Below the pieces are notes generated by a model. That model worked only from the letters and a program-made list of their open reading frames with translations, was not told the origin of the DNA and did no database searches. The translations under genes and the position numbers were made by a program. Shown here piece after piece: positions 1-64,000 of a stretch of 64,000 nucleotides of DNA. The stretch is from Oscillatoriales cyanobacterium. Its GTDB lineage: Bacteria; Cyanobacteriota; Cyanobacteriia; Cyanobacteriales; Microcoleaceae. The stretch's first letter is position 1; the number at the start of each line of letters is the position of its first letter. The DNA lies in contig RDYN01000015.1 in the NCBI GenBank assembly GCA_004293365.1, forward strand, positions 1 to 64,000, given 5' to 3'.

Positions 1-48
1 TTATTTGTTATTGGTTATTTGTTAATCCTCGGCGCATAAACTCTATCT

Positions 49-92
49 GTAGGGTGCGCACTGCGCACGGCCGTGCGCAGTGCGCACCCTAC
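49..92. repeat. Perfect 44-bp palindrome
   Basis: The 22-bp arms (49-70 and 71-92) are exact reverse complements with no spacer, rich in GTGCGCA. It lies about 60 bp beyond the stop of the minus-strand protease gene, so it could act as a terminator hairpin or be one member of a dispersed palindrome family. It has no T-tract typical of an intrinsic terminator. Confidence 0.85.
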
Positions 93-151
93 TAACTACA
101 AACGATTAGTTAATTGAACAATCAACTGTCAACAGTCAACCGTCAACAAAA

Positions 152-1393
152 TTATCGAACTTGTTGAACGGGCAAACTGCCCGGTTTCACACTCAAATTA
201 ACTATTTGCCCGTTGCGGTTGATTTCCATTTGCAAATTGCCGCCAACTTTCGCATTTTGCACGAACTCCTGAACAGCTTCCGACTGAATAATCGGCTGAT
301 TGTTAATCTTTTGAATCACATCTCCCGCCCGCAAACCTGCGGCGGCGGCGGGAGAATTAGGAACCACACTCACGATCGCCACACCGCGATCGACTGCAAC
401 TCGCAGATTGCTGTTAGCATTGCCGTTAATTTGCTGCTTCACCTCTGGAGTCAGCGTCGCCATTTCAATACCCAGATAAGCGTGTTCGACTTTCCCCGTC
501 GAAATCAGTTCCTGGGCCACCTGTTGCGCCGCCTGAATGGGAATCGCAAAGCCCAATCCTTGAGCACCTTGAATAATCGCCGTATTCATCCCGATCACTT
601 CCCCCGAAGCATTCAGCAGCGGGCCCCCGGAATTCCCCGGATTGATTGCAGCGTCTGTTTGAATAAAACCGATGCGCTTGTCGGGTACGCCCACATCGGT
701 ACTCGATCGCCCTGTAGCGCTAATTATCCCCGCTGTCACCGAATTGTCCAAACCCAAAGGATTGCCGATCGCGATCGCCCATTCCCCAGACAGCAGCTTA
801 TCAGAATTGCCGATCGTCACCACAGGCACATCATTCGCCTCAATCTTCACCACAGCCACATCCGTCACCTTATCCGCCCCCAACACCCGCCCCTGATAGC
901 TGCGGCCGTCCCGGAGAGTTACATTTACTGTATCTGCCCCTTCTACAACGTGAGCGTTTGTGAGAATCACGCCGTCAGTCCCGATCGCAAAACCCGAACC
1001 AGTACCCCGTTCGATTCCGCCCCGGCCGCCCGAATTTGGTTGTCCGCCAAAAAAATCCTCCGGCGAAACCCCTCTATTTCCCGGTCTCACCTTGCGCGAA
1101 GCATCGATCCGCACCACAGCCGGGCCAACTTTTGCCACCGCAGCCACAATAAAATTCACATTAGCCGCATCCCCCGACAAGGGAACAGGCGGCAAGACTT
1201 TCCCCGCTTGAGGCTTAGTATTAGCAGGCACTTGCAATCTCGGTTGCAGGGTTCCTTGTCCCGAATCGCCGGAATTTGCACGTAATTGAGAAACCGACAG
1301 CCGATCGCCCAACATGGCGGCTGCGGCTCCCGTTACCAGCAGCAATATGTAAATTGCCGGTTGCTTCCAAAATTTGCCAGTAGAACTCTTCAT
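152..1393 (-). CDS. HtrA/Deg-family serine endoprotease with PDZ domain
   Basis: A 413-residue member of the HtrA (Deg) family, which degrades misfolded proteins outside the cytoplasm. Residues about 12-28 form one hydrophobic segment, an uncleaved anchor or signal. The trypsin-like domain (about 80-290) shows the full catalytic triad: His148 in TNAHVVEG, Asp178 in VTDVAVV and Ser255 in NPGNSGGP. One PDZ domain follows (about 300-408). Length and architecture match cyanobacterial HhoA/HhoB/HtrA paralogues; I cannot tell which one, so no symbol is given. It is divergent from dnaA, with about 190 bp between the starts, so the two promoters share that gap. It acts in thylakoid lumen, periplasm or at the cell surface (family knowledge). 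Confidence 0.93.
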
Positions 1394-1583
1394 CGCGACG
1401 TTTTAAGGCTTTCGGGCCAAATTTAAATACTTGCCTAGCAGCTCTTTGATACCTGCTATATCCGCAGAGCCACAAACAAAATTTTTGGGCGATCGGCAGA
1501 CTCCCTTAAACTTTAACATCTGACGACTAAACTCTCTAGACTGTAGAATTAATCTCTTGAATGCCGATCGGCAAAGGTAAGCA

Positions 1584-2954
1584 GTGGACATTACCCTCGA
1601 AAGTCTGTGGAATCAGATACTTGAACGTCTCCAGGTACAACTGAGCAGGCCTAGCTTTGAGACGTGGATCAAAACTGCCAGGGCCGAACAACTGGAAAAT
1701 AACTGTTTGATCGTCAGCACCCCCAACCCCTTCGCACGCAACTGGTTGCAAAAATACTACGTCAAAACCATCGCCGACGCAGTTGAAGAAATTCTCGGGT
1801 ATCCCGTAGAAATCTACTTGACAATTGCCGGGGGAAACGAAACAGGCGGTAGCAGCGACTCCGCGATGATTTGGCCGTCCCCGATCGCCGATAGCCCCGA
1901 AAGCCACTCGCTACACCCCCCTAAACCTGCCCATTTAAACCCCAAATACGTATTTTCCCGCTTTGTCGTCGGTTCCAACAACCGCATGGCCCACGCAGCA
2001 GCCCTCGCAGTCGCCGAGTCTCCGGGCCGAGAATTCAATCCCCTATTTTTGTGCGGCGGCGTTGGTTTGGGCAAAACTCACTTGATGCAGGCGATCGGTC
2101 ATTATCGCTTAGAAATCGACCCCAGCGCCAAAGTTTTTTACGTTTCAACTGAAAAATTCACTAACGATTTAATCGCCGCCATTCGCAAAGATAGTATGCA
2201 AACTTTCCGCGATCACTATCGCGCCGCCGATGTTTTATTAATAGATGACATCCAATTTATAGAAGGCAAAGAATACACCCAAGAAGAATTTTTTCACACT
2301 TTCAACACTTTGCACGAAGCCGGAAATCAAGTAGTCTTAGCGAGCGATCGCCCGCCGCAGCAGATACCCCGCCTGCAAGAGCGCTTGTGTTCCAGATTTT
2401 CCATGGGATTAATTGCTGACATTCAATTGCCAGACTTGGAAACACGCATGGCAATTTTGCAGAAAAAAGCCGAGTATGAAAACATGAGACTGCCGCGAGA
2501 TGTCATAGAATACATTGCTTCTAGTTACACTTCCAACGTTCGCGAATTAGAAGGTGCTTTAATTCGAGCCGTAGCATATCTTTCTATTACCGGTTTGCCC
2601 ATGACTGTCGAGAATATCACTCCGATTTTGAACCCCCAAACCGAAACCGTAGAGGCGACGCCCGATGCAGTCATTGCAGTTGTGGCTGAGGTGTTTGATG
2701 TTTCTGTGGAAGACTTGAAGGGTGTTTCCCGCAGGCGAGAAATTAGCTTTGCCCGTCAAATTGGGATGTATTTAATTCGCCAGCATACCGATTTGAGTTT
2801 GCCAAAGGTAGGCGAAGTTTTCGGCGGCAAGGATCACACGACTGTGCTTTACAGTTGCGACAAAATTGCTCAGTTGCGGAATACCGATCCGACTTTAGCC
2901 CAAACTTTGCGTCAGTTGAGCGATCGAATTAATGCTGTCAGCCGCAAAACTTGA
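1584..2954 (+). CDS. dnaA: Chromosomal replication initiator protein DnaA
   Basis: 456 residues, the usual DnaA size. Domain I is at the N-terminus (about 1-85, with the NPFARNWLQ element). A variable linker follows. The AAA+ domain has Walker A GGVGLGKT at about 158-165 and Walker B LLIDD at about 218-222. The C-terminal DNA-binding domain carries the signature [11 protein letters not shown] near 418. DnaA binds boxes at the origin and melts it. The start is GTG at 1584, the only start that keeps the conserved N-terminal motif. The gene lies directly upstream of a cluster of DnaA boxes and dnaN, supporting an origin here. Confidence 0.97.
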
Positions 2955-3060
2955 GAAGAAGTCATTAGTCATTAGTCATTAGTCATTCCAATGCCCAATG
3001 CTCTTCGGCCCAATGCCCAATCCTCTTCGGCCCAATGCCCCATTCCCCATTCCCCATTCT
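2955..3060. repeat. Short tandem repeats after dnaA
   Basis: The 7-nt unit GTCATTA is repeated about four times at 2961-2988. Irregular repeats of CCCAATGC/CTCTTCGG and CCCCATT follow to about 3060. These are low-complexity tandem repeats of the kind scattered through the whole window; no gene is supported here. Confidence 0.7.
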
Positions 3061-3087
3061 CCATTCCCATAACAGACAATCACTGCC

Positions 3088-3266
3088 TGTGGAAAAACCT
3101 GTGGAAAACTTTACTCGATCGCCCAAAACAATTTTTGTACCAAATTTTGCACGAAAATGGAAGGGCGATCGACTTTTACCAGATTTTCCACAAGTTTTCC
3201 ACAGGTATTTATCAGCTACAACTCAAGTACAGCAAGAAATTATTTTATTTTTCCACAGTTTCCACA
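3088..3266. other. Putative chromosomal origin oriC (DnaA-box cluster)
   Basis: Six DnaA-box-like 9-mers sit between dnaA and dnaN. TGTGGAAAA occurs at 3088-3096 and 3100-3108. TTTTCCACA occurs at 3184-3192, 3195-3203 and 3249-3257. GTTTCCACA, with one mismatch, is at 3258-3266. They come as three close pairs; the first pair is in the opposite orientation to the other two. AT-rich stretches at about 3236-3252 and 3276-3305 could serve as the unwinding element. Origins next to dnaN and dnaA are known in some cyanobacteria. An open frame across this region is judged spurious. Confidence 0.75.
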
Positions 3267-3518
3267 GGTCGATCGCACAAAAATAATTCAATAAAAAAAA
3301 GTTTTCCGCCAACTGTCAACTCTTCCTTGTTGCTTCAGTCAACTCTCAACTGCTTTCGGAGCCAACTCTCAACCAAGAGGGCGGGCACGGCGGGGCACCG
3401 CCCCTACCAACTGACAACTCTCAACTGCCAACTGCTTTCCTGTCAACTGTCAACTGTCATCAGCTTTCTGTGATAGGATTTGCTTCTATCTCAAATCCGG
3501 TTAATTAACCTTCATCTC

Positions 3519-4658
3519 ATGAAATTGGTTTGCACCCAAAGTGACCTCAACGCCAACCTCTCGTTGGTAAGTCGGGCCGTTCCCTCCCGCCCGACACATC
3601 CCGTACTAGCCAACGTGCTCTTAGTAGCGGATGAGGAAAATCAGCGGGTTAGCTTAACAGCTTTCGATCTCAGTTTAGGTATTCGCACCAGCTTTGCAGC
3701 AGAAGTGACTGGCGGCGGCAGTTTTACCATACCCGCGAAATTGCTCAACGATATTGTTTCCAGACTCCCAGGCGGAGAGATTACTTTAGAAGACGAAGCA
3801 GGCGACACCGTAGCATATCTCACTTGCAGTTCTGGCAGCTACCAAGTCAGAGGCATGGGCCCCGAAGAATTCCCAGAATTGCCCGCCATCGAAGCCGGAA
3901 AAATCCTGAAATTGCCGCCCGAAGCCTTGATAGAAGGACTCAAAGGCACTTTATTTGCTACTAGCCCCGACGAAGCAAAACAGGTACTCGCAGGGGTTCA
4001 TTTAAAGGTACTGAAAGATTGCCTAGAATTTGCAGCTACAGACGGCCACAGATTGGCAGTAGTTCAAACCGCCAATGAAAAAGCCGAAGGCGAAGAAACC
4101 GAAGAAGAATTTGAGGTGACAGTTCCCGCTAAAGCATTGCGAGAAGTAGAAAGAATGCTGGTAATGCGGCAGTGGACTGAACCAGTCACCCTGCATTTTG
4201 AACAGGGTCAAGTAGTGTTTGAATGGGCCGATCAGCGGCTGACAACCCGCACCTTGGAAGGGCAATATCCCGCCTACCGACAGTTGATTCCGCCCTCTTT
4301 TGAGCGGCAAATTACCTTAGAAAGGCGATCGCTCTTAGCAGCAGTCGAAAGAATAGCAGTGTTTGCCGACCAAAAAAATAATATCCTCAAATGTAGCATC
4401 GACGAAGAAAATCAGGAAATCACTTTGTCAGTAGATGCCAAAGATGTCGGCAGCGGCAAAGAGTCAATGCCCGCACAGATTTCGGGAGACAGCATAGATA
4501 TTGCTTTCAACGTGAAATACTTAGTTGACATTTTGAAAACGGCTCAATCTCCCGAAATTCAACTGCAATTAAACGGTGCTCTCGCCCCTGTAATTTTTCA
4601 GCCTTTGGGCGGAGTCAATGCCACATTCTTAGTAATGCCCGTTCAGCTTCGAGCTTAG
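3519..4658 (+). CDS. dnaN: DNA polymerase III beta subunit (sliding clamp)
   Basis: Product of 379 residues from ATG at 3519. It starts MKLVCTQSDLNANLSLV, typical of DnaN, and has the three repeated clamp domains of about 120 residues each; the C-terminus ends in the conserved FLVMPVQL motif. The clamp rings DNA and gives the polymerase its processivity. An in-frame TTG at 3480 would add 13 unrelated residues and is rejected. It is downstream of dnaA and the DnaA-box cluster, the common dnaA-dnaN arrangement. Confidence 0.96.
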   Translation: MKLVCTQSDLNANLSLVSRAVPSRPTHPVLANVLLVADEENQRVSLTAFDLSLGIRTSFAAEVTGGGSFTIPAKLLNDIVSRLPGGEITLEDEAGDTVAYLTCSSGSYQVRGMGPEEFPELPAIEAGKILKLPPEALIEGLKGTLFATSPDEAKQVLAGVHLKVLKDCLEFAATDGHRLAVVQTANEKAEGEETEEEFEVTVPAKALREVERMLVMRQWTEPVTLHFEQGQVVFEWADQRLTTRTLEGQYPAYRQLIPPSFERQITLERRSLLAAVERIAVFADQKNNILKCSIDEENQEITLSVDAKDVGSGKESMPAQISGDSIDIAFNVKYLVDILKTAQSPEIQLQLNGALAPVIFQPLGGVNATFLVMPVQLRA

Positions 4659-4707
4659 TTGACAGTTGACAGTTGACAGTTGACAGTTGACAGTTGACAG
4701 TTGACAG
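4659..4707. repeat. Heptamer tandem repeat (TTGACAG)x7
   Basis: Seven exact copies of TTGACAG begin immediately after the dnaN stop codon. Heptameric short tandem repeats are common in filamentous cyanobacteria. Because the unit contains TTGACA, it offers several -35-like hexamers, but no clear -10 follows. Confidence 0.9.
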
Positions 4708-4872
4708 CCGTAGGGTGCGTCAGTTTAGTTATTCTCAATTATCACTCCCAATCTCATTCTGACGCACCATTTATTCCGGACGAGCGTCAGATGAATTTTG
4801 AGCCGTAGGGTGCGTCAGTTTAGTAATTCTCAATAATTATCGAAAATCTCATTCTGACGCACCATTTATTCC
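4707..4872. repeat. Two direct copies of a ~71-bp hairpin repeat
   Basis: Copies lie at 4707-4777 and 4802-4872. Each begins GCCGTAGGGTGCGTCAGTTT and ends in CTCATTCTGACGCACC. The GGTGCGTCAG and CTGACGCACC ends are inverted, so each copy can fold into a stem-loop. The copies differ mainly in the loop. Confidence 0.85.
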
Positions 4873-4964
4873 TGGCGTGCCTCACTTGTGAGATTGTGAG
4901 GAAAGTAGCCAAAATTTCCATAACTGACACACCCTAATTCTTACTTTTTACTCCTAATAACGAT

Positions 4965-5024
4965 GTTCGTAGTGAGGACTTTAGTCCTCTGATTTTTATA
5001 AGGACTAAAGTCCTCACTACGAAC
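4965..5024. repeat. Dispersed palindrome, family A (GTTCGTAGTGAGGAC)
   Basis: A 60-bp inverted repeat with arms built on GTTCGTAGTGAGGACT. It lies between dnaN and the convergent kinase gene and may serve as a transcription end for one or both. Related copies occur at 8175-8233, 22542-22630, 51150-51207 and 51449-51506, and a half-copy is at about 20197-20226. Confidence 0.85.
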
Positions 5025-5058
5025 CAATTTTATTGTCGAATTGCATCCTCAACTGCCT

Positions 5059-6522
5059 TCAAATCAACGGCAACAATATCTCAAATTCCGTACCAGTACC
5101 GGGAGTTGAATGCAAATTCAACTTACCTTTATGCTTCTCCGTAACAATTTGATGAGTAATTGCCAACCCCAAACCAGTACCTTTCCCCGCTGGTTTAGTA
5201 GTGAAAAATGTCTCAAAAATCCGCCGCTGAATGTCTGGCGCAATTCCCGGCCCGTTATCCGCAATTCTGATGGCTATCCAAGCATTATTTTGATTTTTGC
5301 CCGCTGCTTCTGGGCCCAAGTCCCCATTTTGGCTGGCGGGCGATTCCCTACGGGATAGCTGCGCTTCACGCAATTTTGCATCTTTTCGCTGGCCCAAAAC
5401 ATAATTTTGCATTAATTCTGAACTTACGCAGTCTCCGTCAGCACTGTTTATTACCTCAGTTTCAATAGTAATCGCAGGTACAAAACCTTTTTCTCCTTTG
5501 AGTTCTTCCAAAGCATCCATCGCATTGCTGACAATATTCATAAATACCTGGCTCAACTGACCAGAATAACACTTCACCAAAGGCAAATCCCCATACTTTT
5601 TAACTACTTTAAACCCGTACTTCAGACGGTTTTTCATAATTAGCAGCGTACTGTCAATACATTCGTGGATGTTAGCTTCTTTCAAGTGGGTTTCGTCCAT
5701 GTGAGAGAAGGTGTGCAAGCTGGTGACGAGTTCCGTCAATCTGTCGGATGAAACCTTCATACTTTTGAGAATTTCCGCCCAATCTTCTTGCAAAAAATCA
5801 AATTCTATGTCTTGTTTTAGTTCGTCAATTTGTTCGCTAGGCCCGACAATTTGTTCGTAAGCAGTCAGCAATTGCAAGATGTCTTTTGAGTAGTTTGACA
5901 AAAAACCGAGATTTCCGCTGATGCAGGTGACGGGGTTTCTAATTTCGTGGGCAACTCCTGCAACCATCTGCCCCAAACTGGCTAGTTTTTCGGTTTGAAT
6001 TAGTTGAGATTGAGTTTGCTGTCTCAGTAATTTTGTTGCTAGTTCGTGAATATTAGATTGGGCTACTAGCAGTTCGTGTACGTCTACCAAACTATAATTT
6101 TGAGGCGACACTTGAACGACAATCGGTTCGTAAAGCAGTTCTTTGGAACGCAGCAGCGACTTCCGGGCTGCATCCACGATTAAAGTATTGCTGGGAAAAA
6201 TTAAACTCTCAGTTTCGGCAAAGCGGTACAAAGCCCTCACAGGTCGCTTTAAAAATAATTCTCGCCCAAAAGGACGGCTGAGAAATTCTAAAAATCTCCG
6301 CCGGGAAATCATGCCTGCAAATTCACCTCTCTCCGTCAAAATGACTCCCGGTAACAGCGGATTAGCTTCTAACATCTGGGAAATTTGCATTCCCAAATCC
6401 GTAGCTTCTACGTTAAAAGCGTAAAGCGACAATTCCTGGAGAGTAGAGTCTAAAGAAAGTTCTCCTAGGTCAGTCTGAGAACTGGGTTGGACTGGTCTTT
6501 CTATGCAAGAAATATTTAACAT
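5059..6522 (-). CDS. Sensor histidine kinase with CBS-like N-terminal domain
   Basis: 487 residues with no transmembrane segment, so probably cytoplasmic. Residues about 20-155 look like a paired CBS-type sensor module (SLDSTLQELSL, GMISRRRFLEFLSRPFG). The dimerisation/phosphoacceptor helix has His192 in VAGVAHEIRNP. The ATPase domain has the N box (QVFMNIVSNAMDAL), G1 (DNGPGI), F box (FETFFTTKPAGK) and G2 (GTGLGLAI), so all catalytic boxes are intact. It is paralogous to the kinases at 14264-15619 and 15735-17111. No response regulator is adjacent, so the partner is unknown. Confidence 0.9.
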   Translation of the reverse strand: MLNISCIERPVQPSSQTDLGELSLDSTLQELSLYAFNVEATDLGMQISQMLEANPLLPGVILTERGEFAGMISRRRFLEFLSRPFGRELFLKRPVRALYRFAETESLIFPSNTLIVDAARKSLLRSKELLYEPIVVQVSPQNYSLVDVHELLVAQSNIHELATKLLRQQTQSQLIQTEKLASLGQMVAGVAHEIRNPVTCISGNLGFLSNYSKDILQLLTAYEQIVGPSEQIDELKQDIEFDFLQEDWAEILKSMKVSSDRLTELVTSLHTFSHMDETHLKEANIHECIDSTLLIMKNRLKYGFKVVKKYGDLPLVKCYSGQLSQVFMNIVSNAMDALEELKGEKGFVPAITIETEVINSADGDCVSSELMQNYVLGQRKDAKLREAQLSRRESPASQNGDLGPEAAGKNQNNAWIAIRIADNGPGIAPDIQRRIFETFFTTKPAGKGTGLGLAITHQIVTEKHKGKLNLHSTPGTGTEFEILLPLI

Positions 6523-7084
6523 AAATTTATCAGCACGCTTTTTTGGGGTTCTATTTGCCAGCAGATATTCAGCTACGAAAACTCAGTCGATGAGTAGCTG
6601 AGTGCTTTGACCGACATTTTCCTAGGAAACGGAATTTTAAATTACACAAAAAACTTACGGTGGCAAATGAGATTTTACCACTTCAAGTGTTAAGCAAGTT
6701 CGAGTATGACCGAGATAGATGCGCCCTGGCAATTATGCCTGACTTTATTTTATATTGAGTTGAGGGGTATTAACGCTTTGTTCGAGTATTTAACTCGTAA
6801 TTAACCTTGAGTTATAGTCTTAACCTATTGTTAACAATAATCCGATCTTGCTGAAAAATAATTAATTAAATATGGGAACATAGAGATTGTACGCGAGGAG
6901 CTGTAGGGAAACGGCACTGCCCTGTCCTTACCCGAATCTGGGAATTCTAATGATTGCTATAAGATTGAGGATGGTCACAAAAAAGTTTTAACTGAATCTT
7001 AACTTAGGGCTGTGAAGAAGGTATGATCTACAGGGGTTCAGCCAAATACGTGTAACGAGATAGCAATTTACCAGTAGGCGATCG
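6523..7084. other. Divergent intergenic region with no gene
   Basis: 562 bp between the divergent kinase and permease genes. It contains two clusters of TTAAC-type repeats, listed separately as possible Pho-box-like sites. No coding region or structured RNA was recognised. Confidence 0.6.
6789..7005 (+). promoter_or_regulatory. Possible Pho-box-like repeats upstream of permease
   Basis: 8-mers resembling the cyanobacterial PHO-box unit (YTTAACYY) occur with an 11-bp period. TTTAACTC (6789) and ATTAACCT (6800) form one pair, CTTAACCT (6819) and GTTAACAA (6830) a second, and TTTAACTG (6987) and CTTAACTT (6998) a third. The 8+3 spacing is the one described for SphR/PhoB binding. Neighbouring genes are not classical phosphate genes, and the region is AT-rich, so chance is possible. 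Confidence 0.3.
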
Positions 7085-8161
7085 ATGCAACCAGTCCTAA
7101 CGAATCAGTTAAACAATGCTTTTACCCTTTTTCTCAGCTTGTTAGTAGAAGCAATACCTTTTCTGCTGCTGGGAGTTTTATTCTCAGGTTTGCTGCTGGG
7201 TTTTGTAGACGAACGCAAACTCGTATCCCGCATCCCGCGAAACCCGCTGCTGGCGGCTTTGATGGGTAGTTCGATCGGCTTTTTGTTTCCCGTGTGCGAG
7301 TGCGGTAACGTGCCCGTAGCCCGCAGGCTGCTAATGCAAGGAGTTCCCGCACCGGCTGCGATCGGCTTTTTACTCGCGGCCCCCACCATCAATCCCGTGG
7401 TAATTTGGGCGACTTGGACGGCATTTCGCGATCAGCCAGAAATTGTAATTTTGCGGGTAGTCTTTTCTCTCTTTATCGCTACAATTATCGGCTGGGTGTT
7501 CAGCGTCCAAACAGACTTGCGGCCTCTGTTACACCCCTCTGTAGCCCGCGCGATTCCCCTCCCAAAACCAGAGTTTTCCGAAAAAGAACTCGCCCCAGCC
7601 GACACTCCGCTACTGTTGCAGTCGGGAACTTTTATGCTAGGTCAGGGGGGTGCAGTGCCGATCGAATCTTTGCTACAAGACGAGTGGAAGCCCTTACAAA
7701 CAGGCAAAACAGACAAAACCTCGAAACGTTCCTCCATGTTCCACCGCGTTTCTAAAGAGCGCCTGCGCCTGCTTTTAGATACTATGGTACAGGAGTTGCG
7801 GGAATTGGGAGGAGTATTGGTCATCGGAAGTGCGATCGCTGCCATCATTCAAGTTGGCGCACCCCGCGAACTAATTCTCAACCTCGGCCAAGGCCCCGTT
7901 TCTTCGATTCTCGCCATGCTGCTATTAGCCGCAGTCGTATCGATTTGTTCTACGGTAGATGCTTTTTTTGCCCTGTCTTTTGCTTCCACATTTACCAGCG
8001 GTTCGCTGTTAGCTTTTCTCGTTTTCGGCCCGATGATTGACCTCAAAGGCATCGGTTTAATGCTGTCTATTTTTAAAACTCGCTCCGTAATTTACTTGAT
8101 GGTTTTGGCTGCTCAGTTAACCTTTTTGATGACTCTCGTGGTCAACTTATATCTAGGGTAA
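7085..8161 (+). CDS. YraQ/DUF318-family permease
   Basis: 358 residues with about eight hydrophobic segments in two blocks (residues about 10-150 and 240-355) separated by a hydrophilic loop, as in the DUF318 (ArsP_1-like) permease family. The conserved short motif PVCECGNVP places Cys71 and Cys73 in or near the membrane, and GAPREL/STVDAFFAL in the second half also fits. The transported substrate is not known for this branch. The gene at 8319 encodes the usual partner protein, as in the Bacillus ycgR-ycgQ pair, so the two likely work together. The 157-bp gap carries a family A palindrome. Confidence 0.85.
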   Translation: MQPVLTNQLNNAFTLFLSLLVEAIPFLLLGVLFSGLLLGFVDERKLVSRIPRNPLLAALMGSSIGFLFPVCECGNVPVARRLLMQGVPAPAAIGFLLAAPTINPVVIWATWTAFRDQPEIVILRVVFSLFIATIIGWVFSVQTDLRPLLHPSVARAIPLPKPEFSEKELAPADTPLLLQSGTFMLGQGGAVPIESLLQDEWKPLQTGKTDKTSKRSSMFHRVSKERLRLLLDTMVQELRELGGVLVIGSAIAAIIQVGAPRELILNLGQGPVSSILAMLLLAAVVSICSTVDAFFALSFASTFTSGSLLAFLVFGPMIDLKGIGLMLSIFKTRSVIYLMVLAAQLTFLMTLVVNLYLG

Positions 8162-8174
8162 TAATAAATTTTCA

Positions 8175-8233
8175 GTTCGTAGTGCGGACTTCAGTCCGCT
8201 CCATGAAAGCGGACTGAAGTCCGCACTACGAAC
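8175..8233. repeat. Dispersed palindrome, family A
   Basis: Inverted repeat with arms GTTCGTAGTGCGGACTTCAG and its complement around a short loop. Both arms carry CGGAC where the copy at 4965 has AGGAC: compensated changes that keep the stem paired. It lies between the two genes of the permease pair. Confidence 0.85.
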
Positions 8234-8318
8234 CTTGCGGCGGTCAATTGACCGGGCATGATATAACTAATGACTAATGACTAATGACCAATGACCAATT
8301 CCCAATAACTATTAAAAA

Positions 8319-9107
8319 ATGAACCTTAAAAAAATTAGCCCGTGGCTGGACGCCCTAGCTATCTTAGCGTGGGGAATATTGCTCCTCAAATATTGGATTA
8401 CCGGCAAATTAAGCATTCTCATTCACCCGAATTACTTTGGGTTGACTGTAGCCGGAGGAATCGGCTTAATCGTGATTGGCGGGTTGAAAACTTGGGAACT
8501 CTTAAAGGTCGATCGCGCCAACAAGCAATCCCGGACATCGCCAGCAAATAAATCTCTCAGAAGTACAGAAGTTGAACACATTACTTTATTTCCCCCCAGT
8601 ATTGGCAGCACCTTAATGTTGAGCGTCGCATTGATCGGTTTAGCAGTAACGCCGCGCACATTTACCAGCCAGACAGCACTCGAACGAGGCCTCACCGAAT
8701 CCCTGCCCATCACCAGACTGCAACCCCAAGAATTTCGCAATACTACAAAACCCGAAAGGCGATCGCTCATCGAATGGGTGCGGCTGTTAAATTTCAATCC
8801 CGAACCTGATACATATAGAGGTCAAAAAGTCAAGGTTCAAGGATTTGTGATTCACCCGCCCAACGTAGCAGAACAATATATGTGGATCGGGCGTTTTATC
8901 ATTACCTGCTGCGCGGCGGACGCCTATCCGATCGGGTTGCCGGTAAAATTACCGATCGGTCAAAGTCGCACCGCCTTCGCCCCAGACAGTTGGCTAGAAA
9001 TAGAAGGAGAAGCGATCGTAGAAGAACTGCAAGGGAAGCGCAAATTAATTATTCAAGCATCTTCCCTAAAACCAATTGCTGAACCCAAAAACCCTTATGA
9101 TTATTAG
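8319..9107 (+). CDS. DUF1980/TIGR03943-family membrane protein, permease partner
   Basis: 262 residues. Two hydrophobic N-terminal segments (about 8-28 and 38-55) and a third at about 105-120 precede a soluble C-terminal domain. That domain shows the family hallmarks YRGQKVKVQGFV and the motif RFIITCCAADA with a paired cysteine, then a beta-rich end (SWLEIEGEAI). This matches the YcgQ-type partner always found with YraQ-type permeases. Cys residues in both partners suggest metal or thiol chemistry, an inference. The start is ATG at 8319 after a short run of CTAATGAC tandem repeats. Confidence 0.82.
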   Translation: MNLKKISPWLDALAILAWGILLLKYWITGKLSILIHPNYFGLTVAGGIGLIVIGGLKTWELLKVDRANKQSRTSPANKSLRSTEVEHITLFPPSIGSTLMLSVALIGLAVTPRTFTSQTALERGLTESLPITRLQPQEFRNTTKPERRSLIEWVRLLNFNPEPDTYRGQKVKVQGFVIHPPNVAEQYMWIGRFIITCCAADAYPIGLPVKLPIGQSRTAFAPDSWLEIEGEAIVEELQGKRKLIIQASSLKPIAEPKNPYDY

Positions 9108-9358
9108 ACGCGGTGCAAAGCAAGAGATTAAATTTTACCTGGGCGATTGTGCGATCGGCGTCCTGCCAGCCGGCAACTTTAATCTCGCGACTGGAAATCT
9201 GTAGTATTTGAGATTGTGGGATGGGCCAGAAAGCCCGTCCTCCATAGGGCAGTTAACACAAGGTAAAGTCAGCTATAAAAGTAGCAGCAACATCCTGTAG
9301 GAGTTGCCAACAGGAAATTCAGCAACTAGACTCGTAATTAGAAAATAAGTTCTCCCTA

Positions 9359-9384
9359 TATGTCATCTGAATATGTCATCTGAA
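9359..9384 (+). promoter_or_regulatory. 13-bp tandem duplication at a start codon with a mini-ORF
   Basis: The unit ATATGTCATCTGA occurs twice in a row. The first copy gives ATG at 9360, which stops after seven codons; the second gives the real start at 9373. The upstream mini-ORF overlaps the start and could affect translation. Confidence 0.6.
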
Positions 9385-10773
9385 AAAAAATTAGCTATCA
9401 AAGGCGCTTTCTGGACGATCGCCAGCTATGGAAGCAGTCAAATTATCCGATTCGGCAGCAACCTGATCCTGACGCGCCTGCTGTTGCCAGAACTATTTGG
9501 TCTCATGGGTCTAGCCTACGTTTTTATCACAGCTGTCCACCTATTTACAGACATAGGTCTTGGCCCAAGTATCATCCAAAACAAGCGTGGAGAAGAACCA
9601 GAATTTCTCAACACCGCTTGGACAATGCAAGTTATTCGCAGTGTTTTTATTTGGTTTTGTTTAATTTTAATCACCTGGCCAGTCGCTACTTTTTATCAAG
9701 AACCCCGTCTTCTGTGGTTGATTCCCGTCATAAGTATAACTACTCTCATAGGAGGATTTAAATCTACTTCCGTATCCATTCTCGAACGCAAAATGACAGT
9801 CAAGAACGTAGTAATTTTTGAGTTAGTCATACAGATCGTTTCTACGGCAGTGATGATTGTGTGGGCATGGTTCGATCGCAGTATCTGGGCTATCCTCGTA
9901 GGCGGTTTCGTAGGCTCTATAGTCGAGTTAGTATGGAGCCATTTTTTGATTCCCGGTCATTCAAACCGCTTTGCTTGGGAGCGAGACGCAGTTAAAGAAA
10001 TATTTTCTTATGGGAAATGGATATTTTTGTCTACGGTTTTATTTTTTCTGTGTTCTCAAGCCGATCGCCTAGTTCTCGGAAAAATATTTAGTTTAACAAT
10101 GTTGGGCATTTACGGCATTGCTTTTACCCTCGGCGATATGCCCCGTCAAGTAATCATCGCCCTCGCAGGCAGGGTAATTTTCCCCTCTATTTCGATGCTA
10201 GCAGACTTGCCTCGCGAGGAATTGCGCGCCAAAATTATCAAAAACCGCAACTTGATTCTGATCCCTTTAGCCCTAGGCTTAGCAATTTTTGTGAGCTTTG
10301 GAGATCAGCTAATTTTAACACTGTACAGGAAAGAATATATGGCAGCATCTTGGATGATGCCTATCTTGGCTTTAGGTATTTGGCACACGACTCTCCACAG
10401 TTTGATGGGTTCTTGTTTGTTAGCTATCGGAAAATCTCAGTACGCAGCTATGGGCAATCTCGCAACTTTCTTGAGTATCGCTATTGGCATCCCAGTGGGA
10501 TATCATTTTATGGGTAATTTAGGTGCTGTGATTGCTGTAGCTGTCGGTGACATTCCTACTTATTTAGTAGTTACCTACGGTCTTAGGAAAGAAGGGCTAA
10601 CTTGTTTTTGGGAGGACATGAAGTTGACAGCAATGTTTTTAGGTACACTAGCAATCATACTTTTGGTGAGAAAGTCTCTGGGTGGCGGACTACCGATAGA
10701 TCGCATTTCACCTGAAGATATAAGACGGAGCCATGACATATTTGTCACTACAGTTCAGAGCGCAATATTCTGA
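9373..10773 (+). CDS. Wzx-like polysaccharide flippase (MOP superfamily)
   Basis: 466 residues with about 12 hydrophobic segments, a common size for the polysaccharide-export branch of the MOP superfamily. The N-terminus (KGAFWTIASYGSSQIIRFGSNLILTR cut here to its pattern: amphipathic helix, then N-L-I-L-T-R-L-L-x-P-E-x-F-G) is characteristic of Wzx/PST proteins. They move lipid-linked sugar repeats across the inner membrane. No glycosyltransferases are adjacent, but the GT61 operon at 33-42 kb could provide substrates. The C-terminal 30 residues are hydrophilic. Confidence 0.85.
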   Translation: MSSEKKLAIKGAFWTIASYGSSQIIRFGSNLILTRLLLPELFGLMGLAYVFITAVHLFTDIGLGPSIIQNKRGEEPEFLNTAWTMQVIRSVFIWFCLILITWPVATFYQEPRLLWLIPVISITTLIGGFKSTSVSILERKMTVKNVVIFELVIQIVSTAVMIVWAWFDRSIWAILVGGFVGSIVELVWSHFLIPGHSNRFAWERDAVKEIFSYGKWIFLSTVLFFLCSQADRLVLGKIFSLTMLGIYGIAFTLGDMPRQVIIALAGRVIFPSISMLADLPREELRAKIIKNRNLILIPLALGLAIFVSFGDQLILTLYRKEYMAASWMMPILALGIWHTTLHSLMGSCLLAIGKSQYAAMGNLATFLSIAIGIPVGYHFMGNLGAVIAVAVGDIPTYLVVTYGLRKEGLTCFWEDMKLTAMFLGTLAIILLVRKSLGGGLPIDRISPEDIRRSHDIFVTTVQSAIF

Positions 10774-11080
10774 CCTCTAAAATATGTCTGTATTTCCCAT
10801 AAAATCCTGAGAAGCAATTCGTTGGATATCCATAAGCCAAGTGTATTGATATTTATAGCCTTTCTCAGAAAGATGAGGTATGACTGACAGCTTATATAAC
10901 CTCTAAACCTATAGGGCCCAAGCCCAACTACGTCCGCCAACCTTTTTGAGAAAGGCTATAAGTAAATTCTGAGGATGTCAGTTTAATTGAGTTATGGACG
11001 CACCACAATTTTCACAAACCAGTTTTTTTGCAAAAAAAAGAGGTAGCAGCCATTTATCTTGCTAAAAAAATAGGTTTATA
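10774..11080. other. Intergenic stretch with no recognised gene
   Basis: About 300 bp downstream of the flippase gene. It contains a loose inverted pair of the motif CCTTTCTCAGAAAG / CTTTTTGAGAAAGGCTAT around 10858-10962. No coding or RNA gene was recognised. Confidence 0.5.
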
Positions 11081-11180
11081 ATACCAATTTTAAAAAAGAA
11101 TGCAACAGTATTCTTCCCCCGCAATACAGCGGGGGGCTAGGGGGGTCGAAGAGTGTTGCACGATTTTAGAAAAATGGTAT
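11081..11180 (+). repeat. MITE-like repeat, family D, copy 1
   Basis: A 100-bp segment with imperfect terminal inverted repeats ATACCAATTTT and AAAAATGGTAT. The interior is C-rich then G-rich (TTCCCCCGCAATACAGCGGG). A copy of opposite orientation lies at 12931-13032, so the pair brackets the gene at 11267-12835. No clear target-site duplication was seen. Confidence 0.85.
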
Positions 11181-11266
11181 AAGAGTCGGAAGTGCGTCCT
11201 GGACTGTAAAATTTAATAGGGAAAATTTGGCAGTTAATTGTCAGCAGCAATAGGAGAGAAAGATTT

Positions 11267-12835
11267 GTGAGTATTTTTAACAAAAAAATTAATCCTTCAC
11301 CCTTCGCTATTGGGCCGTTCAAACAGCCGATCGACCGCACGGCCATTTTCCTCATCCTAATGCTGAGCGTGTTAATGGGACTGCTGCTGCTGAGCGGCGA
11401 TCGCACAGCGCCCAGAGTGCGAGAATTTAGTTGGGAAAACAAACAAATCGGCGCCGCAGATACCGGCTTTATTCTCAACTTCTTTCGGCCGATGAACCAC
11501 TCCACCGTCGAGGAAAACTTAAAACTAGAACCGCCCCTTCCCGGAAAATTTAGTTGGGCCGGCAGGCGCATGGCTTATACCCTCAAAGATCCAGCGCCCT
11601 ACGGCGTTACCTACACCTTAAAACTCGCCGGCGCCACCGACAAGTATTTTGGAGCAAACAACCAATACAAAGGAACGCCAATTCAACCGTTTAGCAGTTC
11701 TTTTCGGAGTCGCGATCGAGCTTTTGCTTACATCGGCGTTCAAGGCGAAACAGAAAGCAGATTAATGCTAGTCAATCTCACCAGCAGCGACTCGAAACCG
11801 ATACCGCTGACTCCCAAAGATTTAGTTGTCACCGATTTTAAACCGTATCCCGACAGCGATCGCATTTTATTCTCCGCCACAGATCGATCGATCGCCCGTA
11901 CAGGCGGCACCCTAAATCAAGAACTATTTACAGTCACCACCGGCCTCAATCCCCAATCCCCCGGATCCCAAGCCCAACCAACCCAACCAGCAGGTAAAAT
12001 CGAAAAACTCTTAGACTCCAAAGACTACCAAAACCTCAAATTTGACCTCTCAGCCGACGGAAAAATCATCATTATCCAGCGCGTCAACCGCCGCAATCCC
12101 GGCGATTTCAGTCCTTGGATTTTGGAAGAAAAAGTGGCGCCCAAACCCTTGGAGAACCAACAAGGCGGAGATTTTATCATTCGCCCCGACAGCAAATCGA
12201 TGGTAATATCTCAAAAACAAGGATTGGCGATCGTCCCCCTCAAACCAGAAGCAGATCCAGTAGAATTTTTGCCGAAATACGAACAAGTATTGGGGATGGC
12301 CCGGGACAACTCCGCCGCCGCCTACGTTAAATACAACAGCGACTACACTCGATCGCTCTTCATCTTAGACAACCAAGGCGCAGAACAAGAAATACTGCGT
12401 ATTCCCGGTAGCATCATCGCCGTTTATTTCGATCCGCGCAAAAACAAAGACAACCAATTCCAGCGCCTCTACTGCTTGTTAGCCCAACGCCTCAAAACAG
12501 AAAGCTACAAAGAACAGCCTTTCATCGCCGCCATCGACCTCAAAAAAGACGGCACTCGTTTGGTAGGAACCATCAAACCGCTGCTAGTTTTGCCAAACCA
12601 ACTAGATACCCAAATCAGTTTATCTCCCGACGGGCTGGCATTAATTTTCGACCAATCAGTCACAACAACAAAACCAACATCAGCAGACAGTCCCCGCAAC
12701 GATAGCGGACAGTCGATCGCCACGGGCCGCCTCTGGCTGCTACCCTTATTAGACATACCCGGAGACAATTCTGCCGCCAAAGTACAGCCCGAAGAATTGC
12801 CCTTTGCCGGCTATCATCCCCGCTGGCTGCCGTAA
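11267..12835 (+). CDS. Membrane-anchored protein with Ig-like and beta-propeller-like regions
   Basis: 522 residues from GTG at 11267, which has a TAGGAGAG ribosome site 11 bp upstream. One transmembrane helix (about 25-45: hydrophobic, AIFLILMLSVLMGLLLL) is followed by an Ig-like domain of the SbsA/Big type (FILNFFRPMNHSTVEENLKL, about 65-145). A long beta-rich region with repeated (S)DG/PDS units (LSADGKIIII, RPDSKSMVI, LSPDGLALIF) resembles a WD40-like/PD40 propeller. It is probably exposed in the periplasm. Function is unknown; cyanobacterial relatives are annotated only by these domains. It is bracketed by inverted MITE-like repeats. Confidence 0.75.
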   Translation: MSIFNKKINPSPFAIGPFKQPIDRTAIFLILMLSVLMGLLLLSGDRTAPRVREFSWENKQIGAADTGFILNFFRPMNHSTVEENLKLEPPLPGKFSWAGRRMAYTLKDPAPYGVTYTLKLAGATDKYFGANNQYKGTPIQPFSSSFRSRDRAFAYIGVQGETESRLMLVNLTSSDSKPIPLTPKDLVVTDFKPYPDSDRILFSATDRSIARTGGTLNQELFTVTTGLNPQSPGSQAQPTQPAGKIEKLLDSKDYQNLKFDLSADGKIIIIQRVNRRNPGDFSPWILEEKVAPKPLENQQGGDFIIRPDSKSMVISQKQGLAIVPLKPEADPVEFLPKYEQVLGMARDNSAAAYVKYNSDYTRSLFILDNQGAEQEILRIPGSIIAVYFDPRKNKDNQFQRLYCLLAQRLKTESYKEQPFIAAIDLKKDGTRLVGTIKPLLVLPNQLDTQISLSPDGLALIFDQSVTTTKPTSADSPRNDSGQSIATGRLWLLPLLDIPGDNSAAKVQPEELPFAGYHPRWLP

Positions 12836-12837
12836 AC

Positions 12838-12871
12838 AGATTTTAAATTTTAGATTTTAGATTTTAGATTG
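12838..12871. repeat. Heptamer repeat (TTTTAGA)n
   Basis: About four copies of TTTTAGA right after the stop of the preceding gene. The same unit recurs at 13634-13665, about 23600-23627 and about 27050-27088. Confidence 0.75.
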
Positions 12872-12930
12872 AGTTGATACTAAGCCATACTGGTAAATAT
12901 CCAATACTTTAAAAAAGAACTCCCCAGCTT

Positions 12931-13032
12931 ATACCATTTTTCTAAAATCGTGCAACACTCTTCGACCCCCCCTAGCCCCCCCGCTGTATTGCGGGGGAAG
13001 AATACTGTTGCATTGTTTTTTAAAATTGGTAT
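12931..13032 (-). repeat. MITE-like repeat, family D, copy 2
   Basis: Reverse-complement copy of the 11081-11180 repeat, 102 bp, with ends ATACCATTTTT and AAAATTGGTAT. It lies immediately upstream of the gene at 13064 and its C/G-rich centre could form a hairpin in that gene's leader. Confidence 0.85.
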
Positions 13033-13063
13033 TACAATCTCAAACCTAAAATCTAAAATTCCC

Positions 13064-13630
13064 ATGACTCCCGAAGAAATTAGTAATACCCTTAAAGACT
13101 TATTTGGCGAAAATGTTGAGACGCCTGCTGCCACTTCTTGGCAAGTTCAAACCCCTAAATTTCGCCTTTTAGTCCTGCTTTCAGAAGACGGAACTTGGCT
13201 GCGGATTTTGCTACCTATCGCCGACGCCCAAGAAGCTCAACCGTTTTTAGATCAACTGCTAGAAGCTAACTTTGACACCACCCTGGAAACTCGCTACGCC
13301 ATACATCAAAACGTTTTGTGGGGAGTGTTTCAGCACAGTTGCGCTACACTCGCCGCCGCCGATTTCTCGGCCGCCGTCACCAGACTGCTAGCTTTGCAAG
13401 AACGAGGTTTGTCCGACTTTTTCGGCGGTTTAATCGAAAGCCGCATCCGTCAAATCATCAAAGCAGCCAAGATGCAGGGACAATCCATAGAAACGACCCT
13501 TCAGACTTTAGACCGTTTTTACGCAGAGGGATTGATGGGCGAAATGGAACTCGGGCGAGAGTCTCGCGAACAGACTCTCGCCGCTTGGCGCTATCAGCTA
13601 GAACGCCTTTGGCCGGAGGTGGAACCCTGA
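13064..13630 (+). CDS. Conserved cyanobacterial protein of unknown function
   Basis: 188 residues from ATG at 13064. It has an alpha/beta N-terminal half (FRLLVLLSEDGTWLRILLPI, about 30-50; LLEANFDTTLETRYA) resembling small YbjN/CesT-like chaperone folds, and a helical C-terminal half. An in-frame ATG further up at 12950 would add 38 residues encoded by the MITE-like repeat, so it is rejected. The gene follows the Ig/propeller gene on the same strand, but the repeat separates them. I do not recognise a function. Confidence 0.7.
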   Translation: MTPEEISNTLKDLFGENVETPAATSWQVQTPKFRLLVLLSEDGTWLRILLPIADAQEAQPFLDQLLEANFDTTLETRYAIHQNVLWGVFQHSCATLAAADFSAAVTRLLALQERGLSDFFGGLIESRIRQIIKAAKMQGQSIETTLQTLDRFYAEGLMGEMELGRESREQTLAAWRYQLERLWPEVEP

Positions 13631-14263
13631 GAAGATTTTAGATTTTAGATTTTAGATTTTAGATTGCAAAAAACAAACGCCACTAAGACGGCAATCAGAG
13701 TTGAGAAGTTCCCTAAAGTTGCATTTATTGACAGTGGTAGGGCAGCAACGCCCAACGCTTAGGACTTTCTTAATTCCTGAAACCCTTGCATTCGATTGCT
13801 TCTTGCTTCTTGCTTCTTCCGATTTTGGCCTTGGCCCCAGTCTTGACCCTTAGGGCGCGGATTGGACGATCGCCCTCCGCCTCCTAGAACCCTCGATTCA
13901 TGCCCGTATATTGACCAACTGCGCGCGATCGCGGTTCTCCAATTCCCTACCATCACTGAAAAATGGTATAACGTATCACAAAAGCCCCTTAATAATTTTT
14001 TAAGATTTCCGAAAACAGGCGATCGCATGGTATATCATGGTAAAAAGTTAATAACAAAACTCCGTAAGTTCCACAAAAGCTTCGATCGTTTAACATTAAT
14101 TCAGAAACCAAATCTTTAGCAGACAATGCCAGGGCGATCGAGTTTTCCCATCAGGTGCTGCTGTAATTTTAAAAATTCACAATTACCCGCCACCAATTAC
14201 CCGTTACCAATTAATAGCAACTAAAGTTATCCATCCCTACAAAAATTAACAGGAGTTTCATCT
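13631..14263. other. 633-bp intergenic region, TTTTAGA repeats, no clear gene
   Basis: Starts with about four to five copies of TTTTAGA (13634-13665). Short open frames on both strands show no family resemblance and no ribosome site. The segment just before 14264 (AACAGGAGTTTCATCT) supplies a good ribosome site for the kinase gene. Confidence 0.6.
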
Positions 14264-15619
14264 ATGTTGGCTGTGCATCAGATTAGCTCGGAATTATCAG
14301 TGTTACAGACACCTGCAATTTGTACTTGGAACATCTCCTTAGAATCAACTCTCCTCGACTTGCCTCTCTACAACTGCCAAATAGAATTAACTCAACAGGC
14401 AAAAGAAGTAGCCCAGGCTTTTGAAGAAAATTCCATGCTTCCCGGCGTCATCTTGACCAATATGGGTACTTTTGTCGGCATCATATCCAGGCGTCAATTT
14501 TTTGAAAAAGTTAACCGTCGCTACGGGTTAGAAATGTTTTTCAAGCGACCGATAGAGGTATTATATAGATTTTCTAGGCAAGAGCTACTGGTGCTTCCCG
14601 GCAGTAAATTAATAGTAGAAGCCGCCCAGCAATCGCTTTACAGAGCGGCAGAATTAGTTTATGAACCAGTAGTAGTGGAAGTTGCACCCCAGGCATACAA
14701 ACTCTTAGATGTACACCAATTAATGGTTGCTCAATCAATAATTCATCAATTGACAAATAAATTGCTCCACCAACAAACCCAAGCCAAACTTATCCAAACC
14801 GAAAAGATGGCTAGTCTGGGTAGGATTGTAGCGGGAGTAGCCCACGAAATTAGAAATCCGCTGAACTGTATTTGGGGAAATTTGACGTTTCTGCTGTCGT
14901 ATTTTGAAAACTTGCTTCAGCTAATGTCAGCTTATGAAGCAGAATATCCGGAACCCTGTTCCCGAATTGATGCCCTCAAAGATGAAATAGAATTTGATTT
15001 TTTACAAGAAGATTTGCCAGTCACCTTAGAAGGCATGAAGTGGGGAGCCTCACAATTGCTAAAAATAGTCAACGGTTTGCACAACTTCTCTCACATGGAC
15101 GAGACAAAGCCCGTGGAGATCGACATTCACGAATGCGTGGAGATTACGCTGTTAATTCTGAAAAACCGCTTTAAAAATGGCATAGAAGTGGTAAAAAAAT
15201 ACGGCGAACTGCCCCCAGTTAACGGTTACTCGGGTCAGTTGAGTCAGGTGTTTTTGAATTTGTTAGTTAACGCTCTAGACGCCCTGACAGAGTATGCAGC
15301 CGATCGCGAACTAGATACAGAGTGCGCGGACAACTGGCAGCCCCAAATCCAAATTACGACTAAAGTGGTAGAAACCGCAGAGGGCAAGTGGGCCGCCATT
15401 GCGATCGCCGATAACGGGCCCGGCATTCCCCCAGAAAATCAGCAGCACATATTTGACACATTTTTCACCACTAAACCAGCAGGCAAAGGTAGCGGTATGG
15501 GGCTGGCAATCAGCTATCAAATCGTCACAGAAAAGCACGGCGGCCAATTAAAATTGCGATCGCAGCCCGGCCACCACACCGAATTTGAAATTCTCCTGCC
15601 GATCGCTGGCAAAACATGA
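14264..15619 (+). CDS. Sensor histidine kinase with CBS-like N-terminal domain
   Basis: 451 residues, soluble. It has the same layout as the kinase at 5059-6522: a CBS-like sensor (about 25-160, GIISRRQFFEKVNRRYG), phosphoacceptor His194 in VAGVAHEIRNP, N box (QVFLNLLVNALDAL), G1 (DNGPGIPP), F box (FDTFFTTKPAGK) and G2 (GSGMGLAI). All motifs needed for autophosphorylation are present. The start ATG at 14264 is preceded by ACAGGAG at good spacing. A second, degenerate paralogue begins 115 bp downstream on the same strand, so the two may be co-transcribed and interact. Confidence 0.9.
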   Translation: MLAVHQISSELSVLQTPAICTWNISLESTLLDLPLYNCQIELTQQAKEVAQAFEENSMLPGVILTNMGTFVGIISRRQFFEKVNRRYGLEMFFKRPIEVLYRFSRQELLVLPGSKLIVEAAQQSLYRAAELVYEPVVVEVAPQAYKLLDVHQLMVAQSIIHQLTNKLLHQQTQAKLIQTEKMASLGRIVAGVAHEIRNPLNCIWGNLTFLLSYFENLLQLMSAYEAEYPEPCSRIDALKDEIEFDFLQEDLPVTLEGMKWGASQLLKIVNGLHNFSHMDETKPVEIDIHECVEITLLILKNRFKNGIEVVKKYGELPPVNGYSGQLSQVFLNLLVNALDALTEYAADRELDTECADNWQPQIQITTKVVETAEGKWAAIAIADNGPGIPPENQQHIFDTFFTTKPAGKGSGMGLAISYQIVTEKHGGQLKLRSQPGHHTEFEILLPIAGKT

Positions 15620-15734
15620 TTAACTCAAGAACAGCCTTCAGGTTCGCCCATCCAAGTTTAGCGATCGGCTAGCTTAGTAGTTAAGTTCTCAATTTACTTT
15701 AATTAAGAGCCTGTTTCGGCAACTAAAAGTTCCA

Positions 15735-17111
15735 GTGGCAAATACATTCAGTCCCAAACTCCTTGGCCCTTCACTCTCCGAAGGCAGCCATAAAGATCTT
15801 TCCCTAGAATCTACCCTCCAAGATTTGCCCCTGTATCAATTTCAGGTTAAATCGAGCTGCTTGGCCGTAGTAGTTGCCGAAATCTTTGAACAGAATCGCC
15901 TAATCCCGGGAGCCGTATTGATAGAAGCAGGAAAATTGGTCGGCATGATATCCCGCAGACAACTGCTGGAATATTTACTCAAACCCCAAGGTCCCGAGCT
16001 ATTTTTGCACCTACCGCTGAAAGTTCTCTACAGTTACGCTCGCGTCGAAATATTATTGCTTGCAGAGAGTACAACCATTTTGGCAGCCGCTCAACAAGCC
16101 CTGCGCCGATCGCCCGAATTGCAGTCAGAACCAATCGTAGTCCAAATCGACACCCAATCTTACCGGCTCTTAGATCCTCACGCACTAAACATCGCCTACT
16201 GGCAAATTCGCGGCATAGAAACTCAAGTCCGCTACGAAAGAGCCCAAACTCAAATGATTCAAAGCGAAAAAATGGCTAGCTTAGGCCGTTTAGTCACCGG
16301 AGTAGCCCACGAAATTTTAGATCCGGTAAGCTTCATTTGGGGCAATTTAACCTACATCAGCGAATACAGCAAAAACTTAATGCAGTTGCTATCAGTTTAC
16401 GACGCACACTGTACCAATCCCCCGCCAGAAATAGCACAACTCAAAGAAGATATAGACTATGACTTTTTGCAAAACGATTTCCTCCGAACAGTTACCAGCA
16501 TCAAAGCCGGAGCCGAACGTTTGAGCAAATTAGCAAGCAGTTTGCAAAACTTTTGCCACATCGACGATGTTTATCCCAAACCAGCCGACTTGCACGCCAA
16601 CATAGACAGCATACTGTTGCTGCTCAAAAGTCGTTTGAGCGGGGAAATCAGAGTAATAAAAAACTACGGCTACCTGCCACCAGTTCCGTGCTATGCAGGA
16701 CAGCTAAACCAAGTATTTATGAATATCTTGACCAATTCTATCAATACATTAATTAACGAAGCAGTCGGTCAAGAATTCGCGAAAGAGTTCAAAGGTGGAG
16801 CAATAAAAAACTTCGAGCGCCAGCCTCAAATTGAAATCACAACTCAAGTCTGCTGTCTCGAACCTGCGAGCGATTTGGATAAACTACACCTTCGCTGGGT
16901 TTCGATTCGCATAACAGATAACGGCCCAGGAATGTCACCTAACAAGTACAACAAAATCTTAGAATCATTCTCTACCGAAAAACGCGCCCTCAAAGAAACC
17001 AGCTTAGCCGTTAGCTATCAAATCGTGACCGGCAAACACGGCGGCGCCTTCAGAATGCGATCGCAATTAGGAACCGGCACCGAATTTGAAATCTTGTTAC
17101 CGCTAGCTTAA
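15735..17111 (+). CDS. Histidine-kinase paralogue with degenerate catalytic motifs
   Basis: 458 residues from GTG at 15735. The N-terminal CBS-like region and the dimerisation helix align with the two other kinases. His192 is retained, but EIRNP is changed to EILDP. In the ATPase domain the N box (QVFMNILTNSINTL) and G1 (DNGPGMSP) remain. The F-box/ATP-lid and G2 region reads SFSTEKRALKETSLAVSYQI where the paralogues have FFTTKPAGKGTGLGLA: the glycines that grip ATP are gone. The frame is intact, so it is probably a pseudokinase that modulates a partner rather than a dead gene (inference). Confidence 0.85.
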   Translation: MANTFSPKLLGPSLSEGSHKDLSLESTLQDLPLYQFQVKSSCLAVVVAEIFEQNRLIPGAVLIEAGKLVGMISRRQLLEYLLKPQGPELFLHLPLKVLYSYARVEILLLAESTTILAAAQQALRRSPELQSEPIVVQIDTQSYRLLDPHALNIAYWQIRGIETQVRYERAQTQMIQSEKMASLGRLVTGVAHEILDPVSFIWGNLTYISEYSKNLMQLLSVYDAHCTNPPPEIAQLKEDIDYDFLQNDFLRTVTSIKAGAERLSKLASSLQNFCHIDDVYPKPADLHANIDSILLLLKSRLSGEIRVIKNYGYLPPVPCYAGQLNQVFMNILTNSINTLINEAVGQEFAKEFKGGAIKNFERQPQIEITTQVCCLEPASDLDKLHLRWVSIRITDNGPGMSPNKYNKILESFSTEKRALKETSLAVSYQIVTGKHGGAFRMRSQLGTGTEFEILLPLA

Positions 17112-17414
17112 AGAAGGAAGAAGTCATTAGTCAGTAGTCAGCAGTCAGTAGTTATTAGTTATGGGTTATTAGTTATTAGTTATTAGGAAAAATACCATAC
17201 AGCCTATTCCAGGTTTATGAAGTACACCCCAGAAACCGGGTTTCTTTACAGTTCTCGCATCATTACTGATTCTGTTGCTCGAAACCCGGTTTCTCGCGAT
17301 CTACATTTACATGGAATATGCTGTATAAATTAGAGGCAATCTTCTGTAGGGAAAAGGCAATGCTGTGTCCCTACCTGAAAACTGCTGTAACAGTCAACAG
17401 TCAACAGTCAACAG
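17112..17414. repeat. Repeat-rich intergenic region with a family B hairpin
   Basis: Irregular tandem GTCATTAGTCAGTAG/TTATTAGT units cover 17115-17187. A hairpin at 17231-17294 has arms AGAAACCGGGTTTCT and GAAACCCGGTTTCT (family B). ACAGTCA heptamers lie at about 17391-17419. It separates convergent genes; no gene is seen. Confidence 0.75.
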
Positions 17415-18194
17415 TCAACCATTATCTAATTGAGTGCCGCAGATTTTACAGAATTTAGCATTAGCATCATGTACAGACCAACCGCAACCCGTACAAACAG
17501 TTTCTACCTGATTAGCAGTTTTAACTAACTGTTTAATCAAATCCCCCAATTGCCAAGGAATCAGAGCAATCCCCGTCACAATCATCAAAATAGTCAGAAA
17601 GCGGCCCGATTCCGAAATCGGAGTAACATCGCCAAATCCCACCGTAGTCATCGTGACAACGGAGAAATAAACAGCATCCAAAAAAGTCCCAAAAGCTTCA
17701 GAATTTTGGGGATGTTCAACTTGATAAATCAAACCAGAATAAACAAAAATTATCGCCAGCAAAGTAAACAAAATTCTGGAAAAAATTACCCCATCTTCGC
17801 TGCTGATGCGAAGCACTGAATTTTTTAATTCCAAAAAGCGGATGAGTCGGAGAATTCTAAACCAGCGAAAAATCCGAATAAAACTGACATTGACAAATCC
17901 CAGAAAAAATGGTATAATTGCCAGCAAATCGACGATTGAGAAAAAACTAAAAATAAACTTAAATTTATAGTCAGCGCACCACAGCCGCACTAAATACTCA
18001 ACAGCAAAAACGACTAAAAGGGCTGTGTCGAGAGTTTGCAATTTAATTCTTACGGGTTCGGAAATCGGGTAAGTTTCGGCGATAAAGCTGGCAGTAGATA
18101 GGAGAATTAGTCCGGTAATAATTAAACTGACGGTTCTCCCTGCGGGCGTTTCAATGTCTTCTAAATAAAAGGCAATTTGTTTGCGGTTTAACAT
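17415..18194 (-). CDS. Voltage-gated-type K+ channel with C-terminal zinc ribbon
   Basis: 259 residues from ATG at 18194; a longer open frame upstream is made of repeat sequence and is rejected. Six transmembrane helices of the ion-transport family precede a pore. S4 is arginine-rich (FIRIFRWFRILRLIRFL). The selectivity filter is TMTTVGFGDVTP, a GFG version of the K+ signature. After S6 the tail holds a zinc-ribbon-like motif, CTGCGW...CKICG, with two CxxC pairs. It passes K+ (or related cations) through the membrane; the ribbon may sense metal or redox state (inference). Confidence 0.88.
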   Translation of the reverse strand: MLNRKQIAFYLEDIETPAGRTVSLIITGLILLSTASFIAETYPISEPVRIKLQTLDTALLVVFAVEYLVRLWCADYKFKFIFSFFSIVDLLAIIPFFLGFVNVSFIRIFRWFRILRLIRFLELKNSVLRISSEDGVIFSRILFTLLAIIFVYSGLIYQVEHPQNSEAFGTFLDAVYFSVVTMTTVGFGDVTPISESGRFLTILMIVTGIALIPWQLGDLIKQLVKTANQVETVCTGCGWSVHDANAKFCKICGTQLDNG

Positions 18195-18224
18195 AAATAA
18201 TCTGTATTGTGTATTGTAGGTATT

Positions 18225-18322
18225 ATGCAGGACTCGGCGATTGAAATCGCGTCTACACAAACGAAGGATTCGGCGATTGAAATCGCGTCTACACAAACGA
18301 AGTCGGCCTTCGCCGACTGAAG
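18225..18322. repeat. Dispersed repeat, family C, tandem pair
   Basis: The unit CGGCGATTGAAATCGCGTCT plus ACACAAACGAAG occurs twice in a row, followed by TCGGCCTTCGCCGA, a small hairpin. It lies just upstream of the channel gene. Related GGCGGTTGAAACCGCGTCTA arms occur at 33444-33577 and 50994-51145. Confidence 0.8.
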
Positions 18323-18489
18323 AATAAAGAATGTATTAAAGACAGATTTGGTATAATTCCCGTAGGTGCGGGCTCACGCCTTGTCTGTAATACAAATGAG
18401 TAATCTGGTAAACCCGCCCCGCCCCTACCTGCCGCTAATCGCTTAAAATATCGAAAGCGCTAATTTAAAATATCAGGTAATTATCGAAG

Positions 18490-20184
18490 ATGAGCATCGA
18501 ATTAACGAAGGGTGACAGATTTAATCTTTCTAAGGAGGCTCCTGATTTCAGTAAAGTTGCGATCGCCCTGGGGTGGCAAGTCAGCCAAACATCACAAAAC
18601 TATGACATTGACGCATCTGTTTTCATGTTAGGGGCTGACGGTCGAATTCCCGACGAAAAATATTTTGTATTTTACAACAATTTGACATCGCCAGACGGGG
18701 CGGTGCGGCATTCGGGAGATAACACAACGGGACAAATCGAAGGCGATGACGAGACGGTTTATGTGGATTTGAGTCTGATCGATGCTGCTGTTGAGGAAAT
18801 TGTGTTTGTTGTTACTGTTCACGACGGACAAGCAAAGAATCAAAATTTTAGCAGGGTGAAAAATGCTTTTATCCGGCTTTACAATTTGGAGAGCGGGAGC
18901 GAGCTGGTTCGGTATAATTTAAAAGAGGTTTTTTCGCAAGAAACGGCTTTAGAGTTTGGACGTTTGTACAGAAAGAGTGGTGAATGGAGATTTCAGGCCG
19001 TAGGACAAGGATATAATGCTGGGTTGCAAAGTTTTGTTGACAAGTATCATGTTGAGAATGCGGTGAAAAGCACTGAGAATGTGGCTCAGAAGCTTGATGA
19101 TGCTGAGGTTTTGAGGCGATTTAGCGATCGGGTGGACAAGCAATTGCAGGAAGCAGCGGCAGGAGAGTCTGTTGCTAATCCTGTGAATGCGGATAATGTG
19201 GAAGCTGATAAGGATGTCGATGATTCTGTTTCTGAAATTCAGGAATCGGCACTGACTGCTGAGGAATTTTGGCAGCGGTATAAAGAGGGAGAACGAGATT
19301 TTACAGGGATTAACTTAGCAGGAGTAGACTTGAGCGGAAAAACTCTGGAATCTCCCATTAGTTTAAGTCAAGCCAACCTGAGTAATGCCAACCTGAGTAA
19401 TGCCAACCTAGTCAAGGCTAATTTGATTGGAGCTAATCTGCAAGGGGCAAACTTGAACTCGACAAACCTGCACGAAGCTGATTTGATTGAAGTCAACTTT
19501 AGTGGCGCAAACTTAACTAAAGCAACTTTGTATTACGCAAGACTAATTAATGCAAATTTGAGTCAAGCCAACTTAAGCGAAGCCAAGTTAGATCAGGCAA
19601 ACCTGACTGTGGCAAACCTCAGTGGAGCTAACCTAACTCAGGCAAGTCTAAGTAGTGCTAACCTGACAGGAGCCGATTTAAGTCAAGCGAAGGTAAGTAA
19701 AGTCAACCTAAGTTATGCAAACCTTAGCGGGGTTAACTTAAGTGGGGTAAGTTTGATAGGGGTCAACCTTGCAGGAGTCAACCTGAGTGGCATGAATCTA
19801 AGCGGAGTAAGCTTGACAGGGACAAACTTAACTGAAGCCAACCTCAGCGGAATTAACTTGAGTGGGGCAATTTTGATTGGGGCTTACTTTCGGGGAGCCA
19901 ACTTGGATGGTGCCAACCTAACAGGGGTAAGTTTGGTTGGAGTAAACTTACAAGGCGTTAATCTGAGCGGGCAAAACTTGAGTGGGTTTAATCTCTCTGG
20001 GGCTAACCTATATGGAGCAAACTTAAGTAAAGCCAATCTATCTTCAGCAGACTTGCGCGGAGCAAATTTGAGTTATTCAAACCTAGAAAAAGCTAACTTG
20101 AAAGATGCAAAATTGGTGGGAGCAAATATGGACAATGCAAAGCTCGCAGGCGCAATTATGCCAGACGGTACAACTCACGAATAA
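18490..20184 (+). CDS. TerD-domain protein fused to a long pentapeptide-repeat domain
   Basis: 564 residues. Residues 1-185 form a TerD domain: the LxKGDRFNLSK start, and acidic Ca2+-type motifs YDIDASVFMLGADGRI and GDDETVYVDLS. A charged linker (about 186-255) leads to LTAEEFWQRYKEGERDFTGI. About 55 consecutive pentapeptide repeats (A/S-N-L-S/T-x) then run to the end, predicted to form a right-handed quadrilateral beta-helix of over a dozen coils. TerD proteins belong to stress and tellurite-resistance modules; pentapeptide helices mediate protein or DNA-mimic contacts. The fusion is notable. No other ter genes are adjacent. Confidence 0.9.
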   Translation: MSIELTKGDRFNLSKEAPDFSKVAIALGWQVSQTSQNYDIDASVFMLGADGRIPDEKYFVFYNNLTSPDGAVRHSGDNTTGQIEGDDETVYVDLSLIDAAVEEIVFVVTVHDGQAKNQNFSRVKNAFIRLYNLESGSELVRYNLKEVFSQETALEFGRLYRKSGEWRFQAVGQGYNAGLQSFVDKYHVENAVKSTENVAQKLDDAEVLRRFSDRVDKQLQEAAAGESVANPVNADNVEADKDVDDSVSEIQESALTAEEFWQRYKEGERDFTGINLAGVDLSGKTLESPISLSQANLSNANLSNANLVKANLIGANLQGANLNSTNLHEADLIEVNFSGANLTKATLYYARLINANLSQANLSEAKLDQANLTVANLSGANLTQASLSSANLTGADLSQAKVSKVNLSYANLSGVNLSGVSLIGVNLAGVNLSGMNLSGVSLTGTNLTEANLSGINLSGAILIGAYFRGANLDGANLTGVSLVGVNLQGVNLSGQNLSGFNLSGANLYGANLSKANLSSADLRGANLSYSNLEKANLKDAKLVGANMDNAKLAGAIMPDGTTHE

Positions 20185-20252
20185 ATCAAATTCTAATGTT
20201 TGTAGTAAGGACTTTAGTCCTTATATTTCTGGAGTGACGCATTGCGACTAAA

Positions 20253-20612
20253 GAAACCGGGTTTTTTGCCGAATCAGTCGCCGCAAACCGATATTTTCGC
20301 GAAAAAACCCGGTTTCTGGCCCCTGTACTGGATTTAAGCACTGCGACTCTGAGAAACCGGGTTTTTGGCGGAATCTGCGGGCTGAAACGAAATATCTCGA
20401 AAAAACCCGGTTTCTGGCCCCTGTACTGGATTTAAGCACTGCGACTCTGAGAAACCGGGTTTTTGGCGGAATCTGCGGGCTGAAACGAAATATCTGGAAA
20501 AAACCCGGTTTCTGGCCCCTGTACTGGATTTAAGCACTGCGACTCTGAGAAACCGGGTTTTTTGCCGAATCGGCGCGCTGAAACGAAATATCTGGAAAAA
20601 ACCCGGTTTCTG
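20253..20612. repeat. Array of four ~98-bp hairpin units, family B
   Basis: Units begin at 20253, 20353, 20451 and 20549 (periods 100, 98, 98). Each has GAAACCGGGTTTTT and AAAAAACCCGGTTTCTGG arms around a 35-40 bp centre, and the first three are joined by CCCCTGTACTGGATTTAAGC. It lies between the convergent TerD-pentapeptide gene and the ATPase/DUF4276 pair. Single copies of the hairpin are at 17231-17294 and 56012-56078. Confidence 0.9.
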
Positions 20613-20633
20613 GGCCCTGGCGCGCAAGTCGTT

Positions 20634-21260
20634 CTAGTTGCCTTGTTCCATGAGTTCGGTGAGAGTTGTAAAAATTCGATCGCACTCTGAAGAAGCCTTG
20701 CGAACATTGTCAACATCCAACATTTCTAACAGCTTGGAAGCGTGCTGTATCTTTTGATATTCGCCTTTCGATTTTGTGTCGCGGGTAGCTGCTTTCAGAC
20801 TTGGTTCTAACAAATCCTTTTCAATCATCTCTACATTCCTATTTTTAGGAATCGCATTTTCTTTAAATCCCTGCCCGTAAAATCTTTTCAAAGTATCAAT
20901 ATCAGCAATCAACCAAGCTTCCATCGCTTGAACCATTAGATAACAATGAGTGTCATCAACCCCAGGCGAATCCCAATTATCCCTCGACTTCAAATGCTCC
21001 CAAGGCGACTGTTTTACAACAGGTGCTTCTGAGTAAACCAGAAGTACGATAAACGCTTTTGGGTAATCTGCCAAAGCATTCTTAAAATCCCTGAAAGCAT
21101 TATTCCGAGAACCACAAACAATCATATTCCACTTGATTTGATTGCTGCGGGCCATTTGCACAAGTTCTTTGAAAAAACTGCTAAATCCTTGTCGGAGCAA
21201 TTGCTTTGTATTCTTGCCATCCCCACCACCTTCAATGTAAATGCGAACCTCCTTTACCAT
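20634..21260 (-). CDS. DUF4276-family protein, partner of the upstream ATPase
   Basis: 208 residues. The start VRIYIEGGGDGKNTKQLLR with its EGxGDGK motif, the WNMIVCGSRNNAF stretch, and HCYLMVQAMEAWLIAD are typical of DUF4276, thought to be Toprim-like. Family members usually have an acidic D-S/A-E triplet in the LLV strand; here it reads LLVYSEAPV, with Tyr in place of the first Asp (from recall of the family). Its ATG (21258-21260) overlaps the ATPase stop by 7 nt (ATGGTAA), implying translational coupling. ATPase-DUF4276 pairs occur in phage-defence settings; function here is inferred. Confidence 0.8.
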   Translation of the reverse strand: MVKEVRIYIEGGGDGKNTKQLLRQGFSSFFKELVQMARSNQIKWNMIVCGSRNNAFRDFKNALADYPKAFIVLLVYSEAPVVKQSPWEHLKSRDNWDSPGVDDTHCYLMVQAMEAWLIADIDTLKRFYGQGFKENAIPKNRNVEMIEKDLLEPSLKAATRDTKSKGEYQKIQHASKLLEMLDVDNVRKASSECDRIFTTLTELMEQGN

Positions 21261-22453
21261 CGGTTTCCCCCGATTTCTCCCATCCGCCAGAGGTCTCCCA
21301 AACTGTAATTCTCAAGCCATTTTTTTAGTCGTTCTGGATCGAGGCGGCTCAGGTGACTTCCTCGATTATCTCGATCGCATATTAAGACAGACTCAGGACT
21401 CAGCGCCGACACCAAAGCATCCGAATGAGTTGTCACAATCAATTGTGTGCGCTGTGAGGCTTCGATTAGCATTTCAGCAATCGCAGGCAAAATGTCGGGA
21501 TGCAAGCCAATCTCCGGTTCTTCAATACAGATAAGTGGCGGTGGAGTTGGATCTAGGAGTAAAGCTATTAAGAATAAATAACGCAGCGTACCGTCGGATA
21601 AACGAGTTGCGGGAATTGGCTGAATCAATCCGGTTTCGCGGATAAATATCTGGACAGTACCGCCATAAATCTTGATACTCAGTTCTTCGGCTGCATCGTA
21701 GAACAGCTTTAATTTTTCAATAATCTGCCTGCTTCCTAATTGATACTGTAAGTTGTTTAAAACCAGTCCTAAGTTGCCACCATCTTCTAGAAGTGGATGT
21801 TCCGGTAAATCAGTTTGCTGAGCTTTTCTCGATACTGAATCCCTCCCTGTCTGCCAGTTACGATATAAACCAATGTCTGCAAATGTATTACCCAGATATG
21901 ATAGCTCTGGATATTGTTCAGGATCTTTTCTTTGAGATAAGATAGATTGATCGGGAATGATATCTTCTCGCCGCAGAGTCCGCAGCTTTCTTGTTTGCGG
22001 CTCGTTGTCCTCTGTAACGTTGATAACTGGGCGTCCCCGATCGCTATAACGGTAGTAAAAAAATGGCTCGCTTTCTGAACTATTGCGCGGTTCCATATCT
22101 TCTATAGCTTCGTCTACTACCTCAACTCTCTGACCTGATGTGGTAAAACTAATCTGATAGCGCAGCGGCATTGCTCGTTCTGGGTAATCTAAAATAGTCT
22201 CAATTTTTGCTGTGGGAATACCTTTTTCACCTTTCCACAAAAAATCGCTGATGCCTCCGCCTTGACGAATCGGAGCAGGTAAGTCTGTAGGTGTTGCCTT
22301 CAACAGTGCGATCGCTTCGATTAAGTTAGACTTGCCCGATGCGTTAGTACCGATCAACACGTTTAATGGTCGCAGTTCAATTGTTTCCCCCTGACTTCCA
22401 TAGGAAAGGAAGTTTTGCAGTTGCAGGGAGCGAATAAATCTCTTGCCTTCCAC
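21254..22453 (-). CDS. AAA/ABC-type ATPase of the RecF/OLD-like group
   Basis: 399 residues. Walker A is GTNASGKSN at about 35-43 after the LRPLNVLIG strand. A signature-like RLSDGTLRYLFLIALL, the Walker B motif PLICIEEPEIGLHPD and the H-loop region LIVTTHSDALVSAL all fit the AAA_21/OLD-like ATPases related to SMC and RecF. These ATPases act with a nuclease-like partner; the overlapping downstream DUF4276 gene fills that role. All ATPase motifs look intact. Family knowledge suggests DNA sensing or defence. Confidence 0.87.
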   Translation of the reverse strand: MEGKRFIRSLQLQNFLSYGSQGETIELRPLNVLIGTNASGKSNLIEAIALLKATPTDLPAPIRQGGGISDFLWKGEKGIPTAKIETILDYPERAMPLRYQISFTTSGQRVEVVDEAIEDMEPRNSSESEPFFYYRYSDRGRPVINVTEDNEPQTRKLRTLRREDIIPDQSILSQRKDPEQYPELSYLGNTFADIGLYRNWQTGRDSVSRKAQQTDLPEHPLLEDGGNLGLVLNNLQYQLGSRQIIEKLKLFYDAAEELSIKIYGGTVQIFIRETGLIQPIPATRLSDGTLRYLFLIALLLDPTPPPLICIEEPEIGLHPDILPAIAEMLIEASQRTQLIVTTHSDALVSALSPESVLICDRDNRGSHLSRLDPERLKKWLENYSLGDLWRMGEIGGNRW

Positions 22454-22796
22454 CTTGTCCTCCTAGGCCAATTCTCAACTATTATACCTTGCGGAAGCTT
22501 TCGTTTTTAGTGTTGAATTAAGTAATTCTCAAAACTACAATGTTTGTAGTAAGGACTTCAGTCCTTAAAAATAGAAGGACTGAATTCCTCACTACGAACC
22601 TGAAGGACTGAAGTCCTCACTACGAACCTGACTGCGAACCCGAAAGTCGATCGCCCTTCCCCCCTTTCCCTCCTTCCCATCTCTTCCTTCGCGCATGAAA
22701 GCGTCTTCGCGGTTCAATCCTCCCCATCTCCAGTTCCCCGCGCATCTCCCAGCCATTACAATAGGTTCAGGAAAAAATCTTTACAAATAAGAACTC
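22454..22796. other. Divergent intergenic region upstream of ndhM
   Basis: 343 bp holding the family A palindrome above and a C/T-rich stretch (about 22645-22735). Promoters for the ATPase pair and ndhM must lie here, but no convincing -10/-35 pair was recognised. Confidence 0.5.
22542..22630. repeat. Dispersed palindrome, family A, with an extra arm
   Basis: TGTTTGTAGTAAGGACTTCA and an inverted CTGAATTCCTCACTACGAACC arm are followed by another CTGAAGTCCTCACTACGAACC, giving an inverted repeat with a duplicated right arm. It lies between the ATPase gene start and ndhM. Confidence 0.8.
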
Positions 22797-23141
22797 ATGC
22801 AGCTCAAGTCAACAACCCGCCATATTCGCATATACACCGCCATCCTCGAAGACAACGAACTCGTACCCAGCAACGACCTTTTGACGATCGACATTGACCC
22901 AGACAACGAACTCAACTGGAACGACGAGTCAGTCAAACAGATATATGCCAAATTCGACCAACTCGTAGACTCCTACGAAGGCGAAGACTTGACGGAATAC
23001 AACCTCCGCCGCATCGGTTCGGAATTGGAACACTTGGTACGATCGTTCTTACAAAAAGGCCAAATCAGCTACAACCTCAACAGCCGCGCTGTCAACTACA
23101 GCATGGGACTTCCTCAAGTTGATGCCAAAATTCACCTCTAA
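22797..23141 (+). CDS. ndhM: NAD(P)H-quinone oxidoreductase subunit M
   Basis: 114 residues. The sequence reads MQLKSTTRHIRIYTA, then DIDPDNELNWN, EDLTEYNLRRIGSELEHL, ending SMGLPQVDAK: a full-length NdhM. This small subunit belongs to the photosynthetic NDH-1 complex in the thylakoid membrane, which works in cyclic electron flow, respiration and CO2 uptake. It is found in cyanobacteria and plastids only, supporting the taxonomic reading. It is a single gene without other ndh genes nearby. Confidence 0.95.
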   Translation: MQLKSTTRHIRIYTAILEDNELVPSNDLLTIDIDPDNELNWNDESVKQIYAKFDQLVDSYEGEDLTEYNLRRIGSELEHLVRSFLQKGQISYNLNSRAVNYSMGLPQVDAKIHL

Positions 23142-23143
23142 GG

Positions 23144-23182
23144 GGAGACGGGGAGACGGGGAGACGGGGAGACGGGGAGATT
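23144..23182. repeat. 8-nt tandem repeat (GGGGAGAC)n
   Basis: About five copies of GGGGAGAC directly after ndhM, followed by irregular TAATGACT units to about 23250. Confidence 0.8.
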
Positions 23183-23255
23183 AAAAAAATCTTCCCTCTT
23201 CATTCTTCCTAATGACTAATGACTGCTGACTAATGACAACCGACAACTGACTCGA

Positions 23256-23561
23256 TCAATCTTCCTCACTCCCCACCGTTTCTGCGTCTTTCCCGCTATT
23301 CTTGGGAGTTACCGCACAATTGGGATCGCGCTGCAAAAACTGTTTTACCGCAACTTGGCGGTTGGTCATAAACTGACCCCAAGCGCCCGGAAATAGCTCA
23401 TCCAAGGTTTCCACCAGCGCCCACACCTCAAGATTCATCACTTGGTAATAAAAACCGTGAGAATGCTTGATCTTAGTCAGCATTTCGTCTACCTCGACGG
23501 TCGGGAGCAGCTTCGGATCGGGCAAATTCTCGGGAATGGTACTGGACTCTTGTACGGGCAT
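23256..23561 (-). CDS. Small conserved protein of unknown function
   Basis: 101 residues, acidic, no membrane segment. The central part (VDEMLTKIKHSHGFYYQVM, then LETLDELFPGAWGQFMTNR-like helices) looks folded and the codon use matches the neighbours. It resembles small proteins found next to ndh genes in other cyanobacteria, but I recognise no family. It is convergent to ndhM. Confidence 0.6.
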   Translation of the reverse strand: MPVQESSTIPENLPDPKLLPTVEVDEMLTKIKHSHGFYYQVMNLEVWALVETLDELFPGAWGQFMTNRQVAVKQFLQRDPNCAVTPKNSGKDAETVGSEED

Positions 23562-24303
23562 GGTTAGTAACTCAACAGCTTGCAGAGGCCGATCGATTTT
23601 AAATTTTAGATTTTAGATTTTAGATTGATACCACAGATGAATCTGGGGGCTTGAACTAATATCTAATTTTTTGTGCTGCTTGCGACTCCTGTCGGGGGGC
23701 TGGCATCGGTATGCGGGTAACGTTAAATTTAACTAGACAGGCGAAACTCAGGCACTAGGCACCGATCGCCCTTCGCGACCAAACCTATAATTGATATTTA
23801 TTTATACCTGCCGGCGCAGGTGACTTCTACGTAGCTGCATCGTAGCATTACAGTCAGTTCAAAGTCTCTATTCCCGCTCAAAGTCGCGATTGCTTCGTCC
23901 ATTGGCACGATCGGGAATATGCTAAAAACATCGCGCCCTTCAGCTTCCTGACTTCGGTTCCGTCGCGGCGGGGTCAAGCTATGAAAGCCGATCGCCAGAT
24001 TTATCGGGACGCCCACAAAATGGTAGACTGTTTTTGTCAGTAAAAGACATTAAAACCAACTGCTGGACTGGGGGAAAGTCACGCCTAAAACATTATGTGG
24101 AGAAATCTGGCGAGCACCGAAAAGTGCTACCTTGGCGAGCCTAGGAACCTGAAAAATCAGGAGATTAGCACTGTAAAGTCTTAAACATCCCCGCGTGCTG
24201 AGAAAGCGGGGATGTAAAATAATCGCCGCGTATCAACCCATCGAGGTTCAAGCGCTAGAATAGTTCAGATCAGCACTGGGCCCAAAGGCGTCAGGAACCA
24301 AAC
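23562..24303. other. 742-bp intergenic region with a possible structured RNA
   Basis: It starts with TTTTAGA heptamers (about 23600-23627). A short minus-strand frame (23798-24016) has no ribosome site or family signal and is not called. The second half has three consecutive hairpins (see the 24075-24215 entry). Confidence 0.5.
24075..24215 (+). ncRNA. Candidate structured RNA or leader of the PP2C gene
   Basis: Three stem-loops follow one another: AGCAC/GTGCT (24113-24128), CCTGA/TCAGG (24148-24161, tetraloop AAAA) and ACATCCCCGC/GCGGGGATGT (24185-24215, 11-nt loop). The last could be a terminator, though it is followed by AAAATAATC rather than a T run. No known RNA family was recognised; it ends about 90 bp upstream of the phosphatase gene, so it may be its leader. 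Confidence 0.35.
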
Positions 24304-26700
24304 ATGCAAAACTCTGTGCCAAAACACTATTTGTGGGCTGTAGGTGAAGGGATCAAAGCGTGTAAGCCCGGCGATCTGATCGCGGGTCGCTATTTGGTCA
24401 AGCGCGATCGACTTCTTGTCGATACTCAACCGGAACAGTTGCCGGAAATGCCCGAAGAGATTCCGAGTTCGATCGCTCCTTATTTGAGACTGTTTGCCTA
24501 TCAGTTGCACGTACCTCAAGTATACGGACTGGTATCGTCCCGGATCGGCAAGCTCTCGGGAGATATCTGGCTGCTGGAAAATGCACCTATTTTAAAGGTG
24601 ACTGAATCATTAATGCCGGAATTGGCGGACACCTGGAAAGGGGCCGAGGCCATGCGACAGCTCAATTGGCTGTGGCAAATTGCCAAAGTTTGGCAGCCGT
24701 TTATCGCTCAGGGCGTGGCTGCAACGCTGCTGACTCCCGAACTGCTGCGGGTGGAAGGGCAATTAGTCCGGTTTCTGGAATTGCAGCCCGATCGCAAACC
24801 GCCTAATTTGTCACAATTGGGCAAATTGTGGCAGCAGTGGATCGACGATGCTCACCCGGCAATTGCAAATTTTTTGCGGCAGCTTTGCCAGCAAATGGTG
24901 GCCGGTCAAGTGCGCCACGGCGAACAATTGATGGGCCAATTGGATAAAGCTCTGGCAAAATGCGGCCGATTTTACGATCGGACTGTGGAAATTGCCACGG
25001 GCACGGATGTTGGTAGAGCGCGGGCTCACAACGAGGATGCTTGCTATCCGCCCGACGGTACGGTGTTTTCGGGAATTCCGGGATCGGAGGCTTGTGCGAT
25101 CGTCTGCGACGGTATCGGCGGACAAGACGGCGGCGAAGTCGCTTCGGAATTGGCGATTACTGTGCTGCGGGAGAAATTGCAGCAAATGCCCCTGCATCAA
25201 GCTAATTGGGACCCGCTGAGCCTGACTTCCAAGCTGGAACGGTCAGCTTGTGCTGCTAACGACAAAATAGCCGGTCGCAACGACACAGAACACCGCCAAG
25301 GCCGCCAGCGCATGGGTACTACCCTGGTGATGGGTTTAGCCCACATTCACGAGCTCTACGTCGCCCACGTGGGAGACAGTCGGGCCTACTGGATTACCCG
25401 CAGTGGCTGCTATCAAGTTACTCTCGATGACGATGTGGCTTGCCGCGAGGTGCGTTTGGGCTACTCCCTGTACCGGGATGCTTTGGAACAAGTGGCCGCT
25501 GGAGCTCTGATTCAAGCTTTGGGCATTACTTCTTCCAACACTCTGCACCCGACTGTGCAGCGTTTTCCGGTGGATGAGGATTGCGTTTTGCTGCTGTGCT
25601 CCGACGGTTTGAGCGATAAAGACCGGGTTGAGCAATGTTGGGAAGAGGAGATTTTGCCGATTCTCGACGGTAGCATTACTGTGGCGAAGGCGCGCGATCG
25701 ACTGATCGAGATTGCTAATACTAGAAACGGTCACGATAATGTCACTGTGGCTTTGATTCACTGTCAAGCACATTTGAGGGAAGAAAGCAATACTTTGACA
25801 GAATTGTCTGTCGCACCTTTGGAAGTGCCGATCGACCTAATTTCCGACAGCGAGGATATGCCAACCGATTTGACGGAAAGCCCCAGCCTTAGCGATACGA
25901 ATTCTCAAGTCAAAACGCAGTTAGTACGATCGCCGCAAAAAGGTAAAAGTCTATTTACGCTGCTGGTAAAAATTGTATTTTTGTTAGGTTTGGGAGGTGT
26001 ATTTGCTTATTTTTTCATTCCTCCGGTGGGTCGGGCGATCGATACTGCCGGGGAGTCGCTTTTCGGGAAACGCCGTTTAACTAATCCTATAAACGGGCCG
26101 GAGAAAACAGTTGAATCTGCACCTACTGCGAGCAAATCTTTAGAAAAAGGCTCGTTTATAGAGATTAAAAGTTCTGCGAGTGGGGAATTGGAGAAAGAGG
26201 GCGATCGCTTGGATTTGCGAGTTGCGATCGGTGAGTCGCCAGTTAAGGGAACAGTCCCCGCCGGCAGCATTTTGCAGGTAACAAACAAACAGCTTACACC
26301 TCAAGGCAACTGGCTGGAACTGAAAGTGTGTTCGATTCCTGAAATAGCGCGATCGAACTCTCCCAAGCCCAAGTTAAATAAGGATTTTTCTAATGTTTCA
26401 ACACCAGCAATCAGTCCATCTCCGGCTGTAGCAACTTCCTCGCCATCTCCGGCTGTACCAAATCCTGCACTATCTCCGGCTGTACCAAATCCTTCACTAT
26501 CTCCGGCTGTAGCAACTTCCTCACCATCTCCCACAGTTAAACCAACAGTGGGAGTAGAAAGTGCCAAGTTGCAAGCGGGGGAAATCGGATGGATTCAAGA
26601 ACAAGATGCTGTTTCTAAGGTAGCAACTAATCCGAGTCCCAACCCAAATCAACAGGGGAAATGCGCTGTTGCTTCTGACTCAAATCCCAAAACTAACTAA
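24304..26700 (+). CDS. PP2C-family protein serine/threonine phosphatase, membrane-anchored
   Basis: 798 residues. A cyanobacterial N-terminal region of unknown role (1-225) precedes the PP2C domain (about 228-490). All metal-site motifs are present: RARAHNEDA, VCDGIGGQDGG, VAHVGDSRAY, LLCSDGLSD and GHDNVTVAL. One transmembrane helix (about 553-575, LFTLLVKIVFLLGLGGVFAYF) links to a C-terminal domain with an SH3-like stretch, a Pro/Ser-rich tandem repeat (SPAVATSSPSPAVPNPALSP units, about 700-745) and a final region. It removes phosphate from Ser/Thr of unknown targets. No kinase is adjacent. Confidence 0.88.
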   Translation: MQNSVPKHYLWAVGEGIKACKPGDLIAGRYLVKRDRLLVDTQPEQLPEMPEEIPSSIAPYLRLFAYQLHVPQVYGLVSSRIGKLSGDIWLLENAPILKVTESLMPELADTWKGAEAMRQLNWLWQIAKVWQPFIAQGVAATLLTPELLRVEGQLVRFLELQPDRKPPNLSQLGKLWQQWIDDAHPAIANFLRQLCQQMVAGQVRHGEQLMGQLDKALAKCGRFYDRTVEIATGTDVGRARAHNEDACYPPDGTVFSGIPGSEACAIVCDGIGGQDGGEVASELAITVLREKLQQMPLHQANWDPLSLTSKLERSACAANDKIAGRNDTEHRQGRQRMGTTLVMGLAHIHELYVAHVGDSRAYWITRSGCYQVTLDDDVACREVRLGYSLYRDALEQVAAGALIQALGITSSNTLHPTVQRFPVDEDCVLLLCSDGLSDKDRVEQCWEEEILPILDGSITVAKARDRLIEIANTRNGHDNVTVALIHCQAHLREESNTLTELSVAPLEVPIDLISDSEDMPTDLTESPSLSDTNSQVKTQLVRSPQKGKSLFTLLVKIVFLLGLGGVFAYFFIPPVGRAIDTAGESLFGKRRLTNPINGPEKTVESAPTASKSLEKGSFIEIKSSASGELEKEGDRLDLRVAIGESPVKGTVPAGSILQVTNKQLTPQGNWLELKVCSIPEIARSNSPKPKLNKDFSNVSTPAISPSPAVATSSPSPAVPNPALSPAVPNPSLSPAVATSSPSPTVKPTVGVESAKLQAGEIGWIQEQDAVSKVATNPSPNPNQQGKCAVASDSNPKTN

Positions 26701-27104
26701 ACTGTTAAGGCTTGAGTGTAGTCTTTGTTTGAAAAATCGGGTGTTCGACAGTAATGGTAATTGGTAATTGGTAATTGGTAATCGCTTGTGCCTGTTAGCT
26801 TTCTCAGTTTTCTGGAGATCGAAGACGTTCTTCGTACTATCAACCAGTCACAAAAATTGTCATACTTCATGGAGAATGAGAAAAGCTATATTTTCAGAAA
26901 ATTTGATGCAGTTACCAATAAATATTACATGGTCGAGCGGATTTCACTAACAATCTTTCATTGACATCCACAATAATATCTATAAAGTGCCCCCAGCGAG
27001 CGAAAAAACTTTATAATGGGCAATTGAACGGACATGATATGAAATAATTTTAGATTTTAGATTTAATTATGCCAAATCTAAAATCTAAAAAACTTGGAAA
27101 CTTA
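26701..27104. repeat. Intergenic region with tandem GGTAATT repeats
   Basis: About four copies of GGTAATT at 26755-26783 and TTTTAGA-type repeats at 27048-27088. The remaining 250 bp shows no gene. Confidence 0.6.
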
Positions 27105-27800
27105 TTAGCCTAATTTCTTAGAGACTTCTGCAAGTTTAGTTACCATTTGGGCGACGGCTTTGTCAACTGCTGCGCTCAAAAGTCCATCTTCATTGCTACT
27201 TCCGGAATTCCCGCCAATACCTCTGACAGAAAAACTTGAATCGCTTTGATCTGCTTCTCCTACTGCTTTGGCGGTAGCAAGAATATCTCCGGAAGCTGTT
27301 CCGATTAATCGCACGTCTATTTGCACGGTAGCTTTGGTTTTTTGGGAACCGCCACCGATACCCATGAAACTGCCGCCGCCGGATTGTTTGTCGATATTAA
27401 ACTTGGTAATAGTGCCGATGAGTACGGCGTCAACTCCTAGTTTTTTGCCAATTTCGGCGGCGGTGCCGGCATCCATTGAACCGCTGCGATTTTCTTGTTT
27501 GAGGACTTGTTCGAGTTTGCTGCGATCGACTACTGTGTAAGTGCCGTTGTTAACGAGTTCGTTGATTAGCATTTCGCTGATGCCTTTGGCTGCGCCGACT
27601 CCTCTGTAGGAACTGTAATAGCTGTTGGTGGTGCCGTAGTCGAAGTCCATGACGACGAGGCGCTTTTTGGCGGTAGCTTGGGCGAGTTGGGTTGCGGGTT
27701 GGGTGGTGGCTGGTGTGGCGATCGCATTGACTGAAACGCCGACTAGCATTAGGGTAGCTAGGGAAATGCTGGTTAAGCGAGATATGGTGGTGGTTTTCAT
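27105..27800 (-). CDS. CsgG-family secreted protein
   Basis: 231 residues with a cleavable-looking signal peptide (1-29, hydrophobic SLATLMLVGVSVNA) but no lipobox cysteine. The CsgG-type core follows: KKRLVVMDFDYGTT, an SEMLINELVNNGTYTVVDRSKLEQVL helix-strand pattern (described in parts), and KKLGVDAVLIGTITKF. Glycine-rich loops (about 140-150) are seen. True CsgG is an outer-membrane curli exporter; this shorter form lacks the lipid anchor and is probably a periplasmic relative of the LpoB/CsgG group. It stands alone, with about 300 bp upstream. Confidence 0.8.
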   Translation of the reverse strand: MKTTTISRLTSISLATLMLVGVSVNAIATPATTQPATQLAQATAKKRLVVMDFDYGTTNSYYSSYRGVGAAKGISEMLINELVNNGTYTVVDRSKLEQVLKQENRSGSMDAGTAAEIGKKLGVDAVLIGTITKFNIDKQSGGGSFMGIGGGSQKTKATVQIDVRLIGTASGDILATAKAVGEADQSDSSFSVRGIGGNSGSSNEDGLLSAAVDKAVAQMVTKLAEVSKKLG

Positions 27801-28113
27801 GAATTTTTTCTCACAATGCTTCTGTGCAGACTCTAGAATAGTGCACGGAACCGCCGGATGTCAGGGTTGCGGATGATAATGTTGGCACGGGCGATCGGGT
27901 TTTACTTTATTCTGACGCTAAAAATCTTTAATTTTTGTTAATTAACGGCAGATAAAAATAGAAACAGAGCAAGACTTTGATCGATGTTTCAATCCCTAAT
28001 ATTCGATACTTTCTTACCATAAAGAATTGGTTTAAAGCCCCAAGCCCGATCGGGGAAAAATTAAAAGAAGATGATTCATTACTCCAATCCTCTTCCTTCC
28101 ATGTCAAGTGCTG
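27801..28113. other. Upstream region of the CsgG-family gene
   Basis: 313 bp with no gene. AT-rich stretches (27900-27960) could hold the promoter of the minus-strand csgG-like gene; no clear box was identified. Confidence 0.4.
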
Positions 28114-28491
28114 TCAACTGTCAACTGAAGCCCCAGCCTCCATAAAACCCATCAACCAATTAGCCATCGTCGCCCTGCGAGTCTGTCTCGGCCCGAATTC
28201 CCCAATCTTATAGCCCTTAAACCCCAATTTTTCCTTTAGCAACTGCTTGTTTTCTGGAAGAGTCGATCGCGTCAATTTCACCGTCGCAGGTCTAGAATCA
28301 ATAAAATCCGGCGGTTCAGGATAATCTGTGCGCCACTCGCTAGCAACATCAGCGCTGTTCCACTTACCAGTCTGGGCATCATAGCAGTAGCCCAGATACA
28401 GCCAAACTAAGCGGTTGACAGCAGCATCATCCATTTCTTCGTTGAGGATAGCCCAAATAGTTTCGTTGTTCAGCGGCGGCAGTTCAGACAT
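28114..28491 (-). CDS. DUF1823-family protein
   Basis: 125 residues, no signal. The sequence (PLNNETIWAILNEEMDDAAV, NRLVWLYLGYCYD, EWRTDYPEPPDFIDSRPATV, KLTRSTLPENKQLLKEKLGF, RRATMANWLMGF) matches DUF1823, a family of cyanobacteria and plastid-bearing organisms with no known function. It lies between the csgG-like and gap genes on the same strand as gap, separated by about 200 bp with a terminator-like hairpin. Confidence 0.85.
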   Translation of the reverse strand: MSELPPLNNETIWAILNEEMDDAAVNRLVWLYLGYCYDAQTGKWNSADVASEWRTDYPEPPDFIDSRPATVKLTRSTLPENKQLLKEKLGFKGYKIGEFGPRQTRRATMANWLMGFMEAGASVDS

Positions 28492-28643
28492 AATTGGGAT
28501 GCGATATGATAACTTTCAAAAAATTTAATTTAGATGATTCTAAATTTTAACCTGAGTTGCTCAGTTTTGAATACAAAAAGTCGTTTAACGCGCGAATTAT
28601 CCCCGTAAGGTGCGAAATGCACAGTATTTCTTAAAACTCTTGT

Positions 28644-28668
28644 GGGGCGATGCTCAAAGCATCGCCCC
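28644..28668 (-). terminator. Hairpin after gap
   Basis: GGGGCGATGCT and AGCATCGCCCC, an 11-bp perfect stem with a 3-nt loop, 28 bp past the stop of the minus-strand gap gene. It is followed by no long T run, so it may be an attenuating or RNA-stabilising hairpin. Confidence 0.6.
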
Positions 28669-28695
28669 CAAAATTAAATCTAAATGCGCGACAAC

Positions 28696-29853
<1,158 letters not shown>

Positions 29854-29951
29854 TTAAGAATTCTGAATTTTGTGCGGGCGGCGAAGGGCAATTAATCCTG
29901 AAATGACCGCTGGCTAATGAGCGATCGCTGATGATTTTAAAATTGTACAAC

Positions 29952-30105
29952 TGCTATAATTCAATACGGTTTACTTAAGGCAGATCCCCCCTAACCCCCC
30001 TTAAAAAAGGGGGGGACAAGAAAGCTCTTAAGTCCCCCGGGAGGGGGATTTAGGGGGATCTCCGGGGCATAAAAAGTGTTAAGTAAACCGTATTGTGCTA
30101 TAATT
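29952..30105. mobile_element. MITE-like element with 10-bp target duplication
   Basis: The element spans 29962-30095 (134 bp) and has near-perfect terminal inverted repeats CAATACGGTTTACTTAA and TTAAGTAAACCGTATTG. It is flanked by the exact direct repeat TGCTATAATT at 29952-29961 and 30096-30105, a target-site duplication. The centre is rich in CCCCC/GGGGG tracts and encodes nothing. It is a non-autonomous transposon that needs a transposase from elsewhere. Confidence 0.88.
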
Positions 30106-30197
30106 AAACACAGATTTTTTGCAAATTATAGTTATTAAATTAATTAAAAAAAAACTTAGGAATGAGAATTAAATAACTTACAATCTTTATTATTCTT

Positions 30198-30247
30198 GTG
30201 GGATGGGCGTCCCGCCCGTTTATGGACGGGCGGGACGCCCATCCCAC
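30198..30247. repeat. Perfect 22-bp inverted repeat
   Basis: Arms at 30198-30219 and 30226-30247 (pattern GTGGGATGGGCGTCCCGCCC...) with a 6-nt loop. It is GC-rich against an AT-rich background. It is downstream of sbtB and could end that operon's transcript. Confidence 0.8.
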
Positions 30248-30356
30248 TTTCAAGAGTGTAAATTATTTAATTTGCGATCCTAAGTAACTAATGACTAATA
30301 ACTAATCACTAATAACTATGACTAATGACCACTGACTAATGACTAATGACTAATGA

Positions 30357-30665
30357 CTACCCAACACACTTAGTAGTGAGCAATTCCACCGCATCGGAAA
30401 TAAAACACGACCCGCCAAACTTATTTAGCACTGGTCTAATATTTTCTGCAACTGCCGATATTTTATCGGGTTCGCAGAAAGCCAGCACGTAAATATTATC
30501 CAGCATACTCATTGCTAAATCATCCAATTTACGTCCCCTAGTGGTTTTTCCCGCGACACCGCGAATCACTGAATAACCGGGGACGCCAGCTTTGTCTAAA
30601 CCATCTAAAATCTTTGGGAGCTCCACCGAGTTCGCCAAAATTTCTATCCTTTTAACTGCGTCCAT
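30357..30665 (-). CDS. sbtB: SbtB, PII-like regulator of SbtA
   Basis: 102 residues with a PII-like fold: RIEILANSVELPKILDGL, then the short T-loop-like AGKTTRGRKLDD and the end GGSCFISDAVELLTT. It binds adenine nucleotides and controls the bicarbonate transporter SbtA at the membrane (established for the family). The C-terminal Cys-rich CGPxGC extension of some SbtB proteins is absent. A strong GGAGGTG site sits 8 bp before its ATG, and overlaps the end of sbtA. The gap between the genes is only 4 bp. Confidence 0.92.
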   Translation of the reverse strand: MDAVKRIEILANSVELPKILDGLDKAGVPGYSVIRGVAGKTTRGRKLDDLAMSMLDNIYVLAFCEPDKISAVAENIRPVLNKFGGSCFISDAVELLTTKCVG

Positions 30666-30669
30666 AAGT

Positions 30670-31641
30670 TCACCTCCAAAACATATTGATTCCGTATAGA
30701 TACATGGGAATGCCTACAACGATGTTAAACGGAAACGTCACTGCTAAGGCTGTTGAAATGTAAAGGCTGGGGTTAGCTTCTGGAACGGTCAGCCGCATAG
30801 CTGCTGGTACTGCGATGTAAGAAGCACTGGCACACAATACGGAAAATAACAGGCTATCTCCCTGCGGCATTCCGATTAGTTTGGCTATGGCTAAACCAAC
30901 TCCTGCGTTAACTATGGGAATTAGGATTGCAAAGGCGATCAAGAAAATTCCTGTTTCTTGCAAATCTTTAATTCTGCTAGCAGCAACCAGTCCCATGTCT
31001 AGCAAGAAAAAAGTCAGAACGCCGTAAAATAAATCTTGAGTAAACGGACTCATAACTTCCCAACCGTGTTCTCCTGTCAGAATGCCCATAATTAGGCTGC
31101 CTACTAACAGAAAAACTGAACTGTTGAGGAAGGCTTCTTGCAGCACTTCTGCCCAAACTATTTCGCGTTTTCCTTCTTCGCCACCGAATACACTCACCAG
31201 AATTAGACCGACGATAATTGCAGGGGATTCCATTAATGCTAGCGCTGCTACCATGTAACCGTCAAAGTCGATTCCTAGTTCTTTTAGGAACGAAGTTGCG
31301 GTGATAAAGGTGACGGCGCTGATGGAACCGTAGGTGGCTGCGATCGCCGCGGCATTGTAGGAGTCTAGTTTAACCCTCAGTATGAAGAAAGTATAAACTG
31401 GTACTAGCGCTGACATCAACATGGCTGCTGCAATTGTCAGGGCGACTTGCTGGTTGATTCCGCTTCGGGACAGTTCGACGCCGCCTTTAAATCCGATCGC
31501 AAACAGCAGGTACAGCGAAAACAGTTTCGGGATGGGCGCCGGAATTTCTAAGTCAGATTTTAGGAAAATCGCCAGCATTCCCATGAAAAATGCTAATACT
31601 GGTGGATTTAAGATATTTGACGCTACGAGGCTTAAATCCAC
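30670..31641 (-). CDS. sbtA: SbtA, sodium-dependent bicarbonate transporter
   Basis: 323 residues, about 10 transmembrane helices, matching the SbtA/DUF897 family (NILNPPVLAFFMGMLAIFLK and ATYGSISAVTFITATSFLKE, each in one helix region; MALMESPAIIVG). SbtA imports bicarbonate with Na+ to feed the carboxysome. It is somewhat shorter than the best-studied SbtA proteins (about 370 residues), mainly in a cytoplasmic loop. It is followed by sbtB with coupling. The operon is expected to respond to low inorganic carbon, but no operator was seen. Confidence 0.9.
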   Translation of the reverse strand: MDLSLVASNILNPPVLAFFMGMLAIFLKSDLEIPAPIPKLFSLYLLFAIGFKGGVELSRSGINQQVALTIAAAMLMSALVPVYTFFILRVKLDSYNAAAIAATYGSISAVTFITATSFLKELGIDFDGYMVAALALMESPAIIVGLILVSVFGGEEGKREIVWAEVLQEAFLNSSVFLLVGSLIMGILTGEHGWEVMSPFTQDLFYGVLTFFLLDMGLVAASRIKDLQETGIFLIAFAILIPIVNAGVGLAIAKLIGMPQGDSLLFSVLCASASYIAVPAAMRLTVPEANPSLYISTALAVTFPFNIVVGIPMYLYGINMFWR

Positions 31642-31769
31642 GATCGTTCACTCCCATTTCTGATTTTTTTAATATTACTTCACAAATAATTGTTACACGA
31701 GAATGGACAAATAGAGCGATCGAACTCTGGGAATGGCGATATATCTTCCTAAAGACCGTTGCAGGTGCC

Positions 31770-31804
31770 CAGCGCACACCCTACAACGAGTAAGGTGTGC
31801 GCTG
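31770..31804 (-). terminator. Hairpin between the peroxiredoxin and sbtA
   Basis: CAGCGCACACC and GGTGTGCGCTG form an 11-bp stem with a 13-nt loop, between the end of the peroxiredoxin gene and the start of sbtA. It likely separates the two transcripts. Confidence 0.55.
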
Positions 31805-31834
31805 CGTAACCACAGCCTAAGTATTTTTCCCTAA

Positions 31835-32569
31835 CTAAGCAACTGCCAAATAAGACTCTAGAGCTTCGGAACCGCCGATCAACTTGCCGTCGATAAAGAC
31901 TTGCGGCACGGTTGTAGCGCCAGTCACGGCCCGCAGCGATCGGGTTGTAACATCCCGGCCCAAGACGATTTCTTCATAATCCAAGCCCTTTTCAGTCAGC
32001 ATTTTCTTAGCCTTGGCGCAGAAAGGACAGCCCATTTTTGTAAACAGCGAAACTAGCTTCGGCTTAGCTGCTGCGGAGTTGATGTAGTTGAGCATCGTCT
32101 CGGCATCGGACACTTTGAAAGGATCGCCCGGTTCCTCCGGTTCAATAAACATTTTTTCAACCAAGCCATCTTTGACTACCATCGAATAGCGCCAAGACCG
32201 CTTCCCAAAGCCTAAATCTGTTTTATCTACCAGCATTCCCATGCCTTCGGTAAACTCGCCGTTACCGTCGGGAATTAACGTCACATTGTCTGCTTCTTGG
32301 TCTTTTGCCCACTCGTTCATCACAAAAGTGTCGTTGACGGAAATACAAACGATTTCATCTACGCCATTTGCTTTGAAAACTTTGGCCAATTCGTTGTAGC
32401 CAGGGAGGTGCGTTGACGAACAAGTGGGAGTGAATGCTCCCGGTAGAGAAAAGACTGCTACAGTTTTGCCTGCAAACAAATCATCGGTGGTGACATCCAC
32501 CCACTCGTTGTCCTTGCGAGTGCGAAAGGTGACTTTGGGTACTCTTTGACCTTCGTGGTTCCTCAGCAT
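31835..32569 (-). CDS. Hybrid peroxiredoxin-glutaredoxin (Prx5-Grx)
   Basis: 244 residues in two fused domains. The first (1-160) is a Prx5-type peroxiredoxin with the peroxidatic cysteine in [15 protein letters not shown]. The second (about 170-244) is a glutaredoxin with the active site GCPFCAKAK and [14 protein letters not shown]. The enzyme reduces peroxides, using glutathione recycled by its own Grx domain. All catalytic residues are intact. The upstream region carries a strong promoter-like sequence with an embedded palindrome (next entry). Confidence 0.93.
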
Positions 32570-32610
32570 GATTTTGAATCCTTGGGTACTTGGGTTAAAT
32601 TTCGTTGCTT

Positions 32611-32645
32611 GCTATAGCGTACTCATAACGAGTATGACTTGTCAA
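32611..32645 (-). promoter_or_regulatory. Promoter with central 15-bp palindrome, upstream of the Prx-Grx gene
   Basis: On the minus strand: TTGACA (32640-32645) then TACTC-GTTAT-GAGTA (palindrome at 32620-32634) then a TATAGC/GCTATA box (32611-32618), with an over-long spacer of about 21-23 bp. A palindrome centred in such a spacer is typical of MerR-like control. Confidence 0.5.
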
Positions 32646-32769
32646 GGGAGGCGGGTTTTTTTCGTGGGACTTCGGGGCGCGGGACAGTCAGTGCCTTGTC
32701 TTGGCGACAGCTTGGCGATCGAGCAGATGGAAAACTTGCTGTTTAGTCCGATCCTCTTCGAGGACTTCG

Positions 32770-33405
32770 CTAACGCAAATTTTGCCTCCATGCCTTTGCT
32801 GCTGCTAACGCATTAGGATTTTTCACACATTCTGTCAACATTTCGATATCAAGTTCCGGTAGTAATTCGCTGTTTGTGATTAATTCATAACCGCAGTTCG
32901 ACACAAATTCAACCGGAATCTCTTCTCGCAAATGGTAGATCGAAAATCGGTCATTTCGCCAGAACCAAACCTCTCGCACATTCAACCTTCTATACAGTTC
33001 TAATTTATTGATGCTGCCGCTAGTAACAATTACTTCAATTACCAAATCGGGAAATTCTTTATCAGTGCCAATACAGTAAGCTTCATCCGGTTCCGTACCG
33101 CCACTTTTTTCCTCTTGTCGCAGAGTTGTAGACCCAAAAGGGAAATATTCGATATCAGCTTCTACAAAATAAATTTCCAGCAAATTTCCAATGCGAGTTT
33201 TACCATTTTCATGGCGGCGAGAAGGTGACATGATTTCTAAAATTCCATCTAAATAAGTAACTCGATATCCCGCAGCATCTCCAATCCGATTTAGCAGTGT
33301 CTCGTATTGTTCCCAGTTCACCCTATCCGTGATGTAGCGCTCTTCAGAATCTTGACGTTGGAGTGCTTGTTCATTAAGTAATGTATCTAGCTCGATCGTC
33401 AGCAT
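32770..33405 (-). CDS. Uma2-family protein (DUF820, restriction-endonuclease-like fold)
   Basis: 211 residues. It has GYRVTYLDGILEIMSPSRRHE, then EPDEAYCIG and EFPDLVIEVIVTSGSINKLE with a PD-(D/E)xK-like core (D-L-V-I-E-V), then YRRLNVREVWFWR. Uma2 proteins are very abundant in cyanobacteria and probably are nucleases of unknown role. All core residues are present. Its stop codon lies in a 23-bp repeat shared with the gap upstream region, so its last residues may have been added by that repeat. Confidence 0.85.
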   Translation of the reverse strand: MLTIELDTLLNEQALQRQDSEERYITDRVNWEQYETLLNRIGDAAGYRVTYLDGILEIMSPSRRHENGKTRIGNLLEIYFVEADIEYFPFGSTTLRQEEKSGGTEPDEAYCIGTDKEFPDLVIEVIVTSGSINKLELYRRLNVREVWFWRNDRFSIYHLREEIPVEFVSNCGYELITNSELLPELDIEMLTECVKNPNALAAAKAWRQNLR

Positions 33406-33443
33406 TAGTATTACCTCCTTACAAGTTGTTCTTATTTTAGCAG

Positions 33444-33577
33444 ACGGCGGTTGAAACCGCGTCTACAAAAACGATGTCTGCCTCCGCAGACTAAGAGAGA
33501 ATAACCCAAGTTTAATCGCCTTTTATTCAACCTGCGGAGGCAGGTTTTGTTCGTATCGACGCGGTTTCAACCGCCGT
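33444..33577. repeat. Dispersed inverted repeat, family C
   Basis: Perfect 19-bp arms (ACGGCGGTTGAAACCGCGT at 33444-33462 and its complement at 33559-33577) lie 96 bp apart. The interior has a smaller inverted pair, TGTCTGCCTCCGCAGACT and CCTGCGGAGGCAGG. It lies between two minus-strand genes. Confidence 0.85.
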
Positions 33578-33586
33578 ATTATCATC

Positions 33587-35461
33587 TTATTCCCAATCAA
33601 ACTTTCTCCCCAAATACTCCTCTAATTCCTGATTGTAAGGTTTAAAATAATCGCTCAACAGTTCCAGAACTGACTCATTTACCCGCTGATAAGAACCGGG
33701 ATTAGCATTTTGGTATTCAGACAATTGATATTCGGGCAACTCTAAAAATGCTAAAACCTGATTGACAGTTGTCGCCGCACCTGCATACAAATCTTCGCTT
33801 TTCAAAATTAACAACTGTTCTCGCGGAAAGAAAGCCAGCCAATTTTTAATAAATTCTATATACCTGCCGCGAGCTAAGTAATTCCCAGGTTCCTCGCCGA
33901 TAATGTATTCTGGGTTTTGATTCAACCGTTCGATTTCGTCGCTAATTGCCCGATCGAGCGATCGCCCTTCCCAATTTAAGCCCTTTAAGCGATAAAAATG
34001 AGAAATCGCGCGATCGACCGGATTTCGCAACAGCACAATCAGTTTCACCTCTGGAAACGCGCTGTAGAGACGTTCCGGCGCTTCCCGAGAGTCAAAATAG
34101 CTCGGACTTGCCTCACCCGTTACAAATGGTTCTCCCTCCGGCATTTGCGGAAAATGAGCCAAATACCAATCAATCCCTCTGTGAAAGTGCCACGAGAAAA
34201 AATCCATCTCCTTTTTAATCGGAGTCAAAATTTGCGGTTGTTCAGCTAAATAAGTGTACAGAGAAGTCGTGCCGCACCGCTGAGAACCAATAATGATAAA
34301 CTTAGGCAATTTGACTGTATTTTCTTGTGGAAAAGGCATCTTCCCTATCTCAATATTTTGAGAAACAGTCATCTTGACTGTTCTCTTACTAAAAATAGAT
34401 ACAAAAGTTTGCTTGTAACTGACAGTTTGATAACAGCAAATTGCCTCAGCAATTTTGCCTTGTCTCGTCAAAACTTCCCCCAAATTCAAATAAGGCCAAA
34501 AAGCCTCCGGTTGAGCATCAACAACTTCCCAGCAAAAGTTCTCAACTTCATCCAGCTTGTTTTGCTCGATCAAAACTTCCCACAAATTGTAATAAAACCA
34601 CCAAGGAAGATCGGGATTTATTTGCATTGCTTGCAAAAAAGCCTCCGCCGCTTCCTCCCCATATTTTTGCTGGCTCAAAACCGCACCTAAATTGTAATAA
34701 GACCAGCAATCATCCGGTTCTTGGGCGACTGTGGCGCGGGCTGAGGCTAAAGCGCGATCGTCTTCCTGGGCAACGCTTACGCACTTTTCTTGCTCCTGCA
34801 ACAACTCCTCTAATTCCGGTGACGCTTTTTCACAATTCGGCAGAAATGTCAAGAGGATTTTGTAAAAAATAATAGCGCTTTTTGGGCCGCGATACTTTAC
34901 TAAACTTCTTCCTAAATTCAAATAAAATTTATGATTTTCCGGTGTAACTTGCAATTGAGATTTTTTTAAGACTAAATTTAAATCAGAATCTGTTTGTCCT
35001 AGAGCATATCCAAACTTCTCGTAAATTCCCGGCAAATCTCCGTCAATTTGAATAGCTTTTAAATACGCGACAATAGCTTCATCCCACTGTTTAAGTTTAA
35101 TTAAAGCGTCGGCTAAATTGTAAAAAGACCAAGCAAAATCTGAGTTGAGTACAATCTCGCAGCGGTAAGCAGCGACAGCATCCTCCCAGCGTTCCAATTT
35201 CAGCAAAGCATCGCCCAAATTGTGATAAGACCACGAAAAATCTGGATTTAACTCAACAGCTTTTGTGTAAGCAGCGACAGCATCCTCCCAGCGTTCGAGT
35301 TTGAGAAAAACATCGCCCAAACTGTGAAAAGACCACGAAAAATCTGGATTTAATTCAACAGCTTTGCGGTAAGCAGCAACAGCCTCATCAAACTGACCGC
35401 TTTCTAGCAGGGAATTGCCCAACTTGTGGTAATCATGACTATTCATGCGAAACTCCTGCAA
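33587..35461 (-). CDS. TPR protein with C-terminal sulfotransferase domain
   Basis: 624 residues (or 619 from a second ATG at 35446). About nine TPR repeats cover residues 1-345, the first three nearly identical at DNA level. The sulfotransferase domain (about 385-620) shows the 5'-phosphosulfate loop IIIGSQRCGTTSLYTYL and the 3'-phosphate motif VLLRNPVDRAISHFYRL. It would move sulfate from PAPS to a sugar or protein. It overlaps the end of the upstream gene by 8-23 nt, so it is the third gene of a coupled operon. No signal peptide is seen, suggesting cytoplasmic work. Confidence 0.87.
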   Translation of the reverse strand: MQEFRMNSHDYHKLGNSLLESGQFDEAVAAYRKAVELNPDFSWSFHSLGDVFLKLERWEDAVAAYTKAVELNPDFSWSYHNLGDALLKLERWEDAVAAYRCEIVLNSDFAWSFYNLADALIKLKQWDEAIVAYLKAIQIDGDLPGIYEKFGYALGQTDSDLNLVLKKSQLQVTPENHKFYLNLGRSLVKYRGPKSAIIFYKILLTFLPNCEKASPELEELLQEQEKCVSVAQEDDRALASARATVAQEPDDCWSYYNLGAVLSQQKYGEEAAEAFLQAMQINPDLPWWFYYNLWEVLIEQNKLDEVENFCWEVVDAQPEAFWPYLNLGEVLTRQGKIAEAICCYQTVSYKQTFVSIFSKRTVKMTVSQNIEIGKMPFPQENTVKLPKFIIIGSQRCGTTSLYTYLAEQPQILTPIKKEMDFFSWHFHRGIDWYLAHFPQMPEGEPFVTGEASPSYFDSREAPERLYSAFPEVKLIVLLRNPVDRAISHFYRLKGLNWEGRSLDRAISDEIERLNQNPEYIIGEEPGNYLARGRYIEFIKNWLAFFPREQLLILKSEDLYAGAATTVNQVLAFLELPEYQLSEYQNANPGSYQRVNESVLELLSDYFKPYNQELEEYLGRKFDWE

Positions 35462-38400
35462 TATTCATTAACTTCTCCAGCGAGTTCACATCCACCCGCA
35501 TATCTTTATGTCCCGAATATGTATGAGTTTGGTCATCAAACAATTCAGCAATTAAATAGTAATGTTCCAAGTCACACAAATTGCTGATAGTCCAAAAGCA
35601 ACTCGGTACATAAATCGGAGGAAAAATTTCAATTACTTTAGTTCCCGGAGTGCAAAAAACTAGATTAGTCAATCCCCCTCCGTGAGGTGATACAACTACT
35701 TTAGCCGCAGCCAAACACCTGGCTTGTTCCGCTACAGACATGGTTTCTAGTTTGACTGTACGAAACCCAAACTTTTCTAAACAGGTGACAACCTCTTCCT
35801 CGTTGACAATTCGCCGGTAGGATGCGTTTTCTCGGCTGATATAAATTTTTTCTGAATAATTTGTATTTAGCGCCTGCTGTTCATTTAAAAATATTTGTTT
35901 GAGATAGTCGCACTTCCATTGAGAAACTGCTCCCGCTCCGTCATAAGATATTGACGGAACTATTAATTTATCGGCGGTAATGTGGAGGTTGCAGCGACTT
36001 TCTAAAATTTTATCCGGCGGAATTCCTAAAATCTTTAAAGTTTCAGCTTGATAGGAAGAATCGCAGGCATTGACAACAAACTTATCTATAGTTTCTATCA
36101 ATCCGCTCCGCTGTAAAAGGTCAAATCGCGTTATCACATCAAACATCCAATGAAAATAAGCGGCTCCACCCCAGCGAGCCGATAAAAAAGCCACATTTCC
36201 ATCGACGTGTTCAGCGGGAGGCAATTTGTCGGAAGTTATTACCAATTCTGAACAACCCATTGAGATATCAGCAACAAGTTTATTGTATGAAGTAATGACG
36301 GCGGTTGTCACAACATCGGCCCAAGCTCGTCCGTTTGGAAGTACGGTAACAAAAGCTTTTCTTGAATGAGTTTGATTCGCCCAAAATCTGCTGTGGCTGT
36401 CGATTGTTTTGGAAGTTGATAAATTGATTTCACTCGCAGGATGGATGTCAATGCAGGTGAGGTGCGGATTTGATTCGGCTGCAATTGCCAAATCTTCTGT
36501 AAATCCACAGTATTTTTTGAGAACACTTAATGGTAAGATTTGATTGTTGCATTTTAGGCGATCGCTCTCCTCGACTGCTGCTTGTTGTTCCAGAGCGTAC
36601 CCTATATTATCGTAAGCTTCAAACAAATCGGGTTTAATTTGCAGGGTTTGAACTAAATTAGTGATTGCCGGTTCCCACTGCTGTTTTGCAATCAAACTCA
36701 AACCCAATCCTTCGTAACACCAACAGGATTTTGGATCGATATTGATGCCTTTTTCGTAAATTGCGATCGCCCTTTCCAATTCGCCTTGCACCCGCCAAGC
36801 ATCGGCCAACTTCTTGTACAGCCAACTGTGCTCGGGTTCTAGCTCAACAGCACGAGCAAAAGCAACCGCTGCTTCCGGCCAATTTTCTTGTTTTTCCAGA
36901 ACTTCCCCCAAACTATTGTACAGCCAACAATCGGGATTTAATTCAATAGCTTTGCGGTAAGCCGCTGCCGCATCTTCCCAATTTTTTAGTTCAATCAAAG
37001 CCTTACCCAACCTCTCATAAGACCAATAAAAATCCGCATTTAGTGCAATAAATTTGCGGTAAGCCGTTGCAGCTTCCTCCCACTCAGAAAGCTTCATCAA
37101 CCTATCGCCTAAACCGCTGTAATTCCAGCAAAAATCGGGATTTAACTCAATAGCTTTGCGGTAAGCAGCAGCGGCTTCGCCATATCGATCGAGTTGCTGC
37201 AAGGTTTCTCCCAAAAAGTGGTAAGCCCAACTAAAATTAGGATTTAGTGCGATCGCCTGTTGGTAAGCGACTACAGCTTCATTCCACAACTCTTTATCTT
37301 GCAGACTTTTACCCAACTTGTGGTAGGTTAAATAATTGCCAGACTTAATTGTAATAGCAGTTTGATAGCAGGCGATCGCCTCATCGAGATAAGCCCCATC
37401 TGCCGCAATCTGCCCCAACTTTTCCCAACCTTGACACAAAACAGCTTGCTCTTCGCCCAAACTTTGATTGCCGATTTTTTTAACAATCAGTTGATAGCCT
37501 TTGTGGACTACTTCTAACTGACTCCCAAACATCTCCAAAAAAACATCGATCCCGATTTTAGTATTTTGCTCCGGGTTGTCGGGATAGGTAAATTCATAAT
37601 CGTCAAAAATCATCAATCCGCCCACTTTCACCACCCTCCAAGATAAAATCGCATCTTGCAGAGCGCTGGTGGCTTTGTGACACCCGTCAATGTAAGCAAT
37701 ATCGTAAGATTCTGAATCCAAAGTTACTAACACTTTCTGAGAATAACCTTGCAAGGGAATTACTTTGTCGCCCGAACCCGTTTTCGCAATATTGCCGTGA
37801 AATTGCTCTTGGAAATACAAATCAATACAAGTAATATTGGCCGTTGGATGAGTTAAAATATTATCCAACAACCAGCAAGCTGACATTCCTTGCAAACTGC
37901 CAATTTCTACTACTTTAAAATCCGCAATTCCCGCTAAATGCTGCAAATGCAGTTTCCAAATTTGAATATTGTGGGTAAACCAATCTTGGGTAAATTGATA
38001 ATTTTTGGCCGCACACTCAGGCCAACCTCTCAATTCAGCAGCTTTTTGGTGGAAAACCATCGCTTCTTCCACGCGCCCCAATCGCGGTAAAAGATTTCCC
38101 AAATCGCTGTAAGGCTTAGAATTAGTCGGATCTATTTCTATTTGACTGCGGTAAGTGGCAACCGCTTCATCCAATAAATTTGCCCGAATTAAGGCAAAGC
38201 CTAAATTGGAATAAAACACCAGAATATCTGGTTTGAGTTCGAGGGCTTTGCGGTAGCAACTAATAGCTTCTTGCCACATTTGTTTGTGAGCAAAAGATTC
38301 TCCTAAATAATTGTGTGCCCAATAGGAATCATTATTGATTTCCAGCACTTGACGGTAACATTGAATAGCTTCATCAAATTCGCGTCTTTGCGCGAAAAGA

Positions 38401-39176
38401 TTGCCCAAACCCATATAAGATCGAGCGTAATTCGGATTGATTTCGAGGCTTTGCCGGTAACAGGCGATCGCCCGATCGCCTTCTCCTCGCTCCGCCCAAG
38501 TTTGACCCAAGCTGTGGTAAGATTCAAAAGAATCTGGATTGATGGCAATGGCTTGTCGGTAATTGGCGATCGCCTCATCCCACCGTTTCTGTGCGACCAG
38601 CATTTCCCCCAGATTGTGATAAGCTGTTGCCAGCTTCGGGTCTAGTTCAATTGCCCGCGAATAACACTCAGTAGCGCGATCGAGCTTTCCCAATTCAACT
38701 AAACTATTTCCCAGAGTGACGTTTTCCTCAGCCGTTGCCCAATTTGGCTCGATCTTGAAAGCTTGATACCAACAGTCTGCCGCCTCTACTCGCCGATCCA
38801 ACTGCATCCAAATTTTGGCCAACAGCCGATAAGCAGCAGCAAAATTCGGTGCAAGGGCGATCGCTTTTTCACAACTTGCGATCGCCTTTTTCCACTGTTG
38901 TCCTTGAGAATACAAACTGCCTAGATTAGCATAAACTTCCGGCAAATTCGGATTGCGATCGAGTGCCGCTTCATACCACTGTTTAGCCTGCTCGACTTCA
39001 CCTCGAACCTGCATTACCTTCCCCAGTGTCTGACAAGCTGCTGCCAAATTCGGTTCAATTTTCAGCGCTGACTCGCAAGCAGCAACTGCCTCATTCAACC
39101 TTCCTTCAACCAAATAAACTTCTGCTTGCCGATTCAAATCAACCGCTGCTTTTTCCATCTTCTCAATCGAGGGCAT
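35439..39176 (-). CDS. Giant TPR protein with methyltransferase and GT61 domains
   Basis: 1245 residues. TPRs fill about 1-385 (roughly eleven). A class I SAM methyltransferase (Methyltransf_24-like, about 395-570) has VVEIGSLQGMSACWLLD, CIDLYF and YDIAYIDGCH, all expected motifs. TPRs return at about 580-855. A GT61/DUF563 glycosyltransferase ends the protein (about 930-1240; AYFHWMFDVITRFDLL, KIYISRENASYRRIVNEEEV, VSPHGGGLTNLVFC). The enzyme would both extend and methylate a glycan. It follows the 39201-42173 gene by 24 bp and overlaps the sulfotransferase gene. Confidence 0.88.
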   Translation of the reverse strand: MPSIEKMEKAAVDLNRQAEVYLVEGRLNEAVAACESALKIEPNLAAACQTLGKVMQVRGEVEQAKQWYEAALDRNPNLPEVYANLGSLYSQGQQWKKAIASCEKAIALAPNFAAAYRLLAKIWMQLDRRVEAADCWYQAFKIEPNWATAEENVTLGNSLVELGKLDRATECYSRAIELDPKLATAYHNLGEMLVAQKRWDEAIANYRQAIAINPDSFESYHSLGQTWAERGEGDRAIACYRQSLEINPNYARSYMGLGNLFAQRREFDEAIQCYRQVLEINNDSYWAHNYLGESFAHKQMWQEAISCYRKALELKPDILVFYSNLGFALIRANLLDEAVATYRSQIEIDPTNSKPYSDLGNLLPRLGRVEEAMVFHQKAAELRGWPECAAKNYQFTQDWFTHNIQIWKLHLQHLAGIADFKVVEIGSLQGMSACWLLDNILTHPTANITCIDLYFQEQFHGNIAKTGSGDKVIPLQGYSQKVLVTLDSESYDIAYIDGCHKATSALQDAILSWRVVKVGGLMIFDDYEFTYPDNPEQNTKIGIDVFLEMFGSQLEVVHKGYQLIVKKIGNQSLGEEQAVLCQGWEKLGQIAADGAYLDEAIACYQTAITIKSGNYLTYHKLGKSLQDKELWNEAVVAYQQAIALNPNFSWAYHFLGETLQQLDRYGEAAAAYRKAIELNPDFCWNYSGLGDRLMKLSEWEEAATAYRKFIALNADFYWSYERLGKALIELKNWEDAAAAYRKAIELNPDCWLYNSLGEVLEKQENWPEAAVAFARAVELEPEHSWLYKKLADAWRVQGELERAIAIYEKGINIDPKSCWCYEGLGLSLIAKQQWEPAITNLVQTLQIKPDLFEAYDNIGYALEQQAAVEESDRLKCNNQILPLSVLKKYCGFTEDLAIAAESNPHLTCIDIHPASEINLSTSKTIDSHSRFWANQTHSRKAFVTVLPNGRAWADVVTTAVITSYNKLVADISMGCSELVITSDKLPPAEHVDGNVAFLSARWGGAAYFHWMFDVITRFDLLQRSGLIETIDKFVVNACDSSYQAETLKILGIPPDKILESRCNLHITADKLIVPSISYDGAGAVSQWKCDYLKQIFLNEQQALNTNYSEKIYISRENASYRRIVNEEEVVTCLEKFGFRTVKLETMSVAEQARCLAAAKVVVSPHGGGLTNLVFCTPGTKVIEIFPPIYVPSCFWTISNLCDLEHYYLIAELFDDQTHTYSGHKDMRVDVNSLEKLMNIAGVSHE

Positions 39177-39200
39177 AAATAAACTTACTCCAGACGCCAG

Positions 39201-42173
39201 CTAACCCAAACCAACTACTTCAACCATCCTTTTGAGCGAACTCAAGTTCACCAAAATATCCTCAGTCAGCGAATTCTGATACATCAACTGTCTAATAGGA
39301 TAGCATTCAAAAGCCTCACCCGCTAAAAAGTAATGTTCCAACTGCAAATATTGACTGATTCCCCAGTAATAATGACTGATATAATGAGGCGACACCAACT
39401 CAATTACTTTAGTTCCAGATTTACAAAAAATCGTATTTGTCAACCCGCTGCCGTGGGCAGCAACTATCACCTCAGCATGATAAAAATGAGCAATTTGTTC
39501 AGCCAAAGACATCGACTCCGGCAAAATAGAAACAAAGCCAGATTTTTCCAAAACCTCAACCACATCTTCCTCGTTCAAAACTCGGCGATATCTAGCTTTG
39601 CTGCGACTGATGTAAATGCGTTTTGGATAGTTTGAACCAGGTATAATTCCCTTGAGAAACTCCCGCCTCAAAAAATCGATCGCCCATCCGGACGGCCAGC
39701 CCAAATATCCCGCAAAAGAAGGTACAATTAACTCTGTTGCTTGCAGGTGAGGAATACGATCGCTCTCCAAAACCTTTTCTGTTGGAATTTCCAGAATCCT
39801 GAGACTTTCCCGCTGAAAATCGTGCTGACAGCTATTCACCAAAAACCAATCAATTTCCGCCAAATCCCTACCGCTGCGGCGTAGCAATTCTATCCTCGGC
39901 AAAACGTCCACCATCCAGTGAAAATAGACACTTCCCGACAAACCAGAAAGCACCGCCACGCTGCCGTCAATTTGCTTTAAAGGCCCAAAAGATTCTAAAT
40001 TAAAAACGCTGTGTTTTCTCACATCATGTTTCTCGCATCCCGGCAACAAACCAGGATAATCTCTCGACACATCAGCCAACAAATAATTGTCCGGAGTAAT
40101 GACAGCAATCGCCTTGCAAATCAGCCAATAATTTTGCTCGGGGACAATCCAAACTCGTCCTTTGGGAATCTGTGCCACAAAAGTTTTTGGTGGATCCACA
40201 GGTATCGGCTGCGAGTTAGACAAACGGCAAACTCCCCAACCCAAATGCACCGGATCGAACCACTTAGAAATTCGCTGCAAACACAGCCCGCAAGTTAAAC
40301 CGGCACAATCGGAATTTGCCAACTGCGAATTAACAGAAAATTTAGAATTCGGAATATTTTCTCCCCTGGCTTCTGTTGCAGATTCCCAAACAATTTCCAC
40401 ATAATTGCCAGCATCCAACTTAGCATTAACCAGCCAGTCCCAACTCGATAAATAAATACCGCGCGGACGTTCTAAATAATTGCTTTCTGAGGATATAAAA
40501 GTCTGTTTCTCCCACTGTTTGGGGTCTCCATACCCGTGCAATTGCAACTCTAAAACCTGTTGATAATAATCGATCGCCCTTTCCAAGCGTCCCTGTTTTT
40601 CCAGCAGTTTCGCCAACTCAAAATAAACATGAGGTAAAGCTGGTTGAATTTTCAAAGCCATGCGGTAAACGACAATTGCCGCGCCGAATCGGTGCTGCTG
40701 GGCCAAGCAATTTCCCAGCCGCCAGTAAAGCTCGGGATTTTGCGGCTGAATTTGCACAGCTTTTTGATAATAAGCAGCGGCTGATTCATAGCCGCCGTAC
40801 TCTGTTAAAGCATTCCCCAAATGCAGGTAAATTTCTGCTAAATAATCGCAAATTTCAGCAATCGGGAATTGGGCATCGGGAATTGGGAATTGGGAATCGG
40901 GAATTGGGAATTGGGAATTGGGAATTGGGAATTGGGAATTGGGAATTGGGAATTGGGAATTGGGAATTGGTAATTGGGAATTGGTAATTGGTAATTGGGA
41001 ATTGGGAATTGGGAATTGGGAATTGGTAATTAATCTTCCCTCTTTCTTCTTGCTTCTGCCTTCTTCCTTGACTTTTAAATCCGTTACATCCGTTACATCC
41101 GTTACATCCGTTACATCCGCTACAAAATCCGTTGCCGAACTTCCCATCAATGCTGTGAGAAATCGATCGCACGCAGCGATCGCCCTTGACAATTCATCAT
41201 CCTCTACAGCAGCAGCTTGCCTCACTTCTCCCAAACGGCAGTAAGCCTCAACAAAATCTGGCTTCAGAGCTATTGCACGCTCAAAATAAGCCATGGCTTC
41301 GGCAATTTTGCCCAAAACCATCAAAGAAAATCCGGCGTCCGTACAGCCCGAAATATGCTCGGGATTGAGTTCGATTACCCGATCGAAACAAGCAACCGCC
41401 GCCAAATGTTCCCCCTGCAATTGCCAAGCTTTCCCCAGATTGTAGTGAGCCAAAACCATCTCCGGCTCTAGCTCGATCGCGCGACGGTAAGATGCGATCG
41501 CCTTTTCGGGACTTGTCTGGTGGAACACCTGGCCCAAATTGTTGTGCAGCGTCGCCCAATCCGGCTTAATCTCGATCGCCCGCTGGTAAATCTCGATCGC
41601 CTCAGCAGGGCGATCTTCCTTCAGCAAAATCACACCCAGATTGCTGTAAGCTTCCACATAATCGGGCCCGAGGGCGATCGCCTGACGGTAGCTATCAATT
41701 GCCGCTTCTAGCTGATTATTTTCATTTAAAACCACAGCCAGATTGAATACTGCAAGCAGATAATCGGGTTTTTGGGCGATCGCCTTTCGGTAACAGTCGA
41801 TCGCCCCCAACAAATTACCCTGCAGGTGAAAAACATTTCCCAAGTTATAATTAACTTCCGGCCAATTTGGTTTCAACTCCAGAGCTTGCCGGTAGTGAAA
41901 AGCCGCCTCATCCAGCCAGCAATAATCGCTGTAAAGTTGACCCAAATAAGCATGAGCCACTACAAATTTGGGGGAAATCTCCAAAGCTTGGACAAAAGCG
42001 TCTCTTGCCGCCGTCGGATCGCCGCTCGCTTCGAGGATTTCACCTAAAGTGGTGTAAGCTAGCGGCGAAAATGGCTGTAGTTCGATCGCCCGATGGCAAA
42101 AATCGATCGCCTCAGTTAACTTTCCCTGCTTCAAATAAACTTGGGCTTGCCGGATGTATTCTTGAGTGGTCAT
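39201..42173 (-). CDS. TPR protein with C-terminal GT61 glycosyltransferase
   Basis: 990 residues, first gene of the operon. TPRs fill about 1-340. Two low-complexity inserts follow: [13 protein letters not shown] (353-365), from a 9-bp DNA repeat, and about nine heptapeptides of NSQFPIP type (382-445), from a 7-bp DNA repeat. Further TPRs occupy about 446-555, then a spacer, then the GT61 domain (about 680-985: [54 protein letters not shown]). GT61 enzymes add xylose or similar sugars. The glycan is unknown; the operon's sulfotransferase and methyltransferase suggest heavy decoration. Confidence 0.88.
40857..41034. repeat. In-frame heptamer repeat within the TPR-GT61 gene
   Basis: About 24 copies of the 7-nt unit GGGAATT, with GGTAATT variants, all inside the 39201-42173 gene. 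Since 7 is not a multiple of 3, three units give a 7-residue repeat (21 nt) in a single open frame, which is why NSQFPIP repeats appear. Confidence 0.9.
41078..41122. repeat. 9-bp tandem repeat (CCGTTACAT)n in the same gene
   Basis: About five copies of CCGTTACAT, giving the DVT tripeptide repeat in the product. It keeps frame because 9 is a multiple of 3. Confidence 0.85.
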
Positions 42174-42865
42174 TGCTTGCGGTGCAGTTGCGGTTGCTTT
42201 ACCGCTTCAGGAAAACGTATAAATTCTGATTTTAAAACTTTGTATGTATATTTTAGGCGATCGGGTGCAGGACACGGCGCCGGGCCCGATCTCTGTCAAC
42301 TTAAGTCTGAAATCCTCGATCTCTCTGGTTTGTACCAAGCGTCTCGATCCCCCTCCCATCGCCCGGATAGTCGGGGAGTAGGGATTGACGAAATATCGCT
42401 TCTTGTCCCCCCCTTATTAAGGGGGGCTAGGGGGGATCTGGCCTCGGATGTAAACGACATTTCTCAGGGGTTTAGCGCGCTGATTGACAGTTTCACAAAG
42501 GGCAGTGCCCTGTCCAAAGCTGTATTTCATAGAATCGAAAACTGCTATATTTTGTGCGATCGGGCGATCGATTAATTTGAGCGATCGATTTCATCACTTA
42601 CGGACAAAATGCCTCAAATCCCGAGCCCACTCCTAGCCCCCCGATCGAACGGGGAAACCTCAAAGCCCCCCTTTTGAAGGGGGGTTGGGGGGATCGATGC
42701 GTCCAGCAATGGATTTTTTTTAATGCCCCTGCTTCACTTGAGTCATTGAATATTTCAACCTCACCCCGCTGGTGGCAGAGTGAGGTTGAAATCCTTTAAA
42801 ACTATCGGCTTTTGTGAGAACAGCCCCGGATCGAATCCTGTGCCGCCCCACAACCGCCAGTTGTT
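42174..42865. other. 692-bp intergenic region rich in G/C-tract repeats
   Basis: Contains inverted C/G-tract elements (CCCCCCTTATTAAGGGGGG near 42407-42427; CCCCCCTTTTGAAGGGGGG near 42665-42683) of the type common near cyanobacterial MITEs. The promoter of the TPR-GT operon must lie at the left end. No gene is seen; the open frames lack family features. Confidence 0.55.
42752..42792. terminator. 13-bp hairpin downstream of the first RTX gene
   Basis: ATTTCAACCTCAC and GTGAGGTTGAAAT form a perfect 13-bp stem with a 15-nt loop. It lies about 75 bp past the stop of the 42866-43726 gene and could terminate that minus-strand transcript. Confidence 0.6.
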
Positions 42866-43726
42866 TTAGAACAGCTCGAAATTGTTCGAGGTAATTGTCA
42901 GGTTCGGTGCCAGTTGAGCAACCTGTAGCACTCCGTTGCCACCGTTGAAGAACAACCCACCGCTTGTTGGATCGTAGATCAACTTGTTCGTGGTCGATCC
43001 TGGGCTGTTAACGCTGAAATTAGAAACCACGACAAACTCGCTGGCCTCGAAGCTGGTACCCAAGCCAGCGAACACACCGCCCTGCTTCAAGCGAATCTTA
43101 TCTTCAGCAGGCGTAAAGTCAGTGATCGTGTCTATGCCGTCTAATGTACCGCTAACGACCGAGGTGGCGAAGTAGAACGTGTCGCTGCCAGCACCGCCAG
43201 TCAGGACATCGCTGCCTCTGTCGCCAGAGATAAAGTCATTGCCAGCGCCACCATCGACAGTATCGCTGCCTTTACCGCCCCAGAGGGTATCGTTGCCATC
43301 GCCACCGCCGACAGTATCGCTGCCTTCGCCGCCGAACAGGGTATCGTTACCAGTTCCGCCGAGTACGACATCGTTGCCTTTGTCTCCAGAAACCAAGTCA
43401 TTGCCAGCACCGCCGTCGAGCAGGTCATTCCCTTTACCGCCAAAGATTCTGTCATCACCGTCACCGCCAGAGACAGCATCATTGCCACTGCCTGAAACGA
43501 GGGCATCGTTACCGCTGCCGCCGCCGAGACTGTCATTGCCGCCACCGGAAAAAATGATGTCGTCCCCACCGTTACCGGCGATGACATCATCGCCCCCAAA
43601 GGTCAGGATGATATCGTTGAGATTGCCTGCACTTAATCTGTTTGCGCCTGTGGTGCCGACAACACTGGAGCCGCCAGCTCCTGGCAAAGAAACTGCTGGT
43701 TGTGTTGGATTAGTTACCTGTGTCAT
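42866..43726 (-). CDS. RTX-type Ca2+-binding repeat protein, probable type I secretion substrate
   Basis: 286 residues. It has a short head ([11 protein letters not shown]), then from about 40 to 170 a run of about 14 nonapeptides of the GGxGxDxUx type (GGDDVIAGN, GNDALVSGS), which fold as a Ca2+-binding beta-roll, then a C-terminal domain ([23 protein letters not shown]) ending NNFELF. No N-terminal signal peptide is present, as expected for type I secretion with a C-terminal signal. It probably acts outside the cell. It is paralogous to 44944-45816 and shares its upstream 54-bp element. Confidence 0.9.
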   Translation of the reverse strand: MTQVTNPTQPAVSLPGAGGSSVVGTTGANRLSAGNLNDIILTFGGDDVIAGNGGDDIIFSGGGNDSLGGGSGNDALVSGSGNDAVSGGDGDDRIFGGKGNDLLDGGAGNDLVSGDKGNDVVLGGTGNDTLFGGEGSDTVGGGDGNDTLWGGKGSDTVDGGAGNDFISGDRGSDVLTGGAGSDTFYFATSVVSGTLDGIDTITDFTPAEDKIRLKQGGVFAGLGTSFEASEFVVVSNFSVNSPGSTTNKLIYDPTSGGLFFNGGNGVLQVAQLAPNLTITSNNFELF

Positions 43727-43797
43727 TTACACTCCTCCTAAAAGATGAATCACTTTTCTACAATACACTTTTCCCTCCAAAGGGATTCAATAAATCG

Positions 43798-43851
43798 AAC
43801 CGGACATCGGTTGAGACCCTAATTGACCCGGCTGCTATAAGCTGTCATGTA
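43798..43851 (-). promoter_or_regulatory. Conserved 54-bp upstream element of RTX gene 1
   Basis: Matches 51 of 54 positions of the segment at 45885-45938, which is upstream of the paralogue. Between the copies and the start codons the sequence diverges, so it appears selected. On the gene strand it carries TTATAGC, a possible -10 box, then a GGGTC..ACCG leader. Confidence 0.65.
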
Positions 43852-43860
43852 ATTTAATTT

Positions 43861-44165
43861 TTGACATACTCACCGCCCTAAAAGTGCGGTGATTCTTGAC
43901 GCTTCATCGACTGATGCTGGTCGTAGTCTTACTCTGTCTCTGCGTCCGTTTAGAGTCTCCCAATGCCCTATGGCGACTTTTTACTCTGCTATCCTACGGT
44001 TGGAGCTAACCATTGCCCTTATAGCCGTCTCTAAGTTTGCCCGCATCGTAGCTGTTTCAACGCGTCTTGGGCCTAGAAATCTTTTGAGTGTTGTTATATT
44101 ACAGGCTTTGCCAATAAAATTAGGAACAATTAAAACCGTCCTAAAAGGACGGGGCTTGTATCCCA
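43861..44165. mobile_element. Possible non-autonomous IS200/IS605-like element
   Basis: A ~300-bp segment bounded by two hairpins in the style of IS200/IS605 ends: CACCGC/GCGGTG at 43871-43891 (next to TTGACATACT and GATTCTTGACGC) and CCGTCC/GGACGG at 44136-44152 (CCGTCCTAAAAGGACGGGGC). Both have TAAAA-type loops. No transposase or TnpB frame remains between them, so it would depend on enzymes elsewhere. Assignment rests on remembered end shapes. Confidence 0.5.
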
Positions 44166-44890
44166 AATTTTTGGTCAGCAGGGAGCCGGGAACCGCGAGT
44201 TGAATCTTGTATTCGTTGAGCAGCAAGTATCAGTTGTTTTCTGCCTTGGACTCTCGGCTCCATCACTCCCTCCTCTAACACGAAAATATTCCACTTAAAC
44301 GTTTGTGAGTCTACCATACGTACCTTGGGTGCGGCTACTTATTTTTTAAACTGTAGCCAGAAATACACATAGACCATTTGTTAATGGGAGTATGCTGCTA
44401 TACAAATCCTAGACAAGTCTAGACATTTGCTTCTTACTTCATCGGGAGCATGGGAGCGGTTATCCCTCGGTAAGCTTTCACGTTTTAGCCAAGCGCGATA
44501 AATTAATTGCTCTCAAGATTGAGAAATTGCACCGCAGTCCTTGGCAACTGTCGATCGCCCCCTGCGTTCGATCGCCCGCCATCGAGCTTGAACTGAGCGG
44601 CGATTTTTCAGTAGACTCTGAATCACTAGACTTTTAAGTTCCGCCCAGAGTTCCCGAAAAATAAAATTTGTTGAGCAGCACATTGTTCCCTGGAAATTCA
44701 GCCCGATCGGCGTGAACCCCCAGAGTTATGATTTGAGATTTTTATACTCTAAGATTATTTATATTTTGGCGATCGATTGGGAAATCGATTACTTAAGCAC
44801 ATAGCATCGCTTTCTTAGATTGAAGCCTTCAACTTCGTTCTGCAGCAGACCGAACGAAGTTGAAAACTCTCAAAATTGTCAGACTGCCAC
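44166..44890. other. Intergenic region between the RTX genes
   Basis: About 725 bp with no recognised gene. A plus-strand open frame that enters the next RTX gene from 44860 is an antisense shadow of the glycine-rich repeats. Confidence 0.55.
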
Positions 44891-44929
44891 GTGAGAACAG
44901 CCCCGGAATCTGTCCGGTGCTGTTCTCAC
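44891..44929 (-). terminator. Hairpin downstream of the second RTX gene
   Basis: GTGAGAACAGC and GCTGTTCTCAC form an 11-bp stem with a 17-nt loop, 15 bp past the stop of the 44944-45816 gene. A partial relative (TGTGAGAACAGCCCCGG) lies past the first RTX gene at about 42816, so the downstream regions are duplicated too. Confidence 0.65.
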
Positions 44930-44943
44930 AAGAGCTAGTTACT

Positions 44944-45816
44944 CTAGAACAGCTCGAAGTTGTTGCGGCTGACAGCAGTGGAGCTAAGATTGAGCCCTGG
45001 TTGCAGTTGAGCCACAGTTTTCACTCCGCCGTTGCCTGGGTTGTAGTACAACAAACCGTTTTGCGGGTCGTAGACGATCTTGTTCAAAGTATTTGCTGGT
45101 GCGCTTGCGGGGGCAAAACCAGCAACCACGATAAAGTCAGTAGCATCGAAAGAGCCACCCAAACCAGAGAAAGCATTGCGATCGAAACTGAGTTTATCTT
45201 CACCGGGGTTAAAGTCGGTAATTGTGTCAATTCCATAATCGCCACCAACACCAGCGAAGTAGAACGTATCGCTACCGGCACCGCCAGTCAGAAGGTCAGC
45301 TCCTCTGTCGCCAGAGATAAAGTCATCCCCTCTCCCGCCATCGACAGTATCGTTCCCTCGGCCGCCGAACAGGCTGTCGTTGCCGTCACCGCCCAAAACG
45401 ATATCGTTGCCGTCACCACCCAAAGCAGTATCGTTACCCGATCCGCCAAGTACGGTGTCATTGCCCCGATCTCCAGAGACGAAATCATCCCAATCACCGC
45501 CGTTGACGAGATCGAAACCTTTACCGCCGAAGAGAGTGTCGTTGCCGTTGCCACCATCGACTACATCGTTGCCTGTACCAGCATAGACAGTATCATTGTC
45601 GCTGCCACCACCCACACTATCATTGCCACCTCCTGAAAAAATCAGGTCATTCTCACCGCCACCAGCGATGATATCGTTGCCCCCAAAAGTCAGGATGATA
45701 TCTTCTTCGATCGTTCCCCGTATCCTGTTATCGCCTTGGGTGCCGATAATATCAAGTCCACCCGCACGATTTTCAACCGCAGATGCTGGCTGAGTTGGAT
45801 TAGTTACCTGTGTCAT
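44944..45816 (-). CDS. RTX-type Ca2+-binding repeat protein, paralogue of the upstream copy
   Basis: 290 residues. The head [11 protein letters not shown] and tail NNFELF are the same as in the 42866-43726 protein. About 14 GGxGxDxUx repeats (about 45-165) precede the [22 protein letters not shown] domain. The repeats themselves differ between the paralogues more than the ends do, so the pair may have arisen by duplication with later repeat turnover. Secretion by a type I exporter is inferred; no exporter gene is in the window. Confidence 0.9.
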
Positions 45817-45884
45817 TTACATTCCCCCCCCCTTACATCAATTATTTTTTCTACTTGTTCCCTTCAACGGGATTTCATCAATTA

Positions 45885-45938
45885 AACCGGACATCGGTTG
45901 AGACCCAGATTGACCCGGCTGCTATAGGCTGTCATGTA
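45885..45938 (-). promoter_or_regulatory. Conserved 54-bp upstream element of RTX gene 2
   Basis: Nearly identical to 43798-43851 (3 mismatches). It lies 69 bp from the start codon (72 bp for the other copy), so its position is conserved as well. Confidence 0.65.
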
Positions 45939-46466
45939 CCATTTTTAATGGGACTATGCTCTTTGATAGAACTTGCACGCCCGATCGCTAATAAAATAAT
46001 GGTCGAGGGCACAAGTTGCGAGCCAGGATTGCGTAATAATTAACAGAGTGCCATTTTTTAGTACGCTTCAATCAACCTGACTGTTGAGTTAAAATATTAG
46101 TTCCCAAAAAAAACAAAAAAACTAGATTTACCTCCAAAGCCTTAAGCAGCAAGGTTTTAGAGGTCGAAACCAGCGATCCCCACAAGTGTTCTCTGGGAAT
46201 TGCCCGTGCCTAAGATATTTTCTGTCATGGGAACCACGTCAACGCAGCCTTCCACAACAAATCAATAGCAGCCCTTTGTAAAAGTGTCAGTGCTGCCTAA
46301 GTCTTAGGCAAGTTTGAATACAGTTATATTTAAAAATTTAATTTGATAAATTATAGTTTTCAGCAATTATTTTATTGCTAATTGCTAATTCCGACGCGCT
46401 CGACCACAATAAATTAACAATTAGCAATTTTCCGGAAAATTGGTTGGCATTCATAGACAAGCTGTA
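45939..46466. other. 528-bp intergenic region with an inverted repeat
   Basis: An imperfect 17-bp inverted repeat (ATTGCTAATTGCTAATT at 46374-46390; complement at 46412-46428, one mismatch) lies near the end of the small minus-strand gene that follows and could be its terminator. Nothing else was recognised. Confidence 0.5.
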
Positions 46467-46655
46467 CTATTTACCCGCTGAGTGTGATTCTAAGTCTGCT
46501 GGTGACCCGTTGACATAGCTCTGGCTGTCGTAGCTGTAGATGTGAGCGTCACTTTGGAAAAGATAATTGATTGAAGTAGCTGCATAGTATGTCAGCGCTA
46601 GCAGCGACACTGCGTTAAGAATTCCATAAATTCGCTTCTCAGACATTTCGTTCAT
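46467..46655 (-). CDS. Small single-helix membrane protein of unknown function
   Basis: 62 residues from ATG at 46655, which follows a good TAGGAGTG site; a longer frame upstream lacks such a site. One hydrophobic helix (about 10-33, ILNAVSLLALTYYAATSINYLF) is followed by a polar tail with SYDSQSYVNG. It may be a small inner-membrane protein. No family was recognised; the ribosome site is the main support. Confidence 0.6.
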   Translation of the reverse strand: MNEMSEKRIYGILNAVSLLALTYYAATSINYLFQSDAHIYSYDSQSYVNGSPADLESHSAGK

Positions 46656-47465
46656 TTTCACTCCTACTTTTTGTGCAAATAGCAAATTTGGATACTGTGA
46701 CGGCACTTTTTTTGAGAAGTTCCCACAAATGCAGCACCAAATAAAAATCTGAACCTTCGCCTTATGAACTCGCGAACCTGCCCTCAAAGCAAGTCCTGCT
46801 TGAGATTAGCAGGAGTTTTTGTTGGCTATTTCATATTGCAGTGTCTATCTTTAATTGTGTATCTAACTGTGGTAAGAGTTCGGGAATTGTGGCGACATCG
46901 AACTCTACAATTGTCTGTTTGTAAGCTGCTACCATTTGCAAATATCTAGCATCAAAAACTTACAGGGTAAAGAGTATGGCTTTTTATCAAAAACCAGTAA
47001 GGATTTTCGCAAATTCGATTCATGGTACGCAGAAGCCGGAAATAATAAAAATTATTAAGTTGTCAGCGGAACGCTAAAATATGTCTGAAGTTATACTCTT
47101 GCCAGCAACAGAACCTGTTATATTTCCTGTTAAGTTTGAGCTTGGTGGATGTAGCAGATAATTTATGAGTGAAAAAATGTTGCGGTCGCTGTCCCCAAAT
47201 CGGGGTCTCACACTTTTGACTGAGTGGCAGCCTTAAATCACAATCTGACCAAATAACAGCAGGCATCTAAAAACAGAAGGCAGAATTTGATAGCGGTAAA
47301 AACATACTGTTTTGGGATTCAGCATTTTTCTTATCTGATTCCACCTTCTAGATGCCATGTTTTGTCATAAAACAGAACAAGATGATTTACTCGATGCCAG
47401 GAGCGAGGAATGATGATTCAGGCAAGATGACTAACTATGTTTGAGTCAGCTACTTCCACAATTTA
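46656..47465. other. 810-bp intergenic region with no supported gene
   Basis: Short frames on both strands (for example 46764-46949) have hydrophobic stretches but no ribosome site. AT-rich; possible promoter sequences for the small minus-strand gene. Nothing recognised. Confidence 0.45.
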
Positions 47466-47684
47466 TTATAATTTTTGCTCGGATTTAGCTTCTTGTTCAA
47501 CCGACTTCCTGCTACTAATTTGCAACAGGGATAAGGGTAGAACAATAGGCCAAACCAGGGGGCCGAGCAGTAGGGCTACCCAAGAGAGCAAGTCTTTTTT
47601 GGATGTTGAAGCATCGTTCCAAAAAACAATGAACCAAACAACAAAAACGATTAAGGAAACCGAAAAGTAGCCAATAATGAGCAT
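47466..47684 (-). CDS. Small two-helix membrane protein of unknown function
   Basis: 72 residues. Two hydrophobic segments (about 3-22 and 33-55, with SWVALLLGPLVWPIVLPLSL) separated by a polar loop, and a charged C-terminus. The pattern and the Pro-rich second helix fit small cyanobacterial membrane proteins. An AGGT-type ribosome site is present but weak. It has no close neighbour. Confidence 0.6.
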   Translation of the reverse strand: MLIIGYFSVSLIVFVVWFIVFWNDASTSKKDLLSWVALLLGPLVWPIVLPLSLLQISSRKSVEQEAKSEQKL

Positions 47685-48098
47685 TCTTTTACCTGCCTGC
47701 CTGTAGGTGGGGTCGAAGTATTGATAATTTATTGTATCTCAGGCTGCGGCTCGCCGATCGCAACTGGATGCCTCGGTCAAGAGTGTTGAAAACGAACAGT
47801 TTCACAAGTCTCCTAGTCCACAGCCTAGGATGTCGGAGGCACACCGACGAAACCACCAACAATCGCCCTCAAAGTCTTGCCATCAGGAGTTTTTGAGATT
47901 TCGTCCAACCTGGAGGCTACCGCCACAATCACAGCAAATGCGATCGAGGTCTCTCCTTTTAGGTGATTTGACTCACGTACACTTAGAGATTTAGATCACA
48001 AGCAGATCTCAGAAAGATCACAGAGCTTAGCCGACGGCAATCACCCTACTCTGTTCTGAAATGCTGGATATTAGAATAGTCGAGTTCAACGAGATTTC
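47685..48098. other. 414-bp intergenic region with no recognised gene
   Basis: Presumed promoter region for the divergent genes at 47684 and 48099. No repeat or RNA was recognised. Confidence 0.45.
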
Positions 48099-48296
48099 AT
48101 GCAAACTCTGACTTTTAAATCCGATCGCACGATCGCTGAACTATTTTATCAAGTCACGCATTCGGGCAATCTGAGTCGTACCGAAAGTCACGGACTGCGT
48201 GCACTTTGTGAAAGCGCTCTGTGCCAAGACGACCGAGATGCAGTCAACCGTCTACTTCACGCCATCCGCCGCGGATGGGTCAGAATTTCCGATTAG
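48099..48296 (+). CDS. Small cyanobacterial protein, twin 1
   Basis: 65 residues, soluble. Its core SDRTIAELFYQVTHSGNLS and end AVNRLLHAIRRGWVRISD are closely matched by the second protein at 49050. Similar short proteins are, to my recollection, spread across filamentous cyanobacteria, with no known function. The basic motif NRLLHAIRRGW might bind nucleic acid or a partner (inference). It stands alone, with no operon partner. Confidence 0.75.
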   Translation: MQTLTFKSDRTIAELFYQVTHSGNLSRTESHGLRALCESALCQDDRDAVNRLLHAIRRGWVRISD

Positions 48297-49049
48297 TACC
48301 CTCAGACAGTAAGTTTAGATCGGTAGTTCTACTCTGTCTGGTGTAAAGCTTTGCCCGCAAGTAAGATTTGAGTGAGTAGGTCGCTCCATTAACCCTCTCA
48401 AAAATATTGTTTGCTGCGATCGTGGCGATCGCACCCGGTTTCTTGAAGATGCCGGGATTTTTGATGCAAAACCGTTAACAGTCCTTAGTGCTGTCCCCGC
48501 ACGCGGACAGTAGTCAGCAGTCAGCAGCGGGCACTCATTAAGTATATCTACGGAAAAAAAACTACACAAAGATACCCAGTAAATGCAAGCAAAGTGGGTT
48601 TCCCAACACCGTAAAAGTTTTACGTTTAATATCCGTTGATTTAGTTAGTAGTAATTACTTAGTAGTCATCGCAAAAAAAAGGCAGTACATTGTAGGTGTT
48701 CTTCAGCGTCAAGATCGCTCATATACAAAAGAGTAAATGAGTGTTCTCACCCCTCAACGCATCTATGTTTATTGGTAAGGACATACTTAGTGATTTGTTA
48801 AATTAATATTAATTTGTTTGTCAGCATCTTTTAACAAACAACACAGATTTGGGAGTTACTAAAAGGAGGAATCGGGACAGAGTTTGTGTTTCGAGTTGCT
48901 CTCTCGATCGAGAAAACATCTGCTCCCCAAGTCCCATTGACACAAATCACCAATCAAGACAGAATCGATCACATTTACTGGCGTATTTGAATCACATAAA
49001 TATTTGGAAAATCAGTCAATAATGTCAAAAGTGATTTCAAAAAAAACCA
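48297..49049. other. 753-bp intergenic region between the twin small genes
   Basis: Contains an imperfect CCCGG-type hairpin (near 48431-48456) but no supported gene. An AAAGGAGGAATC sequence near 48863 lacks a following start in good spacing. The length suggests regulatory sequence or a small RNA, but none was identified. Confidence 0.4.
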
Positions 49050-49250
49050 ATGATGACCCAAACGTTTTTACCTCAATTTACGATTGCAGAGCTAGTGTTT
49101 CAGGTATATCACTCCGGTCTGCTGACTCCCACTCACCGACAACAGCTCAAGAGTGCGCTATTAAATGACTGTCTTACCGAAGAAGATCAAACAGCCATCA
49201 ACCGCTTGCTCCACGCGGTTCGCCGGGGCTGGCTGAAAGTTGTAGATTAA
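49050..49250 (+). CDS. Small cyanobacterial protein, twin 2
   Basis: 66 residues. PQFTIAELVFQVYHSGLLT and AINRLLHAVRRGWLKVVD match the first twin (48099-48296), with a similar charged middle part. Duplicate genes with long intergenic regions suggest separate regulation. There is a second ATG one codon downstream, so the exact start is uncertain. Confidence 0.75.
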   Translation: MMTQTFLPQFTIAELVFQVYHSGLLTPTHRQQLKSALLNDCLTEEDQTAINRLLHAVRRGWLKVVD

Positions 49251-49298
49251 ACTGTTACCCAAAATTTTGCCACTTCTCTTTAAATGCACTGTCAATCA

Positions 49299-49338
49299 AT
49301 TTGAGATTTGAGATTTGAGATTTGAGATTTGAGATTGT
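49299..49338. repeat. Heptamer repeat (TTTGAGA)n
   Basis: About five copies of TTTGAGA, downstream of twin 2. Confidence 0.8.
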
Positions 49339-49538
49339 CTCAACAGATAAATCTGGAGATTGAACTTTGATCTAAAATTTTTGACTCTCCACTAGGCGAG
49401 TCTCGGAGGCCTGTCTCCGTTTTTGGGCGGGGTAACCTGAAGATCGAATTAAATCCCCTCAATAAAATCTGGAATTAAGCTAAATGTAGGGTGCGCCACC
49501 AGCACCCTGCGGTTTTAAATTCTGTGTTGCAAGCTTAT

Positions 49539-50288
49539 TTACTCCGAGATTGTGCCGTCAGGCATCATAGCTTCTCTCAGATTCGCCTCCTTCCAATTTG
49601 TCCCGCGCAAAGAAGCTTGATGCAAGTTTGCTCCCCTGAAATTTGCTCCCTTAAGGGAAACTCCGCTCAAATCTGCTAGATGCAGATTTGCACAAATCAG
49701 GTTAGCTCCGCTCAAATCTGCTCCCTTCAAATTAGCTTTTTCGAGATTTGCTTCTGTCAAATTAGCCCAACTCAAATTTGCTTGAGTGAGATTAGCATGG
49801 CTGAGATCGGCTTGTGTTAAGTTGGCGTCAGTTAAATTTGCTTGAGTCAGGTTGATTCCGCAAAGTTTTACTTCTGTCAAATTGGCACCTTGCAAGTTAG
49901 CGTTAACTGCATAAACTTGAATCAAAATTGCCCGTTGAAGATTGGCATCTCTGATGTCTGCACCCCTGAGACTCGCGCCCGTTAAATCTGCTCCGCTGAG
50001 CACGGCACTCCGCAAGATAGCTCCGCTCAAGTTTGCTCCCATCGCCTCGCATTCGCCGAAATTAGCCGACATGAGGTTGGCTTGGGAGAAGTCGGCTTTG
50101 CTGATATCTGCTTGATACAGATTGGCTCTGTAGAGCGTTATGCCGATCGCACTTGCACCTGTTAAACTAGCTTGACTCAGGTCAATATCGCGCAAATTTA
50201 TCCTTGACATATCGATCCCAGCCAAGTCTACTCTACGAAAAACTCGTTCTCCCGCTGCATACCGTCTGAGAAGTTCCTCTGCATTCAT
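49539..50288 (-). CDS. Pentapeptide-repeat protein
   Basis: 249 residues, nearly all pentapeptide repeats (LxxAN units such as LSQAS, LTEAN) from about residue 25. This gives about 45 repeats and roughly 11 coils of beta-helix. The leading segment AEELLRRYAAGERVFRRVDLAGIDMS is like AEEFWQRYKEGERDFTGINLAGVDLS in the TerD fusion at 18490-20184, so both carry the same capping module. No signal peptide is present. Function is unknown; pentapeptide proteins can mimic DNA or scaffold other proteins. Confidence 0.88.
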   Translation of the reverse strand: MNAEELLRRYAAGERVFRRVDLAGIDMSRINLRDIDLSQASLTGASAIGITLYRANLYQADISKADFSQANLMSANFGECEAMGANLSGAILRSAVLSGADLTGASLRGADIRDANLQRAILIQVYAVNANLQGANLTEVKLCGINLTQANLTDANLTQADLSHANLTQANLSWANLTEANLEKANLKGADLSGANLICANLHLADLSGVSLKGANFRGANLHQASLRGTNWKEANLREAMMPDGTISE

Positions 50289-50342
50289 GTTATTTTTCCC
50301 AAAATATTGAATAATATCTTTGATATTTCAATAATATTAGGC

Positions 50343-50858
50343 ATGAGCGACCTTTACGTTTCTTGGTCTGAGTACCATCGAAAAATTGAGGATTTGGCTG
50401 TAAAAATTAATGAATCTCAATGGAAATTCGATCGCATTGTCTGTTTGGCGAGGGGAGGGCTGCGCGTCGGCGATACTCTGTCGCGGATTTTCGACAAACC
50501 CCTGGCGATTTTAGCGGCCTCGTCCTATGGTGGGGCGGAGGGAAAAGTCCGGCGGGCGATCGAATTTGCGCGTAATTTGACAATGGTGGGCGATAATTTG
50601 GGCAGTCGCATTCTGCTAGTTGACGATTTGGTAGATTCGGGAATTAGTTTAGAGCAAGCTATTGTTTGGCTGCAAAACCGCTACGGCGATGATATTCAGG
50701 AAATTCGGACTGCTGTGCTTTGGTACAAGGCTTGTTCTGTGGCGAAACCGGATTATTATGTAGATTATTTGCCGGATAATCCTTGGATTCACCAACCTTT
50801 TGAAAGGTACGAAAAGATGAGTGCGGCTGATTTGGCGGCGAAAGCGGGGAGTTACTGA
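50343..50858 (+). CDS. Phosphoribosyltransferase-family protein
   Basis: 171 residues from ATG at 50343 (an earlier ATG at 50307 adds residues without family match). It begins MSDLYVSWSEYHRKI and has the PRPP-binding motif RILLVDDLVDSGISLEQA, typical of purine-type phosphoribosyltransferases (Gpt/Hpt-like), and GLRVGDTLSR with a preceding RIVCLARGG. It would use PRPP and a purine base. The gene is divergent from the pentapeptide gene (54 bp apart), so both likely share promoter sequence. Confidence 0.85.
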   Translation: MSDLYVSWSEYHRKIEDLAVKINESQWKFDRIVCLARGGLRVGDTLSRIFDKPLAILAASSYGGAEGKVRRAIEFARNLTMVGDNLGSRILLVDDLVDSGISLEQAIVWLQNRYGDDIQEIRTAVLWYKACSVAKPDYYVDYLPDNPWIHQPFERYEKMSAADLAAKAGSY

Positions 50859-51513
50859 AATCCGCCCCTAGGCGTGTTTTGTTTGAAGTTGCTCTTTTAC
50901 CCAAGCTCGAAATGCTCTGATTGTTGGGCTTCTTCCTTGGGTGTTGGCGCGATCGACATATTGGCGAATTATATCAACAATGGGAAAATAAAAGACGGCG
51001 GTTGAAACCGCGCCTATAAAAACGAAGTCCGGATGGTGCGCGGACTGAAGAGAGTAAATGAATAAAACAACGTAATTTTCACGACCAGTTCTTCAACCTG
51101 CGGAGGCACGTGAGTGTTTGTATAGACGCGGTTTTAACCGCCGTTTTAGGTTCGTAGTGAGGACTTTAGTCCTTTCTTGGATGCGGACTAAAGTCCTCAC
51201 TACGAACCAAAGAATTAGGGAACCAAAAGCATCCGCGAGTCCCAAACCTCACTCATTGTCAAAACTTCCTGCCGCGCCCACTTGTCCGCCGCCAGAATCT
51301 CATCCAAAGCCGGAGTTTCAACGAAGTCCGTATGGTGTGCGGACTGAATACAATAAATGAAGAAAATAACGTAATTTTCACGACCAGTTCTTCAACCTGC
51401 GGAGGCACGTGAGTGTTTGTATAGACGCGGTTTTAACCGCCGTTTTAGGTTCGTAGTGAGGATTTTAGTCCTTTCTTGGATGCGGACTAAAGTCCTCACT
51501 ACGAACCAAAGAA
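50859..51513. repeat. Tandem 299-bp duplication with palindromes
   Basis: Copy 1 is 51022-51320; copy 2 is 51321-51619 and includes the end of dxr. Each copy has a family C right arm, a family A palindrome (51150-51207; 51449-51506) and the dxr 3' end. The left family C arm is at 50994-51021. The copies differ by scattered substitutions. Confidence 0.9.
51215..51320 (-). pseudogene. Duplicated 3' fragment of dxr
   Basis: This piece of copy 1 translates as an uninterrupted match to the dxr C-terminus ([20 protein letters not shown], then MSEVWDSR), ending in TAA. It has no start or catalytic part and is not expressed as a functional protein. Confidence 0.88.
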
Positions 51514-52704
51514 TCAGCGAACGGAAAGAATCCGCGAGTCCCAAACCTCACTCATTATCAAAACTTCCTGCCGCGCCCACTTATCCGCCGCCAAAATATC
51601 ATCCAAAGCAGGAGTTTCACAGTTATCCGCTTGATGTTTGTCGCACACCTTCTCAATCAACTTCGGAATATCCAAAAACGTAATCTTTTCCTCCAAAAAT
51701 AGCGCTACAGCCTGTTCGTTTGCCGCATTCAGCACCGCAGGCATTGAACCGCCCGCCCGGCCCGCCGCATAGGCTAACTGCATACAAGGATACTTTTCGT
51801 GATCGGGTTCTCGGAAAGTCAAATCACCGGATTTTACTAAATCTAGCTGCGGCCAATCTGTCTGAATTCTTTCCGGCCAAGACAAAGCGTAAAGTAGGGG
51901 TAAACGCATATCCGGCCAGCCCAATTGTGCCAAAACGGATGTATCTTGTAGCTCAATTAACGAGTGAATGATACTCTGGGGATGGATGACAATATCAATG
52001 TCGTCATAATCCATGCCGAACAGGTAATGAGCCTCAATTACTTCCAATCCTTTATTCATCAAAGTAGCAGAATCAATGGTGATTTTCTGCCCCATCGACC
52101 AATTCGGATGTTTCAAGGCATCGGCGACTGTTACTTCGCCTAACTTTTCAACGGGCAAATCTCGAAAAGAACCGCCCGAAGCTGTGAGAATAATTCGGCG
52201 CAACCCTCCCGCCGGTATGCCTTGCAAACATTGAAAAATTGCCGAATGTTCCGAGTCTGCCGGCAATACTTTAACCCCATATTTTTCGATGAGGGGGTTG
52301 ACAACGGGGCCGCCGGCGATTAATGTTTCTTTATTGGCTAAGGCGATATCTTTGCCTGCTTTGATGGCTGCAATTGTTGGTAGCAAACCGGCACAGCCAA
52401 CTATGCCTGTGACGACGGCTTCAGCATCGCCGTATTTGGCAACTTCGACAACGCCTGACTCGCCAGCAAGTAAAATAGGTTGAGGGTCGAGATCTGCGAT
52501 CGCCCTTTGCAATTCCTCTAATTTATCTTCGTCGCAAATCGCGACAATTTCTGGTTTAAACTGGCGAATTTGTTGTGCGAGTAACGTTACATTTCGTCCG
52601 GCGGTTAACCCGACAATCCGAAATTGTTCGGGGTATTGAGCTACAATATCCAGAGTCTGAGTGCCGATGGAGCCTGTGGAGCCGAGAAGAGTTATTGCTT
52701 TCAC
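51514..52704 (-). CDS. dxr: 1-deoxy-D-xylulose 5-phosphate reductoisomerase
   Basis: 396 residues, full length. NADPH site [12 protein letters not shown], then catalytic and metal motifs ([44 protein letters not shown]). It makes MEP, the first committed step of plastid-type isoprenoid synthesis, for carotenoids, chlorophyll tails and quinones. The stop lies within the 299-bp duplication. The start ATG at 52704 is divergent from the DUF2079 genes. Confidence 0.95.
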
Positions 52705-52831
52705 AATTTTTTAAGGTTTTGTGGATTATTCTAATATTACGATTACTGGAACTCAAATTAGCGGTTAACTATGGCGTGGCAAGCACATTTGAGGGAATCA
52801 TATTTTGAGTCGTCAGTTAGTGTCAGATTTC

Positions 52832-54397
52832 ATGGATAATGGGGAAAATTTTGCTGATGACCGTGAGGATATCGGCGTTGGAATGGGGGAAAATATAGAA
52901 GAAAGTCGATCGCGCTTGCCGTCGAGTTTGGTTTGGGCGATCGCCATTGCTGCTACAATTTTCTTTGCCTGTAGCAGTTTACGGCACGCTTTATTCCAAT
53001 CCACAGCCTTCGATTTGGGAATTTTTGACCAAGCAATTTACTTGCTAAGTCAAAACCAAACGCCGTTTTCTTCCTTGATGCAGATTCATATTTTGGGAGA
53101 TCACGCAGCGGTAATCTATTATCCGCTGGCTTTGCTGTACAAAATTTACCCGGATGTGCATTGGCTGCTGTTGGTACAAGCCGTGGCTTTATCCCTGGGA
53201 GCCTGGCCTAGCTGGAGTTTAGCGCGTTTGGCCGGATTAAATCAAGTACAGTCTCGGGCGATCGCCCTAATTTATTTGCTCTATCCGGTGGTATTCAACA
53301 TCAACTTATTTGATTTTCACCCGGAAGTAATCGCTTTACCCGCACTCTTAGCAGCAATTTTAGCAGCGCGCTTAAATAAACTGGTGTGGTTTTGTAGCGC
53401 AATTCTGCTGGTGTTAAGCTGCAAGGCAGTTTTGTCTATAACCGTTGCTGCGATTGGTTTTTGGCTGTTTTTCTGCGAGAAAAAGCAACGGTTTGGGGCG
53501 ATCGCACTTTTACTAGGTGTAGCATGGTTTTTGATAGCTTCCCAAAAAATCATCCCCTACTTTAGCGGTAGCGAAGTCGCCGGAGTCGGGCGCTACAGCT
53601 ATTTAGGCAAATCCGTCCTAGAAATCATCATCAACCTTCTATTAAAACCCCAGCTAGTATTAGGAAAAATTCTTTCCTTCGACACATTCAAATACTTATT
53701 TATCCTCACCTTACCCGTGATTTGGCTGATACTGCCATTCTCCCGCAAAATCAACCTCAAATATTTAACAGCCCTAATTCCTGCCATCCCGACATTAATT
53801 ATCAATATTCTCTCCGACTTGCCATTTCAACGCAGCTTGGCTTATCAATATTCAGTGCCGATAATTCCATTTTTAATCCTAGCAATTATAGCCAAAGAAC
53901 AAACAATAAAAAATATAGAAGAAAAACTCGAAAAACCGTCATCCAGTCCACTAAAAACAGCAAATTTGAAAGTTAAAAACATCCAAATTCCGCAAATGTG
54001 GCTCGGAATGCAATTACCCAAAGCAATGGTAATTTGGTCATTAATAATATTCCTATTGCTGGGAGAATCCAAAGACTTTATTCTGTACGCAAATAGACTA
54101 GATACCTGGCAAGCCACACGAGAAGCAATCGCCCAAGTTCAACCCCAAAGCAGTATTTTAACAGATAATAGACTTGCACCTCACTTTGCCCACCGCCCCA
54201 CAGTCAAATTACTTTCACAAATTTCACCCCAAACAAAAATAACTGAATTTAAATACATATTATTAAACCTGCGCCATCCGTGGCCAGATACGGAAAAAAT
54301 TGGTAACACCTTAGCAAATCAACTTAAAAACGATCGCGCTTTTCAATTAACTTATCAAAAAAACCAAGTTCTACTATTTAAACGCATCGCCGATTAA
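52832..54397 (+). CDS. DUF2079-family polytopic membrane protein 1
   Basis: 521 residues from ATG at 52832 (a TTG at 52805 would add nine). About 12 hydrophobic helices. The conserved DUF2079 head is SSLRHALFQSTAFDLGIFDQ, followed by ILGDHAAVIYYPLALLYKIY and NLFDFHPEVIALPALLAAIL. This family is, to my knowledge, related to GT-C glycosyltransferases (sugar transfer from polyprenyl donors), but no activity is proven. It is the first of three tandem paralogues; the next begins 9 bp after its stop. Confidence 0.85.
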   Translation: MDNGENFADDREDIGVGMGENIEESRSRLPSSLVWAIAIAATIFFACSSLRHALFQSTAFDLGIFDQAIYLLSQNQTPFSSLMQIHILGDHAAVIYYPLALLYKIYPDVHWLLLVQAVALSLGAWPSWSLARLAGLNQVQSRAIALIYLLYPVVFNINLFDFHPEVIALPALLAAILAARLNKLVWFCSAILLVLSCKAVLSITVAAIGFWLFFCEKKQRFGAIALLLGVAWFLIASQKIIPYFSGSEVAGVGRYSYLGKSVLEIIINLLLKPQLVLGKILSFDTFKYLFILTLPVIWLILPFSRKINLKYLTALIPAIPTLIINILSDLPFQRSLAYQYSVPIIPFLILAIIAKEQTIKNIEEKLEKPSSSPLKTANLKVKNIQIPQMWLGMQLPKAMVIWSLIIFLLLGESKDFILYANRLDTWQATREAIAQVQPQSSILTDNRLAPHFAHRPTVKLLSQISPQTKITEFKYILLNLRHPWPDTEKIGNTLANQLKNDRAFQLTYQKNQVLLFKRIAD

Positions 54398-54406
54398 ACC
54401 AAGAAA

Positions 54407-55972
54407 ATGCTAACCTTACAATCTCCAAAATCCCATCCAGTATTGTTAATGATTGTCATCACAACGATAATCTTATTTGCCGCCAGCAGCGCGCGCCACG
54501 CTTTGTTTCATTCCACTGCCTACGACTTAGCCATTTTTGACCAAGCAATTTACTTAATCTCCCAAAATCAAACACCATTTTCCTCATTAATGGAAATCAA
54601 TATTTTAGGCGATCATGCTGCCTTTATCTTCTATCCCCTAGCCTTACTTTACAAAATATATCCCGACGTGCACTGGCTGTTATTCGTGCAAGCTTTTGCC
54701 CTAGCCCTAGGTGCTTGGCCTAGTTGGAGTTTAGCACGTCAAGCGGGATTAGATGAACCAAGGGCGATCGCCATTTCAGCCATGTATCTGCTATATCCGG
54801 TAGTATTTAACGTCAACCTCTTCGACTTCCACCCCGAAGTCATAGCAATGCCAGCCATTTTAGCAGCAATCCTAGCCGCCAGACTGGATAAAACCTTGTG
54901 GTTTTGTGCCGCCATCCTCTTAATCTTAAGCTGCAAAGCCGTGCTATCTTTAACAGTTTTGATGATGGGAGTTTGGCTATTCTTTTTTGAGAAAACTCGC
55001 AAGTGCGGGCTCATCGCTATATTTCTCGGTGCGGCTTGGTTTTTGATAGCAACTCAAGCAATCGTACCATATTTTAATCAAGGCAAACAACACGCAGGTA
55101 TCGGGCGATATCAATATTTAGGAAACTCAGTTTTAGAAATAGCTATTAATTTAATCTTGAAACCAAATCTGATTTTAGGGCGTTTGTTTTCCGCTGATAC
55201 TTTCGGATATTTGATTTTATTATTTTTCCCTGTAATTTGGTGGCTTTCCCCGCGTCACCTGTCACCTTTAATTGGTGCTTTTCCCATGCTAGTGATGAAT
55301 ATTCTTTCGGATATTGACGCTCAGCGAGATTTGATTCACCAGTATTCAGTGCCGATATTTCCCTTTGTATTAACTGTGGTAATTTCTACGATAGCAGACA
55401 GACAGAGAAGAGGTAATAATTTTTGGAAAAATGCCTGGAATTATCTATGGAATCATCGCAACTTGATGCCGCGAATTTGGAAGCCAGTCTCTAAAAGAAT
55501 TTCGGTTAAAACTGTTAAACATATCTGGATGCACCGCCTTTCGATTCGCCGCAGTTGGAGGTGGGGGAAATTGCTGTTTGCTAATGTGTCAAAATTGTTA
55601 ATTTTATGGTCGCTTTTAAGTTTTTTGATTTTAGCAAAATATGGGTATTTTGGAACAATTTATTTAGAGTCTCTCGATACTTGGCAAGCGACGCGACAGG
55701 CAATTAATAGAGTGCAAACTCAAGGCAATGTCTTAACGGATAATTCCCTAGCAACTCATCTCGCTCACCGTACAACAATTAAATTGCTGCATCAAGTTGC
55801 CAAGGGGCAAAATTTGAATAAATTTGAGTATGTACTATTAAATATGCGGCATCCTTGGCACGATACTGCGGCTACTGCTGCGAGGGTTGTGACTCAACTT
55901 AAAAAATCTCCTGAGTTTAAGATTAGCTATCAGCAAGATGATGTTTGGTTGTTTCAGAAAGTCAGAAATTAG
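54407..55972 (+). CDS. DUF2079-family polytopic membrane protein 2
   Basis: 521 residues. The helix pattern and FDLxIFDQ-type motif (YDLAIFDQAIYLISQNQTPF) are as in the first copy. A Trp/Arg-rich loop of about 70 residues (near 325-400: NFWKNAWNYLWNHRN, RRSWRWGKLL) is absent from the other two copies, and is predicted cytoplasmic. It is close to paralogue 1 (9 bp), so the two are likely co-transcribed. Function as for paralogue 1. Confidence 0.85.
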   Translation: MLTLQSPKSHPVLLMIVITTIILFAASSARHALFHSTAYDLAIFDQAIYLISQNQTPFSSLMEINILGDHAAFIFYPLALLYKIYPDVHWLLFVQAFALALGAWPSWSLARQAGLDEPRAIAISAMYLLYPVVFNVNLFDFHPEVIAMPAILAAILAARLDKTLWFCAAILLILSCKAVLSLTVLMMGVWLFFFEKTRKCGLIAIFLGAAWFLIATQAIVPYFNQGKQHAGIGRYQYLGNSVLEIAINLILKPNLILGRLFSADTFGYLILLFFPVIWWLSPRHLSPLIGAFPMLVMNILSDIDAQRDLIHQYSVPIFPFVLTVVISTIADRQRRGNNFWKNAWNYLWNHRNLMPRIWKPVSKRISVKTVKHIWMHRLSIRRSWRWGKLLFANVSKLLILWSLLSFLILAKYGYFGTIYLESLDTWQATRQAINRVQTQGNVLTDNSLATHLAHRTTIKLLHQVAKGQNLNKFEYVLLNMRHPWHDTAATAARVVTQLKKSPEFKISYQQDDVWLFQKVRN

Positions 55973-56011
55973 TATGATAATAAGTAATAGTCGCGGACGT
56001 ATCAATACCAA

Positions 56012-56078
56012 AGAAACCGGGTTTTTTATCGATATTAAAGGCGATGATGCAATATTTCCCTAAAAAAACCCGGTTTCT
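56012..56078. repeat. Family B hairpin
   Basis: AGAAACCGGGTTTTTT and AAAAAAACCCGGTTTCT arms with a 36-bp centre, similar to the array units at 20253-20612. It lies between paralogues 2 and 3 and may attenuate read-through. Confidence 0.8.
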
Positions 56079-56197
56079 GCCTCCAGGATTAAAGTAAGAT
56101 ACAACCCGGTGAATCAACCGTAATTCCTGTAGGGGCGGGTTCACACCCAGTCTTTGAAAAAGCGCATCAATCCAATAAACCCGCCCCGGCTCAGACT

Positions 56198-57637
56198 ATG
56201 AACAATTTTAAGCTAAAATATCATCCAGTAATTTGGCAAATCGCCCTTTTTGCCCTAATATTTTTTCTGTGCAGCAGTGTACGCCACGCCCTGCTTGAAT
56301 CCAACGCCTTTGAGCTCGGAATTTACGATCAAGTAGCCTATCTCATCAGTCAATCACAAACGCCGTTTTCCTCATTTCTGGAAATTCACCACCTGGGAAA
56401 TCACGCCGCTGGGGTGATGTATCCCGTGGCTTTGCTTTACAAAATATATCCCGATGTTCATTGGCTGTTGTTAGTGCAAGCAGTCGCCCTAGCATCCGGT
56501 GCTTTGCCAGTTTGGGGTTTGGCCATTCAAGCCGGATTAAAGAATAGTATATCTCGGGCGATCGCCTGTATCTACCTTTTCTATCCATTAGTTTTCAATG
56601 TCAACCTCTTCGACTTCCACCCCGAAGTAATTGCTTTACCCGCACTCCTAGCAGCAATCCTCGCCGCGCGGCTGAATAAAACTCTGTGGTTTTGTGCTGC
56701 CACCGTCTTAGTTTTGAGCTGCAAAGCCGTGCTATCTTTAACTGTAGCTGCGATGGGATTGTGGCTCTTGTGTTTTGACAAAAAACGCAATTGCGGGCTG
56801 ATAGCTCTATTTCTCGGCGTAGGTTGGTTTTTGGTAGTTACTCAGGGAATTATACCCTATTTCAATCAGGGAAGAGAACACGCGGGAATCGGCAGATATC
56901 AATATTTGGGAAACTCGGTTTTAGAAATTGCTGTTAATTTAATCTTGAAGCCAAATCTCATTTTAGGGCGTTTATTTTCGGCTGATACTTTTGAATATTT
57001 AGCATTATTAATATTGCCTGTAATTTGGTGGCTTTCGCCGCGGCATCTGACACCTTTAATTAGCGCTGTGCCAATGTTGGCTATGAATATTCTTTCGGAT
57101 ATCCCGGCTCAACGAGATTTGATCCATCAATATTCTATTCCAATATTGCCGTTTTTGTTAGTTGCCGTAATTTCAAGTTTGGCAGATAGGAATCAGCAAC
57201 AGAGAAACACAATATTTGATAGATTGTTAATTCCCGATTATCAATTGCCGAGAGTGATTGTAATTTGGTCGTTGATTGGTTTCTTAGCTTTAGCAAAATA
57301 CGGCTATTTTTGGACTATTTATGTAGATTCCCTCGACACTTTGTCGGCTAGCAGAGAAGCGATCGCCCTCGTCAACACAAAAGGCAGTGTTTTAACCACT
57401 TCTCACATGGCTCCGCACTTAACGCACCGCCCTGTACTACGCTTAACTCAGGCTCAGGCGCCTCCTGGAAATCTCGCAGAGTTTGAGTATGTGTTGCTGA
57501 ATCTGAGGTATCCTGGCTGGATGAGCGATCGAGCTTTTGTGCAAAACCTCATAACTAAACTCAGAAATAACCCTCAATTTCAACTAAAATATCAGCGGGA
57601 TGACATTTATCTATTTGTCCAAAACGTTAAAAAATAA
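56198..57637 (+). CDS. DUF2079-family polytopic membrane protein 3
   Basis: 479 residues, the shortest of the three. It keeps the head (SSVRHALLESNAFELGIYDQ) and the NLFDFHPEVIALPALLAAIL helix, with a DQ motif in GIYDQ. The mid part is nearly the same as paralogue 2 (YQYLGNSVLEIAVNLILKPN), but the cytoplasmic insert is only about 30 residues. A 225-bp gap with a hairpin separates it from paralogue 2. Copies vary mainly in the C-terminal quarter. Confidence 0.85.
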   Translation: MNNFKLKYHPVIWQIALFALIFFLCSSVRHALLESNAFELGIYDQVAYLISQSQTPFSSFLEIHHLGNHAAGVMYPVALLYKIYPDVHWLLLVQAVALASGALPVWGLAIQAGLKNSISRAIACIYLFYPLVFNVNLFDFHPEVIALPALLAAILAARLNKTLWFCAATVLVLSCKAVLSLTVAAMGLWLLCFDKKRNCGLIALFLGVGWFLVVTQGIIPYFNQGREHAGIGRYQYLGNSVLEIAVNLILKPNLILGRLFSADTFEYLALLILPVIWWLSPRHLTPLISAVPMLAMNILSDIPAQRDLIHQYSIPILPFLLVAVISSLADRNQQQRNTIFDRLLIPDYQLPRVIVIWSLIGFLALAKYGYFWTIYVDSLDTLSASREAIALVNTKGSVLTTSHMAPHLTHRPVLRLTQAQAPPGNLAEFEYVLLNLRYPGWMSDRAFVQNLITKLRNNPQFQLKYQRDDIYLFVQNVKK

Positions 57638-57673
57638 ATGATTTTATAGCGGTTCTCAAAAAAGTGAGGTATC

Positions 57674-57712
57674 CCCTATGCCCTATGCCCTATGCCCTAT
57701 GCCCTATGCCCT
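57674..57712. repeat. Heptamer repeat (CCTATGC)n
   Basis: About five copies of CCTATGC between the convergent DUF2079 and kinase genes. Confidence 0.85.
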
Positions 57713-57749
57713 GCTCCGGCCAGTCGTACCTCCTATGGGAGCATTGAAA

Positions 57750-59576
57750 TTAACCAATAGGTAACTCAATCACAAACTCCGCTCCCTGTCCAGGTTGGGA
57801 ATTGCAGTAGAGTTTCCCCCCATGCTTTTGGGTCACAATCTGGTGACTCATTGAGAGTCCTAAGCCAGTGCCTTTCCCAGCATCTTTGGTTGTAAAGAAT
57901 GACTCAAACAAGCGTAATTTTAACGCTTCATCGATGCCTGAACCATTATCAGCAATCCTAATTCTGACCCAATTATCTTCGATAATTTCAGTTTGAATCT
58001 GAATTGAAGGCATCGGGGCTAGTTCAGAATCATCAGAATTTTTACTTTGATCCCTTGCATCCTCTAGGGCATCAATACTATTACCAATAAGGTTCATAAA
58101 TACTTGATTTAATTGTCCGGGAAAACATTTAATTTTTGGGAATTGACCGTAATTTTTGCTAACAGTAATTTCCCGGTGATTATTGTTAGCTTTAAGTCGG
58201 TGTTTCAAAATTAATAGCGTGCTGTTGATACCTTCGTGGATATCGAAAGCAATCTTTTGGGAAGAGTCTGCTCGTGCGAACAACCGCATAGAATAACTGA
58301 TATCGCGGATACGTTCAGCACTCTGCTGAAGAGATGCCAGCATTAGGGGTAGATCTTCTTCTACAAATTCTAACTCAATGGCTTCGGCGTGTTCGACAAT
58401 TTCTGACGCAGGTTCGGGGTAATGCTGCTGATAGATGTGCAAATGTTCTAGTAAGTCTTTTAGGTATCTGTCAGTATGGGTTAGGTTGCCGGCTATGGAA
58501 TTAATTGGATTGTTAATGTCATGGGTTACTCCTGCAATCAACTGTCCCAAAGTCGCCATTTTTTCATGTTGAATTAGGCGTTCTGTGGATGCGGCTTGTT
58601 GTTCCTGTAGCAGTTGCTTGACTCGTCGAATCAGTTGATTTAGGGCTGTTGCTAATATACTAATTTCATCTTTAGTGGTAACAGCAGCTTGTAAATCAAA
58701 ATTGCCCGTTTGGGTTGCTTCCTGAGCAATATTGGTGACTTGTTGGAGAGGACGAGCGATCGCCCGACTGGTATAAATCGCGAGTAAAATGGCGATCGCC
58801 ACAGATAAAGTCAGAGTCCCAGCAATAACCTGCACTCGTAGCACCTGTACATTTGCAAACTCAGTTTTTGCTTCTGTGTACTCTTTATACGCCCTTACCT
58901 TTAATTGCTCTAGATCTTGTAAAAATTTCTTCAATTGCAGCGATGCAGGACTGCTACCAAAAGTCAAAAGCTGGCTGCGGAATATCTGAATTTCTGCTGG
59001 TGATAATTCAGCGGCATTAATTGCCTTTAATATCGCCTCTGTCTGCTGCAAGTAAGCCTCTGGAATCTCTTCATTGGCTTGCAGAAAACGTCTGACGGTC
59101 TCTATTTCAGCAGGTGACTCCTCAACCTTAGGATTTTTTGTATCCCCTTCTGAAGATTTAAACTCAGACCATTCTTTTTTGAATAGATCCACATGGGTTA
59201 AAAAATAGGAATACTGTTGCTCTAGCAAATCTCGATTCTCCAATAGCATCAGGATCTGCTGTTGGTGAAGGAGAACTTGCAAAAGCTGGATCTCCAATTC
59301 ACTGATGGATTGAGCCTCTTCGATCGCATCTTGTTCGTGTTTAACAGCTTCTTTATGATATTGGTCAGCGATCGATATTCCTGTAGTGGTTCCCAGAATT
59401 GCCACCCCCAGCGCCAGTCCATAGCCCAGACTAATCTTTTGTCCTACCTTGAGACAACTGAACCAATGCTTCAGATGACGTAAACGTAACTTTCGTATAA
59501 CTGAATGCTTGAATAAATGCCTCTCATGTCGATCGAATAAGAGACCGAGTTTGAATCTATTTTTAGGTGCGAGCAT
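57750..59576 (-). CDS. Membrane sensor histidine kinase with HAMP domain
   Basis: 608 residues. Transmembrane helices at about 50-72 and 255-275 flank a helical periplasmic sensor (about 75-250). A HAMP domain follows (about 276-330: ARPLQQVTNIAQEA). The phosphoacceptor His is in LIAGVTHDINNPINS, at about 360. N box (QVFMNLIGNSIDAL), G1 (DNGSGID), F box (FESFFTTKDAGK) and G2 (GTGLGLSM) are all intact. The N-terminal 45 residues are basic. It shares the catalytic module of the three soluble kinases but not their sensor. No adjacent response regulator. Confidence 0.9.
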   Translation of the reverse strand: MLAPKNRFKLGLLFDRHERHLFKHSVIRKLRLRHLKHWFSCLKVGQKISLGYGLALGVAILGTTTGISIADQYHKEAVKHEQDAIEEAQSISELEIQLLQVLLHQQQILMLLENRDLLEQQYSYFLTHVDLFKKEWSEFKSSEGDTKNPKVEESPAEIETVRRFLQANEEIPEAYLQQTEAILKAINAAELSPAEIQIFRSQLLTFGSSPASLQLKKFLQDLEQLKVRAYKEYTEAKTEFANVQVLRVQVIAGTLTLSVAIAILLAIYTSRAIARPLQQVTNIAQEATQTGNFDLQAAVTTKDEISILATALNQLIRRVKQLLQEQQAASTERLIQHEKMATLGQLIAGVTHDINNPINSIAGNLTHTDRYLKDLLEHLHIYQQHYPEPASEIVEHAEAIELEFVEEDLPLMLASLQQSAERIRDISYSMRLFARADSSQKIAFDIHEGINSTLLILKHRLKANNNHREITVSKNYGQFPKIKCFPGQLNQVFMNLIGNSIDALEDARDQSKNSDDSELAPMPSIQIQTEIIEDNWVRIRIADNGSGIDEALKLRLFESFFTTKDAGKGTGLGLSMSHQIVTQKHGGKLYCNSQPGQGAEFVIELPIG

Positions 59577-59906
59577 AGAACTTATGGTGCAAACTGGATA
59601 TAATTATAATCACAATTACTTCTAAAAGAACAAAAGTCAGAAATTAAAATAAATCAATTACTTCCAGAAGTTTTTCCAACTTTCATAATAGTAAATGGAT
59701 CGGATTCCTCGCCAATTAGTTCTCGTTTCTTTTTAGAGATAAAATTGATCGCTCTAACTACCAAGATAAGCGACAGCCAATGAATTTGACAACCCAACCA
59801 GGATTTTTTCTCCATCCGCTTCATCACCTGGTTAGCTGGCTGGCTGTCGTCGAGATTTTTTCCACGACTGGTTCCGCATTCTGTGCTTTTTCATTTTGTG
59901 TCTGCT
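59577..59906. other. 330-bp gap between the kinase and cas6 genes
   Basis: AT-rich. No CRISPR repeat, gene or hairpin was recognised in it; an open frame entering cas6 is spurious. Confidence 0.5.
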
Positions 59907-61031
59907 TCAATCCTCGACTTTCAAAGCTCTTCTTGCTAACTTCACATAAGTTTTCACAGTTTCATAAGGCATTTCCAAATCAGCAGCAATATCCAACAAA
60001 GATTCCCCCAATTCCCGGCGCGCTAAAATCGTCGCCCAAGTTTCTGCAATCTCACCAGCCCGACTCCCGCCTGTACGCTTTCTGTGGGCCATAAACTTCT
60101 CTGTCAATTCATCGATTCGCGCCGCCAATACACTTTGGATAGAGACTTCGGGTAGGGATTCTGTCAACCATTGCGATCGCGTTTGTCCCAAACCAAAAGT
60201 TGTTTTATGGCCCGTGCCGCAGTAAGGTGCTAATCGCCCCAAGGCATAAAATAATTGTACAAAATCTGGGCGTAATGTGCCCGATCGCCCGATCGCAAAT
60301 TCTACAGCCCCAGTAAATCCCGTCACCATGCCTTTTTTGCCCGCCGCCACCTTTTGCGACTCCAACTTGTGGCGGCTAATAATTACATTTTCCTCAATCC
60401 AAGTCAGAAATTCTGCTTGGTCAAAACTCATACTCGAAAAGTTATTCCAGCGGCGCAAATAGCTGTGAAAAACATTTTCGGGAACTGGTAGGGGGAAATG
60501 ATGGCCTTTGCTGCGAAAGCTTGTAGGAGTTACAAAACTAAGTTTTACGTTTCTCGATAATGGATGTTCTGCTGTTAGCAATTGCTGGTAAGTTGTGGGA
60601 GAAAAAGCAATATCCCAAGAGCGAATTAGTAGCGGAGCATTTCGCAAATCAATCTCTTGGGGCAAATTTTGCAGCCACTGACTCAGCCATTGTACTACTC
60701 GCTGGGACAGTCCTGTGACATACCAGCGGTAAATACGATCGCCCAAAAGCTGAAAGTCCTTACCGGCTGGAAGCAAATCACCCTCCAATCCCGAAATAGT
60801 AAAGGCTTTTTCTGACTGATCGTCGTGCAAAAGTTGGGATAAATCCGGGTCAGTTTCCTGTATTTGATGCAAAAACCAAGCGTGCAAACCTATAGCATAC
60901 TGCGCGTACAGATAGCTAGCTGCGCGGGGGGTCAATTCAAACACTAATCCGACTAACTCGGTGTCAGCGGGCCAAATCTGACCAGAGGAAGGAACTTTTT
61001 TAGTGGGGGTGGGGTGCGGGGAAATTGCCAT
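59907..61031 (-). CDS. cas6: Cas6-family CRISPR RNA endonuclease with C-terminal HTH-like extension
   Basis: 374 residues. Cas6 cuts the CRISPR transcript in its repeats. The N-terminal half resembles Cas6 (DTELVGLVFELTP; LHAWFLHQIQ with a His near position 50, a candidate catalytic residue), and the Gly-rich loop YCGTGHKTTFGLGQTR is at about 275-290. TPTSFRSKG is also typical. Beyond it, about 80 residues (from about 295) include SLLDIAADLEMPYETVKTYV, a clear helix-turn-helix, making this longer than usual Cas6 proteins (about 240-290). No array or other cas gene is in the window. Confidence 0.85.
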   Translation of the reverse strand: MAISPHPTPTKKVPSSGQIWPADTELVGLVFELTPRAASYLYAQYAIGLHAWFLHQIQETDPDLSQLLHDDQSEKAFTISGLEGDLLPAGKDFQLLGDRIYRWYVTGLSQRVVQWLSQWLQNLPQEIDLRNAPLLIRSWDIAFSPTTYQQLLTAEHPLSRNVKLSFVTPTSFRSKGHHFPLPVPENVFHSYLRRWNNFSSMSFDQAEFLTWIEENVIISRHKLESQKVAAGKKGMVTGFTGAVEFAIGRSGTLRPDFVQLFYALGRLAPYCGTGHKTTFGLGQTRSQWLTESLPEVSIQSVLAARIDELTEKFMAHRKRTGGSRAGEIAETWATILARRELGESLLDIAADLEMPYETVKTYVKLARRALKVED

Positions 61032-61331
61032 AAGATGCCGGAAACAGGGACAGCAGTGTCATATTTTATCTTTTTTTATCCCCGTTGGGGGATGTTTTTG
61101 TCTGAGCGGGCGATCGGCAAAATCTATTAGCAGCTCCAAAAACCGGGTCAACCGCCAGTTTCCCGAAACCAGAGGGATGCAGAAAAATCACCAAAAAACC
61201 GACAACCTAAAACTCAATTTTTGTCAAGTTTTTCCTCCTTGTAAGTAAAGAGAAATATATAAGTGTTTAAAATCACATTCTGCGGTACAATTGTCAAAAG
61301 CTCGTAGCATCCTCAACTCCGATCCTGAACT
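61032..61331. other. Divergent gap between cas6 and ftrC
   Basis: 300 bp, no gene or CRISPR repeat seen. It probably holds promoters for both. Confidence 0.45.
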
Positions 61332-61694
61332 ATGAACACAACAGAAAAATCCAAACTCTCCAACGAAAAAACTTTGGAGGCGATGAAGAATTTCTCCGAA
61401 ACCTACGCCAAGCGCACTGGAACTTACTTTTGTTCCGAGCCTTCAGTCACTGCTGTCGTCATAGAAGGACTAGCAAAGCACAAAGACGAACTAGGCGCTC
61501 CCCTATGCCCTTGTCGCCATTACGAAGATAAAGAAGCCGAAGTCAAAGCCGCCTACTGGAACTGTCCCTGCATTCCCATGCGCGAGCGGAAAGAATGTCA
61601 CTGTATGTTATTTCTGACGCCAGATAACGATTTTGCTGGAACTAATCAGGAAATTGGCATGGATCAGATTCAAGCTGTCAGAGAGACAATGTAA
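61332..61694 (+). CDS. ftrC: Ferredoxin-thioredoxin reductase catalytic chain
   Basis: 120 residues, full length. Cys motifs typical of FTR are PLCPCRHY, NCPCIPMRE and ECHCMLF, which bind the 4Fe-4S cluster and form the redox disulfide. It passes electrons from ferredoxin to thioredoxin in light control of metabolism. The variable subunit (ftrV) is not adjacent. ATG at 61332 agrees with family length. Confidence 0.96.
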   Translation: MNTTEKSKLSNEKTLEAMKNFSETYAKRTGTYFCSEPSVTAVVIEGLAKHKDELGAPLCPCRHYEDKEAEVKAAYWNCPCIPMRERKECHCMLFLTPDNDFAGTNQEIGMDQIQAVRETM

Positions 61695-61834
61695 TCGGTT
61701 AAGTAGGCGATCGTGAAATTGGCAGCAGTTTTGAAAACAGGTCGTGATTTTTCCTATTTTTAAGACTTAGCTATTAGCAAAAACCGATCGCCGCCTACTC
61801 AATCCCAAATCCCAAATTCCCAATCTCCAATCGA

Positions 61835-62275
61835 ATGACAGAGGAAATGCCGATCGAGTTTTGGCAAGGTATCGAAGAATTTAACAGCCAAGATTTTTAC
61901 GCTTGTCACGATACCTTAGAGGCTTTGTGGATGGAAGCGGGCGAGCCGGATAAAAGGTTTTATCAAGGAATATTGCAAATTTCTGTCGCGCTTTATCACT
62001 TAAGCAATCAAAACTGGCGCGGTGCAGTAATCTTGCTGGGAGAAGGCATAAATCGGCTCAGTTATTATCAGCCGAGTTATGGCGGAATTGCCGTTGAAGA
62101 CTTGATCCGGCAAAGTGCGAAACTTTTGAGTGCGTTGCAACAAGCTGGCTCGGAAGCAGTAACTAATTTTATACCATTGTTCGCAGGTACAGAAGTTGCA
62201 GGCTTGCAATTGCCGCGAATTATAAAATTAGAAGGTGAAACCCGATTGAGAAAAGGAGATTCCAACGGTAGGTAA
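61835..62275 (+). CDS. DUF309-family protein
   Basis: 146 residues. The family motif EFNSQDFYACHDTLEALWM (E..xxFYxCHDxLE) and GILQISVALYHL / NWRGAVILLGEG identify DUF309. These proteins are small, helical and of unknown function, with possible metal-binding His/Glu residues (CHDTLE, E50-like). It is downstream of ftrC by 140 bp on the same strand. Confidence 0.88.
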   Translation: MTEEMPIEFWQGIEEFNSQDFYACHDTLEALWMEAGEPDKRFYQGILQISVALYHLSNQNWRGAVILLGEGINRLSYYQPSYGGIAVEDLIRQSAKLLSALQQAGSEAVTNFIPLFAGTEVAGLQLPRIIKLEGETRLRKGDSNGR

Positions 62276-62419
62276 GAAGGGTGGGAAAATCGCGGTATTT
62301 TCAGGTTATACCATGTGTTGTACGGCAGATGCGATACAATTATAAGTTGTGCTGCTTAGGTTGTTGATTTCAGTAGTTTTGAGGTTGCCTTTAAGCGGTT
62401 TCCATCAAGTTTAAAAAGT

Positions 62420-62908
62420 ATGGATATAGTTGAATTTCGAGGCATTTCGTTTGTTGTAGCGACTCCACCGCTACAGCCTATCTCTATTCAAGATTTATCT
62501 GCGATTGAGGACTGTCTAGGCTTTCTATTTCCGGAAGATTACCGTGCGTTCGTGAATACATTAGGACTGGGCGAAACCGACCTGAGCATAAGAACACTTC
62601 CTCCACAGGAAATTTTGGATAGTTATCTTAGTGAGGTTCGTGGTAGATTGTCTGGGGACTGGTTCTGGGCTAAAAATCCCGATGTACTTACACAAGCTCA
62701 AGCTATTGAGTGTGTCCCATTCTTTGATAGCCCTAGCGGTGACGATATTCTGTTCCATCCATCTGACCTAAATCGTTGGTTCATTTTGCCTCATGAAGGA
62801 GAGGAAGCCATTGTTGTTCACTCTTTTCAGGAACTCTGTGATTTCTATTTGCGAAGATCTAATGATTTGCAACCTCCCTATAAGTTCTACGGTTATGATG
62901 ATATCTGA
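62420..62908 (+). CDS. SMI1/KNR4 (SUKH)-family protein
   Basis: 162 residues. The start of the SUKH pattern ISIQDLSAIEDCLGFLFPED, then YRAFVNTLGLG, and later EECVP-like FFDSPSGDDILFHPSDLNRW and HSFQELCDFYL, match the SUKH superfamily. In bacteria, many SUKH members are immunity proteins of polymorphic toxins. No toxin gene is adjacent here, so this may be an orphan immunity gene. Confidence 0.8.
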   Translation: MDIVEFRGISFVVATPPLQPISIQDLSAIEDCLGFLFPEDYRAFVNTLGLGETDLSIRTLPPQEILDSYLSEVRGRLSGDWFWAKNPDVLTQAQAIECVPFFDSPSGDDILFHPSDLNRWFILPHEGEEAIVVHSFQELCDFYLRRSNDLQPPYKFYGYDDI

Positions 62909-63459
62909 AAAAAGGTGGGAACGATCGCCACACAATAACGCTCATGCACACAAACCCCCGAAAGTTGATCGGTTGTGATGCAAAGTCTATCTGCGGTGTG
63001 CGATGGACAACGTTGCATTTTTCACCGACAGGTGAAATGCGATCGCCCTAGCAATGCGGAGCATTATCGCCCGCAACTTCGGACGATCGATCGCCAGCTT
63101 TCCCTATCCTAGAAAAATACAGCCCCCGCCAATACTCAAATGAGATGGAAACTAATTTAAAGAAAGAACCTACCTAATAAATCAAAATTTGCCGAACTCA
63201 CTGCGGACAGCTTATTCCTTGGTACCTATAGAGTTTGCCCGAAACTTCCGGATGCGAGCAACCGTCAAAAAACTTGCTTTCTCCAGTAAATCATCCAAAC
63301 AGGCGAAGAAAGGGCTGCTGTCTTGCTAGGATAATTGATTGACGCTCTCGGGCAGGTCGATCGACCTAACCGAAATTTTTCACGGCCGTTAAGATAAAAT
63401 ACCTAACCGATCGCGTGTGGTAGATCTAATCTCCCTAGAGAAAAATCAGGGGTGAGATA
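62909..63459. other. 551-bp intergenic region with no recognised gene
   Basis: Several GATCG-rich HIP-like sites but no gene or RNA. The promoter of the following gene is presumably near 63400. Confidence 0.45.
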
Positions 63460-64000
63460 ATGCCCTTCAGCAATTTCAAAAATTTTGAGGCTTGCCAAGC
63501 TATGATGCCCTCCGCTAAACTACTCAATTCCCGCCTATTCAAAGGATTATCGCTGCTCTTGCCGCTGACTCTGGCTGGCGCGATCGCCTCTCCCACCTAC
63601 CCGCAAGCCGCCCCGCCCCGCACTCTTTCCGTGCGATCGGACGTTCAAGAAGCCGACTCCAAAACAGGCATCGTGACAGCCCGCGGCAACGTCCAAATCA
63701 ACTATCCAGCCCGCCAAATACAAGCCACCGCAGCCCAAGCTCAATACTTCAGCCGCGAGCGCCGGATCATTCTCAGCGGCGACGTGTACGTATTGCAGCA
63801 GGGCAACAGCCTGCGCGGCGAAACCGTGACATACTTGATCGATGAAGGTCGGTTTATTGCCCTGCCAGACAACCCAGGACAGGTAGAATCCGTATATCTG
63901 GTGGCGCCAGAACAAGATGCAGCAGCCCAAAATGCGATCGGGCCCAAACCGGCTCCGGTTAATCCAAATCCCGCTGTTAAACCGCCCGCCCGTCCCCGAA
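63460..64000 (+). CDS. LptA/OstA-like periplasmic protein, cut by the window end
   Basis: At least 180 residues; no stop before 64000. Start ATG at 63460, or an alternative at 63505 (MMPSAKLL). A hydrophobic signal-like segment (GLSLLLPLTLAGAIASPT, about 30-47) precedes the OstA/LptA-type region: ADSKTGIVTARGNVQINYPA, AQAQYFSRERRIILSGDVYV and LRGETVTYLIDEGRFI. The family carries lipopolysaccharide across the periplasm. A Pro-rich tail begins near residue 165 (KPAPVNPNPAVKPPARP). The full length is unknown. lptB or other lpt genes might follow beyond the window. Confidence 0.85.
   Translation, partial: MPFSNFKNFEACQAMMPSAKLLNSRLFKGLSLLLPLTLAGAIASPTYPQAAPPRTLSVRSDVQEADSKTGIVTARGNVQINYPARQIQATAAQAQYFSRERRIILSGDVYVLQQGNSLRGETVTYLIDEGRFIALPDNPGQVESVYLVAPEQDAAAQNAIGPKPAPVNPNPAVKPPARPR

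What the first reader, a model, noticed from the sequence alone, without database searches (positions are those of the whole stretch)
33587..42173. Three-gene operon of TPR scaffolds fused to glycan-modifying enzymes
Each product has a long TPR array joined to GT61, methyltransferase plus GT61, or sulfotransferase. Genes are coupled (24-bp gap and an overlap). This looks like an assembly line building a sulfated, methylated glycan, perhaps the sheath polymer, with TPRs holding enzymes or a carrier together. I know of no described system with this set.
Basis: partly seen in the sequence, partly recalled or inferred. Interest (0 to 1): 0.75.

Follow-up and report, generated by a model that had tools for sequence, protein, structure and literature searches.

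The report
RTX protein with TPR glycan-enzyme operon
Filamentous cyanobacteria carry a conserved gene set in which a small calcium-binding secreted-type protein sits beside repeat-scaffold enzymes that probably decorate it with a methylated, sulfated sugar chain before export, a candidate route to the glycoproteins of their surfaces.

Summary
In detail: three coupled minus-strand genes encode TPR–GT61, TPR–methyltransferase–TPR–GT61 and TPR–sulfotransferase. Of 29 genomes of the genus (Microcoleus-type cyanobacteria), all keep the middle gene or its pieces and 28 keep the sulfotransferase; TPR arrays of the middle gene are conserved, not random. Elsewhere in the order the set recurs as RTX → TPR-GT61 → TPR-MT → TPR-ST: an RTX gene lies upstream of, or within, 40 of 54 TPR-GT61 loci (33 by the automatic rule), against 0 of 20 control loci. 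In reverse, 12 of 13 strong hits to the RTX C-terminal domain sit beside such TPR genes (five hits were in the profile). The enzymes look soluble; nearest solved relatives are EOGT/POMGNT2 and heparan sulfotransferases. Best reading: a cytosolic TPR-scaffolded line that glycosylates, methylates and sulfates the neighbouring RTX protein before type I secretion, rather than a sheath-polysaccharide line. No glycan was measured; that RTX is the substrate, and how it is secreted, are inferred.

The parts
39201..42173 (-). g1: TPR array A - repeat-rich linker - TPR array B - GT61 (990 aa)
   Evidence: orthologs; AF2 model confident in TPR array A (to about residue 280), low confidence and no predicted structure in most of the linker 306-442
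39402..39926 (-). GT61 domain of g1
   Evidence: PF04577 1.3e-31
40860..41031 (-). 24.6-copy heptanucleotide array inside the g1 linker, read in frame as PNSQFPI-like heptapeptides
   Evidence: linkers of 24 relatives and the window compared
35439..39176 (-). g2: TPR array - Methyltransf_24 - TPR array - GT61 (1245 aa; lacks about 118 aa of the first TPR array that 24 of 29 genus genomes have)
37596..37910 (-). class I methyltransferase domain of g2
   Evidence: PF13578 1.3e-21, residues 423-527; alignment A1
35631..36158 (-). GT61 domain of g2
   Evidence: PF04577 2.1e-32
33587..35446 (-). g3: TPR array - sulfotransferase (619 aa from the likely ATG; 624 aa from TTG 35461)
   Evidence: AF2 model pLDDT 84.5, pTM 0.59; Foldseek matches to TPR domains and to sulfotransferases
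42866..43726 (-). RTX1: small RTX (HemolysinCabind) protein, 286 aa, no Cys, tail NNFELF; presumed acceptor
   Evidence: PF00353 1.7e-44; an RTX gene is upstream of g1 in 21 of 21 genus loci with enough upstream sequence
44944..45816 (-). RTX2: second small RTX protein, 290 aa, same N- and C-terminal motifs
   Evidence: PF00353 3.9e-30
43754..43850 (-). 97-nt 5' leader of RTX1 (a second copy, 45853-45937, before RTX2)
   Evidence: found in 4 of 8 genomes searched, 98% in two genus genomes, 91% in another genus, only these places; L073 of the same genus lacks most of it; fold no better than shuffles, z -0.24

Best explanation
The locus is a dedicated protein-modification cassette. A small RTX protein is made in the cytosol, where calcium is too low for it to fold. 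It is held in the superhelical grooves of TPR arrays that carry the enzymes: GT61 domains start and extend a glycan on it (donors are nucleotide sugars), the methyltransferase methylates it, and the sulfotransferase sulfates it from PAPS. The decorated protein then leaves by a type I secretion system encoded elsewhere and folds on calcium at the cell surface, like the glycosylated RTX surface proteins described for motile cyanobacteria. Shown here: domain identities, close or overlapping genes, conservation, and the linkage of the RTX gene with the enzyme genes in both directions. Inferred: that the RTX protein is the acceptor, the order of steps, type I export, and a surface or gliding role.
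For: RTX upstream of g1 on the same strand in 21 of 21 genus loci with enough upstream sequence; in the other 8 genomes the contig ends inside the operon or within 380 bp upstream of g1. In Kamptonema (L129) RTX-g1-g2-g3 stays together although the downstream gene differs. In 54 TPR-GT61 loci of other genera with at least 1.5 kb upstream, 33 have an RTX gene upstream by the automatic rule and 40 when seven further cases are read by eye; 0 of 20 stand-alone sulfotransferase loci do (Fisher 1e-7 for 35/54, ignoring relatedness). RTX and GT61 ORFs, taken from their most upstream starts, overlap by 20 nt in L188 and L194, and RTX and TPR-methyltransferase ORFs overlap in L131; RTX lies between GT61 and MT in L159-L162. 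Reverse test: 12 of 13 hits of 68 bits or more to the RTX C-terminal profile in 15 genomes lie beside these TPR genes; 5 of the 13 are rows of the profile, of the other 8 seven are linked. Tree: 42 of 51 rows of one supported GT61 clade are RTX-linked; 8 label changes against 15.0 in shuffles. No membrane-like segment in g1-g3 (max KD19 1.32). Nearest solved relatives: EOGT and POMGNT2 (that both act on protein-bound acceptors is recalled) and a bacterial sulfotransferase and heparan 3-O-/N-sulfotransferases. First Foldseek hit of the g3 model is the TPR domain of O-GlcNAc transferase, at a low TM-score of 0.27/0.46. Oscillin and SwmA are described as glycosylated RTX surface proteins (PMC3034196 passages).
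Against: No glycan, acceptor site or secretion was measured. 14 of 54 loci have no RTX partner, the Lyngbya aestuarii cluster (L130) shows none in the 20 kb held, and one strong RTX-domain hit (G134, L239) has no such enzyme beside it. The RTX profile did not find the linked RTX genes of six of the 15 genomes (G110, G112, G128, G046, G145, G124), whose partners are more divergent. RTX repeats are abundant in this genome (180 matches). In the genus the gap from the nearest RTX to g1 is 188-692 bp, so RTX may be a separate transcript there. The GT61 of g2 lies outside the RTX-linked clade. The GT61 match to EOGT/POMGNT2 is weak (8e-7 to 2e-4) and the GT61 part of the g1 model is poor. No type I secretion gene was seen among the ORFs scanned, which were a part only. 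Sulfotransferase genes of cyanobacteria are reported mostly in polysaccharide clusters (PMC8205485 passages). A gliding relative, Phormidium sp. KS, is reported to have no close oscillin homolog (PMC4284469 passages), so a gliding role is uncertain.
Confidence: 0.55

Rival explanations
1. The enzymes build a free or lipid-linked sulfated, methylated glycan (sheath or slime), and the RTX protein is a surface protein that binds that glycan; the genes travel together because they act on one structure.
For: Sulfotransferase genes lie mostly in polysaccharide clusters in cyanobacteria (PMC8205485 passages); GT2 or GT4-GT2 proteins were found in 5 of 10 flanking proteins scanned in other families; a Wzx-like flippase gene lies at 9373-10773.
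Against: No polymerase or polysaccharide export gene among 30 further window ORFs and 10 flanking proteins of other loci, a partial scan; the enzymes look soluble; RTX is usually first in the unit and its ORF overlaps an enzyme ORF in three loci.
Confidence: 0.22
2. One reading: TPRs hold the three enzymes or a carrier together, and RTX is a bystander.
For: Enzyme set and coupling are real; the downstream neighbours (peroxiredoxin, SbtA, PII-like, GAPDH) are also conserved in the genus, presumably by descent, so RTX could be too.
Against: RTX linkage recurs in other genera and families, and strong hits to the RTX C-terminal domain lie beside these TPR genes in 12 of 13 cases.
Confidence: 0.1
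3. The TPR arrays act as chaperones that keep the RTX protein unfolded for secretion, and the enzymes modify a small molecule or another protein.
For: The arrays match several TPR chaperone models, all below those models' own cut-offs; the arrays of g2 are long and conserved.
Against: Several different carbohydrate-active domains on related chassis would be hard to explain; the sulfotransferase profile is far closer to heparan enzymes than to small-molecule enzymes.
Confidence: 0.08

Closest known systems
Adhesin plus dedicated cytosolic glycosyltransferase (HMW1A-HMW1C type; seen only as search listings PMC10507012 and PMC6318927; details recalled)
   Same: A soluble glycosyltransferase modifies a secreted surface protein in the cytosol; recalled: the genes lie together
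   Different: There an N-linked glucose by a GT41 enzyme and two-partner secretion (recalled); here GT61, methyl and sulfate transfer domains on TPR chassis and an RTX protein
Oscillin and SwmA, glycosylated RTX surface proteins of motile cyanobacteria (PMC3034196 passages)
   Same: RTX repeat proteins, cyanobacterial, described as glycosylated and linked with motility
   Different: Oscillin has 646 residues and 46 repeats and SwmA 130 kDa; the partners here are mostly 174-441 aa; the passages read name no glycosylating enzymes; kinship with oscillin was not tested
O-GlcNAc transferase / SPINDLY (TPR fused to a sugar transferase)
   Same: TPR superhelix joined to a C-terminal transferase; first Foldseek hits of the g3 model, on the TPR part and at low TM-score
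   Different: Their enzyme is GT41 (recalled); here GT61, methyltransferase or sulfotransferase
xss cluster for the sulfated polysaccharide synechan (PMC8205485 passages)
   Same: Cyanobacterial sulfotransferases and glycosyltransferases in one cluster
   Different: xss has Wzx, Wzy and PCP genes and makes a polymer; none of the last two was found near this operon in a partial scan, and the passages read mention no TPR fusion

Membership tests
Glycosyltransferase family 61 | Match over the Pfam PF04577 cut-off across the whole domain | tested here: met
   g1 107 bits, g2 109 bits, cut-off 27, positions 1-137
Glycan (heparan-type) sulfotransferase | Closer to heparan sulfotransferases than to small-molecule ones, with PAPS-binding stretches | tested here: met
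   3rnl 1e-35, 3bd9 6e-35, 1t8t 2e-33 against about 1e-4 for small-molecule enzymes; invariant G..GT.SL and RNP..R..S stretches in A3 (their role in PAPS binding is recalled); acceptor not tested
RTX proteins | Calcium-binding nonapeptide repeats | tested here: met
   PF00353, 6 stretches in each of RTX1 and RTX2; shared C-terminal domain ending in NNFELF
RTX proteins | Export by an ABC-type (type I) secretion system | not tested
   no such gene seen among the ORFs scanned; no genome-wide search made
Cytosolic adhesin-glycosylation pair (HMW1A/HMW1C kind) | Transferase gene linked to the acceptor gene | tested here: inconclusive
   linkage to an RTX gene is shown; that RTX is the acceptor is not
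Cytosolic adhesin-glycosylation pair (HMW1A/HMW1C kind) | Covalent sugar on the neighbour's product | not testable with these tools
   needs mass spectrometry
Cytosolic adhesin-glycosylation pair (HMW1A/HMW1C kind) | GT41 N-glycosyltransferase | tested here: not met
   GT61, not GT41; it may work like this pair but is not a member
Wzx/Wzy polysaccharide cluster | Polymerase, flippase and co-polymerase genes with the transferases | tested here: not met
   30 further window ORFs scanned: one flippase 23 kb off, no polymerase or co-polymerase; not every ORF was scanned

The most novel reading that the evidence does not exclude
An unreported, order-wide cyanobacterial system in which a TPR-scaffolded cytosolic line (GT61, SAM methyltransferase, PAPS sulfotransferase, sometimes GT2/GT4) builds a methylated, sulfated O-glycan on a dedicated small RTX protein before type I secretion; it would be a bacterial protein-sulfoglycan pathway and a genetic handle on glycoproteins of filament surfaces.
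Probability: 0.42. Interest if true: 0.88.

Novelty: new variant of a known kind. Interest (0 to 1): 0.72.

Why it matters
How cyanobacteria glycosylate the calcium-binding RTX proteins of their surfaces appears open: the RTX review passages read describe glycosylated oscillin and SwmA but name no enzymes. It would extend cytosolic glycosylation of secreted proteins to the RTX class, point to protein-linked sulfated glycans in bacteria, and show enzyme swapping on a shared TPR chassis.

Tried and rejected
Phase variation by the heptamer array: considered because each unit gained or lost shifts the frame. 25 of 27 genus g1 copies run through the linker in one frame and the other two (L071, L081) are cut by contig ends; linkers are 24-175 aa by the bounds. 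A flexible tether under frame selection fits better, but one genome per species says nothing of switching within a strain. Random TPR drift: rejected for g2 (24 of 29 genomes have 1362-1374 aa); the window and G011 share one deletion, one copy (G026) is cut by its contig end, two (G001, G005, draft genomes) are split into several ORFs. G020 and G026 have a second g2-like piece on a short contig, not counted; these may be mixed assemblies. A structured leader RNA before RTX: no Rfam match, fold no better than shuffles. Promoter and terminator scan: 19 and 17 found against 17.5 and 14.3 in shuffles, not used. The AF2 model of g1 was too weak in the GT61 part. One Foldseek search was made; VIA-align, PADLOC and PHROGs were not used. 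Paper searches: no listed title or abstract start described this gene set; rows listed of papers found: 8 of 8, 34 0 of 0, 36 15 of 27, 61 15 of 15, 62 20 of 219, 72 2 of 2, 73 10 of 38, 75 8 of 59, 90 10 of 98, 93 6 of 6. Of papers, I read found passages of three (PMC3034196, PMC8205485, PMC4284469); the rest as listings. bioRxiv and most subscription papers are not held.
Full report
What is there. The window lies in a 7.3 Mb genome of a filamentous cyanobacterium; relatives with names are Microcoleus, Tychonema and Kamptonema. Three minus-strand genes follow each other: g1 (39201-42173, 990 aa), g2 (35439-39176, 1245 aa), g3 (33587-35461, 624 aa). Pfam places GT61 at the end of g1 and of g2, a Methyltransf_24 domain in the middle of g2 and a Sulfotransfer_1 domain at the end of g3; most of the rest is TPR. 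g1 and g2 are 24 bp apart. The stop of g2 and a well-placed ATG of g3 overlap by 8 nt, so these look translationally coupled. None of the three has a membrane-like segment or a hydrophobic N-terminus (hydropathy only).

Conservation. In the genus search all 29 genomes have the g2-type GT61, 27 have the g1 GT61 region at 79% identity or more (in G022 the contig begins at the end of g1, in G026 inside g2), and 28 have the g3 sulfotransferase at 76% or more; G019 lacks g3 and has g1-g2 followed directly by the peroxiredoxin gene. g2 is 1362-1374 aa in 24 of 29 genomes; the window and G011 share a deletion of about 118 aa in the first TPR array, one copy is cut by a contig end and two are split. 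The TPR arrays of the three window genes are related to each other (for example the second array of g2 and that of g3, 37% over 280 aa; a non-standard element shared by g2 and g3), so the set looks like one chassis duplicated and fitted with different enzymes. This is an inference.

The missing part. Upstream of g1 on the same strand are two small RTX proteins. In the genus an RTX gene lies upstream of g1 in 21 of 21 loci with enough upstream sequence; in the other 8 genomes the contig ends inside the operon or within 380 bp upstream of g1. The 25 genus RTX ORFs have no cysteine; of 48 RTX ORFs in the other loci 42 have none. Conserved neighbours downstream (Uma2, peroxiredoxin, SbtA, PII-like, GAPDH, in most loci that reach so far) could reflect common descent alone, so I looked further out. 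Kamptonema (L129) keeps RTX-g1-g2-g3 with another gene downstream.

Order-wide test. GT61 and sulfotransferase profiles from this locus matched 140 of 243 and 111 of 243 genomes of the order at E 1e-20 and 1e-40; the methyltransferase profile matched 61 of 195 at 1e-20 (long hit lists were cut in print). I fetched 60 regions out of the printed GT61 hits, first those where GT61, MT and ST hits lay together, then other high-scoring ones. RTX presence was not known when they were chosen, except that L158 proved to be the same contig as L129, already seen with RTX. The commonest gene order is RTX - TPR-GT61 - TPR-MT - TPR-ST; among the loci mapped, MT and GT61 are fused only in the window's genus and Kamptonema, MT and ST are fused in L197, and a second form is RTX - TPR-GT61-TPR - TPR-ST. 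Two regions had no TPR-GT61 ORF over 550 aa and four had under 1.5 kb upstream; these six were dropped, leaving 54. The automatic rule (three or more nonapeptide matches, same strand, within 1.5 kb upstream) is met by 33 of 54, in 19 of 29 genera and 10 of 15 families. Seven more carry RTX by eye: L157 and L158 (RTX upstream of the first GT61 gene), L159, L161 and L162 (RTX between GT61 and MT), L185 (149 aa with the same tail, 24 bp away) and L205 (a C-terminal piece of an RTX gene, 685 bp away): 40 of 54. Fourteen remain without a partner, four of them from one genus. As control, 0 of 20 loci of stand-alone sulfotransferases have RTX within 1.5 kb upstream, and 5 of 20 have one anywhere in the roughly 7-11 kb held. 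Fisher's test gives 1e-7 for 35 of 54, but loci are related and the control loci may be largely one ortholog group, so this overstates certainty. A tree of 62 GT61 domains puts 51 rows in one supported clade, 42 of them RTX-linked (two of the nine unlinked rows, L191 and L215, simply lack upstream sequence), and five unlinked rows in another; 8 label changes against 15.0 in shuffled labels, 0 of 500 as low (labels include the cases read by eye, and clustering alone does not prove function). The reading is one ancient association kept through changes of spacing, order, fusion and neighbours. By most upstream starts RTX and GT61 ORFs overlap by 20 nt in L188 and L194; in L131 RTX overlaps a TPR-methyltransferase ORF followed by a TPR-GT2-GT4 protein. 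Of 8 further TPR proteins of such loci scanned, 3 carry GT2, 1 GT2 with GT4, and 4 showed TPR only among the rows printed. Against the rule: the Lyngbya aestuarii cluster L130 has TPR-ST, TPR-MT, TPR-ST and TPR-GT61 genes but no RTX in the 20 kb held.

Reverse test. A profile of the last 100 residues of 14 RTX partners, run on 15 genomes, gave 13 hits of 68 bits or more: 12 lie beside these TPR genes (RTX2 of the window is counted with RTX1 between it and g1; for the hit on contig C207 a TPR ORF runs off the contig end and no GT61 is seen), one, in G134, does not (L239). Of 8 weaker hits 7 were fetched and none is beside such an enzyme; one was not fetched. Five of the 13 are themselves rows of the profile; of the other 8, 7 are linked. 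The profile did not reach the linked RTX genes of G110, G112, G128, G046, G145 and G124, so it covers one branch of the partners. Many partners share a start like [10 protein letters not shown] or MSxx, some a GG(L/M)DI-like stretch, and most a tail like NNFELF.

What the enzymes resemble. Profiles against solved structures: GT61 to EOGT (8e-7) and POMGNT2 (5e-5 to 2e-4), both protein O-linked N-acetylglucosaminyltransferases by name; sulfotransferase to a bacterial sulfotransferase 3rnl and to heparan 3-O- and N-sulfotransferases (1e-35 to 1e-29) and only weakly to small-molecule enzymes; no hit for the methyltransferase. The AlphaFold2 model of g3 (mean pLDDT 84.5, pTM 0.59) matches the TPR domain of O-GlcNAc transferase first, at low TM-score, and sulfotransferases well (3rnl, TM 0.78 by target length); the relative placement of the two parts is not reliable at that pTM. 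The g1 model is confident mainly in the first TPR array.

Reading. Nucleotide sugars and PAPS are cytosolic donors by general knowledge, the enzymes look soluble, and the linked gene encodes an RTX protein of the class exported by type I secretion. A line that modifies the RTX protein before export fits best. Cyanobacterial RTX proteins oscillin and SwmA are described as glycosylated and linked with motility (PMC3034196 passages), but I did not test kinship with oscillin, and a gliding Phormidium is reported without a close oscillin homolog (PMC4284469 passages). A sheath- or slime-polymer line is not excluded: published work puts most cyanobacterial sulfotransferase genes in polysaccharide clusters (PMC8205485 passages), and 5 of 10 flanking proteins scanned in other families are GT2 or GT4-GT2. 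Novelty: no row listed by the ten paper searches describes the set (several lists were cut, see Tried and rejected).

Noticed in passing
window 40860-41124 and the g1 linker of L065-L096: The g1 linker is a landing site for short tandem repeats (heptamers, a 9-mer, KKEEGR-type repeats); lengths and repeat types differ widely between species, yet 25 of 27 genus copies read through in one frame and two are cut by contig ends.
   Followed up: partly
window 43754-43850 and 45853-45937 (-): A 97-nt leader before both RTX genes is 98% identical in two genus genomes and 91% in another genus, found in 4 of 8 genomes searched and only at these RTX genes; L073 lacks most of it; no stable fold.
   Followed up: partly
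window 35103-35383: 102-bp tandem repeat (2.8 copies, 81%) equals one 34-residue TPR unit, a sign of TPR duplication in g3.
   Followed up: no
G000 contigs C207 (start) and C13 (end): A paralogous RTX - TPR-GT61 - TPR - TPR - TPR-sulfotransferase cluster seems split over two contig ends of the window's genome.
   Followed up: partly
window 52805-57637: Three consecutive DUF2079 membrane proteins.
   Followed up: no
window 1584-4658: DnaA and DNA polymerase III beta genes lie at the start of the window, so the operon is about 30-40 kb from a possible replication origin.
   Followed up: no
window 7085-9107 and L165:12448-13509: ArsP_1 permease and a DUF1980 protein in the window, and an ArsP_1 gene directly after the RTX-TPR cluster of another family.
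   Followed up: no
window 51021-51619: A 299-bp tandem duplication, 94% alike.
   Followed up: no
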